From Bacteroidia bacterium (GTDB lineage: Bacteria; Bacteroidota; Bacteroidia; B-17B0; Aurantibacillaceae), in contig JAEUTO010000013.1 in assembly GCA_016787785.1 (NCBI GenBank), positions 62,001 through 126,000 of the forward strand: 64,000 nt of DNA, written 5' to 3'. Shown here piece by piece: positions 1-64,000 of this stretch (positions are counted from its first letter, which is position 1; the number at the start of each line of letters is the position of its first letter). The translations under genes were made by a program, and so were the position numbers. The notes beneath the pieces were generated by a model. That model was not told where the DNA came from. It saw only the letters and a program-made list of their open reading frames with translations, and searched no databases.

Positions 1-243
1 AATATGCCAAAAAAAGATGGGCGAGAATGCCTTAGAGAAATTAAAGTAAATACTAAGTTCAATCGTATACCTGTTGTTATTTATAGCACGAGTAGCAACC
101 CTGATGATATTTCTTATGCGTATGAAAATGGTGCAAGCAGCTATATTACTAAACCATACTCGTATCAAGAACTAGTAAAGATTATGGAGATCTTTAAACA
201 ATATTGGTTTAGTATTGTTAAAACAACGCATACCCGATTATGA
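1..243 (+). CDS. Response regulator receiver domain, 3' part (5' truncated by window edge)
   Basis: The reading frame is open from base 1 and ends at a TGA overlapping the next gene's ATG. The visible 80 residues begin just after the usual phospho-acceptor Asp: NMPKKDG is the classic sequence following that Asp. They continue through a switch Thr/Ser region (YSTSS) and the conserved Lys-Pro (TKPYS). The domain ends shortly after, so this is a stand-alone CheY/Rcp1-like receiver without an output domain. The 4-nt overlap with the downstream REC-PAS-kinase implies translational coupling and a shared phosphorelay. The acceptor Asp lies outside the window. Confidence 0.85.
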   Translation, partial: NMPKKDGRECLREIKVNTKFNRIPVVIYSTSSNPDDISYAYENGASSYITKPYSYQELVKIMEIFKQYWFSIVKTTHTRL

Positions 244-1670
244 GCAGCACTAAACCAATAAGATTGCTAGTTGTTGAAGACGATGAAGATGATTATTTTC
301 TATTAGAAAGTAGTTTAAAGCGAACGTCATTTGAAAAAAAGATAGTTTGGGCCGATACGTACAGCAAAGCAAAAGATTTTTTACGAACTCAGGCAATTGA
401 TATTGTAATTGTAGACTATCGCCTGGGTGTGCACACTGGTATTGAATTGGTTTCTTATATAAATGAAAAGCACCCCTTTACGCCAACCATTTTAATGACA
501 GGCTTGCAGGCTCTGGCAATTGATGAGCAGGCCTTAAAATCAGGTGTATATGATTACCTGGTAAAAGGTCAATACACCTCTGAGGATATTGACAGAAGTA
601 TAAGATACGCTATAGAAAAATCAAATGTTTTAAGGTCATTAAAAGAAAGTGAGAACAAATTCAAGAATTTATTTGAGAATGCAGTTGAATATGTTTTTAT
701 TGTTGACCTTGATCTTAATGTAATAGATGCGAATAAAGCCGCGTTGAAATTTTTCGAATACGAAGCTAAAGAACAGATCATTGGTGAGAACATCGCTGAG
801 TATTTTTTTCCGAAGATCTTTGAAACGCAAAGACCCTCCAATCCATCCTTAGAAATAGAACTTACTTTACCGGTTCAAAATAAAAAGTGCTTTTGTATCT
901 TAAACCTTTCTGTGGTGGATGCAGATAAAAAGATATATCAGTTGGTGCTGCATGACATTACCGAAAGAACTCAGAAGGAACAAAAAGAAAAATTACTCGA
1001 GAAACAGACCTTAACCGGAAAAGTTGCCCGTGTGATCGCTCACGAAATAAAAAACCCACTAACAAACATACATCTATCAATAGCCGAATTAAGGCAAATA
1101 TTAAGCGAGAAAGATTCTAAAGAGGATCCGGGAGAATTTATCGACATTATTGAACGAAACGGTAAACGCATAAATATCCTTATTGAGGATCTTTTAAATG
1201 CTACACGATTTGATACTATCAATATAGGTGATATGTATATACACGATCTTTTAAATGACACTTTTACACAAATTAGCGATAGAGCAAAACTAAAAGAGAT
1301 AACAATTGAAAAAGATATTCAGGAAAACATTCTTATTAAAGGTGATAAAGAAAAATTAATGATCGCCCTATTAAATATTTTGGTTAATTCAATTGAAGCT
1401 ATAAGTGGTAATAATGGAATGCTAAAAGTTCGCACTTCGGTTGTTGGCGAAAAAGTTAGTTTAACAATAACAGATAACGGCAAAGGAATACCTTCAGAGA
1501 ATCTCAATAAATTATTTGAACCCTTTTTTACCTCTAAACATGGTGGTACCGGCTTAGGTTTAACCGCCACACACACGATCATTTCAAAACATGATGGTAA
1601 TATTAAAGTGTTAAGCGAGGTTGATAAAGGCACCTCGTTTATAATAACTCTTCCAATAGTGAAAGATTAA
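240..1670 (+). CDS. Hybrid sensor kinase: REC-PAS-HisKA-HATPase
   Basis: A 476-residue cytoplasmic kinase with no membrane segment. Residues 6-125 form a receiver domain (acidic VVEDDEDD; acceptor Asp59 in VIVDY; Lys in LVKGQ). Residues about 135-250 look like a PAS domain. A HisKA helix follows with His268 in IAHEIKNPL, then the ATPase domain with N box (NILVNSIEA), G1 (DNGKGIP) and G2 (GGTGLGL). The N-terminal receiver suggests it accepts phosphate from another kinase and tunes its own output. The start ATG overlaps the stop of the upstream single-domain receiver by 4 nt. Its signal and target are unknown. Confidence 0.9.
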   Translation: MSSTKPIRLLVVEDDEDDYFLLESSLKRTSFEKKIVWADTYSKAKDFLRTQAIDIVIVDYRLGVHTGIELVSYINEKHPFTPTILMTGLQALAIDEQALKSGVYDYLVKGQYTSEDIDRSIRYAIEKSNVLRSLKESENKFKNLFENAVEYVFIVDLDLNVIDANKAALKFFEYEAKEQIIGENIAEYFFPKIFETQRPSNPSLEIELTLPVQNKKCFCILNLSVVDADKKIYQLVLHDITERTQKEQKEKLLEKQTLTGKVARVIAHEIKNPLTNIHLSIAELRQILSEKDSKEDPGEFIDIIERNGKRINILIEDLLNATRFDTINIGDMYIHDLLNDTFTQISDRAKLKEITIEKDIQENILIKGDKEKLMIALLNILVNSIEAISGNNGMLKVRTSVVGEKVSLTITDNGKGIPSENLNKLFEPFFTSKHGGTGLGLTATHTIISKHDGNIKVLSEVDKGTSFIITLPIVKD

Positions 1671-1843
1671 TTAAGACTTTCTTCCTGAGTAATTAAGCTC
1701 CATGAGCGCGACGGCTTTATTACACCACTTCCTACAAAAAAAAGAAGGACTACGGTGAATATCATTACTATCGCTAATACAAACTTTATAAATACGCTAA
1801 AAAACTTATTTACATACCTGATATTTAAAGTTAAAGTTGACAT
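1667..1843 (-). CDS. Small single-pass membrane protein (58 aa), unrecognised
   Basis: An ATG-started frame of 58 codons lies 3 nt downstream of the yihY-like stop on the same strand and overlaps the 3' end of the convergent kinase gene by 4 nt. It encodes a short polar N-terminus, one strongly hydrophobic helix (about residues 19-42, core FVLAIVMIFTVVLLFFVG) and a short polar tail. I recognise no family. Its position suggests co-transcription with the BrkB/YihY-like gene. It could be a spurious frame, since hydrophobic short ORFs occur by chance in AT-rich DNA. Confidence 0.4.
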   Translation of the reverse strand: MSTLTLNIRYVNKFFSVFIKFVLAIVMIFTVVLLFFVGSGVIKPSRSWSLITQEESLN

Positions 1844-1846
1844 TTT

Positions 1847-2833
1847 TTAAGTTGTTGATTTATTAATCGCTTCTGTTTTTTTATCTACAGTTGTAACATG
1901 TTCGTTTATTTGTGTGTTCAGTTTTTTCTCTACTACATTCTTCTCTACCCAAACAGCATATTTATTGGGTTCTATTTTTCTTTTTTTAAATCTAACATAC
2001 ACCTGGGTAAATTCTGCCCCAAAGTATAATATGATCGCAGAATAATATACCCATAATAGTATAAGTATCATGGAACCAGCGGCGCCGTAAGCACTAATAC
2101 TTTGGTTATGCTTTAAATAATATCCAATTAAAAATTTACCAAGCAAGAACAATAAAGATGTTGCCAGAGCCCCCACCCAAACGTCTTTCCAAAGTATTTT
2201 GGCATCGGGCAGTACTTTAAGTATCGAGGCAAATAAAATAGTAGTCACAAAAATCATCACGCCATAATCAAGAATAAAAAGGTAACTGATCACAGTCTCC
2301 GAAAAATAATGTTCGAGGCGGTGCATTAACCCAGCCAGCAATGCGTTTACAACAAGAGAAACTAAAAGAATAAAACCCAAAACAACCAACATTGAAAAAG
2401 ACATTAAACGGTTAAACAACATTTTAATAAATCCTTTCTTTGGTTTGGCCTGTAAGCCCCATATTGCATTAATAGAATCCTGGATCTCACCAAACATGCC
2501 GGTAGCAGTTAATAATAAAGTTACTAAGCCAATTATTGTGGCACCCAGGCTGTCACGGCGCAAAGCGGTCTTTTTCAATATATCCTGCACCTGTATTGCT
2601 GCATCGCTGCCAATAAAGCCGCTTATTTCGTTAAAAACTTGCCCTTGTATCGCTTCCCTACCATAAAACATACTGCAGAGACCAATAATTACAATGAGCA
2701 TAGATGGAAGCGAGAAGATAGTGTAATACGCCAACGCAGCACTTAGCTTAAGCACTCTGTCGTTTGTAAATTCCACAAAAGTTTCCTTAAGAATGCTCCA
2801 CCCATTTTTGAATAGTTCCTTGTTGATTTTCAT
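1847..2833 (-). CDS. YihY/BrkB family inner-membrane protein
   Basis: A polytopic membrane protein of 328 residues. Hallmarks of the family are ALAYYTIFSLPSMLIVIIG near the N-terminus, a GLVTLLLTATGMFGEIQDSIN segment, and a late FGAEFTQVY motif after the last helix, followed by a charged cytoplasmic tail. About six membrane helices are visible. The start at ATG 2833 (MKINKELF) is preferred over an in-frame TTG at 2866, which adds 11 residues. The function is not settled; the family was once called ribonuclease BN and is generally regarded as an envelope transport or permeability protein. Divergently placed from the DUF748-like gene with only 74 nt between starts, so the promoters overlap. Confidence 0.85.
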   Translation of the reverse strand: MKINKELFKNGWSILKETFVEFTNDRVLKLSAALAYYTIFSLPSMLIVIIGLCSMFYGREAIQGQVFNEISGFIGSDAAIQVQDILKKTALRRDSLGATIIGLVTLLLTATGMFGEIQDSINAIWGLQAKPKKGFIKMLFNRLMSFSMLVVLGFILLVSLVVNALLAGLMHRLEHYFSETVISYLFILDYGVMIFVTTILFASILKVLPDAKILWKDVWVGALATSLLFLLGKFLIGYYLKHNQSISAYGAAGSMILILLWVYYSAIILYFGAEFTQVYVRFKKRKIEPNKYAVWVEKNVVEKKLNTQINEHVTTVDKKTEAINKSTT

Positions 2834-2907
2834 AATGTCAACATATGTCTTCAAAAACTGTTCCAAGTGGCATGAAATTGTTGTTATACTGCATTAAACA
2901 ATTGATT

Positions 2908-4113
2908 ATGGATAATCAAAGAAATGAAGAAACAAGTGCAAGAAATTTAAATGCGACCAGAAACAATCCGCGTCGCAAAAAAAAGATCAGGGTCATTTTA
3001 GTTTCACTAATTGGTTTATTGCTGTTATTCAGGTTGTTCCTGCCTTATATAGTATTACACTATGTAAATAAAAAACTCAGTTCGTTAAAAGAATACTATG
3101 GACATGTTGAAGACATTGATATTGCCCTTATTCGCGGTGCATATATTATTAAAGACCTAGAACTGGTAAAAATAGGAAATGACCAAGGCGAAAAAGATAC
3201 CATTCCTTTTTTCAGGTCCAATACCATTGATCTATCGGTTCAATGGAAAGCAATATTTAAAGGCTATGTTGTTGGAGAGATATACGTTGAAGATCCTGTT
3301 TTGAATTTCGTAAAAGGAAAACATAAAAATGAAGACGCAAAAGCAGACACCGCTGACTTCAGACGATTGATTAAAGACCTGATGCCGTTAACCGTTAACC
3401 ATTTCGAAATTTCAAATGGCGAGATCCATTATATAGATCAGTTCTCTTCTCCTAAAATAGATATTGCCTTAAAAGAACTGGAAGTTGTTGCAGTTAACCT
3501 CTCCAATGCAAATGATAGCACAAAAGTTCTTCCTGCGCGCGCAGATGCAACCGGCAAAGCCTACGAAGGCAATTTTAAATTAAAATTAGATTTTGATGCG
3601 CTGCAAAAAACCCCCACTTTTGATATGACCGCAGAAATTACACATGTGAATCTTGCTCTACTAAATGATTTTTTAAGAGCTTACGGAAATTTTGATGTCA
3701 AGAAAGGTGATTTTGGAATATATACCGAATTTGCCGCTAAAGAAGGAAGATTTGGCGGCTATGTAAAACCTATTTTAAAAGATCTTGATATTGTACAATG
3801 GACAAAAGAAGAAGGTAACTTTAAACAGATATTATGGGAAACACTTGTTGGATCTGCGGCAGAACTCCTAAAGAATCATAGCAAAGATCAACTAGCAAGC
3901 AAAGTAAATATTAAAGGAAAATTCGATGATCCAAGCATTAATCTTTGGCGCGCTATTAGTTATGTTCTGCGCAATGCCTTTGTTCATGCTCTTAAACCTA
4001 CTATTGATAATTCGATAAGTATTAAAAAATTGGATGACGCAAAAGACAAAACTTTTTTAGAAAAGATATTTGGAAGTGCCAAATCAAAAAAACATAAAAC
4101 TAAAAAACATTAG
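2908..4113 (+). CDS. AsmA/DUF748-like envelope protein
   Basis: A 401-residue protein from ATG 2908 (an upstream in-frame ATG at 2845 would run into the divergent gene's leader). It has a basic N-terminus, one membrane anchor (about residues 23-45) and a long periplasmic region of alternating beta-type segments. Typical DUF748 features are visible: FRSNTIDLSVQWKAIFKG, a repeated GEI-Y/FEISNGEIHYID segment and an ISYVLRNAF segment near the C-terminus. Family knowledge: AsmA-like/DUF748 proteins are suggested to bridge inner and outer membranes for lipid movement. The next gene begins 2 nt after the stop, and an Mla-type transporter lies downstream. The C-terminus is Lys-rich. Confidence 0.7.
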   Translation: MDNQRNEETSARNLNATRNNPRRKKKIRVILVSLIGLLLLFRLFLPYIVLHYVNKKLSSLKEYYGHVEDIDIALIRGAYIIKDLELVKIGNDQGEKDTIPFFRSNTIDLSVQWKAIFKGYVVGEIYVEDPVLNFVKGKHKNEDAKADTADFRRLIKDLMPLTVNHFEISNGEIHYIDQFSSPKIDIALKELEVVAVNLSNANDSTKVLPARADATGKAYEGNFKLKLDFDALQKTPTFDMTAEITHVNLALLNDFLRAYGNFDVKKGDFGIYTEFAAKEGRFGGYVKPILKDLDIVQWTKEEGNFKQILWETLVGSAAELLKNHSKDQLASKVNIKGKFDDPSINLWRAISYVLRNAFVHALKPTIDNSISIKKLDDAKDKTFLEKIFGSAKSKKHKTKKH

Positions 4114-4115
4114 TA

Positions 4116-5018
4116 GTGAAAAACTTTACAGCAAAGATCACCTCAAGGGTCATAAAAAAATTTGTGTTACTCCTTTTAATCGGAATTCTTTGCCTTGTCA
4201 TCTTTTATTTATTTAATCCAAAAAAAGCCATTACACTTGTTTTTCCTGAATTAAATAGAATAAGTTATGTGAACGCCATTATTAAAAACGATTCGGCATT
4301 TACTAAACTATCTTTGGTGCTTGAAAATAAAAACCCATATAAACTTGACATTGATAGTCTTTATTTCGAGATAAAATTAAATGCTACTAGCATCGCTAAA
4401 CAGATGGTTGCTTTAAATATAAAACAATCAAGATTTGAAAAAGATACTGTTAAAGTGCCTCTTAATTTAAGCATAAAACAAGTAAAAAATATAATTGCTA
4501 ATCTTCAGGATCAGGATTCCACAACACTTGAAGCATCTGGTTTTATTGTATACCAGACCATTTTTGGCAGAACTAAAATTGACTTTAAAAAAATAACACC
4601 AATACAGGTTCCTGTTCCACCAAAAATAAAAGTGCTTAAAGTTGAAAGAAAAAATTTTAACTACAGGGAGCGGATCTTAAAAGTAAATGCAACAATAGAA
4701 ATTATTAATGCAGGCAAAAATCTTGACTTAGTTTTAAGGAATATACATTATAATTTAACGGTAAAAAATACGTTGCATTCATCTGGCACTCTTTCAGAAC
4801 CAATAACTATAAAACCCCGATCGAGTATTATTATAACTATTCCAATGGAAGTTGAAGCATATCATCCTTTAAAAACCGTATGGCTCATAAAAATAGACAA
4901 AGACAAATTAAATTATGCTTTACATATTACAGGGAATGTGAAAGAAAATATTTCCGAAAAAGCATTTACGAGTCCCATTGAAATTGAAGCTAAGGGCGTT
5001 TTGGAGCTTGTAAAGTAA
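4116..5018 (+). CDS. Membrane-anchored LEA type 2-like protein
   Basis: A 300-residue protein that appears to start at GTG 4116, 2 nt after the previous stop; no ATG lies nearby in frame. One N-terminal membrane helix (about residues 15-35) is followed by two similar beta-rich modules. Both carry LEA-2/WHy-like patterns: LVLENKNPYKLDIDSLYFEI in the first and ATIEIINAGKNLDLVLRNIHY in the second, each followed by a short line of small/polar residues. Role unknown. Tight coupling to the DUF748-like gene suggests a joint envelope function. A family search is needed to confirm the LEA-2 call. Confidence 0.55.
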   Translation: MKNFTAKITSRVIKKFVLLLLIGILCLVIFYLFNPKKAITLVFPELNRISYVNAIIKNDSAFTKLSLVLENKNPYKLDIDSLYFEIKLNATSIAKQMVALNIKQSRFEKDTVKVPLNLSIKQVKNIIANLQDQDSTTLEASGFIVYQTIFGRTKIDFKKITPIQVPVPPKIKVLKVERKNFNYRERILKVNATIEIINAGKNLDLVLRNIHYNLTVKNTLHSSGTLSEPITIKPRSSIIITIPMEVEAYHPLKTVWLIKIDKDKLNYALHITGNVKENISEKAFTSPIEIEAKGVLELVK

Positions 5019-5046
5019 AAAAAGTTCCCGTTTAGCGACTTTTTTT
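5017..5046 (+). terminator. Weak A/T-stem hairpin after the LEA-2-like gene
   Basis: AAAAAAAGT at 5017-5025 can pair with ACTTTTTTT at 5038-5046, leaving a 12-nt loop. The stem has only one G-C pair, so termination would depend mainly on the U tract. Weak evidence. Confidence 0.25.
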
Positions 5047-5163
5047 CCACAACTATCATTAAAAAATTACCGATCATGGCAACAATTCCTCACTAAATAC
5101 ACTTAAAGCTTATAAATGCTCGGCATTATATTAGCAAGCATTAGTATGTATTTAAAAAGGTAA

Positions 5164-5337
5164 ATGAAAAACGTAAACTACATACTTGCACTCATCCTCA
5201 TCATATTGTGGGTTGTTGGTTTTTTTACCCATTTTATTGGACACCCAATACATTTACTTCTTATTGGCGCATTAACGCTCATCTTTATAAATGTTTTGCG
5301 TGACGACAATAATAATACAACACAATACAATAACTAA
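5164..5337 (+). CDS. lmo0937-like small membrane protein, copy 1 (57 aa)
   Basis: ATG 5164 to TAA 5337 encodes 57 residues. Two hydrophobic segments (about residues 5-22 and 27-45) flank a short turn containing GFFTHFIGHPIHLLLIGAL, followed by an Arg and a polar Asn-rich tail. The pattern W-x-x-G-F-F ... H-x-L-L is that of the widespread lmo0937-family hydrophobic miniproteins, whose function is unknown. A paralogue follows 14 nt downstream. The pair sits just before the mla operon. Confidence 0.65.
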   Translation: MKNVNYILALILIILWVVGFFTHFIGHPIHLLLIGALTLIFINVLRDDNNNTTQYNN

Positions 5338-5351
5338 TTAAAATATATATC

Positions 5352-5507
5352 ATGAGCAATCTACTATACATATTAGCAGTCATCCTTGTCATTTCATGGG
5401 CAATTGGCTTTTTTGCATACAGTGCAGGAAGCCTAATTCACATTTTACTTGTAATTGCATTAATCGCAGTTATCCTAAGAGTGATTAGAGGGAAAGAAGT
5501 GATCTAG
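5352..5507 (+). CDS. lmo0937-like small membrane protein, copy 2 (51 aa)
   Basis: ATG 5352 to TAG 5507 encodes 51 residues. It has the family layout: hydrophobic helix, WAIGFFAYSAGSLIHILLV turn-plus-helix, and a terminal RVIRG. It is closer to the canonical family sequence than the copy upstream. The two copies are clearly related (L-Y/N-Y-I-L-A-x-I-L-x-I; W-x-x-G-F-F; I-H-x-L-L), so the pair is probably a tandem duplication. A similar helical pair forms the C-terminus of the lipoprotein at 20352-20945. Confidence 0.7.
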   Translation: MSNLLYILAVILVISWAIGFFAYSAGSLIHILLVIALIAVILRVIRGKEVI

Positions 5508-5543
5508 CTCAGCCTATGATCATTAATTTTTACAAATCTACTT

Positions 5544-6380
5544 ATGAAAAAAGATCTTAACCAACTTGCTGATCAGGAAGAGAAAAAAAAACCGACTGAA
5601 ATAAACGAAGATCAAAATCAATCTTTTGAAAAATTAAAGAATGTATTTTTAGAGGTTGCATTAATAGCACAATTTGCTCTGCGTTTCTTTAAAGAAATCT
5701 TCAAACCGCCTTTCGAATTTAAAGAGTTCCTAAAACAATCTTATTTAACCGGATACAAATCGCTCGCTCTAGTTGGCATTACTGGTTTTATCATGGGCCT
5801 TGTGCTAACAATTCAGTCGCGGCCAACTATGGCGGAATTTGGTGCGGAAGCGTGGATTCCCGGAATGGTAGCCGTTTCCATCATCCGCGAGATAGGCCCG
5901 GTTATTACCGCACTTATTTGTGCCGGAAAAATTGGTTCAGGTATTGGCGCCGAATTGGGTTCTATGAAAGTAACAGAACAGATTGACTCCATGGAAGTTT
6001 CAGGTGCTAATCCTTTCAAGTATTTAGTGGTAACAAGAATTATGGCCACCACGTTAATGATTCCTGTTTTGGTAATTTTTTCTGATGTGATCTCTTTATA
6101 CGGCTCTTACGTAGGAGTTAACCTTAACGGAAAAGTAAGTCTCGCACTTTTCTTCGCAAAGGTATTTGAGTCGCTTGATTTTATAGATCTTATTCCTGCT
6201 TTTATTAAATGTTTTTTCTTTGGTTTTATTATTGGATTAATTGGTTGTTTTAAAGGCTACAACTCAAACAAAGGTACTGAAGGCGTGGGCCAGGCAGCAA
6301 ATTCTGCCGTGGTTATAGCCTCGCTTATGGTATTTATTATCGATATGATCGCAGTTCAGATCACCTCATTATTTACATAA
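5544..6380 (+). CDS. mlaE: MlaE family ABC transporter permease
   Basis: A 278-residue permease of the phospholipid-transporting Mla/MCE system in the inner membrane. After a charged N-terminal tail of about 35 residues come the amphipathic region and about five helices. Family signatures include GFIMGLVLTIQS, VSIIREIGPVITALICAGKIGSGIGAELGSM in two overlapping parts (positions about 110-142, with the REIGPV and GAELG motifs), EQIDSMEVSG and GCFKGYNS near the C-terminus. It is followed by the ATPase (6-nt gap) and an MCE protein (14-nt gap), giving a compact mlaEFD-type operon. The direction of lipid movement cannot be read from sequence. Confidence 0.92.
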   Translation: MKKDLNQLADQEEKKKPTEINEDQNQSFEKLKNVFLEVALIAQFALRFFKEIFKPPFEFKEFLKQSYLTGYKSLALVGITGFIMGLVLTIQSRPTMAEFGAEAWIPGMVAVSIIREIGPVITALICAGKIGSGIGAELGSMKVTEQIDSMEVSGANPFKYLVVTRIMATTLMIPVLVIFSDVISLYGSYVGVNLNGKVSLALFFAKVFESLDFIDLIPAFIKCFFFGFIIGLIGCFKGYNSNKGTEGVGQAANSAVVIASLMVFIIDMIAVQITSLFT

Positions 6381-6386
6381 ATAATT

Positions 6387-7154
6387 ATGAAAGAGAAAGA
6401 GATAAAAGATAAAGTTCAAGATGATAATGAGATAATTCTCGAAATGAAGAACGTTAAAAAATCTTTTAAAAAAAATAATGTACTTAAAGACGTGAGCTTT
6501 AAACTTCAAAAAGGCGAAAACCTTGTTGTTCTCGGCAGATCCGGCACCGGTAAATCCGTTCTTATAAAATGTATTGTAAAATTGATTGAGATCGATGGCG
6601 GAAGTCTAACCGTTTTTAACGAAGATATTTTTGATCTTAAAGAAAAAAAATTAAATGAAATAAGAGAAAAGATCGGGTTTCTTTTCCAAAGCGGTGCCTT
6701 ATATGATTCAATGACTGTAAGAGAAAATCTTGAATTTCCGATACAAAGAAGTTCAAAATCTGTTACACCGGCTGAGATTGAAGAATTGGTTAAAGAAGTA
6801 CTGGCGAATGTAGGATTAGAAGATACCATAGATAAAATGCCTTCAGAACTTTCTGGTGGGATGAGAAAAAGAATTAGTCTTGCAAGAACACTTATTTTAA
6901 AACCAGAATTGATATTGTACGACGAACCAACTACAGGACTTGACCCTATTACATCAGAAGAAATTAGCGAACTTATTTTAGAAGTACAAAAAAAATACAA
7001 AACAAGTTCTATTATTATTACACACGATATTAAATGTGCCAAAATAACTTCCAATCGAATTATGGTTATTGATGGTGGCCGTTTTATTGCCGAAGGAACT
7101 TATGAAGAACTTAAAAACTCTAATAATGAACTGGTAAGTTCGTTTTTTAAATAA
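6387..7154 (+). CDS. mlaF: MlaF family ABC transporter ATP-binding protein
   Basis: A 255-residue cytoplasmic ATPase that pairs with the MlaE permease. Walker A is GRSGTGKS, the Q-loop follows at LFQSGALYDSMTVREN, the ABC signature is LSGGMRKRISLAR (the Mla-type variant with GMRKR), Walker B is LILYDEPTTGLDP and the switch His is in ITHD. The GALYDSMTV stretch is characteristic of the MlaF subgroup rather than of importers. The first 15 residues are a charged extension. Confidence 0.93.
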   Translation: MKEKEIKDKVQDDNEIILEMKNVKKSFKKNNVLKDVSFKLQKGENLVVLGRSGTGKSVLIKCIVKLIEIDGGSLTVFNEDIFDLKEKKLNEIREKIGFLFQSGALYDSMTVRENLEFPIQRSSKSVTPAEIEELVKEVLANVGLEDTIDKMPSELSGGMRKRISLARTLILKPELILYDEPTTGLDPITSEEISELILEVQKKYKTSSIIITHDIKCAKITSNRIMVIDGGRFIAEGTYEELKNSNNELVSSFFK

Positions 7155-7168
7155 TTAAAATCAAACCA

Positions 7169-7849
7169 ATGGAAAAGAAAACAGGAAATACTTTAAAACT
7201 CGGCGTATTTGTTACGCTTGGGGTTTTATTTTTAATAATAGGCATTTATTTTATTGGGCAAAAACAACATATGTTTAGTCATGTGTTTAAAATTAGTGGT
7301 GTATTCAAAAATGTTGGTGGTTTGCTGGTTGGAAATAATGTTCGATTTTCCGGTATTAATGTGGGCACGGTTGAAGATATTCAGATAATTAATGATACAT
7401 CAGTAAGAGTTGATATGATCATTGATGAAAGCACACACCGCTTCATTAAAAAAGACGCAACAGCTGTTATTGGTTCTGAAGGTTTAATGGGTAATAAAAC
7501 CATTAATATTACACACGGCTCACCAGACCAAACAGCGATAAGCGAAAATGGCATAATAAAAACTTCTCAACCAATTGATACTGATGAGATCTTTGCCAAA
7601 TTAAAAATAACATCCGATAACGCAGCTTCAATTACAGGCGATCTGGCATTGATCATGCAAAACGTTAGCCAGGGTAAAGGCACAATTGGAAAACTTTTTA
7701 TGGATACGGTAATGGCCAAAACATTGGATCAAACGATCACTAATTTAAAAAAGGGCACAAAAGGGCTGGAGGAAAATATGGATGCTGCCAAACACAGTTT
7801 TTTATTACGCGGCGCTTTAAAAAGAGCTAAAAAAGATAAAGAAAAATAA
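7169..7849 (+). CDS. mlaD: MlaD/MCE domain lipid-binding protein
   Basis: A 226-residue protein with an N-terminal membrane anchor (about residues 9-27) and one MCE domain (about 35-115; signatures FKNVGGLLVGNNVRFSGINV, VGTVEDI, and VIGSEGLMGNKTINI). A short helical tail contains GKGTIGKL and ends in a Lys-rich stretch. The tail is short compared with many Bacteroidota MCE proteins, which often exceed 300 residues. It would form the periplasmic lipid-binding ring on the MlaEF complex. It is the last gene of the operon; a strong hairpin follows. No mlaB or mlaC-like gene is present in this window. Confidence 0.9.
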   Translation: MEKKTGNTLKLGVFVTLGVLFLIIGIYFIGQKQHMFSHVFKISGVFKNVGGLLVGNNVRFSGINVGTVEDIQIINDTSVRVDMIIDESTHRFIKKDATAVIGSEGLMGNKTINITHGSPDQTAISENGIIKTSQPIDTDEIFAKLKITSDNAASITGDLALIMQNVSQGKGTIGKLFMDTVMAKTLDQTITNLKKGTKGLEENMDAAKHSFLLRGALKRAKKDKEK

Positions 7850-7929
7850 TTGTATTTACCCGCCGAAAATATATTGAGAAAATGTTAGTTGCCATTTATT
7901 TACTTAGATACCTTTAAATTTATAAAACG

Positions 7930-7966
7930 AAAAAATCCGAAACCTCTAAAAGTTTCGGATTTTTTT
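7930..7966. terminator. Bidirectional rho-independent terminator
   Basis: A perfect 14-bp stem (7930-7943 with 7952-7965) and an 8-nt loop; the core is TCCGAAAC/GTTTCGGA. A runs on one side and T runs on the other allow it to work on both strands, between the mla operon and the convergent small gene. Confidence 0.85.
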
Positions 7967-7984
7967 AAAAAGATGTAGAAAGAA

Positions 7985-8323
7985 CTATGTATGTGGCTCC
8001 TTTTTCTGAATATCTTCAACTTCTGTGATAAATTGAGATACCTTACGATTTGCATAGGGTCCGCCGTAAGAATCTACAAGAATTCCTTTTACAGCATCAT
8101 TTGTTTCAATAGCATAAATAATTGCATTATCGCCCGGATCAGAATCACCTTCAAATCTATAAAAACTAACTATTTTTACATTTTGTGGGGTATAAATTTT
8201 ATTTAAGCTTGGAGCTTCCAAACCTTTTTCTTTTGCAACAAAATTTTCGGTATAACCATCTGCATGAAGTTTATTCATGCATCCCACCATTGTGGTCATC
8301 TCTTCTTTTTTAAAGGGTTCCAT
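7985..8323 (-). CDS. Conserved short protein often labelled phosphoribosylpyrophosphate synthetase
   Basis: A 112-residue soluble protein. The central sequence VSFYRFEGDSDPGDNAIIYAI followed by KGILVDSYGGPYA is typical of a short Bacteroidota family commonly labelled phosphoribosylpyrophosphate synthetase. It is far too short to be that enzyme (normally over 300 residues) and no PRPP-binding loop is visible, so I treat that label as a misannotation. Function unknown. It is monocistronic, with the bidirectional terminator at its 3' end and a 365-nt divergent spacer upstream. Confidence 0.65.
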   Translation of the reverse strand: MEPFKKEEMTTMVGCMNKLHADGYTENFVAKEKGLEAPSLNKIYTPQNVKIVSFYRFEGDSDPGDNAIIYAIETNDAVKGILVDSYGGPYANRKVSQFITEVEDIQKKEPHT

Positions 8324-8688
8324 AATTTTTATTTTTTATTATTTCAATCTAATTAGTTAAATGAAAGAATCATGCCAACAAAAAAAAGTCAGTAACAGTG
8401 CTTTCTTTAATTTAAATCATCTGAAATAAGGAGGAAATTCCCCGAAACGTTATAACCAAAATAATGTAGAAAATTTCTCATTATCTCTAAAAGAACCTTA
8501 CACAAAAATTACGCCACAAATTTGTGTGTAATATATTCTACAATTTTTGTGTGAAGGCCTTTTTTTATTGGCTTTTATTTGGGTAATAAAATATCTTTTT
8601 CGTCCTTTATTTTTAGAATAAAAAATTGTTGATTTTAAGCAATTAGTTGGCTATTCAAAAAAAAATAAAACATCTCTAATTTAAAACT
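8324..8688. promoter_or_regulatory. Divergent intergenic region with nested inverted repeats
   Basis: 365 nt between divergent genes, with no supported ORF. At 8515-8526 is the perfect 12-bp palindrome CACAAATTTGTG. It is flanked by a second pair, CACAAAAATT (8501-8510) and AATTTTTGTG (8542-8551), which are exact reverse complements. The repeated CACAAA/TTTGTG half-site suggests an operator or structured leader for the poly-HAMP kinase gene 138 nt downstream. No reliable -7/-33 promoter could be fixed. Confidence 0.4.
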
Positions 8689-11600
8689 ATGAGCAGCAAA
8701 AAAGAAAAAGTAGTAAAGCCATCTAATGGCAAATCTGCTAACAGAAATGATTCGGCAAATGGGAATGGTTATCATGAAAAAGACGTTATGGTTTTAGAGA
8801 AATCAAAAGTTTTAAAAAACAAATCTAATATAACAACGCATCAAATAGATCCAATAGATCAGCTTTCAGGCAGTCTTGATAAAAAAGAATTATTAAGAGT
8901 TTTAACTGAAGTAAAGAACGGAAATTTTACGGCCCGTATGCCGATAGATCATGTTGGTTTAAGCGGAAAGATCTGTGATACACTAAATGATATAATTGGA
9001 TTGAACGAAAAAATGATGTTGGAATTTACCAAAGCAGGTAACACTATTGGTAAACAAGGTAAATTAACACAGCGCATAGAAGTGCCCGTAGCGCGTGGCT
9101 CATGGCATACAGGTATTGATTCATTGAATACACTTATTTCCGATCTTGTGCATCCTACTATTGAGATCGCTCACGTAATTAGCTCGGTGGCAAAAGGAAA
9201 TCTATCACAACAGATGTCAGAAAAAATTGGTGACCATGCATTGCAGGGTGAGTTTGCCCGTATTGCTAAAGAGGTAAACGACATGGTGAAGCAGCTAAAT
9301 CTCTTCTCAATGGAGGTTACTCGTGTGGCCCGTGAGGTAGGTTCTGAAGGGAAATTAGGGGGGCAGGCAAAAGTAAAAGGTGTTGCCGGTGTGTGGAAAG
9401 ATCTTACCGACTCGGTAAATCAAATGGGTTCTAACTTAACAGCACAGGTGCGTAACATTGCAGAGGTTACAACGGCGGTAGCTAAAGGTGATCTATCTAA
9501 AAAAATCACTGTTGACGTTAAAGGAGAAATTCTTGAATTAAAAAATACTATCAATACGATGGTGGATCAATTGAACTCGTTCTCTTCTGAAGTAACGCGT
9601 GTGGCTCTTGAAGTAGGAACAGAAGGTAAATTGGGCGGACAAGCACAAGTAAAAGGGGTTGCAGGAACATGGAAAGATCTTACCGACTCTGTAAATCAAA
9701 TGGGTTCCAACTTAACAGCACAAGTACGTAACATTGCAGAGGTAACAACCGCAGTTGCGAAAGGCGACTTATCACGTAAAATTACGGTTGATGTAAAAGG
9801 AGAGATCTTAGAATTAAAAAATACAATTAATACGATGGTGGATCAGCTGAACTCGTTTGGCTCAGAGGTAACGCGCGTTGCCCGTGAGGTTGGTAGCGAA
9901 GGAAAATTAGGCGGGCAAGCAACCGTTGAGGGTGTTGGTGGCGTGTGGAAAGATCTTACTGACTCGGTGAATCAAATGGGATCTAATTTAACGGGCCAGG
10001 TGAGAAATATCGCAGAGGTAACTACTGCAGTTGCTAAAGGTGACTTAAGCCGTAAAATTACAGTTGATGTAAAAGGGGAAATATTAGAATTAAAAAACAC
10101 CATCAATACGATGGTGGATCAGTTAAATTCATTCGCTTCTGAAGTAACGCGTGTGGCCCGTGAGGTAGGAAGCGAAGGGAAATTAGGTGGCCAAGCAACA
10201 GTAAAAGGTGTTGGTGGCGTTTGGAAAGACCTTACCGATTCTGTAAATCAGATGGGTTCTAACCTCACAGCGCAAGTACGTAACATTGCAGAGGTTACAA
10301 CGGCCGTTGCACGTGGTGATTTATCGCGTAAAATTACTGTTGATGTAAAAGGTGAAATTTTAGAGTTGAAAAAAACTATCAATACGATGGTGGATCAATT
10401 AAATTCATTTGCTTCTGAAGTAACGCGTGTAGCACTCGAAGTAGGAACGGAAGGTAAATTAGGCGGTCAGGCAAAAGTAACCGGTGTGGGTGGAACATGG
10501 AAAGATCTTACCGACTCGGTAAATCAGATGGGCTCTAACTTAACGTCACAGGTGCGTAACATTGCAGAGGTTACAACTGCGGTTGCCAATGGTGACTTGT
10601 CTCGCAAAATTACCGTTGACGTTAAAGGAGAGATCTTAGAATTAAAAAATACAATTAACACGATGGTGGATCAGCTGAACTCTTTTGGTTCAGAGGTAAC
10701 ACGTGTAGCGCGAGAAGTTGGATCAGAAGGTAAATTAGGCGGACAAGCAACAGTTGAAGGTGTTGGTGGTGTGTGGAAAGACCTGACTGACTCTGTAAAT
10801 CAAATGGCATCCAACTTAACAGGTCAGGTGCGCAACATTGCAGAGGTAACAACAGCGGTGGCCAAAGGTGACTTAAGTCGTAAAATTACGGTTGATGTTA
10901 AAGGAGAGATCTTAGAATTAAAAAATACAATCAACACGATGGTGGATCAGCTGAACTCTTTTGGCTCAGAGGTAACACGTGTTGCGAGGGAAGTTGGATC
11001 GGAAGGAAAATTAGGCGGACAAGCAGATGTGCCGGGTGTTGGTGGAACCTGGAAGGATCTTACCGATTCGGTGAATAAAATGGCCTCTAACTTAACATCA
11101 CAGGTACGTAATATTGCAGAGGTAACAACGGCGGTTGCTAATGGTGACTTAAGTCGTAAAATTGGTGTGGATGTTAAAGGTGAGATCTTAGAATTAAAAA
11201 ATACGATCAATACAATGGTGGATCAGTTGCGCGGCTTCGCATCTGAAGTAACACGGGTAGCGCGTGAAGTGGGTACGGAAGGAAAATTAGGAGGGCAGGC
11301 TAACGTACCCGGTGTTGCCGGAACCTGGAAAGATCTTACCGATTCGGTAAATCAGATGGCTGGAAACTTAACATCACAGGTACGTAACATTGCCGAAGTG
11401 GCTATTGCTGTTGCAAACGGTGATATGTCTAAAAAAATTACGGTTGACGTACGTGGAGAGATCTTACAATTAAAAGAAACATTAAATACCATGGTAGATC
11501 AGTTGCGTGCCTTTGCTTCTGAAGTAACGCGCGTAGCAAGGGAAGTTGGTACAGATGGCAAACTGGGTGGACAAGCCTTTGTGCCCGGCGTTGCCGGAAC

Positions 11601-14600
11601 ATGGAAAGATCTTACCGACTCCGTAAATCAAATGACATCTAATCTTACCGCTCAAGTGCGCAACATTGCAGAGGTAACAAAAGCGGTAGCATCAGGTAAC
11701 TTATCCAAAACGGTTGCAATTGATGTGAAAGGAGAAATTCTTGATCTTAAAAACACCATCAATACAATGGTGGAGCAATTAAATTCATTCGCCTTTGAGG
11801 TAACAAGGGTAGCAAGAGAAGTGGGAACAGAGGGGAAACTGGGCGGACAAGCAGAAGTAAAAGGTGTTGCGGGAACATGGAAAGATCTTACCGACTCGGT
11901 GAATATGATGGGTTCTAACTTAACATCACAGGTACGTGGTATTGCGAAAGTTGTAACATCTGTTGCTACAGGTAACTTACGCCAGAAATTATCTATTGAT
12001 GCAAAAGGTGAAGTAGCGCAGCTAACGGAAACCATCAACGAGATGATTGATACATTAGCGGTATTTGCCGATCAGGTAACTAACGTTGCCCGCGAAGTTG
12101 GTGTTGAAGGCCGCTTGGGCGGACAAGCATCAGTGCCGGGGGCTTCAGGTATCTGGAAAAATCTAACTGAGAATGTAAACCAATTAGCAGAAAATTTAAC
12201 CACACAGGTACGTTCAATTTCTGAAGTTGCATCTGCAGTTACAAAAGGTGATTTAACACGTAACATTCGTGTCGACGCAAAAGGTGAAGTAGAAGCGTTA
12301 AAAGATACGATCAATCAGATGATCGCCAACTTGCGTGAAACAACTTTACGTAACCAGGAACAAGATTGGCTAAAATCAAATCTTGCTAAATTCACGCAAA
12401 TGTTGCAAGGTCAAAAAGATCTTAATACAGTAACACAACGTATTCTTTCAGAATTAGCACAAGTTGTAAACGCACACTATGGCGCCTTTTATATTTTAAA
12501 AGGTGATGAAGAATCGCAAAGCGCAAAATTAAAATTATTTGCTTCTTACGCATACAAGCCAACTAAAAGTATCCCAACAGAATTTTCAATTGGAGAAGGT
12601 TTAGTAGGGCAATGCGCTTTTGAAAAAGAAAGAATCTTATTAAATAATGTTCCGGGCGACTATATAAAAATCAATTCGTCGCTAGGAAAAACAAAACCTC
12701 TTAACCTAATTATTTTACCGGTACTATTTGAAAACAATGTAAAAGCTGTTATCGAATTAGCGTCGTTAGATACATTTAGTGTAACTCACTTAGATTTCTT
12801 AAGTCAGTTAACAGAGTCGATAGGTATCGTATTAAATACAATTGAAACTAACTCACGAACCGAAGAATTATTAGCACAATCTCAATCATTAGCCGGTGAA
12901 TTAAAAATTCAACAAGAAGAGTTACGCAGAACAAATGATGAGTTACAGGATAAAGCATTATTACTCGTAAAACAAAAAGACGAGGTAGAAGCTAAAAATA
13001 AAGAAGTAGAGGAAGCCCGTCGTTCGCTAGAAGAAAAAGCCGAGCAATTAACACTTACTTCAAAATACAAATCAGAGTTCCTGGCAAATATGTCGCACGA
13101 GCTGCGCACACCGCTAAACTCGTTATTAATTCTTGCACAACAGTTATACGAAAACGCGGAAGGAAATTTAAATGACAAACAGGTGCGTTATGCGAAAACG
13201 ATTCACTCTTGCGGTGATGATTTGATCCAATTAATTAATGATATCCTCGATCTATCAAAAATCGAATCGGGATTTATTTCGGCAAACTTCTCAACGGTTC
13301 GTTTTACAGAAATTGCTTCGTTTGTGGAAACAACCTTCAAACCAATTTCAGAAGCAAAGCAGCTAAAATTCTCTATCGAAACAGAAAGTACACTTCCAGA
13401 TCTAATGGAAACCGATCTTCAACGTTTGAACCAGATCTTAAAAAATTTATTATCCAACTCATTTAAATTTACCGAGAAAGGCGAAGTTAAATTACGTATA
13501 ACCGAAGGCAAAGGTTGGAAACAAGGTATGATGGCCAGTCTCGATAATGCTAAAAAAGTTGTAGCCTTCTCTATTATTGATACTGGCATTGGTATTCCAC
13601 AAGAAAAACAAAATATCATTTTCGAAGCCTTCCAACAAGCTGAAGGTTCTACATCGCGTAAATATGGTGGAACGGGTTTAGGTTTATCTATTAGCCGTGG
13701 TTTAGCAGAGCTATTAGGCGGAACCATTGAATTAGAAAGTTTACCCGGTAGAGGAAGTACGTTTACATTGTATCTTCCGGTGGAGAACATTCAGGGTCAT
13801 GTAAGCATTGAAACGTCGGCAAATCCAGCTTACAAACAACTTCAGTTAGCTGATGAAAATCAAAACCTTGATAAACTGCTAAGCTCATTGAACATCGCAA
13901 CCGAGGATTCTAAGAAACTGAACATCGTAAGTGAAATGATAAATGAGACAGGTGATGACCGAAATAATATTCAACCAAGTGATAAAGTTATTCTTATTGT
14001 TGAAGATGATCTTCGTTTTGGAAAGATCCTTATCGAAAAAGCGCATGCAAATGGCATGAAAGCAATTGTGGCAATAAGTTATATTGAAGTGTTTGATTTT
14101 ATTAATCGCTTTATGCCAATTGCCATTACACTTGACGTGAAACTGCCTGATACCAGTGGTTGGAAAGTGCTTGACCTTTTGAGGAACGATCTGAGTTACA
14201 GGCATATTCCAATTCATTTAATATCAGGTGAAGAAAATAAAAACCTTGCATTAAAACGGGGTGCAAGAAGTTTCTTGTTAAAACCATTAGAGAACGAATC
14301 GTTAAATGAACTTTTTAAGGACATTATATCTTTTGGCGAAAACGACATTAAACATGTTTTGGTTGTGGAAGATAATGAGATAGATTCGTCACAGATCGCA
14401 AAAGTTTTACAAGGAGATAAAGTTGAAGTAACCATCGCCGGCACGGGAAAAAAAGCTATTAAATTAATTAGCAACAATGATTTTGATTGTATCATCCTTG
14501 ATTATACGTTGCCTGATATTTCCGGTCCCGAATTACTTTCAAAGGTTACTGAGGTAAAGAAAAAAATAACACCGGTAATTGTTTATTCAGCAAAGGATTT

Positions 14601-15150
14601 CACATCATCGGAAATTCAGAAAATAAATAATAACTCAAATACTATTGTTACAAAAGGCGTAAATTCGATAGAGTATCTATTGGAAGAAACAGTGCTACAC
14701 TTACACATCAACCATAAAGAGTTGGCGCCGGAAAAGAAAAAGATCATTGAGAATATACGGATGAAAGAAGACATCTTAACCGGAAAAAATATATTGGTTG
14801 TTGATGATGATGTTAGAAATCTTTTTGCTTTAACTACGGTATTCGAACGTTTAAATATTAATGCTATTACGGCCGAATCAGGGAAAGAGGCTATCAATAT
14901 CTTAAACGAAAATCCAAAAATTGATATGGTGCTAATGGATATTATGATGCCGGAAATGGACGGATATGAAACTACGCAGAAGATACGTAGAGAGCATAAA
15001 AATAGCACCTTGCCAATTATTGCGGTAACAGCCAAAGCGATGAAGGGAGATAGGCAAAAATGCATTGAAGCCGGAGCATCGGATTATATTACAAAACCTT
15101 TAAAAATTGATCAACTACTTTCATTAATGCGTATTTGGTTTTATAAATAA
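8689..15150 (+). CDS. Giant poly-HAMP hybrid histidine kinase (GAF, HisKA, HATPase, three REC)
   Basis: A 2153-residue protein without a signal peptide or membrane helix. Residues about 60-207 contain roughly three diverged HAMP units. Residues about 208-1219 contain 22 alternating HAMP half-modules of 46 residues (11 copies of a 92-residue pair: a [15 protein letters not shown] type and an [18 protein letters not shown] type). A GAF domain (about 1228-1395) and a coiled coil (1395-1455) follow. The kinase core has His1470 ([10 protein letters not shown]), N box around Asn1590, G1 DTGIGIP (1631-1637) and G2 GGTGLGL. Three receivers follow with acceptors Asp1816, Asp1938 and Asp2084. The domain plan resembles fungal Nik1-type osmosensing kinases, but with far more HAMP units. 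It likely senses an intracellular or osmotic signal. The REC-kinase 5 nt downstream is probably co-expressed. Confidence 0.93.
9310..12345 (+). repeat. In-frame 276-bp tandem repeat encoding the HAMP array
   Basis: The codon for Val of VRNIAEV recurs at 9448, 9724, 10000, 10276, 10552, 10828, 11104, 11380, 11656, 11932 and (as VRSISEV) 12208: exactly 276 nt each time, with no indel. Counting the half-unit before the first and the half-unit after the last gives 11 unit lengths (3036 bp). Units 1-7 are very similar; units 8-11 diverge progressively. Units 1/4, 2/5 and 3/6 share diagnostic residues, indicating an 828-bp higher-order period. Confidence 0.93.
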
Positions 15151-15155
15151 AAATT

Positions 15156-16409
15156 ATGTCTCCAAAAATATTATTAGTCGACGACCGTGAAGACAATTTA
15201 ATGTCTATTGAAGCGATCCTTGGCACAGATGGGTACCAGTTTGTTAAAGCAAATTCCGGAAGGCAGGCGCTAAAGATCTTATTGTCTGAATTTGATTTTG
15301 CGCTAATATTAATGGATGTTAAGATGCCCAATCTTAATGGCTTTGAAACCGCTGAGTTGATTTATGAACGCGAGAAATTGAAACACATTCCCATAATATT
15401 TATTACCGCAAATAATTTTGGCGATGAGAATATTTTTAAAGGTTACCGAAGCGGTGCAGTAGATTATATTTACAAACCAATTAACCCCGACCTTTTAAGA
15501 GCAAAGGTTGGTGTGTTTGTAGATCTCTATAAAAAAAATCACAAACTTTTATTGCAGGAGCAAACATTAAAATCCATCAATAAAAATTTGGAATTGGAGA
15601 TAAACGAAAGGAAAGCCTCAGAAGAAATGGTAAAAGATCTTAATCATAAATTACTGCAAAATATAGAACGCCTCGAGTCTGCCAATAAGGAACTAGACCG
15701 TTTTGCCTTTATGGCCTCTCATGATCTTCAGGAACCGCTGCGCAAGATCATTACATTTAGCGATCGCTTATCGTCAAAATATACCGGAAAGATCGATGAA
15801 GAAGCGGATATGTATATTAATCGAATACAAAGTGCTGCAGAAAGAATGAGAGTACTTATTAAAGACATTTTAGCATTGTCAAAGATCGTTGCCGATAAAA
15901 GTTCTTTTGTTGAAACAAATTTAAACACCATCTTACTTGAAGTGGTTGCTGAATTAGATAGTCGCATAAAAGAAAAAGGAGCGAAAATTTTAATTGAGAC
16001 ATTACCTTTATTAACCGTTAATCCAGGGTTAATGCACTCTTTATTCCATAATCTTATCAGCAATTCATTAAAATATTCGAAGAGCAATATACAGCCTATT
16101 ATTAGAATAAGTTCTGAAATAGGTGTTGAAAGGAATAAAGCTGAAAAAAATACCAGAGAAAAATATTGCAGAATACACGTAACAGATAATGGCATTGGTT
16201 TTGATCAAAAAGATTCTGAGAAGATATTCAGCATTTTTAAACGTCTCCATTTTAATGATGAATTTGAAGGAACGGGTATTGGGCTAGCCATATGCAAGAA
16301 AATAATTGAAGAGCACAATGGTTTTATTTCCGCTCGTAGCAAAATAGATGAAGGGTCTACGTTTATTGTTTCCTTACCACTAAGTAATAACTCTGTTTTG
16401 GCCAAATAA
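15156..16409 (+). CDS. REC-coiled coil-histidine kinase
   Basis: A 417-residue soluble protein. The N-terminal receiver (residues 4-120) has DD at 9-10, acceptor Asp54 in LMDVKMP, and Lys in YKPIN. A coiled coil (about 125-180) leads to a HisKA domain with His189 in MASHDLQEPLRKI, the phytochrome-like kinase subgroup. The ATPase domain has N box NLISNSLKYS, G1 DNGIGF and G2 GTGIGLAI. No output or membrane domain is present. It lies 5 nt after the poly-HAMP kinase and probably takes part in the same relay, with its receiver as a possible phosphate acceptor. Confidence 0.9.
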   Translation: MSPKILLVDDREDNLMSIEAILGTDGYQFVKANSGRQALKILLSEFDFALILMDVKMPNLNGFETAELIYEREKLKHIPIIFITANNFGDENIFKGYRSGAVDYIYKPINPDLLRAKVGVFVDLYKKNHKLLLQEQTLKSINKNLELEINERKASEEMVKDLNHKLLQNIERLESANKELDRFAFMASHDLQEPLRKIITFSDRLSSKYTGKIDEEADMYINRIQSAAERMRVLIKDILALSKIVADKSSFVETNLNTILLEVVAELDSRIKEKGAKILIETLPLLTVNPGLMHSLFHNLISNSLKYSKSNIQPIIRISSEIGVERNKAEKNTREKYCRIHVTDNGIGFDQKDSEKIFSIFKRLHFNDEFEGTGIGLAICKKIIEEHNGFISARSKIDEGSTFIVSLPLSNNSVLAK

Positions 16410-16416
16410 TCTCAAC

Positions 16417-16453
16417 GTAAAAGGCGTGTAGGTAAAACTTACACGCCTTTTAC
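16417..16453. terminator. Convergent-gene hairpin terminator
   Basis: A perfect 14-bp stem (16417-16430 with 16440-16453; core AAAGGCGTGTA) with a 9-nt loop, lying between the + strand kinase and the - strand OmpA gene. The T tracts are inside the stem ends, so it may serve both strands. Confidence 0.75.
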
Positions 16454-16472
16454 ATTTGCTATAACTTCGCTA

Positions 16473-17624
16473 TTATGATTTTTGCACTGTGTTTACCGAG
16501 TACAAATATACCTCCACACGTCTGTTTCGACGGCTTTTTGTTTTATCCACAACAGGGTTACTGCTCCCAAAGCCTTCTGTAATAAGATTACTTTCTTTCA
16601 CACCTTTGCTTACTAAATATTTTTTTACTGCCGACGCCCTGCTAACTGATAAGGGATCGTTGATGGCGTCAGTTCCAGTTTGATCGGTGTAACCTGCCAC
16701 AAAATAAGTCATCTCAGGATGTTTCACCATCCATGAAGCTACTTCATCCAATTCATTATAATATTTCGGATCTATTATATTACTGGCTAATTCGAAGCGC
16801 AGATCCATTAATTCAACGTAGTCAACTCCTAATACTATTGCGTCCAGATCTGGCTTTGCAATGTATGGGGTAACAGCTGCATCAGCTACATAATAATAAG
16901 CTTTTCGCGAATCATTTTGTAACGGGTTCACGCAATTTTGTACCTGGAAATTCTCGCCATCCTTAAAACAACCAATGGTAATAAATTTTTCGCCACCTGT
17001 TGCAATATATGCACCGTACATAGTTACCCAATCTGTTGAATTGGAAATTATCCTATGCGAAATAAATTGTGGTTTTTGATTTATAAAAGAATTAGACGTT
17101 TGCTCTATCTTGTTTGTTGTTAATAATGCGCCTAAACACGAAACTGCTCGCCCACTCTTCTCTGCCAAACTAACTTTAAATGAAACCTGGTAAACTTTAC
17201 CTGCAACTAATGGTTCGGCTAATTCACCTTGTAAATATTCTGTGTAGCGTTTATATCCATCTTTTAAATGCAATATTGCGTTATTTGAACTATCTGTGCT
17301 ATTATTACTTCCATCGTCATAATAAGCTATAATGCCGGCATAATTTTGTCCACTTCCTGTTGCAGGTTGATACCCCATATAATTTTCCGGTATGGCGTTT
17401 GCCTTGTGCCATTTAGATGATTTGGTCTTGTCAAAAAGATCTACCGTGCCGCCATTTGCATTACTCCAGGTTTCTGTTTTAATTATTTGTCCATAACCTG
17501 TTGGAATACATTTAGCATCCATACCACCATTAGTTACAAGGTTTTGTGAAAAACTCTGACTTAAACCGACGATAAGAATTGCCAAAGTGCTTAATGTTTT
17601 TTTTGTATTATTTACTGCTTCCAT
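16473..17624 (-). CDS. OmpA family outer-membrane protein
   Basis: 383 residues. An N-terminal signal peptide ends near SQSFSQ (residues 21-26). Residues about 30-235 form a beta-rich, carbohydrate-binding-module-like domain (LVTNGGMD at its start). The OmpA_C peptidoglycan-binding domain fills about residues 270-375, with FVAGYTDQTG, LSVSRASAVKKYL and SRRNRRVEVYL as family landmarks, including the Asp and Arg that normally contact diaminopimelate. It probably anchors the envelope to peptidoglycan. It is 63 nt downstream of a second OmpA-domain gene on the same strand and may be its co-operonic partner. Confidence 0.82.
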   Translation of the reverse strand: MEAVNNTKKTLSTLAILIVGLSQSFSQNLVTNGGMDAKCIPTGYGQIIKTETWSNANGGTVDLFDKTKSSKWHKANAIPENYMGYQPATGSGQNYAGIIAYYDDGSNNSTDSSNNAILHLKDGYKRYTEYLQGELAEPLVAGKVYQVSFKVSLAEKSGRAVSCLGALLTTNKIEQTSNSFINQKPQFISHRIISNSTDWVTMYGAYIATGGEKFITIGCFKDGENFQVQNCVNPLQNDSRKAYYYVADAAVTPYIAKPDLDAIVLGVDYVELMDLRFELASNIIDPKYYNELDEVASWMVKHPEMTYFVAGYTDQTGTDAINDPLSVSRASAVKKYLVSKGVKESNLITEGFGSSNPVVDKTKSRRNRRVEVYLYSVNTVQKS

Positions 17625-17687
17625 AATTTCTGTTCTATTTAGTTTTTAAGCTTTTGCTTAATCTATATGTAAAACTTGTACCAGTTG

Positions 17688-19775
17688 TTAATTTTTAGAA
17701 ACATTGGTTATTAATTTATTATTACCCGAAACTTTAAATTCAACCTTGCGGTTCTCCTGGTGCTGTTCTTCGCTGCATACAACATTATCAGTACATCCAT
17801 TAATTATCATCGATTCCCCATATCCCACCGTGGCAGTTATTCTACGTTTTGAGATACCGTTCTCAATAAGATATTGTTTTACCGAATTTGCGCGTTTAAG
17901 AGATAGCTTCTTGTTATATACTTCAGCTCCTCTTGAATCTGCAAAACCATTAATTACCAAAGTAAGGTCGTAATGGCTTTTTAACACACTTATATTCTGA
18001 TCGAGCATTTTTTTAGCTTCATCCCGTAAGGTCGATTCGTTATAATTAAAATAACCGGGTGTTCTGTTCCAACCTAAAAGTCCTAATTGTTCGTTACTTA
18101 ATTCTCCAACAGCAGCTGTGTTACTGGTTTTTACTTGTTTAGGTTCATCCGTTTTTATTTCTTTTACAGGCGCTGCATTACTGGCAAGAATGGTTTGTCC
18201 CACTATCAATTCCTTCTCAGTACACATGGCTACTAATGTTGGACAGGTGTCGCAATACAGTACCACTTTAGCAAACACTTTATAAGTGTTGGCGCCAGCA
18301 AAAGCGTATGAAATGGCATCTGTAGTTTGAGGCAATAACTCATCGTTCACTTTCCAACTAACAGATCTTACATTATTTTTATATTGCTCTGGAATAGTTA
18401 AAGCAAAGTTGTATGACAGTTCGCTTCCCGGATCGGGTGTTGAATTAATTACGAACATAGGTTCTATTACCTTACACTTAGGAACCTCTTTAGAAACATA
18501 ATGTACGTGATAAATATCCATATCTCCGTAACCTCCGGCCTTGCTAGAAGAATAAAAACCTTTTGAACTATTTGGATTAAGAGCAAAATAAATATCATCG
18601 CCAGGTGTATTAATTGGTTGACCTAAATTTTCAGGCGGCGTCCATTCACCATTTTCGTAATGCGTCTTATAAACATCATACCCACCATAACCGGGAAGAC
18701 CGTTAGATGCAAAGAATAAAGTACCGTCTGCTGTTAAGAATGGCGCGTCCTCGTTATAATCAGTATTAATAAAGTATGGCAACAATTGAGGATCAGACCA
18801 ATTACCGTTTTCATTTTTGATAGATTTGTAAATGTCTGTTCCACCTCTACCCTTTTCAGATTCGCTGGTAAACAATAACATCTTTCCATCATTTGAAACA
18901 AAAGCGTGACCCTGCAGGTGAGAAAAATTAATTGTGTTTGATAATTTATGTTCGCCTTTTGTTGAGTCGTTTATATTTGCTTCATATAGCTTTCCGCCCC
19001 TAAATATATATAATGTTTTACCATCAGCAGATGCAGATACTACAGATTCTCCGCCCTTTCTAAAATGCGAATCTTTTCCGAGGTCAGGAATGGTAAATCT
19101 TCTAGGTGTAGAAAAAACACCGTTACTGTAGCTTGATGTGTACATGCTTTCAAAATAACGTCGATCTAACCCATTCTTCTTTTCATTTTTAGTATCTTTT
19201 CTTTTCGATGTGAAGATCAGTTCTCCATGTGTATAAACAGGCCCGTACTCTGGCATATCTGTATTAATTACAGATCCAACATTTTTTGTTGACTGATACT
19301 CTGCCGAATTAACTTCCGGATGATCTAACGCATATTTACAATCGGCGATACGTTTTGCTAAAAAAATATCATAATCAGGATTGTCTTCGTTATTTTCATT
19401 TATTGATTTCCCATAAAAATATAATGCGCGAGGATAATTCCCGATATAGTGATAACTTTTCCCCAGGTCGTTCGTAATTTTCATCGAAGTTTTATCGGGG
19501 CTCTTCTTTAATGCTTTTTCTAAGTAAGGAATTGCCTTATCATATTTTCCTATATATTCTGACAGCACAACACCTTTTCCTGCATTCGCGTGAAAATTGT
19601 TGCTATCCTTCGTCAGTATCTGGTCGTAGTAAGATAATGCTTTGTCGTAATCGTACACCTCTACTGCGCTGCTGGCCTTACGCATCAATTTTTTTTCTTC
19701 AGAGCACGACACTATTATTAGTGCAGATAGTGCAATTGGTATTAGTAATATTTTTTTCATCATTTCATTTTTCAT
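17688..19775 (-). CDS. TPR-PD40-OmpA lipoprotein (PorE-like architecture)
   Basis: 695 residues from ATG 19775. That start gives a proper lipoprotein signal (SALIIVSC, Cys24), while the longer in-frame extension to 19940 has no signal. TPR repeats cover about residues 30-165. A PD40/WD40-like beta-propeller follows (about 190-450; repeated GKTLYIFRGG, GKMLLFTSES, DGTLFFASNG blades). Next is a PKD-like segment, then an OmpA_C domain at the C-terminus (LVINGFADSRG, LSLKRANSVKQYL, NRKVEFKV). The same domain order, apart from a missing carboxypeptidase-regulatory domain, is known from PorE of the type IX secretion system. Many Bacteroidota encode several such paralogues, so an individual role is not assigned. 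Confidence 0.82.
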   Translation of the reverse strand: MKNEMMKKILLIPIALSALIIVSCSEEKKLMRKASSAVEVYDYDKALSYYDQILTKDSNNFHANAGKGVVLSEYIGKYDKAIPYLEKALKKSPDKTSMKITNDLGKSYHYIGNYPRALYFYGKSINENNEDNPDYDIFLAKRIADCKYALDHPEVNSAEYQSTKNVGSVINTDMPEYGPVYTHGELIFTSKRKDTKNEKKNGLDRRYFESMYTSSYSNGVFSTPRRFTIPDLGKDSHFRKGGESVVSASADGKTLYIFRGGKLYEANINDSTKGEHKLSNTINFSHLQGHAFVSNDGKMLLFTSESEKGRGGTDIYKSIKNENGNWSDPQLLPYFINTDYNEDAPFLTADGTLFFASNGLPGYGGYDVYKTHYENGEWTPPENLGQPINTPGDDIYFALNPNSSKGFYSSSKAGGYGDMDIYHVHYVSKEVPKCKVIEPMFVINSTPDPGSELSYNFALTIPEQYKNNVRSVSWKVNDELLPQTTDAISYAFAGANTYKVFAKVVLYCDTCPTLVAMCTEKELIVGQTILASNAAPVKEIKTDEPKQVKTSNTAAVGELSNEQLGLLGWNRTPGYFNYNESTLRDEAKKMLDQNISVLKSHYDLTLVINGFADSRGAEVYNKKLSLKRANSVKQYLIENGISKRRITATVGYGESMIINGCTDNVVCSEEQHQENRKVEFKVSGNNKLITNVSKN

Positions 19776-20121
19776 GATTGTATTCCTGCAAAGCGATTGC
19801 CATACATAAAAATATAACAACACACAATGTAACCGGGAATATAAAACCACAGAACGGGGCAACATAATTCTCGTTTTTTGGATATTACACCCTAAAAGGC
19901 GCATAAAATGGCTGGCATAGGGTTTACAACTATAAGACATCTTTCACTCATCATATAGGGAGGGGACGGAATTTAAAAGAAGAACTTGCTTGGGATAATG
20001 CAACTATTTGATAAATCCATCTCCTCCTTCCTTGTTAATGTTCCCTATTAATACTCATTAAAGTTTCGTGGCATGTATTTTGCACACTACTAGATGTATT
20101 CTTAAATATAACAAACATAAC
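19776..20121. other. Intergenic stretch without a supported gene
   Basis: Divergent spacer between the TPR-PD40-OmpA lipoprotein and the small zinc-ribbon ORF. I see no RNA gene, strong hairpin or convincing ORF. The in-frame extension of the lipoprotein reading frame up to 19940 lacks a signal peptide and looks non-coding. Confidence 0.4.
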
Positions 20122-20313
20122 ATGCCACATACATTATCCTTGTTACTAAAACAGCAGGAGAAAAAAATCTTTAATATCAAACACCATATAGCATTAAATA
20201 AAAAAGCAAAATGCCCAAGATGTAGATCGCTCATCTTATTGAGTAGTGCAGGAAAAAAATCTCCGCTATGCGTGTTTTGCGCGAATTGCCAATTGTTATT
20301 CGAAAAAAAATAA
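20122..20313 (+). CDS. Possible small zinc-ribbon protein (63 aa)
   Basis: The frame from ATG 20122 encodes a basic protein with the cysteine pairs CPRC and CVFCANC, separated by about 17 residues: the spacing of a zinc ribbon. A longer start at 20068 is possible. It is followed after 38 nt by a lipoprotein gene on the same strand. A - strand frame overlaps it, but it lacks recognisable features. I do not recognise the family. The evidence is the paired CxxC motifs and gene order only. Confidence 0.4.
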   Translation: MPHTLSLLLKQQEKKIFNIKHHIALNKKAKCPRCRSLILLSSAGKKSPLCVFCANCQLLFEKK

Positions 20314-20351
20314 ACAAACAAAAAATACAAACCAAATAAATCCCAAAACCT

Positions 20352-20945
20352 ATGAAAAAATTATTACCAATTATTATTCTTGCAATTATTACTAGTTTCA
20401 TATTTTCATCTTGCGGCAGACAAACATCTGTAACAAAACGAAAATATAATAAAGGCTATTATGTTAGCCATTCTCACAAAAGAGGTAATCTAAAAAGCCA
20501 GCAATCTACAGCTTCAATAAAGCATGAAAAAGTAGAAAGCTTACCAATAATAAATTCTAAGCTTAATGTTACAACAAATTCTGAGCTTGAACAAAAAGAA
20601 ATAATTACTGCAGCGGTAACAAAACCTATCGTGGTTCAAACTACAGATGAATCTTACACCAGAGCGGCACCGACTAATAATTTTAGCAGAAAGGCGTTTG
20701 CTTTAAAACAATTAGATAAAATAATGCCTTCCAAGTTCTATACACAGGAAGTAAAAAAGAGATTAACATCTTCTTCCAGATCAGATAGTGATGCGCTAAG
20801 TTTATTATGGATTGTGATCATTATTGTTTTGATCTTGTATCTAATAGGGTTCTTATTTGATGGTTACGGGTTTGGTGGATTGTTTCACTTACTTGCTGTT
20901 ATATTCGTAATTTTATTGATCTTATGGTTATTAAGAGTGATCTAA
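20352..20945 (+). CDS. Lipoprotein with C-terminal lmo0937-like membrane module
   Basis: 197 residues. An N-terminal lipoprotein signal ends at Cys21 (FIFSSCG). A basic, low-complexity middle (about residues 25-145) leads to a C-terminal pair of hydrophobic helices with the pattern LLWIVIIIVLILYLIGF ... GGLFHLLAV ... LLRVI. This matches the two 51-57-residue lmo0937-like proteins at 5164-5507 in layout (W/Y-x-x-G-F, then I/F-H-x-L-L, then R-V-I). If processed as a lipoprotein, the C-terminus would re-enter a membrane, an unusual topology. Function unknown. Two terminators follow. Confidence 0.7.
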   Translation: MKKLLPIIILAIITSFIFSSCGRQTSVTKRKYNKGYYVSHSHKRGNLKSQQSTASIKHEKVESLPIINSKLNVTTNSELEQKEIITAAVTKPIVVQTTDESYTRAAPTNNFSRKAFALKQLDKIMPSKFYTQEVKKRLTSSSRSDSDALSLLWIVIIIVLILYLIGFLFDGYGFGGLFHLLAVIFVILLILWLLRVI

Positions 20946-20964
20946 TCGACTAAGATTAAAACAT

Positions 20965-20997
20965 AAAAAAAGGCAAACATTAATGTTTGCCTTTTTT
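20965..20997. terminator. Rho-independent terminator after lipoprotein gene
   Basis: A near-perfect palindrome with GGCAAACATTAATGTTTGCC core, flanked by A6 and T6, so it can work on either strand. It lies 20 nt after the lipoprotein stop. Confidence 0.85.
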
Positions 20998-21024
20998 AGT
21001 GCTCATAGGTTACAGTATGAAATA

Positions 21025-21058
21025 AAAAAAAGATCCTTCGATTAGAAGGATCTTTTTT
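21025..21058. terminator. Second hairpin terminator
   Basis: A stem of GATCCTTC/GAAGGATC extended by A/T pairs (21025-21039 with 21045-21058) and a 5-nt loop, ending in T6. It follows the first terminator by only 27 nt, with no gene between. Confidence 0.75.
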
Positions 21059-21188
21059 ATTAGGGGTAATTGGTCCGTTTTAAGGAGGTTAGTTTGGAAA
21101 TTGTATATATGTATAAGTTGTGTTTTTAAAGGCGGTGACAAATTACCCAAATTCCTATGTTTTTATGTGCTAAAATTGTACCAAAGTC

Positions 21189-21220
21189 AAAACCCTTGCT
21201 ATTACTGGGTTTTATTTTTT
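21189..21220 (+). terminator. Possible third terminator, + orientation
   Basis: AAAACCC (21189-21195) pairs with GGGTTTT (21207-21213) and is followed by ATTTTTT on the + strand. No annotated + strand gene ends here, so it may terminate an unannotated small transcript. Confidence 0.4.
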
Positions 21221-21244
21221 AACACAGAGGTAATATGTCCACAA

Positions 21245-21499
21245 TTAAAAAAGTTGTAGGAATTTTTCTACACCCCAACGGTTTAAACGCCAGGTAAATA
21301 GTTTATGAATCATAAACGAAAAGCTGGGAATTTCTCCCTTTTTCTTCAATACATGTTTAATATCAATTAAATTTATACTACCTGTTTCAAGTATGGCATC
21401 ATTAATTTGACGCACGTTTACGCCCCATTTTTTTGCCCAGTATAATAAGTCGGTTTTATCCCCCGGATGAATGACCTGACGTTTTGAAAATGAACGCAT
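21245..21499 (-). CDS. DUF3606 family small protein
   Basis: 84 residues from ATG 21499; a longer in-frame start at 21541 adds 14 residues. Residues about 10-50 carry the DUF3606 pattern: a short basic lead, then DLLYWAKKWGVNVRQINDAI and an ETGS turn. Members are short proteins of unknown function, common in Bacteroidota and Proteobacteria. The C-terminal 35 residues (SFMIHKLFTWRLNRWGVEKF) are an extension beyond the domain that I do not recognise. Divergent from the Nudix gene. Confidence 0.6.
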   Translation of the reverse strand: MRSFSKRQVIHPGDKTDLLYWAKKWGVNVRQINDAILETGSINLIDIKHVLKKKGEIPSFSFMIHKLFTWRLNRWGVEKFLQLF

Positions 21500-21612
21500 A
21501 ATTTTTTTTAAATATCCGTTTATATGCAAGCACCTTGCCATATGACTATCGACATGAGTAATTGCAAAAAAATGATTCTTTGCAATGGCATAATTATTTA
21601 TGTGCAGTGGGT

Positions 21613-22035
21613 ATGATATTAAAGAGTTTTGTTCTAATAGAAAAAGCAGGGCGTTATTTGTTGATCAAAGAAGCCGCTAAAAAATGGGAAGGTAAGTGGT
21701 TTTTACCCGGGGGTAAAGTTGAATTAAATGAAAGCCCTGAAACGGCAGCTCATAGAGAAGTTAAGGAAGAGGCAGGCTGTAACATTACCATTAATGGCAT
21801 CTTCTATTTTAGATACAATCATGGATTTCTCGACAACTATTTAGCATTGTTTTATTCTGCTACAATTGTTGGTGAAGAGCTAATAAAAACAATTGCTGAT
21901 AAGCACTCTTTAGAAGTAAAGTGGTTTACTTATGATGAAATTGTGAAATTACCCCTAAGGCAAAAACTTCTGGATATCCTTAATAGTTATCAAAAGGAAA
22001 AAGTAATTCCAGCCAGAAATTTCAAAATTATTTGA
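21613..22035 (+). CDS. Nudix hydrolase
   Basis: 140 residues from ATG 21613; an in-frame TTG at 21562 would add 17 unlikely residues. The Nudix box GKVELNE-x7-REVKEEAG matches GX5EX7REUXEEXGU completely, so the metal site should be intact. FLPGGK precedes it as usual. The late segment KWFTYDEIVKLPL resembles ADP-ribose/NUDT-type pyrophosphatases. It would hydrolyse a nucleoside diphosphate linked to another moiety; the substrate cannot be deduced. Convergent with the small membrane protein downstream. Confidence 0.85.
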   Translation: MILKSFVLIEKAGRYLLIKEAAKKWEGKWFLPGGKVELNESPETAAHREVKEEAGCNITINGIFYFRYNHGFLDNYLALFYSATIVGEELIKTIADKHSLEVKWFTYDEIVKLPLRQKLLDILNSYQKEKVIPARNFKII

Positions 22036-22045
22036 AACCAGCTAT

Positions 22046-22201
22046 TTACTTTGTTGTATCGTCCTCTTCATGTGGAGGTATTGTCTCTTTAATTACGCGT
22101 ATTTGTTTTTTCTTCTTAAGTATTAATACAATAATTAGTATACACAAGGCAACGTAAAATATTACCTCTGCACCGGTTTTAATATATGGATCGTATGTCA
22201 T
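22046..22201 (-). CDS. Small membrane protein (51 aa), unrecognised
   Basis: ATG 22201 to TAA 22046 on the - strand encodes 51 residues: a short N-terminus (MTYDPYIKTGAE), one hydrophobic helix (about residues 12-29), a Lys-rich stop-transfer stretch (LKKKKQIRV) and an acidic tail (PPHEEDD). This is a typical single-pass layout with cytoplasmic C-terminus. No family is recognised. It lies 9 nt after the end of a possibly degraded reading frame on the same strand. Confidence 0.5.
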   Translation of the reverse strand: MTYDPYIKTGAEVIFYVALCILIIVLILKKKKQIRVIKETIPPHEEDDTTK

Positions 22202-22210
22202 TTTCTGTGT

Positions 22211-22440
22211 TTATTCGTTTTCTGTATCTTCTTGCCCTTCATCCATTTCATCTTCTTCATCATGGGTTTAAACGTTGATCAGATCTAATTCTTCATCTAT
22301 TATCTAATCATCTTTTGTGATGAGATCAATATATCTTTTCTATTGGTCATTAGAACGAGACAGGTTATTTTGTTTTATCGTTATTTTATGGATTTTCTTT
22401 CCGGGATATTTACTTTTCTTTCTTAAAAACACGCTCTTTT
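22211..22440 (-). pseudogene. Possible degraded gene with in-frame stops
   Basis: One - strand frame reads as protein-like sequence interrupted by three stops: KYPGKKIHKITIKQNNLSRS-NDQ, stop, KRYIDLITKDD, stop, IIDEELDLINV, stop, THDEEDEMDEGQEDTENE, then a final stop at 22211. The first two internal stops are TAG, one change from Trp codons, and the third is TAA. The continuity of charged, helix-like sequence across the stops, and the downstream membrane gene placed as if in an operon, suggest decay. AT-rich DNA can produce similar patterns by chance, so confidence is low. Confidence 0.3.
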
Positions 22441-22591
22441 ATTCCGTACTCATCATTTCTTTTTTCTGAGGGTTAATTTGAGCAAATGTTTATTTAATAA
22501 ACCAACGCAACTATGATGCCAGCCCTATTAACTTCACTTTCGTAACCATATCCCATTTTGAGGCCTTGCAACAGTAAGGCTAAAGAGGCAA

Positions 22592-22692
22592 TTCCCCAAA
22601 TTTATTTTTTTTGGGGAACTTGTTTCTCAGTTCCCCAAAAAACAACCAATTAACATATTTTGTAATGGCTTGATTTTCATTTAATTGGTTGT
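22592..22692 (+). promoter_or_regulatory. Alternative hairpins in the rpoN upstream region
   Basis: Arm A TTCCCCAAA (22592-22600) pairs with arm B TTTGGGGAA (22610-22618). Arm B, extended to 22620, also pairs with arm C AGTTCCCCAAA (22629-22639), so A-B and B-C are mutually exclusive. A third, separate 12-bp inverted repeat ACAACCAATTAA (22642-22653) / TTAATTGGTTGT (22681-22692) follows. rpoN starts 97 nt further on. Such an arrangement could act as an attenuator or as binding sites; no U tract directly follows either hairpin. Confidence 0.4.
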
Positions 22693-22789
22693 AAGAAAAA
22701 AATTCGGCACTATTATTTCTATTGTAGCTGTGTAAACATGCAAGACCCTGTAAATACGCGTGTGATCTTTAATTTAAAAACAAAAAATT

Positions 22790-24265
22790 ATGGCTATTAT
22801 CCAATCACAAACGCAAAAACTTACTCAAAAGTTAACGCACCAGCAAATTCAGCTCATTAATATTTTGGGCTTACCAACTATTGCGCTAGAGCAACACATT
22901 GCAAACGAAATGGCTATTAACCCGGCTCTGGAATTTGATACAGTTGAAAAAGAAACAACGGACGAGGATCCTCAGGAAAATAATGAAGCAGAGATCGTAA
23001 ACGAAGATCATATTTCTGAAGGCAAATTGGGTGAAGATTATGATTACAAAGATTACATGGATAGAGATTCATTAGACGATTATAAATATGAAGCCAACAA
23101 CCATGTAAAAGATGATGAGAAAAGAGAACAGGTTTTTTTAGAAAGCCATGATTTTACAGCACCATTAATTTCTCAATTAGGCTTATTACCAATTTCCGAG
23201 AAAGAAAAAGAAATTGGTGTTTACTTAATAAACACGCTTGACAATGATGGTTATTTAAGACGTGAGCTGGAAGACATTGCAGACGAATTCTCTTTTGTTA
23301 GCCAACCTGCCTCGGCAGATGAGTTTGACGCGGTTTTAAATAAAATAAAAACACTTGATCCAATTGGTATTGGGGCAAGAAATTTAAAAGAATGTTTATT
23401 ACTTCAACTAAATGCAAAGAAAGAAAAAACAAAAGACACATATAATGCCATATATATTTTGGAAAAGCATATGGATGAATTATCTGTAAAGAATTTTGAT
23501 ACGATTAAAAAGACATTAAAAATAAGTAACGAAGAGCTGCAAGATGCTTTATCTGAGATCAAAAGATTAAATCCTTGTCCGGCTGGTAGTTCAAAAGAAA
23601 CTTCAGGAAAAGCAATAACTATTGAACCTGATTTTACGGTAATGGTAGAAGGAGATAAAGTTGAACTCTTCTTAAATTCAGCAAAACATCCTCCACTTAA
23701 AATAAGTGATGATTATACGGAGATGTTAAATAGCTACGCAAAATCAAAAGACAAAAGCTTACGAGAAGCGTCAAATTTTATAAAAAGTAAAGTTGAAGGG
23801 GCTAAATGGTTCATAGAAGCTTTACAACAACGCGAAAAAGTAATGATCACTGTTGCTAAAGCTATTGTAAAACATCAAAAGAAATTTTTTCTTACTGGTG
23901 ACGAGGCTGATCTTAAGCCGCTGATACTAAAAACAATTGCCGAAGAGATTGACTCCGATATTTCAACTGTTTCGCGTATTGTTATTAGCAAATATATCCA
24001 AACTTCATATGGCACCTTGTTAATGAAACACTTATTTACCGAAGGTTTAAGTACTACAAATGGAGAAATAGTTAGCACCAAAGAAGTTAAGAAAGTTTTA
24101 ATGGAGTGTGTAAATATGGAAGATAAAAATAATCCATTAAGTGATGAACAAATAGCACATTTATTAATGCAAAAAACCTATTCTATTGCCAGAAGAACTG
24201 TTGCTAAATACAGGGAAGAATTAAATATACCAAGCAAGAACTTTAGAAGATCTGCCGCTGCATAA
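22790..24265 (+). CDS. rpoN: RNA polymerase sigma-54 factor
   Basis: 491 residues, the normal length. Region I is the Gln/Leu-rich activator-interacting N-terminus (QSQTQKLTQKLTHQQIQLINILGLP), region II is an acidic linker (about 50-115), and the core-binding region follows with the LxxLDxDGYL-type segment (NTLDNDGYLRREL) and LDPIGIGARNLKECLLLQL. The C-terminus has the helix-turn-helix (AEEIDSDISTVSRIV) and the RpoN box ARRTVAKYRE. It recognises -24/-12 promoters and needs enhancer-binding AAA+ activators, none of which is encoded in this window. Its own leader contains alternative hairpins. Confidence 0.97.
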   Translation: MAIIQSQTQKLTQKLTHQQIQLINILGLPTIALEQHIANEMAINPALEFDTVEKETTDEDPQENNEAEIVNEDHISEGKLGEDYDYKDYMDRDSLDDYKYEANNHVKDDEKREQVFLESHDFTAPLISQLGLLPISEKEKEIGVYLINTLDNDGYLRRELEDIADEFSFVSQPASADEFDAVLNKIKTLDPIGIGARNLKECLLLQLNAKKEKTKDTYNAIYILEKHMDELSVKNFDTIKKTLKISNEELQDALSEIKRLNPCPAGSSKETSGKAITIEPDFTVMVEGDKVELFLNSAKHPPLKISDDYTEMLNSYAKSKDKSLREASNFIKSKVEGAKWFIEALQQREKVMITVAKAIVKHQKKFFLTGDEADLKPLILKTIAEEIDSDISTVSRIVISKYIQTSYGTLLMKHLFTEGLSTTNGEIVSTKEVKKVLMECVNMEDKNNPLSDEQIAHLLMQKTYSIARRTVAKYREELNIPSKNFRRSAAA

Positions 24266-24348
24266 GCTATAAATTTCATCGAATTCTTTTTAATACTAAA
24301 TTTTTTGAGGATATTTATACTTTAATTTGACCAGCTCTTGATCTGCTT

Positions 24349-25593
24349 ATGAAAAAAAGGAAAATCATAATTTTGGGTGGAGGCTTTGCTGGTATTCAAT
24401 TAGCCCAAAAATTAAACAACAAGTTTTTTGATGTGATCCTTATTGATAAGTTAAATTATCATCAATTTCAACCTTTATTTTACCAGGTGGCAACAGCCCG
24501 ATTGGAGCCTGCAAATATTTCCTTTCCTTTTCGAAAAATATTTCAGCGTTCAAAAAATGTACAGGTGCGCTTGGCTGAAGTAACTGAAATACTCCCGGCA
24601 TCTAACCAAATAATAACTACCGAAGGAAATTTTAATTACGATGAGCTTGTTATTGCCACAGGTTGCAGGACCAATTTTTTTGGTAATGAACAAATAAGCA
24701 AAAATGCTTATTCAATGAAAACGACGCAGGAAGCAATCACGATCAGAAATGAAATACTATTAAGTTTTGAAAAATTTATTTGTGCAACTGCTGAAGAAAA
24801 AGAAGCATTATTAAATATTATTATTGTTGGGGCAGGTCCTACGGGAGTAGAGCTGGCAGGTTCTTTTGCGGAAATGAAAAAGTATATTCTACCAAAAGAT
24901 TATCCAACTATTGATTTTTCGGAATTAACAATTACCATTTTAGAGGGAAGTAAAAATACTTTAAATAGTATGAGCCTGCAGTCTCAAAAAGCCTCCAGAG
25001 ATTATTTGGAACAGATGGGTGTGAAAATAAAAACAGAAGTTTTTGTGACCGATTATGATGGAACAAACGTTACTCTTAATAACGGAGAAAAAATTAAAAG
25101 CCGAAATGTAATTTGGGCAGCCGGTGTAACAGGTAATATTATTAAAGGTTTAAAAGACGAATCAATTATTAAGAACAGGTTCATTGTTGACAGATTTAAC
25201 CGCGTAAAAGATTATTCCAATATTTATGCAATAGGTGATATTGCTTACATGGTAACTTCCAACTATCCAAACGCCCACCCGCAATTAGCAAATGTGGCCA
25301 TTAACCAGGGGAAAAATATTGCACGCAATTTTTTAGCCGGTTTAAATAATAAACCCCTGCTCGAATACGAGTACAAAGACCTTGGTTCGATGGCAACAAT
25401 TGGCAAATTTAAGGCAGTGGTAGATCTACCCAAATTAAAATTTCACGGCCGCATTGCCTGGTTCTTTTGGATGTTCTTACATTTAATGCTAATACTAAGT
25501 GTTAGAAATAAATTTTTAACTTTTATGAACTGGACATGGAATTTTATAGCAAAAGATTCTTCGTTACGTTTGATATTTAAAAGTGATAAATAA
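24349..25593 (+). CDS. NAD(P)/FAD-dependent oxidoreductase, type II NADH dehydrogenase-like
   Basis: 414 residues. N-terminal FAD-binding Rossmann motif GGGFAG (10-15), then DKLNYHQFQPLFYQVATA, a hallmark of NDH-2 enzymes. The second nucleotide-binding motif VGAGPTGVELAG lies near residue 165. The FAD-contacting YAIGDIA follows near 305 and a hydrophobic/amphipathic C-terminus (about 360-400: IAWFFWMFLHLMLIL) would attach it to the inner membrane. It oxidises NADH and reduces quinone without proton pumping. Its stop codon directly abuts the stop of the convergent gene. Confidence 0.88.
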   Translation: MKKRKIIILGGGFAGIQLAQKLNNKFFDVILIDKLNYHQFQPLFYQVATARLEPANISFPFRKIFQRSKNVQVRLAEVTEILPASNQIITTEGNFNYDELVIATGCRTNFFGNEQISKNAYSMKTTQEAITIRNEILLSFEKFICATAEEKEALLNIIIVGAGPTGVELAGSFAEMKKYILPKDYPTIDFSELTITILEGSKNTLNSMSLQSQKASRDYLEQMGVKIKTEVFVTDYDGTNVTLNNGEKIKSRNVIWAAGVTGNIIKGLKDESIIKNRFIVDRFNRVKDYSNIYAIGDIAYMVTSNYPNAHPQLANVAINQGKNIARNFLAGLNNKPLLEYEYKDLGSMATIGKFKAVVDLPKLKFHGRIAWFFWMFLHLMLILSVRNKFLTFMNWTWNFIAKDSSLRLIFKSDK

Positions 25594-26316
25594 TTAATCG
25601 GTTATGAGATCAACCGCTGTAGCAACAGAACTGCTGTTTTTTCTATAACGCCTTTTAAGTTTATACATTTGTATATCCTTTACAATTTCACGAATATCAA
25701 CGTTTAAACCAACAGAAGTAAAAAAGCTGTCAAACCTAAAATCTTTTACCTGGTTATACAGCGTTTTCCTGTAACCAACCACAGCCCTTATCCCTATCCA
25801 TCGTATAGGTTTAAACGTAGCAGATAAACCAAAATCAGATACAAGTAAAAAACCAGATTGTTTTGATTGAATTTCTCCGGTTGAAGAATTAATATACTGA
25901 AGTCGGTTATTACCAAAACCAAATTCCAGTGGCATTCCTAACGAAAAAAACCGCGTACTTTTATAAATAAATTCTGTGTTAATACTCCCGTATTGTAATG
26001 TTAGCTCGCGCTTAAATTCTACATTATCTTCATTTTTTGAATATGCACTTAGGTTGTGGTTTAGCATGTAGTATCCTAATGTTAAACGCAATTTATCCTT
26101 CAACAACACACCCGCATCAAATCCATTTAAATTAAGCGTTTGGCCGCTAAAAAACAGGTTTCTATTATCGATCCTGATCTGAGGCCTAACCAATTTCACC
26201 CGCATGATATAAATGGAATCTTTTACAAACTCTTTTTTACTCATTTTTTTTTGAGAAAAATAAGACGTAAAACTTAATAATAAAGTAATTACAATAACGA
26301 GGCGCGATCTATACAT
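25594..26316 (-). CDS. Secreted or outer-membrane beta-rich protein, unrecognised
   Basis: 240 residues with a signal peptide (hydrophobic VIVITLLLSFTSYFSQ, residues 7-22). The mature part has alternating aromatic/hydrophobic patterns typical of small outer-membrane barrels (LRLTLGYYMLNH, FFSLGMPLEFGFG, RWIGIRAVVGYRK). No domain recognised. The C-terminus is basic (MYKLKRRYRKNSS) and then ends in LITD. Convergent, end to end, with the NDH-2-like gene. Confidence 0.6.
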   Translation of the reverse strand: MYRSRLVIVITLLLSFTSYFSQKKMSKKEFVKDSIYIMRVKLVRPQIRIDNRNLFFSGQTLNLNGFDAGVLLKDKLRLTLGYYMLNHNLSAYSKNEDNVEFKRELTLQYGSINTEFIYKSTRFFSLGMPLEFGFGNNRLQYINSSTGEIQSKQSGFLLVSDFGLSATFKPIRWIGIRAVVGYRKTLYNQVKDFRFDSFFTSVGLNVDIREIVKDIQMYKLKRRYRKNSSSVATAVDLITD

Positions 26317-26528
26317 AGTACATGTTTACGTATCAATCTTTAATTGATACTTCTTGTATGAAAAATCTGTTCCAGACATTAGCAGTCTTATAAATGACCT
26401 AAAATCGAAAACAGGGGAAATCTATACCCAACACTTACACACTTTTAAAGTTATTCCCCAATTTGAGTACTCCGGGGCGGTTAATTGCTTGGCATATTAT
26501 TGTCATATATTATTTCAAAAAAAAGTCT

Positions 26529-27002
26529 ATGAAAACAAAAGAAAATGGTAACGCTAAATTGCTAAAAAAATTAAATGATCTTTTAGCGGCTTACCAAATA
26601 GCCTATTTCAATATTCGATCTTCACACTGGATGGTAAACGGTGAAAATTTCTTTGAATTACATAAAGTTTTTGAAGTTGCTTACAACGATGCCACCGAAA
26701 AGATCGATGCAATTGCAGAACGCATTTTAACACTCGGCGGTTTTCCATTATTAACGGCTTCCCAAATGCTTAAAACCTCTTCTATTAAAGAAAAAGCCGG
26801 CAGCGGCGATCAGGAAAAATGTGTTACAGGAATGTTACACGACCTGAAAGAATTAGGAGCATTGGAAAATGAAATTGCAAAAATTGCTGACGACCATAAT
26901 GATATTGTTACAACCGACCTAATGACAAAATATTTAGGAGAGCAACAAAAAACAAGCTGGATGCTATCTCAGTTCTTAAATAAAAGATCTTCTATTAAAT
27001 AA
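26529..27002 (+). CDS. dps: Dps/ferritin-like DNA starvation protein
   Basis: 157 residues from ATG 26529 (the upstream extension from 26463 starts with TTG and is not Dps-like). Dps landmarks are in order: YQIAYFNIRSSHWMVNG (first ferroxidase His), FFELHKVFEVAYNDATEKIDAIAERI (second His, Asp and Glu), then GGFPL. Family members assemble as 12-mers that store iron using peroxide and protect DNA. The basic DNA-binding tail is short (KRSSIK at the C-terminus). It precedes a barrel protein by 29 nt. Confidence 0.9.
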   Translation: MKTKENGNAKLLKKLNDLLAAYQIAYFNIRSSHWMVNGENFFELHKVFEVAYNDATEKIDAIAERILTLGGFPLLTASQMLKTSSIKEKAGSGDQEKCVTGMLHDLKELGALENEIAKIADDHNDIVTTDLMTKYLGEQQKTSWMLSQFLNKRSSIK

Positions 27003-27031
27003 AAATTAAAAACAATTAAAAATAAAAAAAC

Positions 27032-27568
27032 ATGAAAAAAATTATCCTATCATTGATCTTAGTAACCCTTTTTACAGGTGGCCTAAGGTCGCAAGAAAAG
27101 TTCGGAAGGACTTTAAATGTTGGAGCTGGAATTGGATATTACGGTTATTCCCCTGCATTGAGTCTAAATTACGAGTTTGACGTATTTAAAAACTTCACGT
27201 TAGCGCCTTTTGTTACTGTTATGAGCCACAGGCACTACAGGTATTGGGGCAATGATCATTACCCTTACAGAAACTACTATTACAGAGAAACCGTTGTACC
27301 TATTGGTGTAAAAGGAACATATTATTTTGACGAATTATTGAACGCCGGAGAAAAATGGGACTTCTATGCTGCTGCTTCTTTAGGAGTAGCTTACAGAACT
27401 ACCACCTGGGACAGTGATTATTATGGCGACAGAGTAGTTAGAAGTTATTCAAGTCCGCTTTATGGCGATCTTCACATAGGTGCCGAAGCCCACTTAAGTT
27501 CAAAAGTAGGTTTATTCTTAGATCTTTCTACCGGCTTATCAACTTTAGGCTTAGGTTTCCATTTTTAA
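27032..27568 (+). CDS. Small outer-membrane beta-barrel protein
   Basis: 178 residues with a signal peptide (IILSLILVTLFTGGLRSQ). The mature chain consists of short beta segments starting with GAGIGYYGYSPALSLNYEF and ends in LGLGFHF, whose terminal Phe is the usual barrel-insertion signal. A Tyr/His-rich loop (HRHYRYWGNDHYPYRNYYY) lies near residues 70-90. It resembles the eight-stranded OmpA/OmpX-like barrels of Bacteroidota; the ligand is unknown. Confidence 0.65.
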   Translation: MKKIILSLILVTLFTGGLRSQEKFGRTLNVGAGIGYYGYSPALSLNYEFDVFKNFTLAPFVTVMSHRHYRYWGNDHYPYRNYYYRETVVPIGVKGTYYFDELLNAGEKWDFYAAASLGVAYRTTTWDSDYYGDRVVRSYSSPLYGDLHIGAEAHLSSKVGLFLDLSTGLSTLGLGFHF

Positions 27569-27648
27569 ACTTAAAGAACTTAGTAACGAATTTAATAATT
27601 AGCTTCTCTCTTTCGACTACAAAACTCGTGTAAATCACAATTTACACT

Positions 27649-29502
27649 ATGACTAAAATTAGATCGGATATTATTATAAAACGTGGTATTATATACTGCG
27701 TTTTATTTTTTTTTCTATTCTTAACCAATTTTGCTCAGCAAAGAAATAGCGGGCAAAAAGACTCATTGCGTTTCTACAAAAAAATAAAACACTTTGCATA
27801 TAAGCATAAATTTACTACCTGGATGTACGATGCCGTTTTTGTAGATCCGGAACCTAAAGAATATCCTACCCAGCCTGCTTCTAAAGAGGAAAAAAATGTG
27901 AACCCTTATTTAAAATATAAAGGGCGTATCATTAATGACATAAGGATCACCGTATATGACCCCTTTGGCCACTCAGTAAACGACACAATGCCAAGGAATA
28001 CGAATACTATGCAAAAAGCAGGTAACCGTTTGCACATTACCACAAGGCACTGGATAATTATAAATAGATTACTGTTTGAAAAGAATGATTCTATTGATGC
28101 GCTTTCTTTAAGTGAAACCGAAAGGATCTTAAGACAATCGGTTTTTATTAACGATGCAAGAATTTTTATAACAGAAACCAAAAATAAAGATAGTGTAATT
28201 GTAAATGTAATTGTGCAGGATAAATGGCCTATAACAGTGCCTGTTTTAATAACAGATGTATCAGCAAATATCCGTTTCAGAAATCAAAATCTTTTTGGTG
28301 TTGGCCAGCAGTTTGAACAATATGCGGGATACAGAAAACCCGGTGATTATGAATTTAATGGCTTTTATAATATTGCTAATATCGATAACACTTATATCTC
28401 GGCGCAATTGCAATATCGAACGGATATGAGTGGCACACAAACCGGCGTAAGCTTTGACCGCGGTTTTTTCTCTCCATTGTCTAAATGGGCCGGAGGTATT
28501 GGTGCAACAAGATACTGGCGCTATTATGTTTACAATGATAGTATTGATTCTTTACCCAAACGTGTAGAACTTAATATGATGAGTTATGATGTTTGGGCTG
28601 GAAGGAGTTTTAAATTAAGCGATGAAAAAAGTTTGTTCAATCAAAGCACTAATATAATTACCGGACTAAGATATTATAATACAACATTTATTGAACGGCC
28701 GCCTTTTACGATTGATAAAGAAATGGGAAATCAAAACATTCATGCAGTAGTTGGAAATATTGGCTTTGCGGTACAACAATATTATAAGGAAAAGTTTATT
28801 TATCGATTTGGAGCAACGGAAGATGTACCGGAGGGCTTGATCCTGCAGTTTATTTATGGTGGTTATAAAAAAGAAATTGGAAAATTAAGATATTACACCG
28901 GTTTTGAAATTGCTCGTGCTAAACACCTTAAGAACTTCGGTTATTTATCAGCTACTCTGGGTCACGGTATCTTTTTTAATAAATATGTTTCAAATGACAT
29001 TACAACAAATTTTAAATTATATTATTTTAGTGATCTGGCGCGAAGGGGCCGTTGGTTTTTCAGGCAATTTTTTAATTACAATTTAGTACACGGAGAAAAT
29101 AAGATCTCAAAAGAAACACTCACACTTTCGCCTGAAGAAATGTATGGTTTTGCGGGAACAAGTCTTTCCGGAAATACAAAAATGGTTTTAAATTCGGAAA
29201 CAGTAGCTTACTTACCGTACAACCTTGTAGGATTTAGGTTTGCGCCTATCCTGATGACAGGGCTGGGGATGATCGGCGATCCGGTAAATAGGCTAATACA
29301 AAGCAGGTTGTATCAATCTTATTCGGTTGGTGTAATGGTTCGTAATGAAAATCTTTTAAGCAGTACCTTTCAAATTTCTGTGGGTCTTTACCCATTTTTA
29401 CCCGAGGGTGGAAATTATGTTTTAAAATACAATCCTGTAACAAGTTTTACTTTACGCGTTCGGGCATTTTCCGTTTCACGTCCGGAATTTATCAGTTATT
29501 GA
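27649..29502 (+). CDS. POTRA-containing Omp85/BamA-like outer-membrane protein
   Basis: 617 residues with a signal peptide (YCVLFFFLFLTNFAQQ). Residues about 85-205 contain a POTRA-like module: RIINDIRITVYDPFG, then SLSETERILRQSVFINDARI and a VIVNVIVQDKWP strand. The remaining 400 residues alternate short strands and loops and fit a 16-strand barrel, starting with FRNQNLFGVGQQFEQYAGYR. Only one POTRA is evident, fewer than BamA's five, so this is a specialised Omp85-type protein for secretion or lipid/protein insertion, not BamA itself. It converges with cphA, 1 nt apart. Confidence 0.7.
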   Translation: MTKIRSDIIIKRGIIYCVLFFFLFLTNFAQQRNSGQKDSLRFYKKIKHFAYKHKFTTWMYDAVFVDPEPKEYPTQPASKEEKNVNPYLKYKGRIINDIRITVYDPFGHSVNDTMPRNTNTMQKAGNRLHITTRHWIIINRLLFEKNDSIDALSLSETERILRQSVFINDARIFITETKNKDSVIVNVIVQDKWPITVPVLITDVSANIRFRNQNLFGVGQQFEQYAGYRKPGDYEFNGFYNIANIDNTYISAQLQYRTDMSGTQTGVSFDRGFFSPLSKWAGGIGATRYWRYYVYNDSIDSLPKRVELNMMSYDVWAGRSFKLSDEKSLFNQSTNIITGLRYYNTTFIERPPFTIDKEMGNQNIHAVVGNIGFAVQQYYKEKFIYRFGATEDVPEGLILQFIYGGYKKEIGKLRYYTGFEIARAKHLKNFGYLSATLGHGIFFNKYVSNDITTNFKLYYFSDLARRGRWFFRQFFNYNLVHGENKISKETLTLSPEEMYGFAGTSLSGNTKMVLNSETVAYLPYNLVGFRFAPILMTGLGMIGDPVNRLIQSRLYQSYSVGVMVRNENLLSSTFQISVGLYPFLPEGGNYVLKYNPVTSFTLRVRAFSVSRPEFISY

Positions 29503-29503
29503 T

Positions 29504-32161
29504 CTAAGACCTTGTTTTATTAATGACGAGATCAAATGCCTTATGTTCTTCGGCCTCTTCTTTAACCCTGTTTTGAATATAATCTATACTTTCCTGTATA
29601 TCATCGGTGCATAAAACAATGAAAGCGCCGTTTTGAGCATGATCGATAGCATGTTGTATCGCCTCCAACTCATCAGAGATAACAGTTATAGGTGTATTTT
29701 CATTTTCTTGTTTAATCCCTTGAATCAAAAGATCCGTGATCTCATGTTGTGGTCTCCCACGCGTATCTTTATCATGTCGTATTATTATATCATCAAACAT
29801 CTTAGCTGAAAAGCTACCCAGCTTGCGAATGTCCTCGTCCCTTCTATCTCCAACTCCTGTTATAATTCCGGTTTTTATAGAAGCGCTGGTCTTATCCAAA
29901 AATGTTTTTAATTCCATAAATCCGCCGGTGTTGTGGGCGTAATCTACCATCAGCTCAAAATTCCTGAATTTAAAAATATTCATACGACCGGGTGTTAGTT
30001 CAGGTGAAGGAATAAATGTTTGTAATGCGTTGCGAATATCTTCAATTTTAAAGTTTTGAATAGCAGCCGCAAGCACGGCAGCTAATATGTTTTTTATCAT
30101 ACATTCTGCTTTTCCGTTAAATGCTAATGGAATGCTTTCAATTTTGCTAATCCTTATTTTCCACTCACCTTTACAGATCGTTAAACAATTTTTTTCAATA
30201 ACTGCTGCAAGCCCACCATTTTCGCAATGTTTTTTTATTCGTTCATTATTTATGTCCATACTAAATAAGGCGATGTTGCAATCCAGCTCCTCTGCCATTT
30301 TATACACGAGGTCATCGTCTGCATTTAAGACGGAATAACCGGTATCAAACGTACTTTTTGCAACAACAGATTTTACCTTTGCCATTTCAGAAAGTGTTTT
30401 AATTCCCTTTAAACCTAAATGATCGTCAGAAATGTTTGTGATAACACTTATATCGCAATGATCGAAACCTAATCCTGATCTTAAAAGACCTCCGCGCGCG
30501 CATTCTAGTACAGCAAAGTCTACTGTAGGGTCACTTAAAATTGTTGTAGCACTTTGATAGCCCGTGCAATCTCCGAAATGAATTGCTTGATCCTGTATAT
30601 AAATACCATCCGTTGTAGTGTAGCCAACTTTATGTCCTGCAGTTTTTGCAATGTGAGCAATTAAACGTGTAGTAGTTGTTTTTCCATTTGTGCCTGTAAC
30701 TGCAATTACTGGAATGCGAGCTGCTCTATCTTTTGGAAAAAGCATATCTATAACAGGTTCGGCTACATTGCGCGCCAAACCTTTTGATGGATTGAGATGC
30801 ATTCTAAAACCGGGGCAAGCGTTCACTTCAATTACACTGCCGTTATTGTTTAAATGAATAGGTTTGCTTACATCTTTTGCTACCACATCAATACCGCAGA
30901 TATCCAGATGCATTAATTTTGCTACTCGTTCTGCCATTAGTATATTGGCAGGATGAACATTATCTGTAACATCAGTAGAAGTTCCTCCGGTACTTATGTT
31001 GGCAGTATCTTTTAAAAATAAGATCTCGCCAATGGGCAATATGTGTTCGAGCGTTAAATTCTTTCTGTTTAAAATTGCAGTTGTAATTTTATCAATCTTT
31101 ATAGTAGTCATCACTTTCTCATGTCCTTCTCCTCTATTAGGATCGGCATTTGTTTGATCTATTAATTGTTGAATATTAGAAACACCGTCACCTATGATCA
31201 TTGCCGGAGTTCGCTTTGCAACTGCAATTAACTTATAATTTATTAGTAAAAAACGATAATCATCTCCTTCAACGTATTTTTCTATTATTATATCTTCCGA
31301 AATTGTTTTAGCGATCTGAAATGCTTTTACAGCATGTGCCATTGTTTGTATATTTGTAGTTATTCCCCTTCCATGGTTACCATCAATTGGTTTGATAACA
31401 ACAGGGAAACCCATCTCTGCAATAACTTCTTTTAATCCTTGCTCAGAGCATGCAACGCTTCCATTAGGCACAGGAATATATGCTTTAGAAAGTATCTTTT
31501 TAGTTTCTTCCTTATCGCCCGCGGTGTCAACTCCCAAACTACTTGTATCGGATGTCATAGATGCGCGGATCATTTTTTGATTAACGCCCTGACCGAATAG
31601 TATCAGAGATCCGTTTTCCATACTTCGAAAAGGGATATTGCGTTTTTTTGCTTCATTGATTATTGAAAAAGTACTTGGACCAAAACCTTTTCTTAGTTTT
31701 ATCTTCTTTAATTGTGTAATATCTTCATTGATATCATAATCTTCGCCGCTCACTAATTTTTCTGCTATCCTCACTGCAGCTTCTGCGGCATATATTCCAG
31801 CCGAATCAATTTCGTAAGAAAAAACTACATTATATATGCCATAATCCCCTGTAGAACGGGTTCTTCCAAAACCGCATTTCATTCCGGCAAGGCATTGTAT
31901 CTCTAAGGCTATGTGCTCTATTACATGTCCCATCCAGATACCTTCTTTAACACGTTCAAAAAAGCCTCCTTCATAATCTTGAGAGCAACGGTGCGTAAAA
32001 AGCGAAGGGATCATTCTTTCTATCCGCTCTAAAAAACCCTCGATCTTATTTGTTGGTTTCTCTTCCAATCCTTCAAGGTCCAGTTTTAATACAATAAGGT
32101 TATGGCGATAGTTTGACCAGATGTTTGGTCCTTTCATTGTTTTGATCTCGAGAGCGTTCAT
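29504..32161 (-). CDS. cphA: Cyanophycin synthetase
   Basis: 885 residues, the normal size. The N-terminal domain has the family sequence GHVIEHIALEIQ. An ATP-grasp domain spans about 210-470 (PVVIKPIDGNHGRGIT, EVNACPGFRMH). The C-terminal Mur-ligase-like domain (about 480-870) has Walker A GTNGKTTTTRLIAHI and the later EC-ARGGLLRSGLGFD and DYAHNTGGF motifs. It polymerises Asp and Arg into cyanophycin, a nitrogen-storage polymer, using ATP. No cyanophycinase or isoaspartyl dipeptidase gene is nearby. The start ATG 32161 fits the family's typical N-terminus. Confidence 0.96.
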   Translation of the reverse strand: MNALEIKTMKGPNIWSNYRHNLIVLKLDLEGLEEKPTNKIEGFLERIERMIPSLFTHRCSQDYEGGFFERVKEGIWMGHVIEHIALEIQCLAGMKCGFGRTRSTGDYGIYNVVFSYEIDSAGIYAAEAAVRIAEKLVSGEDYDINEDITQLKKIKLRKGFGPSTFSIINEAKKRNIPFRSMENGSLILFGQGVNQKMIRASMTSDTSSLGVDTAGDKEETKKILSKAYIPVPNGSVACSEQGLKEVIAEMGFPVVIKPIDGNHGRGITTNIQTMAHAVKAFQIAKTISEDIIIEKYVEGDDYRFLLINYKLIAVAKRTPAMIIGDGVSNIQQLIDQTNADPNRGEGHEKVMTTIKIDKITTAILNRKNLTLEHILPIGEILFLKDTANISTGGTSTDVTDNVHPANILMAERVAKLMHLDICGIDVVAKDVSKPIHLNNNGSVIEVNACPGFRMHLNPSKGLARNVAEPVIDMLFPKDRAARIPVIAVTGTNGKTTTTRLIAHIAKTAGHKVGYTTTDGIYIQDQAIHFGDCTGYQSATTILSDPTVDFAVLECARGGLLRSGLGFDHCDISVITNISDDHLGLKGIKTLSEMAKVKSVVAKSTFDTGYSVLNADDDLVYKMAEELDCNIALFSMDINNERIKKHCENGGLAAVIEKNCLTICKGEWKIRISKIESIPLAFNGKAECMIKNILAAVLAAAIQNFKIEDIRNALQTFIPSPELTPGRMNIFKFRNFELMVDYAHNTGGFMELKTFLDKTSASIKTGIITGVGDRRDEDIRKLGSFSAKMFDDIIIRHDKDTRGRPQHEITDLLIQGIKQENENTPITVISDELEAIQHAIDHAQNGAFIVLCTDDIQESIDYIQNRVKEEAEEHKAFDLVINKTRS

Positions 32162-32436
32162 AATTTTAAGATTACTGCCCTTTAAAGAGAAAATATTATG
32201 CCATTTTTTTTCTGTTGATTTACAGGCATATTAAAATTCGTGTTGTGTACTTTACCCATCGCTATTTACATATTGTAGAATTGTTTCCCCTTTTTGACCC
32301 TTGGGATTTATCCATTTCCCAGTGGGAATAAGCTATTTAGTATTAGGGAGTTTGGCATTAAGTTTTCTATATGTTTTACACACAGTATAAAAATATTGTG
32401 ATATAAACATAAAACAAAAATTAAAAATAAATTATT

Positions 32437-33291
32437 ATGAAAAATTACATTTGTATTGCAGCAGCATCATTAATTATAATGACAGCATGTAAGGACCCAC
32501 AAAAAGATGAAACGGTAGTACGTCAGAGAGATTCACTTTTAGCGGTGATCGACGAGCGTGAAACATCTGTAAATGATTTTATGACCTCTTTTAATGAAGT
32601 GGAAAGAAATTTAGATTCGGTAAGCACAAGACAACATATTATCTTAATGAATTCCAATAAAGGAGATCTTAAGGCAGATCAAAAAGCGCGTATTAATGCT
32701 GAGATAAAGGCTATTAATGAGTTAATGGATGCCAACAACAAAAAATTAGCGCAATTGAGTCGCAAATTGAACCGTTCTGATAAAAAGAATGCGCAATTGG
32801 AAAAAACAATTCAGTTATTGAACGATCAGTTAAATCAAAAATACGCTGAGTTAAATGATCTAAACCAAAGATTAAATGAACTTAATGCGCAGGTAGCTCA
32901 GTTACAAACTTCGGTTGATACGCTTTCAAGCCAAAATATGGCGCAATCACAAACCATCAACGAAAAAACAGCGCAGTTACACACAGCATATTATGTTGTA
33001 GGCGAGTCAAAATATTTTCAAAAAGTTGATCTGATCGATAAAAAAGGTGGCTTGTTAGGAATAGGAAGAACTTCTGAATTAAATTCTAATATTGACAACA
33101 GTTTGTTCACTAAGATTGATTATACTGAAACAACGAGCATACCGGTTAACAGTAAAAATGCTAAATTAATTACAACGCATCCTGCCGATTCATACACGTG
33201 GGATAAAACAGGCAAAACGTTCAATAGTTTAATGATCACTGATCCTGAAAAATTCTGGTCTGCATCAAAATATTTAGTAATAACAAATTAA
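32437..33291 (+). CDS. Coiled-coil lipoprotein of unknown function
   Basis: 284 residues. A lipoprotein signal ends at Cys18 (LIIMTAC). Residues about 60-175 form a long coiled coil rich in Asn/Gln/Lys/Leu heptads (KLAQLSRKLNRSDKKNAQLE, DLNQRLNELNAQVAQLQ). The C-terminal 100 residues form a small globular part containing AYYVVGESKYFQKVDLIDKKGGLLGIG and ending in SASKYLVI. This form is frequent among Bacteroidota lipoproteins; the role is unknown. Terminated by the hairpin at 33344. Confidence 0.7.
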   Translation: MKNYICIAAASLIIMTACKDPQKDETVVRQRDSLLAVIDERETSVNDFMTSFNEVERNLDSVSTRQHIILMNSNKGDLKADQKARINAEIKAINELMDANNKKLAQLSRKLNRSDKKNAQLEKTIQLLNDQLNQKYAELNDLNQRLNELNAQVAQLQTSVDTLSSQNMAQSQTINEKTAQLHTAYYVVGESKYFQKVDLIDKKGGLLGIGRTSELNSNIDNSLFTKIDYTETTSIPVNSKNAKLITTHPADSYTWDKTGKTFNSLMITDPEKFWSASKYLVITN

Positions 33292-33343
33292 ATTGATCTT
33301 AAGCTTATGGGTTAATTTTAGTTTTAAGCTTAAATTCAAAATC

Positions 33344-33375
33344 AAAGAACCGCTTTCACGAGCGGTTCTTTTTTA
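33344..33375. terminator. Bidirectional hairpin terminator
   Basis: AAGAACCGCT (33345-33354) pairs with AGCGGTTCTT (33361-33370), with a 6-nt loop, followed by T5. The reverse strand also has an A/T-flanked end, so it can serve the convergent serine-hydrolase gene. Confidence 0.85.
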
Positions 33376-34419
33376 TTTTACATACGCTCTCTGTCTTAAT
33401 TTCTGAAGGATCAAACTTGAATAGGATACGTCATTGTTGCTCATCCAAATCACAATTATGTCCTGTTTGGGATAAAGAATTAATTGTGTAGCAAAACCAG
33501 AGCCTGCGCCTGCAGATTCTATATACGTATCTCTATTTTTTTCTTCGTGTATGGTCCAGGAAAAACCTTCTATAGGTGCTCTGATTGATCTCCAGTTTTC
33601 AGGTTTATAAATTTGAGTTGCCGGCTTTAGTGATTCGCAATCTAAAAAAACGCATTCTTTAATAGCGTATATATATTTTCGCAAATTACCCGGTGTGGCC
33701 CATACACTATTACACAAAGCATATCTCAAATCGCAAGTTGGCTGGTTACACTCCACATATTTACCATTTACTTTTTTATAACCGCGGCTATTTTGTTTTT
33801 CCTTACTATTAGCATTCACTATTTTAGTACCGATCATGCCGCTTGGTTCTAAAATATTTTTTTGAATAAATGTTTGCCATTTTTCACCACCAACTTTTTC
33901 AATGATCGAACACAAAACAGTATAATCAACTCCCGAATACCTGTAGTTACTTCCCGGTTCAAAATCCGGCTTATCAATAAAAATAATTGTATCCTTTGTT
34001 TTTGTGGCAACGATCGGAAGCCCGGAACTATGGCTTAATAAATGCTTGATCTTTATTCTACCTGCAGTGGCTTTATTTTTAATCTCGGGAAAATACTTTG
34101 CAAGACTATCATCAATTGATAACTTTCCTTGCTTTTGTAGTATTAAAATACTGTAGGCAATAAATGTTTTTGTAACAGTTGTTATGTTAAAAACTGAATT
34201 CTCTGTAAATTTTTCTTTTGTCTTTAAATTACTTAAACCAAAAGAAAGTGCATAAAGCGCTTGATTTCCTTTTTGAATGAACACATGACCACCCGGCTCG
34301 TTATCTTTTACTTTTAAAAAAACAGAATCCAATCCAAGCGTGAGCAAAACATCGTCGTCCTGCGCAGTAATTGTTAGAAGAGAAAATAATAGGATAAAAA
34401 AAGGAACAATTTTTTTCAT
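33373..34419 (-). CDS. Beta-lactamase/serine hydrolase family protein with altered catalytic motifs
   Basis: 348 residues from ATG 34419 (signal peptide FFILLFSLLTITAQ), preferred over an in-frame start at 34470. Fold landmarks are clear: DSVFLKVKDNEPGGHVFIQKG, FNITTVTKTFIAYSIL, IKHLLSHSSGLP, YRYSGVDYTVLCSIIEKVGG and a late GAGSGFATQLILYP. In this family the first motif should be SxxK; here codon 81 is ACT (Thr), giving TVTK. The second motif, normally YSN, reads YSG, and the HTG-like third motif reads SAG. The protein is therefore probably a pseudo-enzyme or a member using a different residue. Secreted; peptidoglycan or ester binding is possible. Confidence 0.8.
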   Translation of the reverse strand: MKKIVPFFILLFSLLTITAQDDDVLLTLGLDSVFLKVKDNEPGGHVFIQKGNQALYALSFGLSNLKTKEKFTENSVFNITTVTKTFIAYSILILQKQGKLSIDDSLAKYFPEIKNKATAGRIKIKHLLSHSSGLPIVATKTKDTIIFIDKPDFEPGSNYRYSGVDYTVLCSIIEKVGGEKWQTFIQKNILEPSGMIGTKIVNANSKEKQNSRGYKKVNGKYVECNQPTCDLRYALCNSVWATPGNLRKYIYAIKECVFLDCESLKPATQIYKPENWRSIRAPIEGFSWTIHEEKNRDTYIESAGAGSGFATQLILYPKQDIIVIWMSNNDVSYSSLILQKLRQRAYVK

Positions 34420-34489
34420 ACGTACATAAATATAGAAATTTAAATATTCATTTAATAAGAAATTGTTCAAATATTCTTACTTTTATTAA

Positions 34490-35485
34490 ATGGAATCTGT
34501 TCCTACCAAACAATTAATTAAAACGGCTTTTGGCACTGCCCCCATAATGGGCTTAATGCTTATAACCCCTGTTTTTATTTTAACCAACGGTTTACACCAC
34601 TTTAATTTTTTTGTTCTTTGGACTGGTGTAACTTGCGCCATAACGTTTGCATGGATGTTTCATATTGCGCTTTTAACCTTTATTAAGCAGCAATGGGCAA
34701 AAACCTGGAAACGACTTATTCTGATAAGCGGGTTAATGTATGGCGTTAGTTTTATTGTTTTTTCTATTGTTGATCCTCAATTAAAAATCGATCGGTTAAA
34801 TGTTGAGATTATTCGCCTCATAAATATTTTAGCCGTTAACACCATTATTTTTGTCCTATCCGATCTCATCCTTACAAAAGAGAACAAAAATAAATTTGCC
34901 TTAGAGAACGCTAAATTAAAACTTGCAAATCTTGAAGCAGAATACAAATTATTAAAAGATCAGATCAATCCTCATTTCTTATTTAACGCTTTAAGCACCG
35001 CAAAAGCACTTATAAAAAAACAGCCCGTATTGGCAGAGGAGTATATTATTCGTTTATCGGAATTTTTAAGAGCCAGTATAAATAATAACAGAAAAACAAT
35101 CTCGTTAAAGGAGGAACTAACTTTATGCAATGAATATGTTGCGCTAAACAAGATACGTTTTGGCGAAGCTTTGAAGTACAAAACTAATGTTACCGTTGAT
35201 ATGGAAAACTACGCGGTTCCTTATTTTTCTATCCTTTCTCTTATCGAAAATGCTATAAAACACAATACTTTTACCACAGAAGCGCCTTTGAACATAACGG
35301 TTAGTACCTTTGATAATTATCTGGAGGTAACCAACAACAGACAGGTTAAATTTGTATTGGAAGACTCTCCAAAAACCGGTTTAAAAAATTTAAATGACCG
35401 GTATAAATTGCTTAACATCGGTGAAATTGTGGTCAAAGAAACAGATAGTGAGTTTTCGGTTAAAATTACTATGATAAAAAAATGA
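34490..35485 (+). CDS. LytS-type sensor histidine kinase (His_kinase family)
   Basis: 331 residues. Four hydrophobic helices fill about residues 10-130. The cytoplasmic part has the His_kinase (PF06580) signature QINPHFLFN with His162, then LSEFLRASINNN, KIRFGEAL and the ATPase lobe (SLIENAIKHNTF). The periplasmic loops are too short for a ligand-binding domain, so it probably senses membrane state or a hydrophobic compound. Its stop overlaps the ATG of the LytTR regulator by 4 nt. The efflux operon directly downstream is the likely target. Confidence 0.9.
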   Translation: MESVPTKQLIKTAFGTAPIMGLMLITPVFILTNGLHHFNFFVLWTGVTCAITFAWMFHIALLTFIKQQWAKTWKRLILISGLMYGVSFIVFSIVDPQLKIDRLNVEIIRLINILAVNTIIFVLSDLILTKENKNKFALENAKLKLANLEAEYKLLKDQINPHFLFNALSTAKALIKKQPVLAEEYIIRLSEFLRASINNNRKTISLKEELTLCNEYVALNKIRFGEALKYKTNVTVDMENYAVPYFSILSLIENAIKHNTFTTEAPLNITVSTFDNYLEVTNNRQVKFVLEDSPKTGLKNLNDRYKLLNIGEIVVKETDSEFSVKITMIKK

Positions 35486-36246
35486 AAATTGTAATTATAG
35501 AAGATGAGCAATTTACAGCAGAAGATCTGGCTTCTGTAATCACGGAACTCCGTGATAATTATGAAGTAGTAAAAATTCTTAGCTCCGTAGCTGAAGCAAA
35601 AAAATATTTTTCACAACATAACGATTTTAATTTGATCTTTTCGGATATTCATTTAGGTGATGGCTTGAGTTTCGAGATCTTTAGAGCTATACCGCTGCGA
35701 TCGCCGGTTATTTTTTGTACAGCTTATGACAATTATGCCATTGAAGCCTTTAAGGCGAACGGTATTGATTATGTTTTAAAACCTGTAAATCGTAAAAACA
35801 TATTGGAAGCCATTGAGAAATTTGAAAGATTAAATGCGCCTGTTGTGGAAGTTAATCCGTTGATGACTGAACTCCTGGAGCTGTTTAAACATAAATCTTC
35901 TCAAAAAATCAGCAGATCAATTTTGGTTCATTCAAAAGATAAGATCATTCCAATAAAACTAGAGGACATCGCAGTTTTTTTTATAAGGAACGAAATAACA
36001 TCGATCCTTGATTTTAATTCTAAGGTCCATTCCATTAACGAAACACTTGAAGAAATTGAACTTTTTGAAATGCCTGATTTTTTTAGAGCAAACCGCCAAT
36101 TCATCGTAAATCGTAAAGCAGTAAGAGATGTGTCGCAGCATTTTGCAAGAAAATTGGCCTTAAATCTTTCGGTGCCATTTACCGAACAAATTATCGTAAG
36201 TAAAGAAAAAACGCCTTTATTTTTAAAATGGCTTAAAAACAGTTAA
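35482..36246 (+). CDS. LytTR family response regulator
   Basis: 254 residues. Receiver domain 1-120 with acidic IEDE (6-9), acceptor Asp55 in FSDIHLGDG, and Lys in VLKPVN. A linker leads to a LytTR DNA-binding domain (about 150-250: ILVHSKDKIIPIKLEDI, FFRANRQFIVNRKAV near 205, and RKLALNLSV). Phosphorylated by the preceding kinase, it should bind paired direct repeats spaced by two helical turns. Such a pair is present at 36252-36289, in the 101-nt gap to the efflux operon. Confidence 0.93.
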   Translation: MKIVIIEDEQFTAEDLASVITELRDNYEVVKILSSVAEAKKYFSQHNDFNLIFSDIHLGDGLSFEIFRAIPLRSPVIFCTAYDNYAIEAFKANGIDYVLKPVNRKNILEAIEKFERLNAPVVEVNPLMTELLELFKHKSSQKISRSILVHSKDKIIPIKLEDIAVFFIRNEITSILDFNSKVHSINETLEEIELFEMPDFFRANRQFIVNRKAVRDVSQHFARKLALNLSVPFTEQIIVSKEKTPLFLKWLKNS

Positions 36247-36251
36247 CCTCA

Positions 36252-36289
36252 TTTTTGTCCATTTCACCCACTTTTTTGTCCATTACACC
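36252..36289 (+). promoter_or_regulatory. 21-bp-spaced direct repeat, candidate LytTR operator
   Basis: TTTTTGTCCATTTCACC at 36252-36268 recurs as TTTTTGTCCATTACACC at 36273-36289: 16 of 17 positions identical, offset exactly 21 bp (two helical turns). LytTR regulators characteristically bind such direct repeats. It lies 58 nt before the ATG of the TolC-like gene and directly after the LytTR gene. Further down, TTTTTTACC occurs at 36291-36299 and again at 36309-36317 with a different spacing. Confidence 0.6.
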
Positions 36290-36347
36290 TTTTTTTACCT
36301 GGTTATCATTTTTTACCTATCTAATTTTGGCTAAAAATTGATTGACA

Positions 36348-37685
36348 ATGTATTCGAGCAAACAAAACAAATACAACTTCTTTTTTTCAATAATAATTTT
36401 TCTTGCCCTTACCAATTTAAATGCTCAGGTAGCGCTTCAATTTAATTCACTTGATTCTTTATTAAAATATGCCGAGAAGAACAGTGCTACAATTAAAACA
36501 GGACATCAACAAAGTCTTTCAGCAAAGTGGACAAAAATTGCTTCAATAGGAAATACGATCAATTTAAGAAGTCCTTTTACTGCAGCCTGGACAGACAATA
36601 CTATACTCCCGGTGAGCTATCTTCCAGCGGAAGTATTTGGTGGCCCAGCTGGCACATTAAGGTCAGTATCTTTAGGCCAACAATATGTAACCAGTTACGG
36701 AATAACGCCACAACTAGATATTATCAATGTTTCTGCCTGGGCCCGAATTAAAAGCGCCGAATTAAACAAACAGCTAACCGAGACAAATAACCTGCTTGCC
36801 AAAAAAACCTTGTTTGAATCAATTTCTGCTTCTTACTATAATGTTGTTTCATTGCAACACCAAATTAAAAACACAGAACAAAGTGTTACCGCCGCTGATT
36901 CAATTCTGTTGATTGCGAAAAATAAATTTAGCCAGGGTATTATCCGTGAGCAAGATATGAATAATGCATCCATTAACTTATTGAACATTCAAGACAAATT
37001 AGTTCAATTAAAATTATCTCTTGATCAAAATTATAATAACCTTAAGATCCTATGTGATATCGCATCTGAAAGCAAGTTACAGATCAACGAATCTGTTGGT
37101 AATAGCATTTCCAATAGCGTTAAAACCGGACCCTCTTCGTTGATCGAAAAACAATCCCAGCTGCAATCTGCTTATCTAAAAAGTGAACTAAATGTAAACC
37201 GTTTAAACGCTTTTGCCCCTACCTTGTCGCTTATCTTTAATCAAACCTGGCAACAAAATAGCAATCGCAGTTTTACTGATGCCAATTCCAACAATTTTAC
37301 TTCACAATATATTGGTATAAAATTTACTATGCCTTTTCCTTTTGACGTAAACCGTTTAAGCGCTAACTATACTTCAAAGATCAATTATAATATTGCAACT
37401 ATTAATTATATGCACTCGGGCCTGCAAAATCAAATTAGCAACAAACAGCTAGACCTCGACTATCAAAAGGCTCTCTCTAGCTATCATACGGCACAAAAAA
37501 TAAACGAATTGAAAACAATAAACTATCAAAAAAGCATAAACCAATACAATGTGGGAATTATTTCTACAGATATTTTACTGACCGCTTTTACAGATAAGAT
37601 AAATGCCGAATTAAATTATAGTGCAGCTTTTGCTGGACTAAAATATGCAGAAACAAAAATTAACATCAATAATACAATACAATGA
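36348..37685 (+). CDS. TolC/OEP family outer-membrane efflux channel
   Basis: 445 residues from ATG 36348; an in-frame TTG 6 nt upstream is not needed. Signal peptide FFFSIIIFLALTNLNAQ. Two repeats of the outer-membrane-efflux type follow: long helical stretches (LDSLLKYAEKNSATIKTGHQQ; LFESISASYYNVVSLQHQIKN; LLIAKNKFSQGIIREQDMNNA) with intervening strand segments (LSLIFNQTWQQN; GIKFTMPFPFD). The last residues overlap the next gene by 4 nt. It forms the outer-membrane exit duct of a tripartite system with the adaptor and MacB-like ABC genes downstream. Confidence 0.85.
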   Translation: MYSSKQNKYNFFFSIIIFLALTNLNAQVALQFNSLDSLLKYAEKNSATIKTGHQQSLSAKWTKIASIGNTINLRSPFTAAWTDNTILPVSYLPAEVFGGPAGTLRSVSLGQQYVTSYGITPQLDIINVSAWARIKSAELNKQLTETNNLLAKKTLFESISASYYNVVSLQHQIKNTEQSVTAADSILLIAKNKFSQGIIREQDMNNASINLLNIQDKLVQLKLSLDQNYNNLKILCDIASESKLQINESVGNSISNSVKTGPSSLIEKQSQLQSAYLKSELNVNRLNAFAPTLSLIFNQTWQQNSNRSFTDANSNNFTSQYIGIKFTMPFPFDVNRLSANYTSKINYNIATINYMHSGLQNQISNKQLDLDYQKALSSYHTAQKINELKTINYQKSINQYNVGIISTDILLTAFTDKINAELNYSAAFAGLKYAETKININNTIQ

Positions 37686-38773
37686 AAAAAATAATTGCTA
37701 TTGGTTTTGCCCTGATCATTTTATCATCCTGTGGTAAAAAAACAAATGAAGTAAGTCCGCAATATAAAGACATTACTGAGATGGTATTTGCTTCGGGTAT
37801 TTTGGAGCCTAATGATAAATACAACCTAACAGCCCAATCGGAAGGCTATTTGGTAAAATTAAATTTCGTAGAAGGCACGATTGTAAACGCGGGGGATGTA
37901 TTAGCTATTGTAGATAATCAACAAACCATTTATAGCGATAGATCAGCAACAGAGTTGTTAGGCATTTCGCAAATTAATGTTTCTAATAACGCTCCGGCTT
38001 TGAAACAAGCGGAGGCCAATATTACGCTAGCCGAAGAAAAAGTAAAACAAGATGAACTTCAATTTGCTCGTTACAAAAAGCTGCTCGAAACAAATAGCGT
38101 TTCAAAACTTGAATATGAGAACGTTGCGCTAGCATTAGAAAATTCAAAAACCAATCTGTTAAATTTACAACAGGCTTATAAGCTCCAAAAACAACAAGCC
38201 GAGCAGCAATTGATCTCTCAGGAATCGCAAAAAAACATCAACTCCTTTTATAGCGGTAACAACAATATAAAAGCAGTGGTTGGCGGTAAGGTTTACAAAA
38301 AATTAAAGGAAACAGGTGATTATGTGAGAAAAGGCGATGTTATAGCTGTAATTGGAAATGCAAATGAATTATATGCCCGGTTAAATATTGACGAAAGCAA
38401 TATTTCTAAAATTAAAGTAGGGCAAAAAGCCATTGTTCAATTAAACAGTACAAAAGGATTAAACTATGAAGGTTTGGTTTCTGAAATATTACCCGCATTT
38501 GAGGAATCATCTCAATCTTTTATTTGTAAAGTGAAGTTTACGAAAGAACCTGAATTAAAAATATCTGGCACACAATTGCAGGCAAACATTATCATTGGCA
38601 ACAAGACAAAAGCTTTTGTTATCCCACGCAGCTATTTGGATTTTGGGAATAAGGTAATGCTAAAAGGCAGTAACGACCCTGTTGAAGTTAAAACCGGTTT
38701 TATTTCAAGTGAATGGGTTGAAGTAACCGACGGGTTAAAAGAGACTGATGTTTTAGTTTCTCAAATCAAATAA
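37682..38773 (+). CDS. HlyD/RND-type periplasmic adaptor lipoprotein
   Basis: 363 residues. Lipoprotein signal with Cys17 (LIILSSCG). A biotinyl-lipoyl-like half-motif (AQSEGYLVKLNFVEGTIVNAGDVLAIV) is followed by a coiled-coil hairpin (about 100-180), the second half-motif (VGGKVYKKLKETGDYVRKGDVIAVIG) and beta-barrel domains. This is a membrane-fusion protein linking the inner-membrane ABC pump to the TolC-like channel. It overlaps its upstream neighbour by 4 nt and is 2 nt from the permease. Confidence 0.9.
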   Translation: MKKIIAIGFALIILSSCGKKTNEVSPQYKDITEMVFASGILEPNDKYNLTAQSEGYLVKLNFVEGTIVNAGDVLAIVDNQQTIYSDRSATELLGISQINVSNNAPALKQAEANITLAEEKVKQDELQFARYKKLLETNSVSKLEYENVALALENSKTNLLNLQQAYKLQKQQAEQQLISQESQKNINSFYSGNNNIKAVVGGKVYKKLKETGDYVRKGDVIAVIGNANELYARLNIDESNISKIKVGQKAIVQLNSTKGLNYEGLVSEILPAFEESSQSFICKVKFTKEPELKISGTQLQANIIIGNKTKAFVIPRSYLDFGNKVMLKGSNDPVEVKTGFISSEWVEVTDGLKETDVLVSQIK

Positions 38774-38775
38774 AC

Positions 38776-40017
38776 ATGAAACACAAACATAATATTAGTT
38801 CAGAGATCTCTATTTCTTATATTGTTACCAATAAGAAATTAACAACGATTGCTGCATTAGGTGTTACTATTGGCATTGCCATTTTTGTATTTATGAACTC
38901 CATGGTAAAAGGCTTTGATCGAATTTCTACAGAAAGTATTTTTAAGAATGTTTCACATATTCGTTTGTTTAAAGATGATGAAACAAGTATACCTCTTGTA
39001 AAAAACAGTCAGAGGCAATTAGAATCGGTTATTATCAATCCAAAGATAGTTCCTGAAAATAATGTATTGGTAAATCCGGATGCCCTTATTAAATTATTGA
39101 AAAGTCAGGACAACGTAAAAGTTGTAACAGCACAAACCAGCGTAAATGTATTTTATAATAACGGCAAATCGCAGATCAGTGGCCTGTCTACAGGTGTCAA
39201 TATCGAAGAGGCCAACAAAATGTTTAATATCAAATCGTTCGTGGTAGAAGGTAATGCCGATGATCTCAAAAATGTACAAAACGGCATTTTGTTGGGAGTT
39301 GGTATCGCCGAAAAAATGAATGTGCGAACAGGAGACAATATCAGCATTACCTCTTCCAAAAATGTACTTAAAATAATGAAAGTGGTTGGTTTATTCAGAA
39401 CTAATAATTCCATTACTGATAAATCGAAATCATACATCAATATTAGTTTAGCGCAGCAATTATTGCAAAAAAACTCAAGTTACATAACCGATATAAATAT
39501 TAATATTGAAGATTACGATAATGCTGCTATCTACGCTAAGTTGTTTTCAAAAATAACCGGTTATAAGGCAGAAGATTGGAAAGCCGCCAACGAAACTTTA
39601 ATGGCTGCGGCAAACATGCGAAAGATCATTATTACAGTTATCTCATTCTCTATTTTATTGGTGGCAGGTTTTGGTATCTATAATATTCTAAATATGACCA
39701 TTACACAAAAAATAAATGACATCGCTATTCTTAAAGCGATGGGTTTCAGAGGTGGCGATGTAGTAAGAATATTTGTTCAACAAGCTTTAATAATTGGATT
39801 TTTAGGGATAGCGTTTGGTTTAACACTTGCTACAGTTCTGGTAAGTATACTCTCGCATGTATATGTTGGCGGGGATATTGGTTTCTTCCCTATTCGGTTT
39901 GAACCAAGCCAATATCTAAAGGGTTTAACTTTTGGATTTCTGGTAACCTTTTTTGCAGGATATATTCCGGCGCGCAAGGCAGCAAATGTTGATCCCGTTT
40001 CAATCTTCAGGAAATGA
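38776..40017 (+). CDS. MacB/FtsX-type ABC transporter permease
   Basis: 413 residues with four membrane helices in the usual pattern: one N-terminal (about 20-40), a large periplasmic MacB_PCD domain (about 45-270), and three C-terminal (VISFSILLVAGFGIYNILNM; LIIGFLGIAFGLTLATVLVS; LTFGFLVTFFAGYIPARKAA). The FtsX signature ILKAMGFRGGDV lies between the last helices and RKAANVDPVSIFR ends the protein. With the following ATPase it forms a mechanotransmitting exporter, not a classic permease channel. Overlaps the ATPase gene by 4 nt. Substrate unknown. Confidence 0.92.
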   Translation: MKHKHNISSEISISYIVTNKKLTTIAALGVTIGIAIFVFMNSMVKGFDRISTESIFKNVSHIRLFKDDETSIPLVKNSQRQLESVIINPKIVPENNVLVNPDALIKLLKSQDNVKVVTAQTSVNVFYNNGKSQISGLSTGVNIEEANKMFNIKSFVVEGNADDLKNVQNGILLGVGIAEKMNVRTGDNISITSSKNVLKIMKVVGLFRTNNSITDKSKSYINISLAQQLLQKNSSYITDININIEDYDNAAIYAKLFSKITGYKAEDWKAANETLMAAANMRKIIITVISFSILLVAGFGIYNILNMTITQKINDIAILKAMGFRGGDVVRIFVQQALIIGFLGIAFGLTLATVLVSILSHVYVGGDIGFFPIRFEPSQYLKGLTFGFLVTFFAGYIPARKAANVDPVSIFRK

Positions 40018-40712
40018 TGAGTAGGCAATTAGTTTTACAAACAAAAAATGTTGGGAAATATTTTTATGAGCCTGAAAAATTCAGGGTGCTAAATAATATT
40101 TCTATTGACGCTTATAAGGGCGAGTTTTTAACCCTGGTTGGCAAATCGGGCTGTGGCAAATCTACCCTACTCTATTTGCTATCAACTATGGATACGGATT
40201 ATGACGGTGAGATCTGGATAGATGAAAAAAAAGTGAGCGGTTTAACGCAAAACGCTTTAGCTGAAATTAGAAATGAAAAGATCGGTTTTGTTTTTCAATT
40301 TCATTACTTGTTACCCGAATTTACTTGTCTAAAAAATGTAATGATCCCTGCTTTGAGACTTGGACATTACACCAGAGAGGAAATTGAGGAAAGGGCATAT
40401 AAAAAATTAGAGATCCTTGGGCTGAAAGACCAGGCATTAAAACCAGCGTCAAAACTCTCGGGTGGGCAGCAGCAGCGTGTTGCAATAGCAAGAGCGCTTA
40501 TAAATGATCCTAAAATAATTATGGGAGACGAACCAACGGGTAACTTGGATAGTAAGAATACACAAATTGTTTTTGACATATTTAAACAACTCACTTCAGA
40601 ATTTGGACAAACCATTATTGCGGTAACACATGATAACGATTTTGCAAAAGCTTCTGATAGAACCATTACCATGCAGGATGGACAGATACTGGATAACGGC
40701 ATGAATACATAG
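40014..40712 (+). CDS. MacB/LolD-type ABC transporter ATP-binding protein
   Basis: 232 residues. Walker A GKSGCGKST, Q-loop FQFHYLLPEFT, signature LSGGQQQRVAIARAL, Walker B IIMGDEPTGNLDS, and switch His in VTHD. The FHYLLPEFT/GNLDS combination is typical of the LolD/MacB subgroup. It is the last gene of the lytS-lytTR-tolC-hlyD-permease-ATPase run and converges with the DHFR-like gene, 2 nt apart. Confidence 0.94.
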   Translation: MMSRQLVLQTKNVGKYFYEPEKFRVLNNISIDAYKGEFLTLVGKSGCGKSTLLYLLSTMDTDYDGEIWIDEKKVSGLTQNALAEIRNEKIGFVFQFHYLLPEFTCLKNVMIPALRLGHYTREEIEERAYKKLEILGLKDQALKPASKLSGGQQQRVAIARALINDPKIIMGDEPTGNLDSKNTQIVFDIFKQLTSEFGQTIIAVTHDNDFAKASDRTITMQDGQILDNGMNT

Positions 40713-40714
40713 TT

Positions 40715-41275
40715 CTAGTCTTTTCTTTCGTAGTTAAGCAACAAAATATTATCCCTTTCAAAACTGCGACTGGAAGTGAGCTTCAGATCAAGCTTATTTT
40801 TTAATCCGCTAAAAAGTGAAGTGCCTTCTCCCAAAGCTACTGGATCAAGCATAATTGTATACTCATCAATAAGACCGGCATCTGATAATTGAGTAATAAG
40901 GCTTCCACTACCTAAAATCGTTATCCCCTTTTTTGAAGTATTTTTTAATTGCGTTATCTGCTTAATAATATCCCCACTCATAATTGTTGTGTTTTGCCAG
41001 TCAGCTTTTTTTAAAGAGTTTGAACAAACAATTTTTTGTGCAGTGTTCATACTTTTAGCAACTATAGGAAATGATTCTGCTGCCATAGTTGTGGGCCAAA
41101 AACTATACATCATTTCATACGTTCTTCTTCCGAAAAGTAATATGTTACCAGACTTCGACGCTGTCTCTGAATACTTGGTAGCTTCGCCACCGTGAATGTG
41201 CCAGCTTGTGTCCTCGTTTTGGCCTTTATAAAATCCATTGAGGGTAATAAATGTGAATGAATTTAGCTTACTCAT
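40715..41275 (-). CDS. Dihydrofolate reductase/RibD C-terminal family protein
   Basis: 186 residues, soluble. Pattern of the RibD_C/DHFR-like family: FITLNGFYKG near the N-terminus, GNILLFGRRTYEMM, then IVCSNSLKKADWQNTTIM, and a late GSGSLITQLSDAGLIDEYTIML followed by LKLTSSRSF. These short proteins bind NADPH in a DHFR-like fold, but most have no proven activity. Not the true folate enzyme by sequence. Isolated on the - strand, with no obvious operon. Confidence 0.85.
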   Translation of the reverse strand: MSKLNSFTFITLNGFYKGQNEDTSWHIHGGEATKYSETASKSGNILLFGRRTYEMMYSFWPTTMAAESFPIVAKSMNTAQKIVCSNSLKKADWQNTTIMSGDIIKQITQLKNTSKKGITILGSGSLITQLSDAGLIDEYTIMLDPVALGEGTSLFSGLKNKLDLKLTSSRSFERDNILLLNYERKD

Positions 41276-41408
41276 ATTAATTATAATAGTGTTAATATAA
41301 ATTACTTTACACCAAATTTATACCAGAAAAAGTAACTTATCAATTAATTTAAGTCAAAAAATGATCTTATTTTATCCGACTTAGCTTTCCCTGTTCCGGC
41401 AAACAGCA

Positions 41409-41792
41409 TTACTTGCCTTTACAGCAAGGGACAATAGGGTTATTTTTTTTCTTATAGCCCAAAAAGGTCATAATAATTCCAAGTTCTTCTTCTGTTACCA
41501 ATGTATCAGGCATATTTGTTTCATGCTGCGCGTTTGCTACACGTAGGGTGTAACCGGTTAGTTGTTCGGGCTTAAAATCAGGTATTAGCTCTTTACCTTT
41601 TATTTTTGAATTATGACATTTAGCACAATTAAGATAGTACAAGGTCTGCCCCTTTTCGCACTGTGCTTTATAAAATACTTTTACGTGTGGAAGCATAGCT
41701 TCGGGCAATTCGTATTGTACTTTTTTTTGTGACCTGCATTGGATCAAAATAAACATAGCAATAAAACCGATAATTAATTTAATGTACTTCAT
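41409..41792 (-). CDS. Small c-type cytochrome
   Basis: 127 residues. N-terminal hydrophobic signal (IIGFIAMFILIQC), possibly a non-canonical lipoprotein signal. One haem-binding motif NCAKCHN near residue 55 within KGQTLYYLNCAKCH, and the probable axial Met in NMPDTLV (about 95), make a complete monohaem class I cytochrome. The C-terminus has an extra CC pair (VPCCKGK). It begins 7 nt after the stop of the large peroxidase gene and is probably its electron donor. Confidence 0.8.
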   Translation of the reverse strand: MKYIKLIIGFIAMFILIQCRSQKKVQYELPEAMLPHVKVFYKAQCEKGQTLYYLNCAKCHNSKIKGKELIPDFKPEQLTGYTLRVANAQHETNMPDTLVTEEELGIIMTFLGYKKKNNPIVPCCKGK

Positions 41793-41799
41793 AAGACTT

Positions 41800-43725
41800 T
41801 TAATACTCGCCGCTAACTTTTCGTTTATTTAAACTTTTAATTTTTGATACAGGTAACTTCTCCGGTAGGGTTTCAAATTCTATCTTTTCATTCAGCGATC
41901 TAATAAAAGTAAGCAAATGACTTTTTTCTTCTTTGGTCAAATGCAATGAATCAGATGACAAGGTTTGATTTGGAACACGAAGACCTTTTCCTACGCCACC
42001 CCCTGCATCATAAAAATCTATAACCTCCTCCAAAGTTCTGAATACTCCATTATGCATGTAAGGCGCTGTTTTCGAAGCGTTCCTGATGGTTCCTGTTCTG
42101 AAAGCATTTTCCATTTCGCTTGCGGGATTTATACCAAACCTACCCTTATCCAAACTTAACTCCTTGTAAGTAGTATCTTTTGGCACTCCCAAAACTTCAA
42201 ACTCAGAACTAACGTATGGCGGCTTTACACCGTTAAATTGTGGCGCAAAATGGCAGGTAGCACATTGCGCCTTACTCATAAATATATTAAACCCTTTTCT
42301 TATTGGTTCGTCAATTGTCTCCTTGTTATTCATGGCCTCATCAAACGGCGAATAATATTTGCTAAATTTTGCATAATAAAGTGTTATGGCTGATGAAATG
42401 TGCTCTATACTTATTTCTTTCTCCGCGGGTGTGTATTTTAAGAATTCTTCAAAAGCATTTTTATAGTCTTTGCAACTTAGCACTTTTTTTAATACTTCTT
42501 GTTCACTAGCTCCCAACTCTATTGGATTTGTAATAACGTCTTTTGTTTGATGCTGTAACGAGATATGTTTACCATCTAATAGGATCAGATGATTATACTG
42601 AGCATTAATAAGTGAGGGCGAATTACGCGGCAAAAAATTCTTACCATCAAACTGCAATGAAGTATTTGTTAATGTATCAGTAAAATAGTGGGTAGGTTTA
42701 TGGCAGGAAGCGCAACTTCGCAAATTATTTCCCGAAAGAATAGGATCATAGAATAATAATTTTCCGATCTTCTCTATTTCAGAAAGTACCTTTTGATCTT
42801 GCACCCGTAAATAAACTCCTTTCGGGTTTTGCCCTATATATAAATTCTTGCTAAAAATTGAGGTACTGTTTTTATTCAGAGAATAATCAACATTACTTTT
42901 AGTACTAACATTGTAAGTTTTTATCAATTGTTGATTAATAGTAAATAGCGGGTTGATATACTCCTTTATAAATGTATAATGATCAAACTGCTGCGGATCT
43001 GAAGGTTGTTTATTTACAAAATTTACCGTTGAGTTATACAATTGCAAATAATTATCTGGTATTGGCGTTGCTACAAAACTCGAGTTAAATGAATTGTATG
43101 TTTTGTTAACAGCTTCCAGCATCGCTCTTAATTCGGGGATTACTTTTTCACTTTCGGGGCACTCAAAGCCGGTAGTATAGATGGCCGCAAGATTTAACAA
43201 AAATAACCGGTTACATAAAAAAAAGTGATGATGTTCTTTTAACTTATTTGTAATAGAATCTGCATCAAAAACCCGTGTTGCATTTATAGATGAACGAATG
43301 AGATCCAATAAAACATTTTTATCAATATTTTTTTCATCAAGGTAAAGTGCAGCTAGCGTTAAACCTGCGCCCTCTCTTTTGTATGGCTTTTCAAATTTTT
43401 CAAAAACTTCTGTTTCCCATTCAACCGGTAAGGGGCCGTTAATTTTTTTGTAAGAGATGGGTTCAAGGTAACGAAACCAAAAATCCATGCTTTTTAAAGT
43501 AAGGCGTGTTTGATTTATTTGTGATCTTATTTTCTCTAAGTCCTTTATAGAACTTAAGTCGCTTTTTTCAATACATGCCACTAAAAGCGACTGACTGCTT
43601 TTGAAAATGGATAATTTTGTTTCGTAATCAGTAATGTAACCAGTAGCATCGCTTTTCTTATTAAACGAAAAAGTAACGCATGTTACAATCAGGAAAGAAG
43701 TGAACGTTATTATGTTTTTTTTCAT
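41800..43725 (-). CDS. Large di-haem cytochrome c peroxidase/MauG family protein
   Basis: 641 residues with a signal peptide (TFTSFLIVTCVTFSF). The first 300 residues form a helical domain I do not recognise; it faintly resembles imelysin-type domains. The C-terminal half carries two CXXCH motifs, SCASCHK and QCATCHF, with the family features LGKLLFYDPILSGNN, FLPRNSPSLINAQYN, RTGTIRNASKTAPYMHNGVF and a final NEKI. Members reduce peroxide or oxidise substrates in the periplasm. A homologue of similar layout is at 60488-62428. Upstream is a PhoX-like gene; downstream is a small cytochrome. Confidence 0.88.
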   Translation of the reverse strand: MKKNIITFTSFLIVTCVTFSFNKKSDATGYITDYETKLSIFKSSQSLLVACIEKSDLSSIKDLEKIRSQINQTRLTLKSMDFWFRYLEPISYKKINGPLPVEWETEVFEKFEKPYKREGAGLTLAALYLDEKNIDKNVLLDLIRSSINATRVFDADSITNKLKEHHHFFLCNRLFLLNLAAIYTTGFECPESEKVIPELRAMLEAVNKTYNSFNSSFVATPIPDNYLQLYNSTVNFVNKQPSDPQQFDHYTFIKEYINPLFTINQQLIKTYNVSTKSNVDYSLNKNSTSIFSKNLYIGQNPKGVYLRVQDQKVLSEIEKIGKLLFYDPILSGNNLRSCASCHKPTHYFTDTLTNTSLQFDGKNFLPRNSPSLINAQYNHLILLDGKHISLQHQTKDVITNPIELGASEQEVLKKVLSCKDYKNAFEEFLKYTPAEKEISIEHISSAITLYYAKFSKYYSPFDEAMNNKETIDEPIRKGFNIFMSKAQCATCHFAPQFNGVKPPYVSSEFEVLGVPKDTTYKELSLDKGRFGINPASEMENAFRTGTIRNASKTAPYMHNGVFRTLEEVIDFYDAGGGVGKGLRVPNQTLSSDSLHLTKEEKSHLLTFIRSLNEKIEFETLPEKLPVSKIKSLNKRKVSGEY

Positions 43726-43806
43726 TTATTAGGACAGCATTTCTATAGTAAAGGCCAGGCATGCTTATGCACACCCAGCCTATAACTTTTTTAGTATTAA
43801 AAGAAA

Positions 43807-45897
43807 TTAATGGCTTACAACCATTTCGATCTTAGTAGTTTTACTTCCTGAAACCACTTCAACAAAGTATAATCCGTTTTTAAGGTCGATAGTATTTAAT
43901 GCAATTGCATTTTCTCCTTTATCAATATTTTTTTCAACCGGAGATTTTACTTTTCTTCCTTGAAGATCATAAACATTTATTATAACTTTTCCACCGTTCT
44001 CGGTAACAACTTTTACGGTTGCCTCATCTCTTGTTGGATTTGGGTATAACGTTACTGATTCAGCTAAAACATTGTTTGAAGAAATTCCTGTTGTAACAAC
44101 TGCGTTACCATCAATTTTATAATCATACCATGTTTCAGAAATATCGGTATTTACGATTTGAATATTTGCTGAGCGAGTACCAGCCGCTGTTGGCGCAAAT
44201 TGAACAGTTAATGTTTGTGATGTTGCAGGAGCAATGGTCAAAGGTAAAGTTGGCGCACCAACAAATGTAAATTCACTTGCATTAGCACCCGAAAAACCCA
44301 ATTGCGTGATCACTAAATTACCCAAGCCTGTGTTTTGAATAACATAAGTTTTTGTTTGTGGGAAACCAATACCAACAGTACCAAAATTTGTATTATCACC
44401 TACTGAAGTTGTTGTTGAACCATCTATGATATTTGTTGAATTACCTTGAAGATTGATTTCAGGATTAACAATTGCTGTTGATGGGTTATACAAAGCAAGA
44501 ATCTGTCCACCTTCAACAACCGGTGCTGGAATTGCGTAATGCGCCTGATCAACAAACAAGAACATGCCCGGACCTAAAATTGACTGTGCGTCAAAAATAC
44601 CTGAAGCTTCTTCATCTTGTGTTAAAAAATTTGGTCCACCGGTGATAAAACGACTCGGGTCGTGTTGCGCAATTTGTACTAAGTTATCTGTTGCAATAGT
44701 GTATTGCCACATTTTTCCATTGTGTGCCTGGTTACCTACATCTTCTTGAATGAAGATATGACCAGAATTATCTACGGTAATATTATCCATCATTACCTGT
44801 CCTTCTGTACCGTCCAATAACGCTGTTATTGTTCCGCCCAATTCAGGATTCGTGATACTTGTAAAACTCAATTTCCATAAGCGACTTGGAGAAGTAAAAC
44901 CATTTGTGGTTACAAAATAAAAATTATTTGGATTAGACGGATCCCAAGCGCCATCTTCCGGACGCAAGAATTGTGTAACACCGGAATTTGTGCTTAATGT
45001 TTGTAGCGAAGCGCCTGTAATTGCAGAAACGTTTCCAAGATCAACTAAAGAAAAAGTTGTGTTCGCTGCGGGAAAACTCGCACTCACTTCCGTTAACAAT
45101 CCAGCAACAGCAACACCATACAATTTGCCATTAGTTAAACCGGCTTTATCAATTTCTGTTCCACTGTTGGTTTTTGTTCCAATATAAAAATAAACCTGCC
45201 CCGGTGTAGCATCATCTAAAGTTGCAACAATCGTTTTATTTTGCGAATACGGATTTGCCACTGCATTTTCAATTGAACATTTACCAAGAAATGGCAACTC
45301 ATAAGAAGTTCCGGCGTTCGGTCCTGATGCAATATGTGCCATTGCACGTCCTTCTGCACCAGACTCCTCCCCATTCATAAAAATGCGTTCTTGTGTTCCT
45401 AAACCTGTAAATACGTTCCAAAAGGCAGAAGTCGAAGGAAGATCACCTGAACAAAAACGAGTGAATGCAGCTAAGGTTGACGGAGTAGTTGCGTTATACG
45501 TAGTGTAAGAAGTGCCATTCCAAAGATTTACATTTTGAATTAGATCGGTACCACTTACAACAGCAAGAGTAGATTTATTTATGATCCATTTTGAAACGAA
45601 AGCTCCTGTTGAGCCATGGGCATGCACCGCACCTGCAGTATTGCCCATCTCATGATTGATCAACATTGAGAAAGTACCGTTTCCATTATCCCAGGCGCCT
45701 GCACCATCAAATAACCCTGAAGCTGTATAATTTCCAATTGATTGTGTCGCAGTAAAAATTGAAGTGATGGTAGAGTTTGCAATTGTTGGGTTAAGATACG
45801 GTGTTTGAGAACTGCTTGGTCCCGTTACCGATGTTTGTGCTAATGCTGTTCCGGCAGTAAATATGCCAAGTAAAAAAGTTTGTAAATAGTTTTTCAT
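43807..45897 (-). CDS. Secreted PhoX-like (DUF839) protein with choice-of-anchor D and T9SS sorting domains
   Basis: 696 residues from ATG 45897 (GTG 45921 is an alternative but less likely). Signal peptide GIFTAGTALAQ. Residues about 35-470 resemble PhoX/DUF839 proteins: GNGTFSMLINHEMGN, RIFMNGEESGAEGRAM, GQVYFYIGTKTNSG, FLRPEDGAWDPSNPNNFYF and NITVDNSGHIFIQED. Next is a choice-of-anchor-D domain (about 480-600; GLGNLVITQLGFSGANASEF, LTVQFAPTAAGTRS). The C-terminal T9SS domain starts at VTLYPNPTRDEATVKV. PhoX enzymes are Ca/Fe-dependent alkaline phosphatases. Whether the metal ligands are all kept cannot be settled by eye. Confidence 0.78.
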   Translation of the reverse strand: MKNYLQTFLLGIFTAGTALAQTSVTGPSSSQTPYLNPTIANSTITSIFTATQSIGNYTASGLFDGAGAWDNGNGTFSMLINHEMGNTAGAVHAHGSTGAFVSKWIINKSTLAVVSGTDLIQNVNLWNGTSYTTYNATTPSTLAAFTRFCSGDLPSTSAFWNVFTGLGTQERIFMNGEESGAEGRAMAHIASGPNAGTSYELPFLGKCSIENAVANPYSQNKTIVATLDDATPGQVYFYIGTKTNSGTEIDKAGLTNGKLYGVAVAGLLTEVSASFPAANTTFSLVDLGNVSAITGASLQTLSTNSGVTQFLRPEDGAWDPSNPNNFYFVTTNGFTSPSRLWKLSFTSITNPELGGTITALLDGTEGQVMMDNITVDNSGHIFIQEDVGNQAHNGKMWQYTIATDNLVQIAQHDPSRFITGGPNFLTQDEEASGIFDAQSILGPGMFLFVDQAHYAIPAPVVEGGQILALYNPSTAIVNPEINLQGNSTNIIDGSTTTSVGDNTNFGTVGIGFPQTKTYVIQNTGLGNLVITQLGFSGANASEFTFVGAPTLPLTIAPATSQTLTVQFAPTAAGTRSANIQIVNTDISETWYDYKIDGNAVVTTGISSNNVLAESVTLYPNPTRDEATVKVVTENGGKVIINVYDLQGRKVKSPVEKNIDKGENAIALNTIDLKNGLYFVEVVSGSKTTKIEMVVSH

Positions 45898-46023
45898 TTT
45901 GTTTTTGTTTTGATTTGTCACAAAAATACTTCGGCGATCAAATGGATATCATTACTTATACTTAATCAAATTATTAAGATTATTTCATCGAAGGTGATGA
46001 TTAATTTATTTGATAATATTAAA

Positions 46024-46911
46024 TTAACCTTTAAAACCGTCTCCTGTAATTGCGGTAATAGACAAGTTCGTGTTTTCAAAAACAACATGCTTGTCTTCAA
46101 CAGTTGGCTCTCCATCAAAATGAATTGTATCCTTAACATCCCTTTTAATAACAACGTTACTTGTTACGTACGTTTCAATTCTTCCGCTTAAGTGTGCTTT
46201 TTTACCAAGGATCTTCATCATCAATCCAGGCAAATGAAAAACATTAAAAGGCTTTAAGATCACGACATGAAACAAGCCATCATTTATTTTTGCCTCGGGT
46301 GCGATGTAAAAATCATTTCCATACTGCCCGGCATTAGCAACGGTAATTAAAAAAGCTTTTCTTTCAATAGTTTGTCCATTGAACGTTAAGGAATAATTTT
46401 TTGCACGATACTTAAACAATTCGGTAATAGTGATCTTGACATAACTTTGTAAACCACGTTTTACGGATTTGGTAAACAGGTTTCCAATATGTGCGTCAAA
46501 CCCTATACCGCTCGTGCAAAAAAAAGGTATACCATTAGCGGTTCCGTGATCAATTGTTATTTTATTCCCTTTCGCGATCTGTTTTATCGCTTCTTCTACA
46601 TCCATAGAAATACCAAGAGTTCTGGCTAAACCGTTACCGGAGCCTGCAGGAATGATTCCTAAAGAAATAGTTGTGCCCAACAAACTTTTTGCAACCTGGT
46701 TAACCGTTCCATCGCCACCAACAGCTACAGCATCTGTATAATCCTGCGAGTGCAAAATATCCAAAACTTCTTTAAAATGATCTTTATCTTTCCATATTAC
46801 TATTTGGTAATAAATGTTTTGAGGAAATTCTTTTCGGATCGTATCTATTAAGCGCTCAGAAATTTTTTTACCCGCGTTGGGGTTCACAATAAACAATAAT
46901 TTTCTTGGCAT
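46024..46911 (-). CDS. Diacylglycerol/lipid kinase (DagK/YegS family)
   Basis: 295 residues, soluble or peripheral. DAGK catalytic signatures VAVGGDGTVNQVAKSL (about 65-80) and LGIIPAGSGNGLARTLG (about 95-112), with the N-terminal NPNAGKK loop. The C-terminal lobe has YGNDFYIAPEAKINDGLFHVV and a final IHFDGEP. It phosphorylates diacylglycerol or a related lipid with ATP. It is the third gene of an operon, 1 nt after the glycosyltransferase stop, so it competes for or recycles the DAG produced by the first gene. Confidence 0.9.
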   Translation of the reverse strand: MPRKLLFIVNPNAGKKISERLIDTIRKEFPQNIYYQIVIWKDKDHFKEVLDILHSQDYTDAVAVGGDGTVNQVAKSLLGTTISLGIIPAGSGNGLARTLGISMDVEEAIKQIAKGNKITIDHGTANGIPFFCTSGIGFDAHIGNLFTKSVKRGLQSYVKITITELFKYRAKNYSLTFNGQTIERKAFLITVANAGQYGNDFYIAPEAKINDGLFHVVILKPFNVFHLPGLMMKILGKKAHLSGRIETYVTSNVVIKRDVKDTIHFDGEPTVEDKHVVFENTNLSITAITGDGFKG

Positions 46912-46912
46912 A

Positions 46913-48010
46913 TTAAATACTTATAATTTCGCTGTAGATCCTGTGTTTGGCATTTGCTACCCAGTTTTTAAACCAGGGGTTATTTCTGTCGTAGGTGAGC
47001 GAAAAATTAGCCAGCTTACTAAGATCAAATTTGTCGGAGAAAATACCGGCACCAGCTTTGTAAGCATCTCTTGAATTACAAAACTGTTCATAATGACCCT
47101 GAATAGGAACCATTAAAACTGGTTTACCTAAATACATAGCTTCGCATACACTTTCAAAACCAGCGCTGCTAGCTAACCCCTTGGCTTTACTCATCATCTC
47201 TAAAAACAACGTATCATTAATAGCATGAACGAATAACTTCTCTTTATCAAAGCTATAATTGCTATATATTTTAGCGGGTTGATCTGTAAAGCAATGCAAT
47301 TCAATTTCAGGATTTGCTTTATGCCATTCGAGCAACTCTTCAAAATAGCCATTGTTTACCAGGTATACCAAATAAAAATCATTGTGTTTTGTTTCTAATT
47401 CAAAGATCTCTTTTCTTAAAAGTGGTGGCACAACAATTACATCGTCATTATTTGTATGTATCTTATAAAAAGAAAGTGCTAGATTTTTGCTTGAGCCGGT
47501 TGCAGTTAATTTTGTGAAAAATTTTATAGATGCTTTATCCAGCCAGCGCTTCTCCGGGAATTCGAAATCAGGATGAAAATAAATGTACTGATGTGCCACG
47601 CAGATCATTTTTATTTTTGGTTTGTAAAACCGATAATACAAACCAATCAGTAGGTCAAAAAAGTTAATGACAACATCAGGCTGATGTTCTTTCATTAACT
47701 CGTCAATGGTTCTTAAACTTTGTTTAAAGGTTTTGATCTTTTTAAAATTATGAATTACTGACTTGGTAATGTTTATGCTTTTATTGTTTTTATCAGTTAC
47801 AAAATTTGGACTCTGCAACTGTATAATAGGAGATTTTATTTTTTCGAAGAAGAATTTTGGTATATCTCTTTTACCGCTTGAGCCAAGTAAAACCGCGCAA
47901 ACGGTATGCCCTTGTTCAATAAGCAGGTCGTACATGCTCATTGCTTGCGTCATATGACCCCTACCTTCGCCCTGAACGGCTAAAATATATTTTTTAGGAT
48001 TGTTCTGCAT
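46913..48010 (-). CDS. GT28/MurG-like glycosyltransferase, probable glycolipid synthase
   Basis: 365 residues. N-terminal glycine-rich acceptor loop VQGEGRGHMTQAMSMYDLL, followed by a Rossmann lobe. The donor-binding lobe has GLASSAGFESVCEAMYLGKPVLMVPIQGHYEQ and N-x-R shortly after, the pattern of MGDG-synthase/MurG-like GT28 enzymes. No signal peptide; peripheral membrane attachment is likely. It overlaps the PlcP-like gene by 17 nt and precedes the DAG kinase by 1 nt. I infer that it glycosylates diacylglycerol; the sugar is unknown. Confidence 0.8.
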   Translation of the reverse strand: MQNNPKKYILAVQGEGRGHMTQAMSMYDLLIEQGHTVCAVLLGSSGKRDIPKFFFEKIKSPIIQLQSPNFVTDKNNKSINITKSVIHNFKKIKTFKQSLRTIDELMKEHQPDVVINFFDLLIGLYYRFYKPKIKMICVAHQYIYFHPDFEFPEKRWLDKASIKFFTKLTATGSSKNLALSFYKIHTNNDDVIVVPPLLRKEIFELETKHNDFYLVYLVNNGYFEELLEWHKANPEIELHCFTDQPAKIYSNYSFDKEKLFVHAINDTLFLEMMSKAKGLASSAGFESVCEAMYLGKPVLMVPIQGHYEQFCNSRDAYKAGAGIFSDKFDLSKLANFSLTYDRNNPWFKNWVANAKHRIYSEIISI

Positions 48011-48830
48011 GTTTATTTATTGTTACGCCTTGCGGCAGAATTTCTTTAATAGATTCTTTTTTACTTTTCTTAACCTTAGGAACTAATTGTGATAGCCAGT
48101 CCTGATAATAGATAATTTTCCAGTTGCCTTCATTATCTTCAACTAAAGCTGTTAAACTTTCTACCCAATCTCCTGAGTTTAAATATTCGATACCATTAAT
48201 TGTTTTTATTGCCGGTTGATGGATGTGTCCACAAATAATACCGTGGCATCTACGTGCCTTCGCAACTTTCGCTAGTTCATTTTCAAAATCGGAAATAAAT
48301 GAAACAGCCGATTTTACTTTTGCCTTTACTACCTGCGACAAAGAATAATAAGGTAAGCCACGTTTCTCGCGATAAGTATTGTAATGCCGGTTTAACCATA
48401 ATAAAAAAGTGTAACCCACGTCGCCAAGTTTGGCGATCCATTTTAGTTTTGTAGTGATGTTATCAAAAAGGTCACCATGAGTGACAAAATATTTTTTTTC
48501 TACACCATGATGAATGTAGTATTTACGAATAGAGAAATTGCCAATACGTAAGGGCATTATTTGTTCCAGAAAATCATCGTGATTGCCGCGCAAATAAACT
48601 ATTTTACATTTCTTTTTACCTGTAAGGCTAATAATATGCTTAAAAAAATTACTGTGTTGCTTTGTCCATTTGCCCGACTTTCGTAACTGCCAGCCATCAA
48701 CGATATCACCATTTAAAATAAGTGTTTCGCATTTGTGGTGCTTTAAAAAGTTAACTACTTCTTTTGCTTTGCTGGCCTTTATGCCTAAGTGAATGTCGGA
48801 TAGAACAATGGTTTTGTAGAATGTTTTCAT
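47994..48830 (-). CDS. plcP: PlcP-like metallophosphoesterase (phospholipase C-type)
   Basis: 278 residues. Metallophosphatase motifs in order: SDIHLG (10-15), GDIVDGW, RGNHDDF, THGDLFD, and GHIHQP. The stretches RGLPYYSLSQVVKAKVK, FENELAKVAKARRCHGIICGHIHQPA and YLNSGDWVESLTALVE match the PlcP group that cleaves phospholipids to diacylglycerol in phosphate-starved bacteria. Those proteins are commonly misnamed UDP-2,3-diacylglucosamine pyrophosphatase (LpxH). No signal peptide, so it acts at the cytoplasmic face. First gene of an operon with a glycosyltransferase (17-nt overlap) and DAG kinase. Direct activity is not shown by sequence. Confidence 0.78.
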   Translation of the reverse strand: MKTFYKTIVLSDIHLGIKASKAKEVVNFLKHHKCETLILNGDIVDGWQLRKSGKWTKQHSNFFKHIISLTGKKKCKIVYLRGNHDDFLEQIMPLRIGNFSIRKYYIHHGVEKKYFVTHGDLFDNITTKLKWIAKLGDVGYTFLLWLNRHYNTYREKRGLPYYSLSQVVKAKVKSAVSFISDFENELAKVAKARRCHGIICGHIHQPAIKTINGIEYLNSGDWVESLTALVEDNEGNWKIIYYQDWLSQLVPKVKKSKKESIKEILPQGVTINKHAEQS

Positions 48831-48893
48831 TAAAACAGTTTTACAAATTTGATCATCTTACATTTCTAAAATATTACTTGTAAATTATTAAAA

Positions 48894-48928
48894 AATTAAA
48901 AACCTGCTCCGAATAAACAGAGCAGGTT
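48894..48928 (-). terminator. Rho-independent terminator of the choice-of-anchor-I gene
   Basis: AACCTGCTC (48901-48909) pairs with GAGCAGGTT (48920-48928) with a 10-nt loop; on the - strand it is followed by a T-rich run. It separates the large secreted-protein gene from the plcP operon downstream. Confidence 0.75.
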
Positions 48929-48955
48929 AATTGAATGTGTTTTAATTGTTAGAAC

Positions 48956-51900
48956 TTATTCTACTATTAGTTTTTTAGTAACGTTTAAATTATCGCTTTG
49001 AATGTATAGTGTATAAATTCCGTTATCAAAAGAAGTAACATTAATTACAAGGTTTTTATTATCAGAAATTTTTGTTGAATAAACTTTCTTTCCTAATATA
49101 TCATATACCTCTATTAATTTTAGCGAATTATCTGCGAATTGCAAATTCACTTCGTTACGCGCTGGATTCGGATAAAGATTGAAATCTATTGACGAAACTA
49201 TTTCATTACTACCTGTGCATAAAGAAACGTTTTGTACAAAGCTGGTTACATTGGTACACGAATTTACCCCCGTAGCAGCAACTGTGTAAGTTGTATTTGT
49301 TGTTGGATTAACTGTGTACGACGCTGCATTTGGTCCACTTGTCCAGCTATATGTAACAGCGCCACTTGCTGTTAAAGTTGCTGTTTGTCCAACACATATC
49401 AAACTCGATGAACTAACAACGTTAATTGTTGGCGAAGGGTTTACACTTACACTTTGTGATAAAGAACTAACCGAACAATTTGTGCCACCGGTTATAGCAA
49501 CAGAATAATTACCGCTGGCAGTTGCCATAACTGTATTTGATGTTGCACCAACGATTGGTGTTCCATTACTACTCCACTGATAATTTAAACCAGAAGTAAA
49601 TGGGACGCTAATTATCGGTCCGGCTGTAGAACATAATCCTGTTGTACTTCCAGCAACACTCAAAGAACTTGAAACAGGAGAAGAGCAGCCAGGAATACCG
49701 TAAATTGAAAGCGAGCTGCTGATCTCGTTAGCGGCAATAACAAGGTGTTGGCCATTTGGGCTTTGTGCCTGTGGAATAAAAATAATTCCTTCTGCGCCTC
49801 TATCAGGACCATTACTTACAAAAGATCTGTTATTTACATATGTTACATACACAGGTGCTGCTGGATTAGTAATATCATAAACCATAATGCCACCAATACG
49901 CTCAACAGCAATAAACGCAAAGGTATTTGTGCCTATTGCACCAATTGCAATTCCTTCCGGCTCCGGACCTTTATCGTCACTTCTGTCTTTCTTTACTATA
50001 GTTGTATTACTTGCGTTAAACATTACAGAAAAAGAATTTGTTGAAGTAATTAATTCCATTTGATCGCCGCTGTCATAAACTAAATTTCCTGTATTGGCAT
50101 TCCAGATCGAAAAGGATCGTCCACCGTATACATAAATTGAATCAATATCTCCATCATTATCAGTATCTCCTAACTTATCCGTTGCATTTAAACGGCCCAA
50201 AACTGAATTGTTTTGTAGGTCTGTGGCATTTGGGAATTTTGTAGCATCAAGTAATAATGTACTTATTCTTTTTTCCTCTGAAAATCCGGTATACGCTCTT
50301 GAATCACCCTCATTAGCTGTAACTAAATAATTTACACCGCCAACAGAGTAACTTGCAATTGCATCGGGTAAATACAAACCTTTTATTGGAAAATTAGCAA
50401 TGTTAACTCCCTTTGTAACATTTGAAGCATCTATTCCGTTGTTTAATAAATTTAGATTTTTTGCGCCAAGTGGTTTAATATAGTTAATTGCGTTATTAGT
50501 TAGGTTTATTTCTACTATAGCATTATTTTCTTGTAAAGTAACCCATGCTTTTGAATCGTCTTTTGCAATAGAAATATATTCGGGTTCAAAATCTTTCGAT
50601 GCAGATGCCCCTAACCCATATATTCTAATGCCTTGTGATTTAAGTGCTGGTTCTTGTCCGTTGTAAACTGTAAAAGTTACGTGCGCTACATTCGTTTGTG
50701 ATAAAGCGGCAATGCCACCTGAAATATCTACAATACTCACCGAACCATCAGGATCTGACGTATACGAATCATTTGGTTCCCCTTCGTTCGCTGTAAAAAC
50801 TTTTGTTCCTGCATGATTGAAGGTTATCATATCAGGCATCATTCCAACTTTTACTTGCTTAAGAAATAACCCATTCTTATCAAAGAAAACTACTTTTCCA
50901 CTATCTTGTGGGTTTGTTCCTCCAATAGCTATTGAACTATTTTCTATGGCACAAGCCACGGTACCATTTTTAACTGCAACTGAATTAATATTTCCATAGG
51001 TAGTGATATTAATGCTGGCAATTAGTGTTGGTGTAGAAGGATTAATAAAATCAATAATGTCTAATTTACCACCAATACTATTTGCAATGTATAAACGTTG
51101 TGTGCTTGGATCATGTACAACTATCTCGGCTGAATTAGAGCCTGAAACAAAATTCTGATAGCTTCCCAATAAATTTAAACTAATTGTGTTGGCCGCAGCA
51201 GGTGCAACTTTATCATCATCTAAAATATAAAAAGTGCATTGGTTTGTTGATCCAATAGTGGCATTCATTTGTGGCACTAATTTTAATATTGCATATTCTG
51301 CACTTTCAAGAATTGCATCATTTGCAAGATTTATAGAAACTGAGGCAGTTGTATTTACCGGTGCGTTGGCAGCAAATGTAACTGTAGCAACGGCAATCGT
51401 GTAATCACTACTGGTTGCATTTGACCAGGCCGATGCTACAACGCTGACAGCACTAATTGAAGTGCTTGAAACGGTTTGTTTTAAATAGATAGTTGCTGAA
51501 GAACTGCTTTCAACTACCGAAGTATCATTACTCAAAAAAGAGATAGTTGCAGGAGCAGCAGAAGTGGTTAGTGAAACAGAGCTGCTAGCGTTTGTTTGCG
51601 AAGCAAAAGGCGTTACTGAAAAAGTTCTAGGCTGAGTCCATGTATTATTTGTTGTATTAAAAATTCCGGTGGCAGTAATAACATCCGGACCCGGATCTGT
51701 TGTGAAAAAATTTCCCGTATTTAATTTACCACCAGAATAAAGATCGTTAACTGGCATTTGATAACCGTCAACGCCTGCATTAACAATGGCTGTTCCTAAA
51801 CTCGTACCAAAAAACAAAGCATCTTTTGGAACCGATGAACTAGTTATTGCCGCCACGGGAAGATCAAAAACGGCAACACCATCTGCATTTGCTCCTCCAT

Positions 51901-52303
51901 TTCCAAATACGCCTGCAGCAGCAGCTGTTCCTATCCCCCCATCCCCATTCGTGTTTTTTACGTTTATAACTCTCAATTTCTGCCCAGCCGGCACCATACA
52001 ACTTCCGCCAACATATACAACGTTGCCCGCTGCTACTGTTCCTGAAGTTACGGCAAAAGCATAAGTAATGGAGCCACCCGCGATCCAACCGGAGGTTGTT
52101 GCGTTTCCGTTATTATTAACTATTATAGTATATGGTGTTAAACCAAAATTAATTGGTTTAGTTGCAATTAATTCTACAAACTCGTGGCAACTATCTGTGC
52201 CGGCCGGATTCGGAAAAAATTCGCTGATAACCAAACCAGGATTTTGTGCGCTAATTTTAATTACTAAAAATGTAATTAATGTGATAAATAAATTTCTGTT
52301 CAT
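48956..52303 (-). CDS. Secreted LTD, Calx-beta, choice-of-anchor I, T9SS protein
   Basis: 1115 residues. Signal peptide (LITFLVIKISAQ). Lamin-tail-like domain (about 20-170: LVISEFFPNPAGTDSCHEFVEL). Calx-beta-like domain (about 245-360; NDAILESAEYAILKL). Choice-of-anchor-I beta-propeller (about 370-870; IVVHDPSTQRLYIANSIGG, KVFTANEGEPNDSY, GDTDNDGDIDSIYVYGGRSF, GPEPEGIAIGAIG). Ig-like repeats with CSSPV/CS/CVG disulphide patterns fill about 875-1030, and the T9SS sorting domain starts at LYPNPARNEVNLQF. The anchor-I region is often found in proteins annotated alkaline phosphatase or phytase-like, though a role is unproven. It is monocistronic, with its own terminator. Confidence 0.82.
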   Translation of the reverse strand: MNRNLFITLITFLVIKISAQNPGLVISEFFPNPAGTDSCHEFVELIATKPINFGLTPYTIIVNNNGNATTSGWIAGGSITYAFAVTSGTVAAGNVVYVGGSCMVPAGQKLRVINVKNTNGDGGIGTAAAAGVFGNGGANADGVAVFDLPVAAITSSSVPKDALFFGTSLGTAIVNAGVDGYQMPVNDLYSGGKLNTGNFFTTDPGPDVITATGIFNTTNNTWTQPRTFSVTPFASQTNASSSVSLTTSAAPATISFLSNDTSVVESSSSATIYLKQTVSSTSISAVSVVASAWSNATSSDYTIAVATVTFAANAPVNTTASVSINLANDAILESAEYAILKLVPQMNATIGSTNQCTFYILDDDKVAPAAANTISLNLLGSYQNFVSGSNSAEIVVHDPSTQRLYIANSIGGKLDIIDFINPSTPTLIASINITTYGNINSVAVKNGTVACAIENSSIAIGGTNPQDSGKVVFFDKNGLFLKQVKVGMMPDMITFNHAGTKVFTANEGEPNDSYTSDPDGSVSIVDISGGIAALSQTNVAHVTFTVYNGQEPALKSQGIRIYGLGASASKDFEPEYISIAKDDSKAWVTLQENNAIVEINLTNNAINYIKPLGAKNLNLLNNGIDASNVTKGVNIANFPIKGLYLPDAIASYSVGGVNYLVTANEGDSRAYTGFSEEKRISTLLLDATKFPNATDLQNNSVLGRLNATDKLGDTDNDGDIDSIYVYGGRSFSIWNANTGNLVYDSGDQMELITSTNSFSVMFNASNTTIVKKDRSDDKGPEPEGIAIGAIGTNTFAFIAVERIGGIMVYDITNPAAPVYVTYVNNRSFVSNGPDRGAEGIIFIPQAQSPNGQHLVIAANEISSSLSIYGIPGCSSPVSSSLSVAGSTTGLCSTAGPIISVPFTSGLNYQWSSNGTPIVGATSNTVMATASGNYSVAITGGTNCSVSSLSQSVSVNPSPTINVVSSSSLICVGQTATLTASGAVTYSWTSGPNAASYTVNPTTNTTYTVAATGVNSCTNVTSFVQNVSLCTGSNEIVSSIDFNLYPNPARNEVNLQFADNSLKLIEVYDILGKKVYSTKISDNKNLVINVTSFDNGIYTLYIQSDNLNVTKKLIVE

Positions 52304-52461
52304 TTCTCTATATTTTTAGCAAAGAACAGTTTCTGAATTTATTTTAAAATATTCTAAATATTATTTATAAGTAAATAATACCATTGCAAGTTTAATTTAG
52401 TATTAAGAATAAAGTTGTTGATTTCGCAATTTATTTACATTCAGTAAATTTATCAATGGCG

Positions 52462-53082
52462 TTATTTAGACTTTTTGATCACTTTTCTTTCTTGTTTTGC
52501 TTCATTTTCGAGCCACTGTGTAATCACAAATTCTAATTGTTCAACACCATCCCTTAAGTTTGACCACGACTCAAAAGCAGGTGCGTGCCCGCGCATCAAT
52601 TCAACATTTCCGTTAATTTTATCACCTAACCATACTCCTGTTTTTAGCAAAACAAAATCAGTTGCTAGATCACTATTATCGCTAAACTCATACGTCTCTG
52701 GCTTTAAATTAAGAAAATCAGACAATTCGTTAACTATGATTTTAGGAAGCAAGCCACTGTTGATAAATTCTTCAACGTCAAATAACTGGTTTGAGTCTGC
52801 ATCAAACAGAATTATAGCGTCTTCATATCTTTCATTTAAAACTTTATTTTTATATGCTGATATGCCAAAAACACTACATGATATTGTCTCCGAAGTCTTT
52901 GAAATTCCATAGTCCAGGTCGTGAACAGAACAATCTATCTGAATTCTGGTAGAATTAAAGTATTGGACTAACTCGTTTACTTTTGCGATTTGCATTGGTA
53001 AGATCCGCCTGCCCTTATTCAATCTAAAAAGGATAAATACAATAGTCGCAAATATTATTACAACCACAAGTATTAAAGACAT
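52462..53082 (-). CDS. Membrane-anchored hypothetical protein
   Basis: 206 residues. One N-terminal membrane helix (MSLILVVVIIFATIVFILF, residues 1-19) followed by a basic stretch (RLNKGRRI) and a soluble cytoplasmic-side domain rich in acidic residues. The C-terminus is charged (QERKVIKKSK). No family recognised. It lies 97 nt beyond the stop of the sensor kinase on the same strand and could be cotranscribed with it. Confidence 0.55.
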   Translation of the reverse strand: MSLILVVVIIFATIVFILFRLNKGRRILPMQIAKVNELVQYFNSTRIQIDCSVHDLDYGISKTSETISCSVFGISAYKNKVLNERYEDAIILFDADSNQLFDVEEFINSGLLPKIIVNELSDFLNLKPETYEFSDNSDLATDFVLLKTGVWLGDKINGNVELMRGHAPAFESWSNLRDGVEQLEFVITQWLENEAKQERKVIKKSK

Positions 53083-53179
53083 AAGATAAATTATATATCC
53101 ATGAAAGTAAAAAACCGCGTGTCTGTTTATGTTAATTTATCATTAACTAATCAATATGCTTTTCGCGAAAATTTCTTCC

Positions 53180-55003
53180 CTAATTTAAAGTTAGGTTGGT
53201 CAGCTCAGAGATCTCACGGTTGTGAAGTATTCTTTCTTTAATATTTTTCTTTTTGTAATTTGTTGGTAATAATACGGTAAAAGTTGTCCCAACACTTTCA
53301 TCACTCTCAATACCGATTGCACCATGAAGTTTTTCAACCGAACACTTTACAATATAAAGCCCAAGCCCTGTGCCATTTATAAGATTATTTGCTCTAAAGA
53401 ACATATCAAAGACTCTATCGTGATATTGTTTATTTATTCCGATCCCATTATCCGAAACTTCGATTCTTAACATGTCATCATTTTGATCGACAACCGAAAT
53501 TTTCAGAAAACTGAAACTTGATCTTTTGGTTGCATACTTGATACTATTTTCCATTAAATTCCTGAATATGGCTTTTACCAGTGCAGGCGAAGAAAAAAAT
53601 TGGTTCTTGGTTTTAATCTCCAGAGAAAAAATAATATTATCCGCATCCTTCAGGGATCTTAATTCGGAATATACAGACCGTATTAATTCATCGAGATTTA
53701 TTGACTCAGGTTTTATCTCCTCGCTTCTTACATTCGTTATTATACCAAGTTCATCGGTTGTAGCAATTAATTTTTCCCATGATTGGTTTATTTGAGAAAG
53801 ATACCCTTTCATTTCAGGGTCTGATGCTTTTGTTAAAGCAACATTAGTAAGCTCTTTTACCGCTATTAATGGATTGCGGATATCATGTGAGGTAGCATAA
53901 AAAAGCATTTCCAGATCTTTATTTGATAACTTAAGAGATGTCATTTGGTTAACTATGTGTTGTTCCATAATGCTGAAATTTGTTGCCAAAACATCTATTT
54001 CATATGAGGAATTATTAATAGGAAGTATCGTCCTTGCAGTAAAATCGCTCTTTACAAACTCATCTATTTTTTGTTTTAAATGTGTTATCGACCTTGAAAC
54101 TTTTTTAGAAATTGTTAATGCAGAAAAAACACCTATCAAAATAAAAACAAAACCAATTGCAAGGAATACTAGTTTTATATGAGCCAAAGCAAGTTTTTCC
54201 TTTTGCGCGGAAAATTCCACGAGCGCAGCCAAAGAAATCTCGATCTTATTTGAAATATCATCAATTTGTTTTTTAAGACCTAATCCACTCTTTAAACCTA
54301 GCCGTTTCTCATATACTGTAAGATTATTAAATTCGTTAGAATAACTATTCAGCGTTTTTATTATTTTACTTTTTTTGTCGGAACTAATATCATTTTTAAT
54401 TGCAAGATCATCCTTAATATTGCTTATTAATTTATTATGCTTCGCGATATATGGTTCTTCCTGACGAATAATAAAATCCTTTTCGTGTCTGCGAAGTTGT
54501 AATATATTTACTAAGCCGATCTCTGCCTGGTAATTTTCAAGATCATGTGCAAAATTTCGCATATTTCCTTCAATACCGTAATCTTTAAATCCCCTGATAA
54601 GTATCTGCCTGAACATTTCGGCGGTGAGTACTTCATATTTGGAAAATACTATTTTAAGATCAATGATTGAATCATTTAATCCGAAATTATTCACTTTCTG
54701 AAGGGTATTAAGATCGCTTAATGCCTGTTCAATATTATTACATATTCTATTATGTGCATTGATCAAATTGCTTTTACGTGATTCGAAAAAAACCGGGTTA
54801 ATCGTCTCGTTCTCAAAAAACTCGTGTGTTACTTTGATGTCCTTTAAAAGTAATACATGCGCACTCTCTGCATTCTGGGTAATGTTTGAAAGTGAGTCTT
54901 TATTCTTTTCGAAATAATTAAAAATTATTACTGAGGTTATTACTGTTATTAACACGAATAACAAAAATATTGCTAATAATTTTGAGCGAATGGTAGTGAA
55001 CAT
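53180..55003 (-). CDS. Orphan transmembrane sensor histidine kinase
   Basis: 607 residues. Two membrane helices (about 8-28 and 277-297) bracket a long all-helical periplasmic domain of about 245 residues, like four-helix-bundle or NIT-type sensors. A HAMP domain follows (about 300-350; KQKIDEFVKSDFTART). HisKA has His373 in YATSHDIRNPLIAV; the ATPase has N box FRNLMENSIKYA, G1 DNGIGIN and G2 GTGLGLYIV. No response-regulator gene adjoins it. Divergent from the purple-acid-phosphatase-like gene, so a link to the phosphate island is possible but inferred. Confidence 0.88.
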   Translation of the reverse strand: MFTTIRSKLLAIFLLFVLITVITSVIIFNYFEKNKDSLSNITQNAESAHVLLLKDIKVTHEFFENETINPVFFESRKSNLINAHNRICNNIEQALSDLNTLQKVNNFGLNDSIIDLKIVFSKYEVLTAEMFRQILIRGFKDYGIEGNMRNFAHDLENYQAEIGLVNILQLRRHEKDFIIRQEEPYIAKHNKLISNIKDDLAIKNDISSDKKSKIIKTLNSYSNEFNNLTVYEKRLGLKSGLGLKKQIDDISNKIEISLAALVEFSAQKEKLALAHIKLVFLAIGFVFILIGVFSALTISKKVSRSITHLKQKIDEFVKSDFTARTILPINNSSYEIDVLATNFSIMEQHIVNQMTSLKLSNKDLEMLFYATSHDIRNPLIAVKELTNVALTKASDPEMKGYLSQINQSWEKLIATTDELGIITNVRSEEIKPESINLDELIRSVYSELRSLKDADNIIFSLEIKTKNQFFSSPALVKAIFRNLMENSIKYATKRSSFSFLKISVVDQNDDMLRIEVSDNGIGINKQYHDRVFDMFFRANNLINGTGLGLYIVKCSVEKLHGAIGIESDESVGTTFTVLLPTNYKKKNIKERILHNREISELTNLTLN

Positions 55004-55054
55004 ACTTTAGATTTATACGACTAAGTTAGTTCTGCCTTATTATCAAAAAGAGAA

Positions 55055-55071
55055 ATTAAGTTATACTTAAT
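55055..55071. promoter_or_regulatory. 17-bp palindrome in divergent kinase/phosphatase promoter region
   Basis: ATTAAGT-TAT-ACTTAAT is a perfect 7-bp inverted repeat with a 3-nt centre. It lies 52 nt upstream of the sensor-kinase start and 176 nt upstream of the phosphatase start. Its right part, TTATACTTAAT, recurs at 45956-45966, 59 nt upstream of the PhoX-like gene. An operator is plausible; the AT-rich composition makes chance a concern. Confidence 0.35.
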
Positions 55072-55246
55072 ATTAATATCGCCAAAATCATTTTATACCA
55101 CGCTAAATGCCAAAAAATATGAGACAAATTGCGAATCACCTTTTATAAGTAAATCTTTTGTTGCAAAAAAAGCAATCAATAGGTAACGCAATGGTAACCT
55201 TTGCATATTAAACAACTTAAAATTCTTTTCTAGTTTCGCCAGTGAT

Positions 55247-57082
55247 ATGAGTAAATTTAGATTATTTGTTTTTTTGATGTCGCGAGTTGTTTGTGCTGCT
55301 TCACAAACAGCTCCTTTTAGTATCGCAACTGCGCCTCCTGTTAATATCGTTCGTGGACCCTACCTTCAAATTGGAACAGCTAACAGTATGATCTTAAAAT
55401 GGAGAACCGACGTTAACTGTGATTCAAAAGTATGGTACGGTACTTCTATCAGTACTATAACGAACCAGGTATCTAACGCTTCGCTGATTACCGATCACGA
55501 AATAAAAATAACAGGTTTAAATCCATCAACCTTATATTATTATATGATTGGTACAAGCACCGCTACTTTATTAAGTGCTAGTAGCGGTCAGACTTTTAAA
55601 ACAAGCCCTGTTATTGGTTCTAAAGGAAAATATAAATTTTGGGTAATTGGCGATGCCGGTACGGGAAATACAAATGCTAAAACAGGCTTTTTAAATTACG
55701 TTGGAAATAACCACATTGATGGATGGTTGTGGCTTGGTGATAATGCATACAACGGTGGATATGACAGCGAGTATCAAATCAGTGTATTTGCAAATGGTTT
55801 ATATGCCACTGAATTAAAAAAATTCGTCGTTTGGCCTGCTCCGGGAAATCACGATTACAATAATAATATTCCATTTTCGCCTCCACCAGCATATTTGGAT
55901 ATTTTTACGTTACCAACTTTGGGCGAAGCAGGTGGGTTGGCATCAGGAACAGAAAAATATTATTCATATAATTATGGAAACATTCATTTTGTTGTTTTAG
56001 ACTCATACAGTGTTGGGCGAGGAACTACAGACCCTATGGCAGTTTGGCTACAAAACGATCTGGCAGCAAATACTTTACCATGGGTAATTGCTTATTGGCA
56101 TCATCCTCCATATACAAAAGGAAGTCATAATTCTGACAATCCAAATTTTTTAGATGGTGAGCTTCCCGAGATCAGACAAAATATAATTCCGATCTTAGAA
56201 AATAATGGTGTTGATCTTGTTTTAAATGGCCACAGCCATTGCTATGAGCGTTCATTCTTAGTTGATGGACATTATGGAACTTCCAGCCAATTAAATGCAA
56301 GTATGATCAAAGACAATACAAGCGGAAATTTTCCTTCCTCCTGTCCTTACCAAAAGCAGACGTTAATAAATAAAGCGCATAAAGGTGCTGTATATTCTGT
56401 TGTTGGTTGTTCGGGCCAAACCAGCGGTACATCAAGCGGTTGGCCACATCCAGTGTTTTATAGTTACAGTAACACGTTATTAGGAAGTATGTTGATAGAA
56501 GTAAATGATAATCGTTTGGACGCTAAATTCATTACTAGTACAAATTCAATTTATGATGGATTTACTATTGTAAAAAATGCTGGTAAGAAAACAACCTTAA
56601 CTATTTGCCAGGGTCAAAGTGCAATTTTAAAACCATCATGGCCTCAGCCTGTATTTTGGTTTCCGTTAGGAACAACTTTAGATTCTGCTATTGTTAGCCC
56701 GCCATTCTCTACAACTTATTTTGCTTATGATCCCAGCTCTTGTATTAAAGATACGTTTGTTGTTAATGTCACACCAAATAATATACCTCCGTGTAATATA
56801 ACTTCCCTTCCTAATTATGATCCTGCATCGGAAGTAAGTGTTTACCCAACTTTGATCAAAAATAAAGACGAAGTGTTTGTGATCAGAACATTTTCAGGAT
56901 CAAAAATAGAACCAATAAAAATGTTGGATCTGCAGGGAAGAACGATTGAAGTTTACGCCAACGAAATATCGGTAAATGAAGTGAAGGTTCATTTTAAAAA
57001 TGAGCCAACAAACGGAATTTATTTTCTTGAAATTATGATCGATAATAAAACCATTCACAAAAAAATAATTTTTAATAAATAA
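55247..57082 (+). CDS. Purple acid phosphatase-like secreted phosphoesterase with T9SS domain
   Basis: 611 residues. Signal-like N-terminus (LFVFLMSRVVCAASQ). A fibronectin-III-like PAP N-terminal domain (about 35-125; GTANSMILKWRTDVNCDSKVWY; LNPSTLYYYMIG) precedes the metallophosphatase domain (about 130-420), with GDAGTGN, GDNAYNGG, GNHDYN, HHPPYTKGSHN and GHSHCYERS: all five metal-binding motifs. The C-terminal T9SS domain begins at VSVYPTLIKNKDEVFV. It should release phosphate from organic esters outside the cell. It opens a + strand run with the Gly-rich protein (3-nt gap) and PhoD (2-nt gap). Confidence 0.9.
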   Translation: MSKFRLFVFLMSRVVCAASQTAPFSIATAPPVNIVRGPYLQIGTANSMILKWRTDVNCDSKVWYGTSISTITNQVSNASLITDHEIKITGLNPSTLYYYMIGTSTATLLSASSGQTFKTSPVIGSKGKYKFWVIGDAGTGNTNAKTGFLNYVGNNHIDGWLWLGDNAYNGGYDSEYQISVFANGLYATELKKFVVWPAPGNHDYNNNIPFSPPPAYLDIFTLPTLGEAGGLASGTEKYYSYNYGNIHFVVLDSYSVGRGTTDPMAVWLQNDLAANTLPWVIAYWHHPPYTKGSHNSDNPNFLDGELPEIRQNIIPILENNGVDLVLNGHSHCYERSFLVDGHYGTSSQLNASMIKDNTSGNFPSSCPYQKQTLINKAHKGAVYSVVGCSGQTSGTSSGWPHPVFYSYSNTLLGSMLIEVNDNRLDAKFITSTNSIYDGFTIVKNAGKKTTLTICQGQSAILKPSWPQPVFWFPLGTTLDSAIVSPPFSTTYFAYDPSSCIKDTFVVNVTPNNIPPCNITSLPNYDPASEVSVYPTLIKNKDEVFVIRTFSGSKIEPIKMLDLQGRTIEVYANEISVNEVKVHFKNEPTNGIYFLEIMIDNKTIHKKIIFNK

Positions 57083-57085
57083 AAC

Positions 57086-58678
57086 ATGAGAACACTATTA
57101 CACAGCATCTTTTTTTCCTTTGCATTTCTTTGCTCTCTCCACTTGTACCCACAATGTAGTATTAACAATGTTACCGGTGATCTGATCATTTCTTCTAATA
57201 TTATTATGACTGGTACTTATAACGTATCTGGCAAATTTGTAATTCCAAATGGCATAACTGTTTTTGTACAAGGCTATTCTTCAGGAACCTGCGGTAAGCT
57301 AGTAGTAAATGCGCAAAAAGTTTTTATTTATGGTACTATCAACGCTAATGCATCAGGTTATCCCGGAGGATTAGGTGGGGTTGGCGGATCAAGTGTAACA
57401 AGCATTACAGGCGACGCAATTGCATTGACAGGCTGTAACAATAAAGATAATACTGGACACGTTACGGTTGAAGGTGGAAAACAAGGCGTTGCCGGTTTAG
57501 GTTTAGGTGGCGGTGTTCCAGGTGCTTCGGGCGCAAATGGTTCAGGGCCAAAACAACAATGTTTAAATAACAATGATGAATGTGGTATGATAGGATCAGG
57601 CGGTGGCGCAGGTGGTGGTTCTGGCGGAACATACGGAGGAAAAGGTGGAAATGGTTCTAATGGAGGTAATGGAACAAATTCTTATACTGCAACAGGTGTA
57701 AACGTTTCAACGGCTTATGCTGTTATTCCCGGAAATGGCGGAGCGGGTGGTGTTGCGCTTAATAGTGTTGGTTCTGCTACAGGAAATGATATTGATCTTG
57801 GTTCAGGTGGTGCTGGAGCCGGTGGTGGCGGCCGTTCATTTATTGCAGGAATTCAGGGAAGTAAAGGTGGAAATGGGGGCGGTATGGTAATGCTGGTAGC
57901 CTCCGACACGTTATTGATCTCGGGCTCTATTACCGCTGCGGGAGAGAACGGATTGAACGGTGGCAAAGGTGGAGATGGTGGCGTAACCGCAAAATGTTGT
58001 TCAGATGGATGCGATGATTGCGGTGAAGCTACTTTATCATGTGGTTCAGGTGGTGGTTCTGGCGCAGGCGGTGGTTCCGGTGGTGGTATCTACTTAGAAT
58101 CTCAAACTAAAGCGGTAATTACCGGAACGTTAGTTGCCAACGGAGGGAATGGAGGAAATGGCGGACAAAAAGGGACAGGGGTAAGCTGTAATTACAGCGC
58201 TACATTTTGTGGAACAGAAGCATTAACGAGTGGCAATGGTTCGGATGGCACAACCGGCGGTGGCGGTGGCGGCGGAAGAATTAAAATTTTCGTACCAAGC
58301 TGCACTCAAAGTACAATTACACCATTGAGTAATGTTGCTGGCGGAACAGCGGTAAATAATGGTCTCTCTGGTTCATATAATGTTATTTGTTCAATTACGA
58401 ACTTGTTTGATAATTATGTTTACCACCAAATAAATATTTTCCCTAATCCTGCAAACAACCAAATTACTTTAAAATTTAAATACTTTGATTCTTTTAAAGA
58501 AGAAAATTGTATGATGGAAATAATCGACATTAACGGAAGGAAAATATTTGAGACACCATCTTCATTGCATTTAAATGCAGAACAAACAATTGATGTAAGC
58601 GACTTAAACAGCGGAATGTATTTTTTGAGATTGAGTACGCATGATTTTTTAATTAATCAGAAATTTATAAAAGAATAA
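57086..58678 (+). CDS. Glycine-rich T9SS-secreted protein
   Basis: 530 residues. Signal peptide (SFAFLCSLHLYPQC). Residues about 90-420 contain repeated Gly-Gly-x runs (GGLGGVGG, GGNGSNGGNG, GGAGAGGGG, GGNGGNGGQ) broken by hydrophobic strands such as GSITAAGENGLNGGKGGDGG, and a Cys-rich knot (CCSDGCDDCGEATLSC). The first 60 residues resemble adhesin-like beta-helix leaders (IIMTGTYNVSGKFVIPNG). The C-terminal T9SS domain starts at INIFPNPANNQITLKF. Role unknown. It sits between two phosphatase genes, 3 nt and 2 nt apart, so it is co-transcribed with them. Confidence 0.75.
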   Translation: MRTLLHSIFFSFAFLCSLHLYPQCSINNVTGDLIISSNIIMTGTYNVSGKFVIPNGITVFVQGYSSGTCGKLVVNAQKVFIYGTINANASGYPGGLGGVGGSSVTSITGDAIALTGCNNKDNTGHVTVEGGKQGVAGLGLGGGVPGASGANGSGPKQQCLNNNDECGMIGSGGGAGGGSGGTYGGKGGNGSNGGNGTNSYTATGVNVSTAYAVIPGNGGAGGVALNSVGSATGNDIDLGSGGAGAGGGGRSFIAGIQGSKGGNGGGMVMLVASDTLLISGSITAAGENGLNGGKGGDGGVTAKCCSDGCDDCGEATLSCGSGGGSGAGGGSGGGIYLESQTKAVITGTLVANGGNGGNGGQKGTGVSCNYSATFCGTEALTSGNGSDGTTGGGGGGGRIKIFVPSCTQSTITPLSNVAGGTAVNNGLSGSYNVICSITNLFDNYVYHQINIFPNPANNQITLKFKYFDSFKEENCMMEIIDINGRKIFETPSSLHLNAEQTIDVSDLNSGMYFLRLSTHDFLINQKFIKE

Positions 58679-58680
58679 AA

Positions 58681-60534
58681 ATGAAAAAACTCTTTCTCTT
58701 AATTTGTATTTTTTTGGTGAAAGATCTTTACCAACAAAACAATCATAAAATTACTTTACAACCCTGTTTAAAACCTTTCTATCATGGGGTGGCATCGGGC
58801 GATCCGATGAGCGATCGCGTAATTATCTGGACACGTGTAACGCCTGACACGAATCAAATCAATCAATCTATTATTGTTGACTGGAAAATTGCGACGGATA
58901 CAGGAATGGTAAATGTTATAAATCAGGGCACATTGCTAACCGATTCTACAAAAGATTTTACAGTAAAAGTAGATGCAACCGGGCTAACACCAAATAAATT
59001 TTATTTTTATGAATTTAAAGCCAATGGGAAGTACTCACCGCGCGGGCGGACAAAAACAACACCTATTGGCGCGGCAGATAGTTTGCGTTTTGCGCTGGTT
59101 TCCTGTGCTAATTTTGAGGCGGGTTTTTTTAATTCTTATGCAAGCCTGTTAGCACGCGAAGATTTTGACGCAGTGCTTGCACTTGGAGATTATATTTACG
59201 AATATAATACCGGAGGCTATTCACCCAATCCTGCCACCCCAACAAGAACATGGTCGCCTGCAAACGAAATTATTTCTATAGCAGATTACCGCATGCGTTA
59301 TTCAACTTACAGGTTGGATCTGGACCTTCAACGATTACATCAACAATTCCCGTTTGTAATTGTGTATGATGATCATGAATTTGCCAACGACGCCTGGATG
59401 AATGGTGCGCAAAATCACCAGGCTGGTGAAGGACCCTGGAATGCCCGAAAGCAATGCGCACAAAAAGCCTTTTTTGAATGGTTGCCTGTACGCGTAACCG
59501 GAACTACCAACCCGTACCAGATCTATAGAAAAATAAAATATGGTAATCTTGTAGATCTGATAATGATGGATACGAGGGTTGAAGGTCGCGATCTGCAAGC
59601 GGGTACGTCAGGAGCAACAGTAACAAGCCCCACACGACAACTAATAGGAACAACACAGTTTAACTGGTGGAAAAACAAAATGGATTCATCTACGGCACAG
59701 TGGAAGGTGTTGGGACAGCAGGTAATGATGGCGCCCCTAGCGGTTTTTGGCAATGGCTTTAATGGTGATCAGTGGGATGGCTATCCTGCACAAAGAACAA
59801 ATATTTATAACCACGTGCTTACTAATAATATTTCAAACATGGTAGTCATAACTGGTGATATTCACTCGTCATGGGCAAACGATCTTCCAACTGCTTCATA
59901 CAATAGCAGTACAGGTGGCGGTTCGGCTGGCGTGGAGTTTGTTACCCCAAGTGTTACCTCTCCGGGCATGAGTATTCCTTTAGGGGCTGCTGCGATCATG
60001 GCTGCCAATGGACATATTAAATATGCAAATCTTTCCGCGCATGGTTACGTAATAATGGATATAAATCAAAACAGAACGCAAGCCGATTGGTATTATGTTA
60101 CAACAATAGATAACCCAAGCACAGCCTACACTTATGCTGCTTCGTTTAAAGTGAATAATTTTCAAAGGAATTTAAATCCGGTAGCAAGCGCTTCTTTACC
60201 AAGACCAAGTATTTATTATATTAAAGCGCCTATTTGTCCACGCCCATCATTAATAACTTCGTTAAACGATCAGTATAAAGAAAACATTTTCCTTTCAGTT
60301 TATCCAAATCCTACTATGGATTATGTTACGATACAATTTAATAATAGTGATAATGGTAAAGTGAAAATTTCTGTGTGCGATATTAATGGCAAAATTGTTT
60401 ACGATTATTCAGAAACAATAGAACAAGGAATTAATAAACACTATATTAATTCAAACTCTTTTAACAAAGGGATTTATTTTATAAAAATTGAAACTGTTGG
60501 TAATTCGGAGACTATTAAATTCATTAAGCAGTAA
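58681..60534 (+). CDS. phoD: PhoD family alkaline phosphatase with T9SS domain
   Basis: 617 residues. Short signal region (LFLLICIFLVKDLY). PhoD landmarks: FYHGVASGDPMSDRVIIWTR (N-terminal domain), LVSCANFEAGFFNSY, ALGDYIYEYNTGGY (metal-binding Asp), DYRMRYSTYRLD, YDDHEFANDAWMN, MDTRVEGRD and ITGDIHSSWANDLP (Asp and His of the Fe/Ca site). The final 80 residues form a T9SS sorting domain starting at LSVYPNPTMDYVTIQF. It hydrolyses phosphodiesters and monoesters extracellularly. It overlaps the start region of the peroxidase gene that follows. Confidence 0.94.
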   Translation: MKKLFLLICIFLVKDLYQQNNHKITLQPCLKPFYHGVASGDPMSDRVIIWTRVTPDTNQINQSIIVDWKIATDTGMVNVINQGTLLTDSTKDFTVKVDATGLTPNKFYFYEFKANGKYSPRGRTKTTPIGAADSLRFALVSCANFEAGFFNSYASLLAREDFDAVLALGDYIYEYNTGGYSPNPATPTRTWSPANEIISIADYRMRYSTYRLDLDLQRLHQQFPFVIVYDDHEFANDAWMNGAQNHQAGEGPWNARKQCAQKAFFEWLPVRVTGTTNPYQIYRKIKYGNLVDLIMMDTRVEGRDLQAGTSGATVTSPTRQLIGTTQFNWWKNKMDSSTAQWKVLGQQVMMAPLAVFGNGFNGDQWDGYPAQRTNIYNHVLTNNISNMVVITGDIHSSWANDLPTASYNSSTGGGSAGVEFVTPSVTSPGMSIPLGAAAIMAANGHIKYANLSAHGYVIMDINQNRTQADWYYVTTIDNPSTAYTYAASFKVNNFQRNLNPVASASLPRPSIYYIKAPICPRPSLITSLNDQYKENIFLSVYPNPTMDYVTIQFNNSDNGKVKISVCDINGKIVYDYSETIEQGINKHYINSNSFNKGIYFIKIETVGNSETIKFIKQ

Positions 60535-62428
60535 GAACAAACGTTTACTGTGTATTACGGGAATTCAATTCATTGCTTTAGAAGCTATATTTCTAAGCTT
60601 TTCGTTTATTGATCTTAAACCACAAAGCACTGGGATAATTATTGAAACCCGTTTTGAAAAATTAATTCAAAATATAGATAGTCTGGAGAAAGTAGTCTCG
60701 GAAAACAGGCCTATCTCTTTACAACAGCACTATTATTCGCTTTCGCGCAAAAACTACAAGTACATAGAAACAGTTATAGAATATGTAGCACCTTTTTACG
60801 CAAAATATTATATCAACGGCCCACCAATAAAAAAACACGATACCGAAAACGGTAACAAGGTTTTCGAACCACACGGTTTTCAATTACTGGAACCGGTTTT
60901 TTTTTTAAATGAGCAGGGTCTTTCAAAGGAAGAAATACTCTACGAAATAAAACTTCTCAAGGAAACGCTCGTTCAGACTAGGAAAAAGTACAAAAGTGTA
61001 GTTCCAAGAATCGAACAATATTTTGATATGATCCAAATGGAATTACTGCGAGTGATCAGTTTAAACATTAATGGTTATGACTGCGCTATTACCAAAGAAA
61101 ATATCAATGAAAGTATCTATATTTTTGATGGGATAGAGGAAGTGCTTGAAGGGATCGAAGATGTGAGGTTAAAGGGCGCGTCTCTGGGTGACGTGAAAAA
61201 ACTTATCTCTGATTCAAAAAAGTATTTAGCCCTTAATAAAAATTATGACTCCTTTAATCGCCTCCATTTTATTGTTAATTACGTTAAACCACTTTATTCG
61301 TTATTGAACAAAATGCGCACTGAGTTAAAATTATCCAATACGCCGGTAAATTATGCCATCAATTTCGGTGAAAAGAACTTATTTGGCGATGCTTTTTTTA
61401 ACCGCTATTACTTTTCTGTTAATATTTCAGATTCTGCAAACGTTGCGCCTCAAGTAGAATTAGGAAAAAATCTATTTTTCGACCCCCTGTTATCCGGAAA
61501 TAATAAAAGAGCTTGCGCCTCCTGCCACAAACCCGAATTTGCTTTTTCAGACACCATTGCAAAAAATTCTGAATATAATATGGCAGAGCCCTTAAAAAGA
61601 AACACTCCATCATTATTGAATGTTATGTATCAAAAGAATTTCTTTTATGATGGCAGATCTCTTCAGTTAGAAGACCAGGTAAGCGATGTGTTACATGCAA
61701 AAAATGAAATGAACTCGATACCACAAGATGTAATAAATAAGTTAAAGCAAAGTGATGACTACAAAAACCTTTTCAGGAAAGCCTTCAAAGGAACCGCAGA
61801 TACGGCAATAACTTTTTATGCAGTTTTAAAAGCAATCTCAGAGTTTGAAAAAAGCCTGGTATCCATGAATTCCAGATTCGATAAATATCTTAAAGGAAAC
61901 AAAAGCGCTTTGGATAAAAAAGAAATAAACGGCTATAATGTTTTTGCCGGGAAAGCATTGTGTGGCTCATGTCATTTTTTGCCTTTATTTAATGGACTTG
62001 TACCACCAGTATTCAACGATAATGAATTTGAAGTGATTGGTACTTTTTCAAAGCCAGATTCAAAAAAGATAGATAGTGATAGCGGACGAATTCTAATTAC
62101 GAAAAAATTCATTCATGCGTTTTCGTTTAAAACGCCCAGCGTAAGAAATATAGAGCACACTTTCCCATATATGCATAATGGGGCTTACAGAACTCTTGAC
62201 CAGGTGATCGAATTCTACAATAAAGGTGGCAGCTCAGCGGGTAGCCAAAAAATTGAAAACCAAACATTGCCGTTCGACTCATTACAACTATCGCCAAAAG
62301 AAAAGGCGGATATAAAATCTTTTTTATTAAGTCTGTCGGATAATCCTTTTAAAAATATAGCACCCAAAAAATTGCCCGTTATAAAAGACCCTGTTTTAAA
62401 CAATAGAAAAATTGGTGGCGAGTACTAA
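60488..62428 (+). CDS. Second large di-haem cytochrome c peroxidase/MauG family protein
   Basis: A 646-codon frame from TTG 60488. No ATG lies in the first part, so the start is uncertain. A TTG at 60497 is another option, and both overlap the PhoD 3' end. A membrane/signal-like stretch (ITGIQFIALEAIFLSFSF) follows. The N-terminal 300 residues are helical and unassigned, as in the paralogue at 41800-43725. Haem motifs are ACASCHK and LCGSCHF. Further family landmarks are LGKNLFFDPLLSGNN, RNTPSLLNVMYQ, FKTPSVRNIEHTFPYMHNGAY and a terminal RKIGGEY shared in form with the paralogue (RKVSGEY). Periplasmic. Confidence 0.8.
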   Translation: MKLLVIRRLLNSLSSKNKRLLCITGIQFIALEAIFLSFSFIDLKPQSTGIIIETRFEKLIQNIDSLEKVVSENRPISLQQHYYSLSRKNYKYIETVIEYVAPFYAKYYINGPPIKKHDTENGNKVFEPHGFQLLEPVFFLNEQGLSKEEILYEIKLLKETLVQTRKKYKSVVPRIEQYFDMIQMELLRVISLNINGYDCAITKENINESIYIFDGIEEVLEGIEDVRLKGASLGDVKKLISDSKKYLALNKNYDSFNRLHFIVNYVKPLYSLLNKMRTELKLSNTPVNYAINFGEKNLFGDAFFNRYYFSVNISDSANVAPQVELGKNLFFDPLLSGNNKRACASCHKPEFAFSDTIAKNSEYNMAEPLKRNTPSLLNVMYQKNFFYDGRSLQLEDQVSDVLHAKNEMNSIPQDVINKLKQSDDYKNLFRKAFKGTADTAITFYAVLKAISEFEKSLVSMNSRFDKYLKGNKSALDKKEINGYNVFAGKALCGSCHFLPLFNGLVPPVFNDNEFEVIGTFSKPDSKKIDSDSGRILITKKFIHAFSFKTPSVRNIEHTFPYMHNGAYRTLDQVIEFYNKGGSSAGSQKIENQTLPFDSLQLSPKEKADIKSFLLSLSDNPFKNIAPKKLPVIKDPVLNNRKIGGEY

Positions 62429-62490
62429 ATTTAACGTAAGGATAATTCTATTGTCTATTAAGGTTAAGATCTATGCTTTTCTTTTGTGAT

Positions 62491-63399
62491 ATGAGAACTA
62501 TCGCTTATTTCCGATTATTAACTTTCTGTTTTATTACTTCGTTATTATTAAGTTGCAATAATTCAAATAAAACCGAGAAAAAAAATATTATCATTAAAGG
62601 TTCTGATTCTGAGGTGAATTTATTGAATTTTTTTGCTACTGAATACAAAGCCAACCGTCCTGATCTTTTAATTACCGTGTCTGGAGGTGGCACCTCTCAT
62701 GGAATTGCAGCTTTAATTAATCATGAAGCCGATCTTGCGATCGCATCGCGTGTAATAACTGAAGAAGAATTAAAAAAAGCCAAAGAAAACGGCGTTTATC
62801 CAGTTCCGTTTATTATAGCGCAGGATATAGTTGCTGTTATTACTCATCCGGAAACTGGAATTGATAGTTTATCTTTAGAACAATTATCTAAAATATTAGA
62901 TGGCACTATACGTAACTGGAAAGAATTAGGCGGTATAGACCTATCTATAACCATATACGGGCGCGACAAACATTCAGGTACCCGGTATTATTTACAGGAT
63001 AAGCTGGGCATTAAAAAATTTCCAAAAAATTATGTTGAACTTGACGGAAATTCTAAGATCATTGAAACAGTGCATAAGCAAAAGGGTTCTATTGGCTACG
63101 TGAATGTTGGATCAATAGTTGACATGAATGGAAAACCAACCAATAAAGTGTGGGCGATGAATTTATATGTTGACAAAAGTGCGGCATGTTCTCCGTATGA
63201 AAACCAAAGAATAAAATACGGTGATTATCCTTTGGTAAGACCTTTGATACAATATACAAATGGTAAACCAACAAACAATCTTTTGGAATTTTTAAATTTT
63301 GAATTATTGGAAAAACAGCAAGCTAATATTGAAAAGCATGGTTATTTAAGGTTAAACGCCACTTATTATAACATGAATCAAAAAAGTCTGAATTTTTAA
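62491..63399 (+). CDS. PstS-like phosphate-binding lipoprotein
   Basis: 302 residues from ATG 62491 (an alternative ATG at 62473 precedes it). Lipoprotein signal ITSLLLSC with Cys22. Substrate-binding fold motifs of the PstS family: IIKGSDSEVNLLNFF, VSGGGTSHGIAALI (phosphate-loop region), ADLAIASRVI, GTIRNWKELGG and IYGRDKHSGTRYYLQDKLG, then GSIGYVNVG. It should capture phosphate or a similar anion in the periplasm. No pstC, pstA or pstB gene is present in this window, so it either works with a distant permease or has another role. Confidence 0.88.
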   Translation: MRTIAYFRLLTFCFITSLLLSCNNSNKTEKKNIIIKGSDSEVNLLNFFATEYKANRPDLLITVSGGGTSHGIAALINHEADLAIASRVITEEELKKAKENGVYPVPFIIAQDIVAVITHPETGIDSLSLEQLSKILDGTIRNWKELGGIDLSITIYGRDKHSGTRYYLQDKLGIKKFPKNYVELDGNSKIIETVHKQKGSIGYVNVGSIVDMNGKPTNKVWAMNLYVDKSAACSPYENQRIKYGDYPLVRPLIQYTNGKPTNNLLEFLNFELLEKQQANIEKHGYLRLNATYYNMNQKSLNF

Positions 63400-63508
63400 T
63401 GTTATAAAGTAAATTTTGAAGGACAATTCTTTCACAAAAGAATAACATTTAATTACTATTCTTCTTTTTGAATTTGGATAATTTTGTTTAGTGAACACCC
63501 TTGAAGTT

Positions 63509-63526
63509 TTATACAGTTCTGTATAA
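63509..63526. promoter_or_regulatory. 18-bp palindrome upstream of the last gene
   Basis: TTATACAG-TT-CTGTATAA has perfect 8-bp arms and a 2-nt centre. It ends 39 nt before the ATG at 63566, a location suited to a repressor or activator site. No similar site was spotted elsewhere in the window. Confidence 0.4.
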
Positions 63527-63565
63527 CTCCGAAACCACAAAAATTTTGTAATTTTTTTAAATGAA

Positions 63566-64000
63566 ATGAGAACAAATTTATTTTTTTGGATTTTTGCGTT
63601 TGCTTTGGTTTATAATACATCATTTTGTCAGCAACTGGTAATTAATGAAGTCTCGCAAGGGCCTTCGGGATCAAAAGAATATGTAGAGTTATTGGTTATT
63701 GGAACACCAACCTGTAGTGCTATACCTTGTATGGATCTTAGAGACCATATCATCGATGATAATAATGGAAATCATGCTACAGGTGGTGGCACCGGAATTG
63801 CATCAGGTTGTGTGAGGTTAAAAAACATTCCTTTTTGGTCTTGCATACCAATCGGAACCATGATACTGATCTATAATGATGCCGATCAAAATGCACTGAT
63901 ACCCGCAATTGATCTTTCTATGGCTGATGGAAATTGTAAACTTGTAATTCCAATAAGCGATTGTACTTTGTTGGAAAGGCATACGAGTATTCCGAGTACA
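63566..64000 (+). CDS. Secreted lamin-tail-like protein, 3' truncated by window edge
   Basis: The frame from ATG 63566 stays open to the window end (145 codons visible). Signal peptide (FFWIFAFALVYNTSFCQ). The mature start LVINEVSQGPSGSKEYVELLVIG resembles the lamin-tail domain of Bacteroidota secreted proteins, and continues through a Cys-rich segment (TCSAIPCMDLRDH). The large anchor-I protein at 48956 begins with a comparable domain. A C-terminal T9SS signal would lie beyond the window. Function unknown. Confidence 0.75.
   Translation, partial: MRTNLFFWIFAFALVYNTSFCQQLVINEVSQGPSGSKEYVELLVIGTPTCSAIPCMDLRDHIIDDNNGNHATGGGTGIASGCVRLKNIPFWSCIPIGTMILIYNDADQNALIPAIDLSMADGNCKLVIPISDCTLLERHTSIPST

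Follow-up and report, generated by a model that had tools for sequence, protein, structure and literature searches.

The window, the whole stretch of 64,000 nucleotides analysed here from a Bacteroidia bacterium (contig JAEUTO010000013.1), contains three minus-strand ORFs spanning positions 46024-48830. In the direction of transcription these are a PlcP-like phosphoesterase (gene 1, 47994-48830, 278 aa), a GT-B glycosyltransferase of family PF13528 (gene 2, 46913-48010, 365 aa) and a DgkB/YegS-type lipid kinase (gene 3, 46024-46911, 295 aa). The ORF coordinates agree with the close same-strand packing described in the initial annotation: genes 1 and 2 overlap by 17 nt (47994-48010), while a single base, 46912, separates genes 2 and 3. 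Both the neighbourhood and the promoter box had been overlooked at that stage. The next gene downstream, also on the minus strand, encodes a PhoX-type protein with a T9SS sorting tail (43807-45921; PF05787, PF18962), of which the PF05787 match scores 28.1 bits against a cut-off of 24 and covers only part of the profile. It is followed by a MauG-like di-haem peroxidase (41800-43725, minus strand; PF03150, 127.5 bits). In seven close relatives phoX is also found near the operon, with both orientations occurring. The upstream neighbour, again on the minus strand, is a choice-of-anchor-I protein with a T9SS tail (48956-52303; PF22494, 526.6 bits), which itself has a promoter box in register. A hairpin recognised by eye at 48903-48926 on the same strand (CCTGCTC...GAGCAGG, then T-rich DNA) is a candidate terminator of this gene, and would set it apart from the operon.

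Among the 116 Bacteroidota genomes that encode a clear homologue of PlcP, 83 have a member of the PF13528 superfamily closely following it, a count for which gene positions were entered by hand, and the pair is present in 61 of 80 loci; the survey of gene order suggested by the initial annotation hence finds this part of the arrangement to be conserved. The full three-gene order is retained in 26 of the 29 nearest loci (manual count), which argues against it having arisen by chance. Only 30 of the 80 loci have the kinase in third place, and in 10 of 30 loci from the genus, a set that partly overlaps the wider one and contributes identical rows to the kinase comparison, it is sited elsewhere. 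Its restriction to a lineage means that it is not a defining part of the module: a lipid kinase does lie in the operon, as first annotated, but as an accessory.

The kinase carries the PF00781 (DAGK_cat) and PF19279 (YegS_C) domain pair typical of DgkB, YegS and BmrU, from which it differs in sitting within a PlcP operon; it matches solved members of this type at E 1.7e-17 and exceeds the TIGR00147 cut-off (130.9 against 118.65 bits). Its nucleotide and catalytic motifs are intact, with GGDGT at residue 65, PAGSGNGLA at 88 and DGE at 266. Diacylglycerol would be the simplest substrate, because this is what the partner enzyme is expected to produce, and the kinase probably returns it to phosphatidic acid, although substrate and role are among the least certain points of the model. 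The DAGK_cat family includes kinases of other lipid substrates. An explanation in which the glycolipid made by the PlcP-glycosyltransferase pair is real, but gene 3 phosphorylates another lipid, such as ceramide, or is a mere passenger in the operon, is a serious competitor only somewhat short of even chances. It draws on those other substrates and on the patchy distribution of the gene, and is set against the tight packing in the nearest loci, the intact motifs and a kinase tree that permits more than one recruitment into the operon.

Profile searches place gene 2 in Glyco_trans_1_3 (PF13528, 106.1 bits), with a further match at its C-terminus to Glyco_tran_28_C (PF04101; 28.8 bits against a cut-off of 22). 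The closest named NCBI family, TIGR00661 (MJ1255/VC2487), is matched below its cut-off (114.8 against 195.9 bits), as are the MurG equivalog (27.4 against 250.25 bits, C-terminal part only), MGDG_synth (15.4 against 25) and the diglucosyl-diacylglycerol synthase PRK13609 (15.2 against 500). The predicted model (pLDDT 92.8) matches GT-B enzymes, including YojK (Z 24.7) and MurG (Z 23.4); MGDG synthase is absent among the 50 structural matches listed, which excludes nothing. Hence, of the original description of the protein as GT28/MurG-like, the C-terminal GT28 match stands, but PF13528 is the better placement and the MurG match is weak and partial. The accompanying statement that it differs from Agt is upheld: no alignment to Agt1 is obtained (E 2.3), Agt1 having GT4-type domains, and orthology with Agt was rejected on the lack of this alignment.

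The putative glycosylation of diacylglycerol by gene 2 follows from its family, with the acceptor and the sugar again among the least certain points. The structural neighbours act on sterols, macrolides and cell-wall lipids, so that one fold serves many acceptors, and in Dokdonia MED134, where plcP is induced, the membrane is described as containing diverse aminolipids (PMC4796936). Both would fit an acceptor that is a ceramide, an aminolipid or a pigment, with PlcP chiefly feeding diacylglycerol and phosphate to other replacement lipids. Such an acceptor seems unlikely given the close and widespread adjacency of the two genes, and given that the glycosyltransferase gene adjoining plcP in P. 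aeruginosa makes a diacylglycerol glycolipid, in a PlcP-Agt pathway reported as tested by mutants (PMC8528852). Diacylglycerol remains the preferred acceptor. PlcP-Agt lipid renovation in S. meliloti, Phaeobacter and P. aeruginosa (PA3219-PA3218) shares the PlcP type, the glycosyltransferase directly downstream and a Pho-type promoter, but differs in using a GT4 rather than a PF13528 enzyme and in having no lipid kinase in addition.

Within the same phylum, the cited data on phosphate depletion in F. johnsoniae list an induced PlcP (Fjoh_4577, FC 8.59) and a PF04101 glycosyltransferase (Fjoh_0541, FC 5.42) as lipid remodelling genes, together with a locus combining PhoX-like (FC 12.50) and MauG-like (FC 9.58) genes, as here; these values are apparently log2 (PMC8115612). 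There, however, PlcP is an orphan, the glycosyltransferase lies in the PhoBR operon, and the cited table has no kinase (PMC8115612). Three Flavobacterium-like loci (L143-L145) encode a distant-type glycosyltransferase, which another 22 of 61 genomes of the same Flavobacterium-like genus also have. At none of these three loci did the enzyme have a PhoB-PhoR gene pair as its neighbour; in L144 a single hybrid kinase ORF lies roughly 2 kb from it, and in L145 there is a fragment at the locus edge. A link between gene 2 and the F. johnsoniae PhoBR-operon enzyme is accordingly unsupported.

Upstream of gene 1, a candidate Pho box of 11-bp direct repeats (48860-48901, minus strand) is the best-scoring site in the window (28.9) for a matrix whose training excluded the window itself but included close relatives. 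Its repeat core, approximately TTAAC/TTAAT, is in register with the TTTG of a predicted -7 element (48844-48847, minus strand), which lies 17 nt before the start codon and served as the alignment anchor. The same box precedes pst operons, phoX, genes for choice-of-anchor-I proteins and those next to a PhoB-like regulator (L249:6806-7537). Similar repeats upstream of the local phoX (45938-45979, minus strand) form a candidate box, with a register to the TTTG of -52 assigned by hand, the automatic scan having picked another TTTG.

The repeat unit was weighted by hand after the near-relative promoters had been viewed, so the promoters of the near PlcP loci cannot serve as an independent test; the independent sets are the distant PlcP loci, phoX, choice-of-anchor-I, pst and PhoB-locus genes. 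Part of the invariance of the TTTG likewise reflects selection, since rows were anchored on it and TTTG[TC]AA was preferred. The near-relative promoter table omits two loci without a TTTG (L026 and L029), the distant set one with a run of N (L040), and the box tests every gene whose upstream 90 bp were missing or not mostly intergenic. At 46 distant loci outside the training set, the box is enriched ahead of PlcP relative to 301 controls (p = 1.6e-18), while periods other than 11 bp give p values of 0.058 or more. Among phosphate-linked genes, 17 of 25 are exactly in phase compared with 13 of 76 controls (p = 4.3e-6), and as related loci were treated as independent, the p values for the box are too small. 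This phase test excluded beforehand three choice-of-anchor-I genes that are near-copies (one from L028, two from L029), added L030, and retained 25 of 27 genes after two without a TTTG were dropped. The remaining 8 of the 25 are out of register, the same phase occurs in 7 of the 16 controls that reach a score of at least 8, and the distant PlcP loci show the fixed register weakly, 19 of 46 exceeding the control 95% mark with no sharp peak. MauG genes give no signal as carriers of the box (n = 8, p 0.57).

The initial annotation had placed the module under phosphate-starvation control, for which this shared box provides sequence evidence. It is read as a predicted Bacteroidota Pho box, under the putative control of a PhoB-type regulator, although the best PhoB candidate, at 231.3 bits, falls short of the curated cut-off of 296.2; no PstB over the cut-off was found in this genome. 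Like the proteobacterial Pho box, it consists of direct repeats, 11 bp in period, that lie upstream of the core promoter and ahead of pst genes; it differs in having a TTAAC/TTAAT rather than a TGTCAT core, paired with the TTTG -7 element, and is thus unlike the CTGTCAT-type box quoted in PMC8528852. Direct repeats with a spacing of about 10-11 bp are common binding sites of OmpR-family regulators, and several control genes also score well, as would be expected were the repeats bound by another regulator of this family. This is improbable, however, because the box lies before the first pst-operon gene (clear in three of four congeners, weak in the fourth), ahead of phoX and ahead of three of the five genes surrounding the PhoB-like regulator, and was not found before the second kinase of the genome or its LpxH-type gene.

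The reading of gene 1 as PlcP-like, also proposed initially, holds in a tree of 75 rows, in which it falls on the PlcP side and LpxH is split off at 100/99 support; E. coli LpxH and Thioclava sit on long branches in this tree, and the seven rows from Proteobacteria do not group as one clade. The protein (PF00149, 53.4 bits) has intact calcineurin-like metal-binding motifs, with D12, H14, G41, D42, N83, H84, D85, H118, G201, H202 and H204 invariant across 38 aligned rows, and family membership suggests that it cleaves phospholipid head groups. It is 35-43% identical to six proteobacterial PlcP-type proteins, with the P. aeruginosa and S. meliloti ones among these; identity is 28.9% to a seventh, from Thioclava, and 25% to the LpxH-type protein encoded in the same genome. 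The S. meliloti locus, whose PlcP we take to bear the tag SMc00171 and to lie beside sinR/sinI, was recognised from the neighbouring LuxR and AHL-synthase genes and from its PlcP, which shares 46.6% identity with that of P. aeruginosa; the tag was not found in a literature search, among the matches listed. The published identity of these two proteins is 46% (PMC8528852).

A check for a separate LpxH gene, likewise suggested by the initial annotation, found one of LpxH type at C10:32813-33559. Its product groups with E. coli LpxH and is present in 57 of 60 genomes of the class, and it is named on this placement and conservation, as its score is below the curated cut-off (80.7 bits, against 33.1 for gene 1 and a cut-off of 134). 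The failure of gene 1 to reach the LpxH families (34.1 against 134 bits for NF003743; 23.7 against 190.35 for TIGR01854) is consequently a weak test, the other candidate also falling short, and comparison of the fold (model pLDDT 75.3; best structural matches LpxH, Z 17.9) does not separate PlcP from LpxH. Despite this shared fold, that shortfall and the database label UDP-2,3-diacylglucosamine diphosphatase borne by its relatives, a second or variant LpxH acting in lipid A synthesis is very hard to reconcile with the tree split, the better LpxH-type gene elsewhere and the predicted Pho-type promoter, and was rejected.

Together, the observed gene order, family placements, conservation and shared promoter box suggest a model that we regard as likely. 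In phosphate starvation, a PhoB-type regulator would turn on the three genes as one transcription unit. The PlcP-type enzyme would then remove phosphate head groups from membrane phospholipids to give diacylglycerol, and the PF13528 glycosyltransferase, in the position held by Agt in Proteobacteria, would attach a sugar to form a phosphorus-free glycolipid. The kinase, an accessory of this lineage, would probably turn surplus diacylglycerol back into phosphatidic acid, limiting its build-up and preserving a precursor for the remaining phospholipids. Against this stand the aminolipids of Dokdonia (PMC4796936) and the head groups of 'Labilibaculum euxinus', of the same phylum, which are stable at reduced phosphate in a report whose cited part does not give plcP status (PMC12927429). 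The weak distant register, the out-of-register genes, the PhoB candidate below its cut-off and the many-acceptor fold of gene 2 also count against it, and a kinase produced alongside PlcP could set up a futile cycle. The lipid-remodelling interpretation first put forward therefore survives in its PlcP, its LpxH encoded elsewhere, its PlcP-glycosyltransferase pair and its phosphate control, but not in its MurG-like label or in the kinase as a defining component.

The broader proposal, that the Bacteroidota have a Pho box of their own (tandem 11-bp TTAAC/TTAAT repeats at -51, -40, -29 and -18 relative to a TTTG -7 element), that this box drives a phosphate-starvation regulon to which a PlcP-glycosyltransferase pathway specific to the phylum and without Agt belongs, and that in one lineage the addition of a diacylglycerol kinase produced a two-way diacylglycerol switch, is more tentative, and as a whole we would bet against it by a clear if modest margin. 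The operon suggests, in a form open to testing, how members of a large environmental phylum could build membranes that save phosphorus, and for gene 1 the PlcP assignment takes the place of an LpxH label that misleads. The promoter box would allow the Pho regulon to be predicted across the Bacteroidota, including genomes without a PstB over the cut-off, and the kinase raises the question of whether the flow of diacylglycerol in phosphate starvation is one-way or reversible.

The three open reading frames all lie on the minus strand of the window, at 47994-48830 (gene 1), 46913-48010 (gene 2) and 46024-46911 (gene 3), with a 17-nt overlap between the first two and a single nucleotide between the second and third, exactly as the initial annotation had described. 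Pfam and NCBIfam assign gene 1 to the calcineurin-like phosphoesterases and gene 3 to the lipid kinases with DAGK_cat and YegS_C domains; gene 2 is a glycosyltransferase of PF13528, with a C-terminal match to PF04101 over the cut-off. A terminator-like hairpin, read by eye, is found at 48903-48926, between the operon and the upstream gene.

Judged by its sequence, gene 1 is PlcP-like. Its identity is 35-43% to six PlcP-type proteins of Proteobacteria and 28.9% to a seventh, from Thioclava, against 25% to the LpxH-type protein that the same genome encodes; no significant alignment with E. coli LpxH was obtained (E >= 0.15). In a 75-row maximum-likelihood tree, where E. coli LpxH and the Thioclava protein are long-branched and the seven sequences from Proteobacteria do not form a single clade, a 100/99 branch parts all 17 LpxH rows from the window protein and the PlcP rows, bearing out the placement with PlcP rather than LpxH. 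A separate LpxH, on which the initial annotation had made this reading depend, is present: an LpxH-type gene on contig C10 of the same genome falls on the LpxH side of the tree. As its score of 80.7 bits (gene 1 scores 33.1) is, like that of gene 1, under the curated LpxH cut-off of 134, its name is taken from the tree and from the presence of this type of gene in 57 of 60 genomes of the class. In structural comparison the gene 1 model (pLDDT 75.3) is closest to LpxH (Z 17.9, rmsd 4.2, 199 residues), and the predicted fold alone does not decide between the two families.

Two PlcP references have functional support, the proteins of P. aeruginosa and S. meliloti. Downstream of the P. aeruginosa gene come a glycosyltransferase gene and, beyond it on the opposite strand, an adenylate cyclase gene, presumably PA3217. 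We take the reference protein itself to be PA3219, a mutant of which was tested in that species (PMC8528852). The S. meliloti reference, which is encoded close to genes for an AHL synthase and a LuxR regulator, is 46.6% identical to it, and 46% is the identity stated for this pair in the same source (PMC8528852). The S. meliloti record that carries all three genes (CP090106.1, 3.7 Mb) is labelled pSymB and, from its size and content, looks like a mislabelled chromosome. A plcP homologue also occurs on three P. aeruginosa plasmid records, NZ_CP137508.1 among them, and in the one inspected it is accompanied by a glycosyltransferase; these records reflect either plasmid-borne chromosomal DNA or a matter of assembly.

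Gene 2 had been described as GT28/MurG-like and distinct from Agt. The distinction stands, since BLAST against P. aeruginosa Agt1 gave only E 2.3, with no alignment of note, and Agt orthology was rejected; only the C-terminal PF04101 match is of GT28 type, and the family placement is PF13528, whereas the domains of Agt1 are GT4-type. A Parabacteroides gene directly 3' of a PlcP homologue is 44% identical to gene 2 by BLAST. The nearest named NCBI family is TIGR00661, at 114.8 bits, below its cut-off of 195.9. The gene 2 model (pLDDT 92.8) matches GT-B enzymes, including YojK (Z 24.7, rmsd 3.6, 325 aligned), a sterol glucosyltransferase (Z 24.1) and MurG (Z 23.4); as these matches score almost alike and epimerases sharing the fold are among them, acceptor and sugar are not readable from them.

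The pairing of these two genes is widely conserved. Among the best 80 of 260 loci retrieved with gene 1 as the query, a close relative of gene 2 lies directly 3' of gene 1 in 61, a distant relative does so in five (that of locus L045 checked by Pfam only), a close relative is about 1.6 kb off in one, and no gene 2 relative is detectable in 13. A phylum-wide sample of 296 genomes gave gene 1 matches in 130 and gene 2 matches in 111; of the 116 in which gene 1 matched strongly (E < 1e-40), 83 have a match to the gene 2 superfamily on the same strand and no more than 1.4 kb further downstream, of close type in 24 and distant type in 59. Four of 31 close-type gene 2 genes are in genomes whose gene 1 lies at another place, and three in genomes without gene 1.

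Other partners were also seen. In loci L024, L045, L046, L051 and L059, an apparent glycoside hydrolase family 1 gene comes after PlcP and a glycosyltransferase of the distant type; Pfam confirms PF00232 for L024 and L045. By analogy with SFR2, a family 1 enzyme of plants that remodels galactolipids, this arrangement may likewise serve lipid remodelling. In loci of the Marivirga type, the gene after PlcP encodes a conserved protein of about 341-351 aa (L047:8879-9904; similar in L055, L063 and L072), possibly an unknown PlcP partner, for which a Pfam search with the L047 protein gave no match.

Conservation of the full three-gene order, which the initial annotation had proposed to survey, is narrower than that of the pair: 26 of the 29 nearest loci have the kinase directly next, as do 4 of the remaining 51. 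It takes third place in 20 of 30 genus loci, and 30 of 31 genus genomes carry a kinase; the window genome has a second, 56% identical, on contig C7. Operonic kinases cluster in a quick tree with several long branches, in which at least two label changes are forced. This patchy linkage, together with the label changes, argues that the kinase is an accessory of the pair, possibly recruited more than once.

The operon has phosphate-linked neighbours. The next gene downstream encodes a PhoX-type protein with a T9SS tail (a partial match, 28.1 bits, cut-off 24), followed by a MauG-like peroxidase, and a choice-of-anchor-I protein is encoded upstream. Among near relatives, phoX is near the operon on the same strand in L003 and on the opposite strand in L009, L010, L015, L017, L019 and L042. 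On phosphate depletion of F. johnsoniae, the FC values tabulated in PMC8115612, where the surrounding text uses log2, are 12.50 for a PhoX-like protein, 9.58 for a MauG-like protein of the same locus, 8.59 for PlcP and 5.42 for a PF04101 glycosyltransferase in the PhoBR operon. PstB over the cut-off was found in 4 of 21 genus genomes searched, the window genome being among the 21 and having none. The window also holds a histidine kinase (HATPase_c) at 53180-55003, upstream of the choice-of-anchor-I gene, with a 39% relative near the operon in L026, and a second MauG-like gene at 60488-62428.

A candidate Pho box precedes gene 1. Gene 1 promoters of the window and of 27 near relatives have conserved T..A positions every 11 bp, at -51, -40, -29 and -18 from the TTTG of TTTGTAAAAC, which is itself 17 nt ahead of the gene 1 start in most; in some of these promoters the T-rich first repeat merges with a terminator-like tract. 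With a matrix trained on the 27 relatives and not on the window, the window site scores 28.9, a value that is not independent because close relatives are in the training set; the second-best window site scores 17.0, and maxima on 20 random 64-kb sequences are 10.3 to 19.5. Before genes 2 and 3, 0/29 and 0/28 sites reach the control 95% mark, as expected of one operon.

The 11-bp period recurs at more distant loci. All p-values given for the box count related loci as independent. The 46 distant gene 1 promoters exceed 301 controls on a generic 3x11 unit (p = 1.6e-18), periods of 9, 10, 12 and 13 giving p >= 0.058, although the register is not sharp there (19/46 over the control 95% mark). Period 11 beats every other tested period in 32 phylum gene 1 promoters (p <= 1.5e-4), and is weaker in a Flavobacterium-like subset (n = 13; median 8.7 vs 6.6 for period 10). 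The choice-of-anchor-I promoters (n = 14) give p = 0.001, and the small set of six phoX promoters, against 130 controls, p = 2.8e-4 for period 11 and 0.03 for period 9; the window phoX is in register by hand reading only.

The first genes of the pst operons of the four congeners with PstB over the cut-off score 16.2, 15.0, 8.0 and 3.4 at -51, the last no better than some other genes of the pst loci (up to 4.7), and three of the four remain at -51 when all registers are allowed. By Pfam, the first of these operons encodes a porin O/P, a periplasmic binding protein, two permeases and PhoU; the other three were read from gene order and PstB, and their first genes had no Pfam match. These encode proteins of about 430 aa (L251:9979-11274, L252:9993-11291, L253:2441-3730); the corresponding gene of L250 is for a phosphate-selective porin. 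At the locus of the best PhoB-like gene, on contig C14 (231.3 bits, cut-off 296.2), the box is in phase for three of five ORFs, among them those of a TonB-dependent receptor and a protein with a T9SS tail, and not for the PhoB-like gene itself. Four or five tandem 11-bp repeats stand upstream of these two (L249:1932-3620 and 3764-6685), and the locus resembles the F. johnsoniae PhoBR cluster described in PMC8115612, where PhoB adjoins a TonB-dependent transporter.

Overall, the best repeat is exactly in phase for 17/25 phosphate-linked genes vs 13/76 controls (Fisher p = 4.3e-6). Seven of the 16 controls scoring >= 8 are also in phase, through chance or as unrecognised Pho genes. Two control genes that diverge from the PlcP operon have high box scores, L022:6829-7791 (15.7) and L024:3630-7766 (13.3), and are possible further Pho genes. 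The scan gave no good box upstream of the second kinase of the window genome, and the LpxH-type gene has no upstream TTTG on which to anchor it.

To the observed gene order, families, conservation and common promoter architecture, known PlcP biology would add the following working. Under phosphate starvation PhoB would activate the operon, the gene 1 product would convert phospholipid to diacylglycerol, and that of gene 2 would turn diacylglycerol into glycolipid; with less support, the kinase might return surplus diacylglycerol to phosphatidic acid. Caution comes from Dokdonia MED134, an organism with an induced plcP and a membrane of diverse aminolipids (PMC4796936), and from 'Labilibaculum euxinus', reported with head groups unchanged at reduced phosphate (PMC12927429).

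PlcP in the phylum, its induction and its general position beside a glycosyltransferase are already known (PMC4796936, PMC8115612, PMC8528852). No paper joining plcP, diacylglycerol kinase, glycosyltransferase and phosphate was found in the openly licensed literature, nor a Pho box for this phylum in titles or abstracts among the openly licensed matches listed. Binding of B. fragilis PhoB to a pst promoter fragment of 512 bp is on record (PMC3547664), in a report whose available text uses neither 'consensus' nor 'direct repeat'. The most useful new element here is the candidate promoter box.
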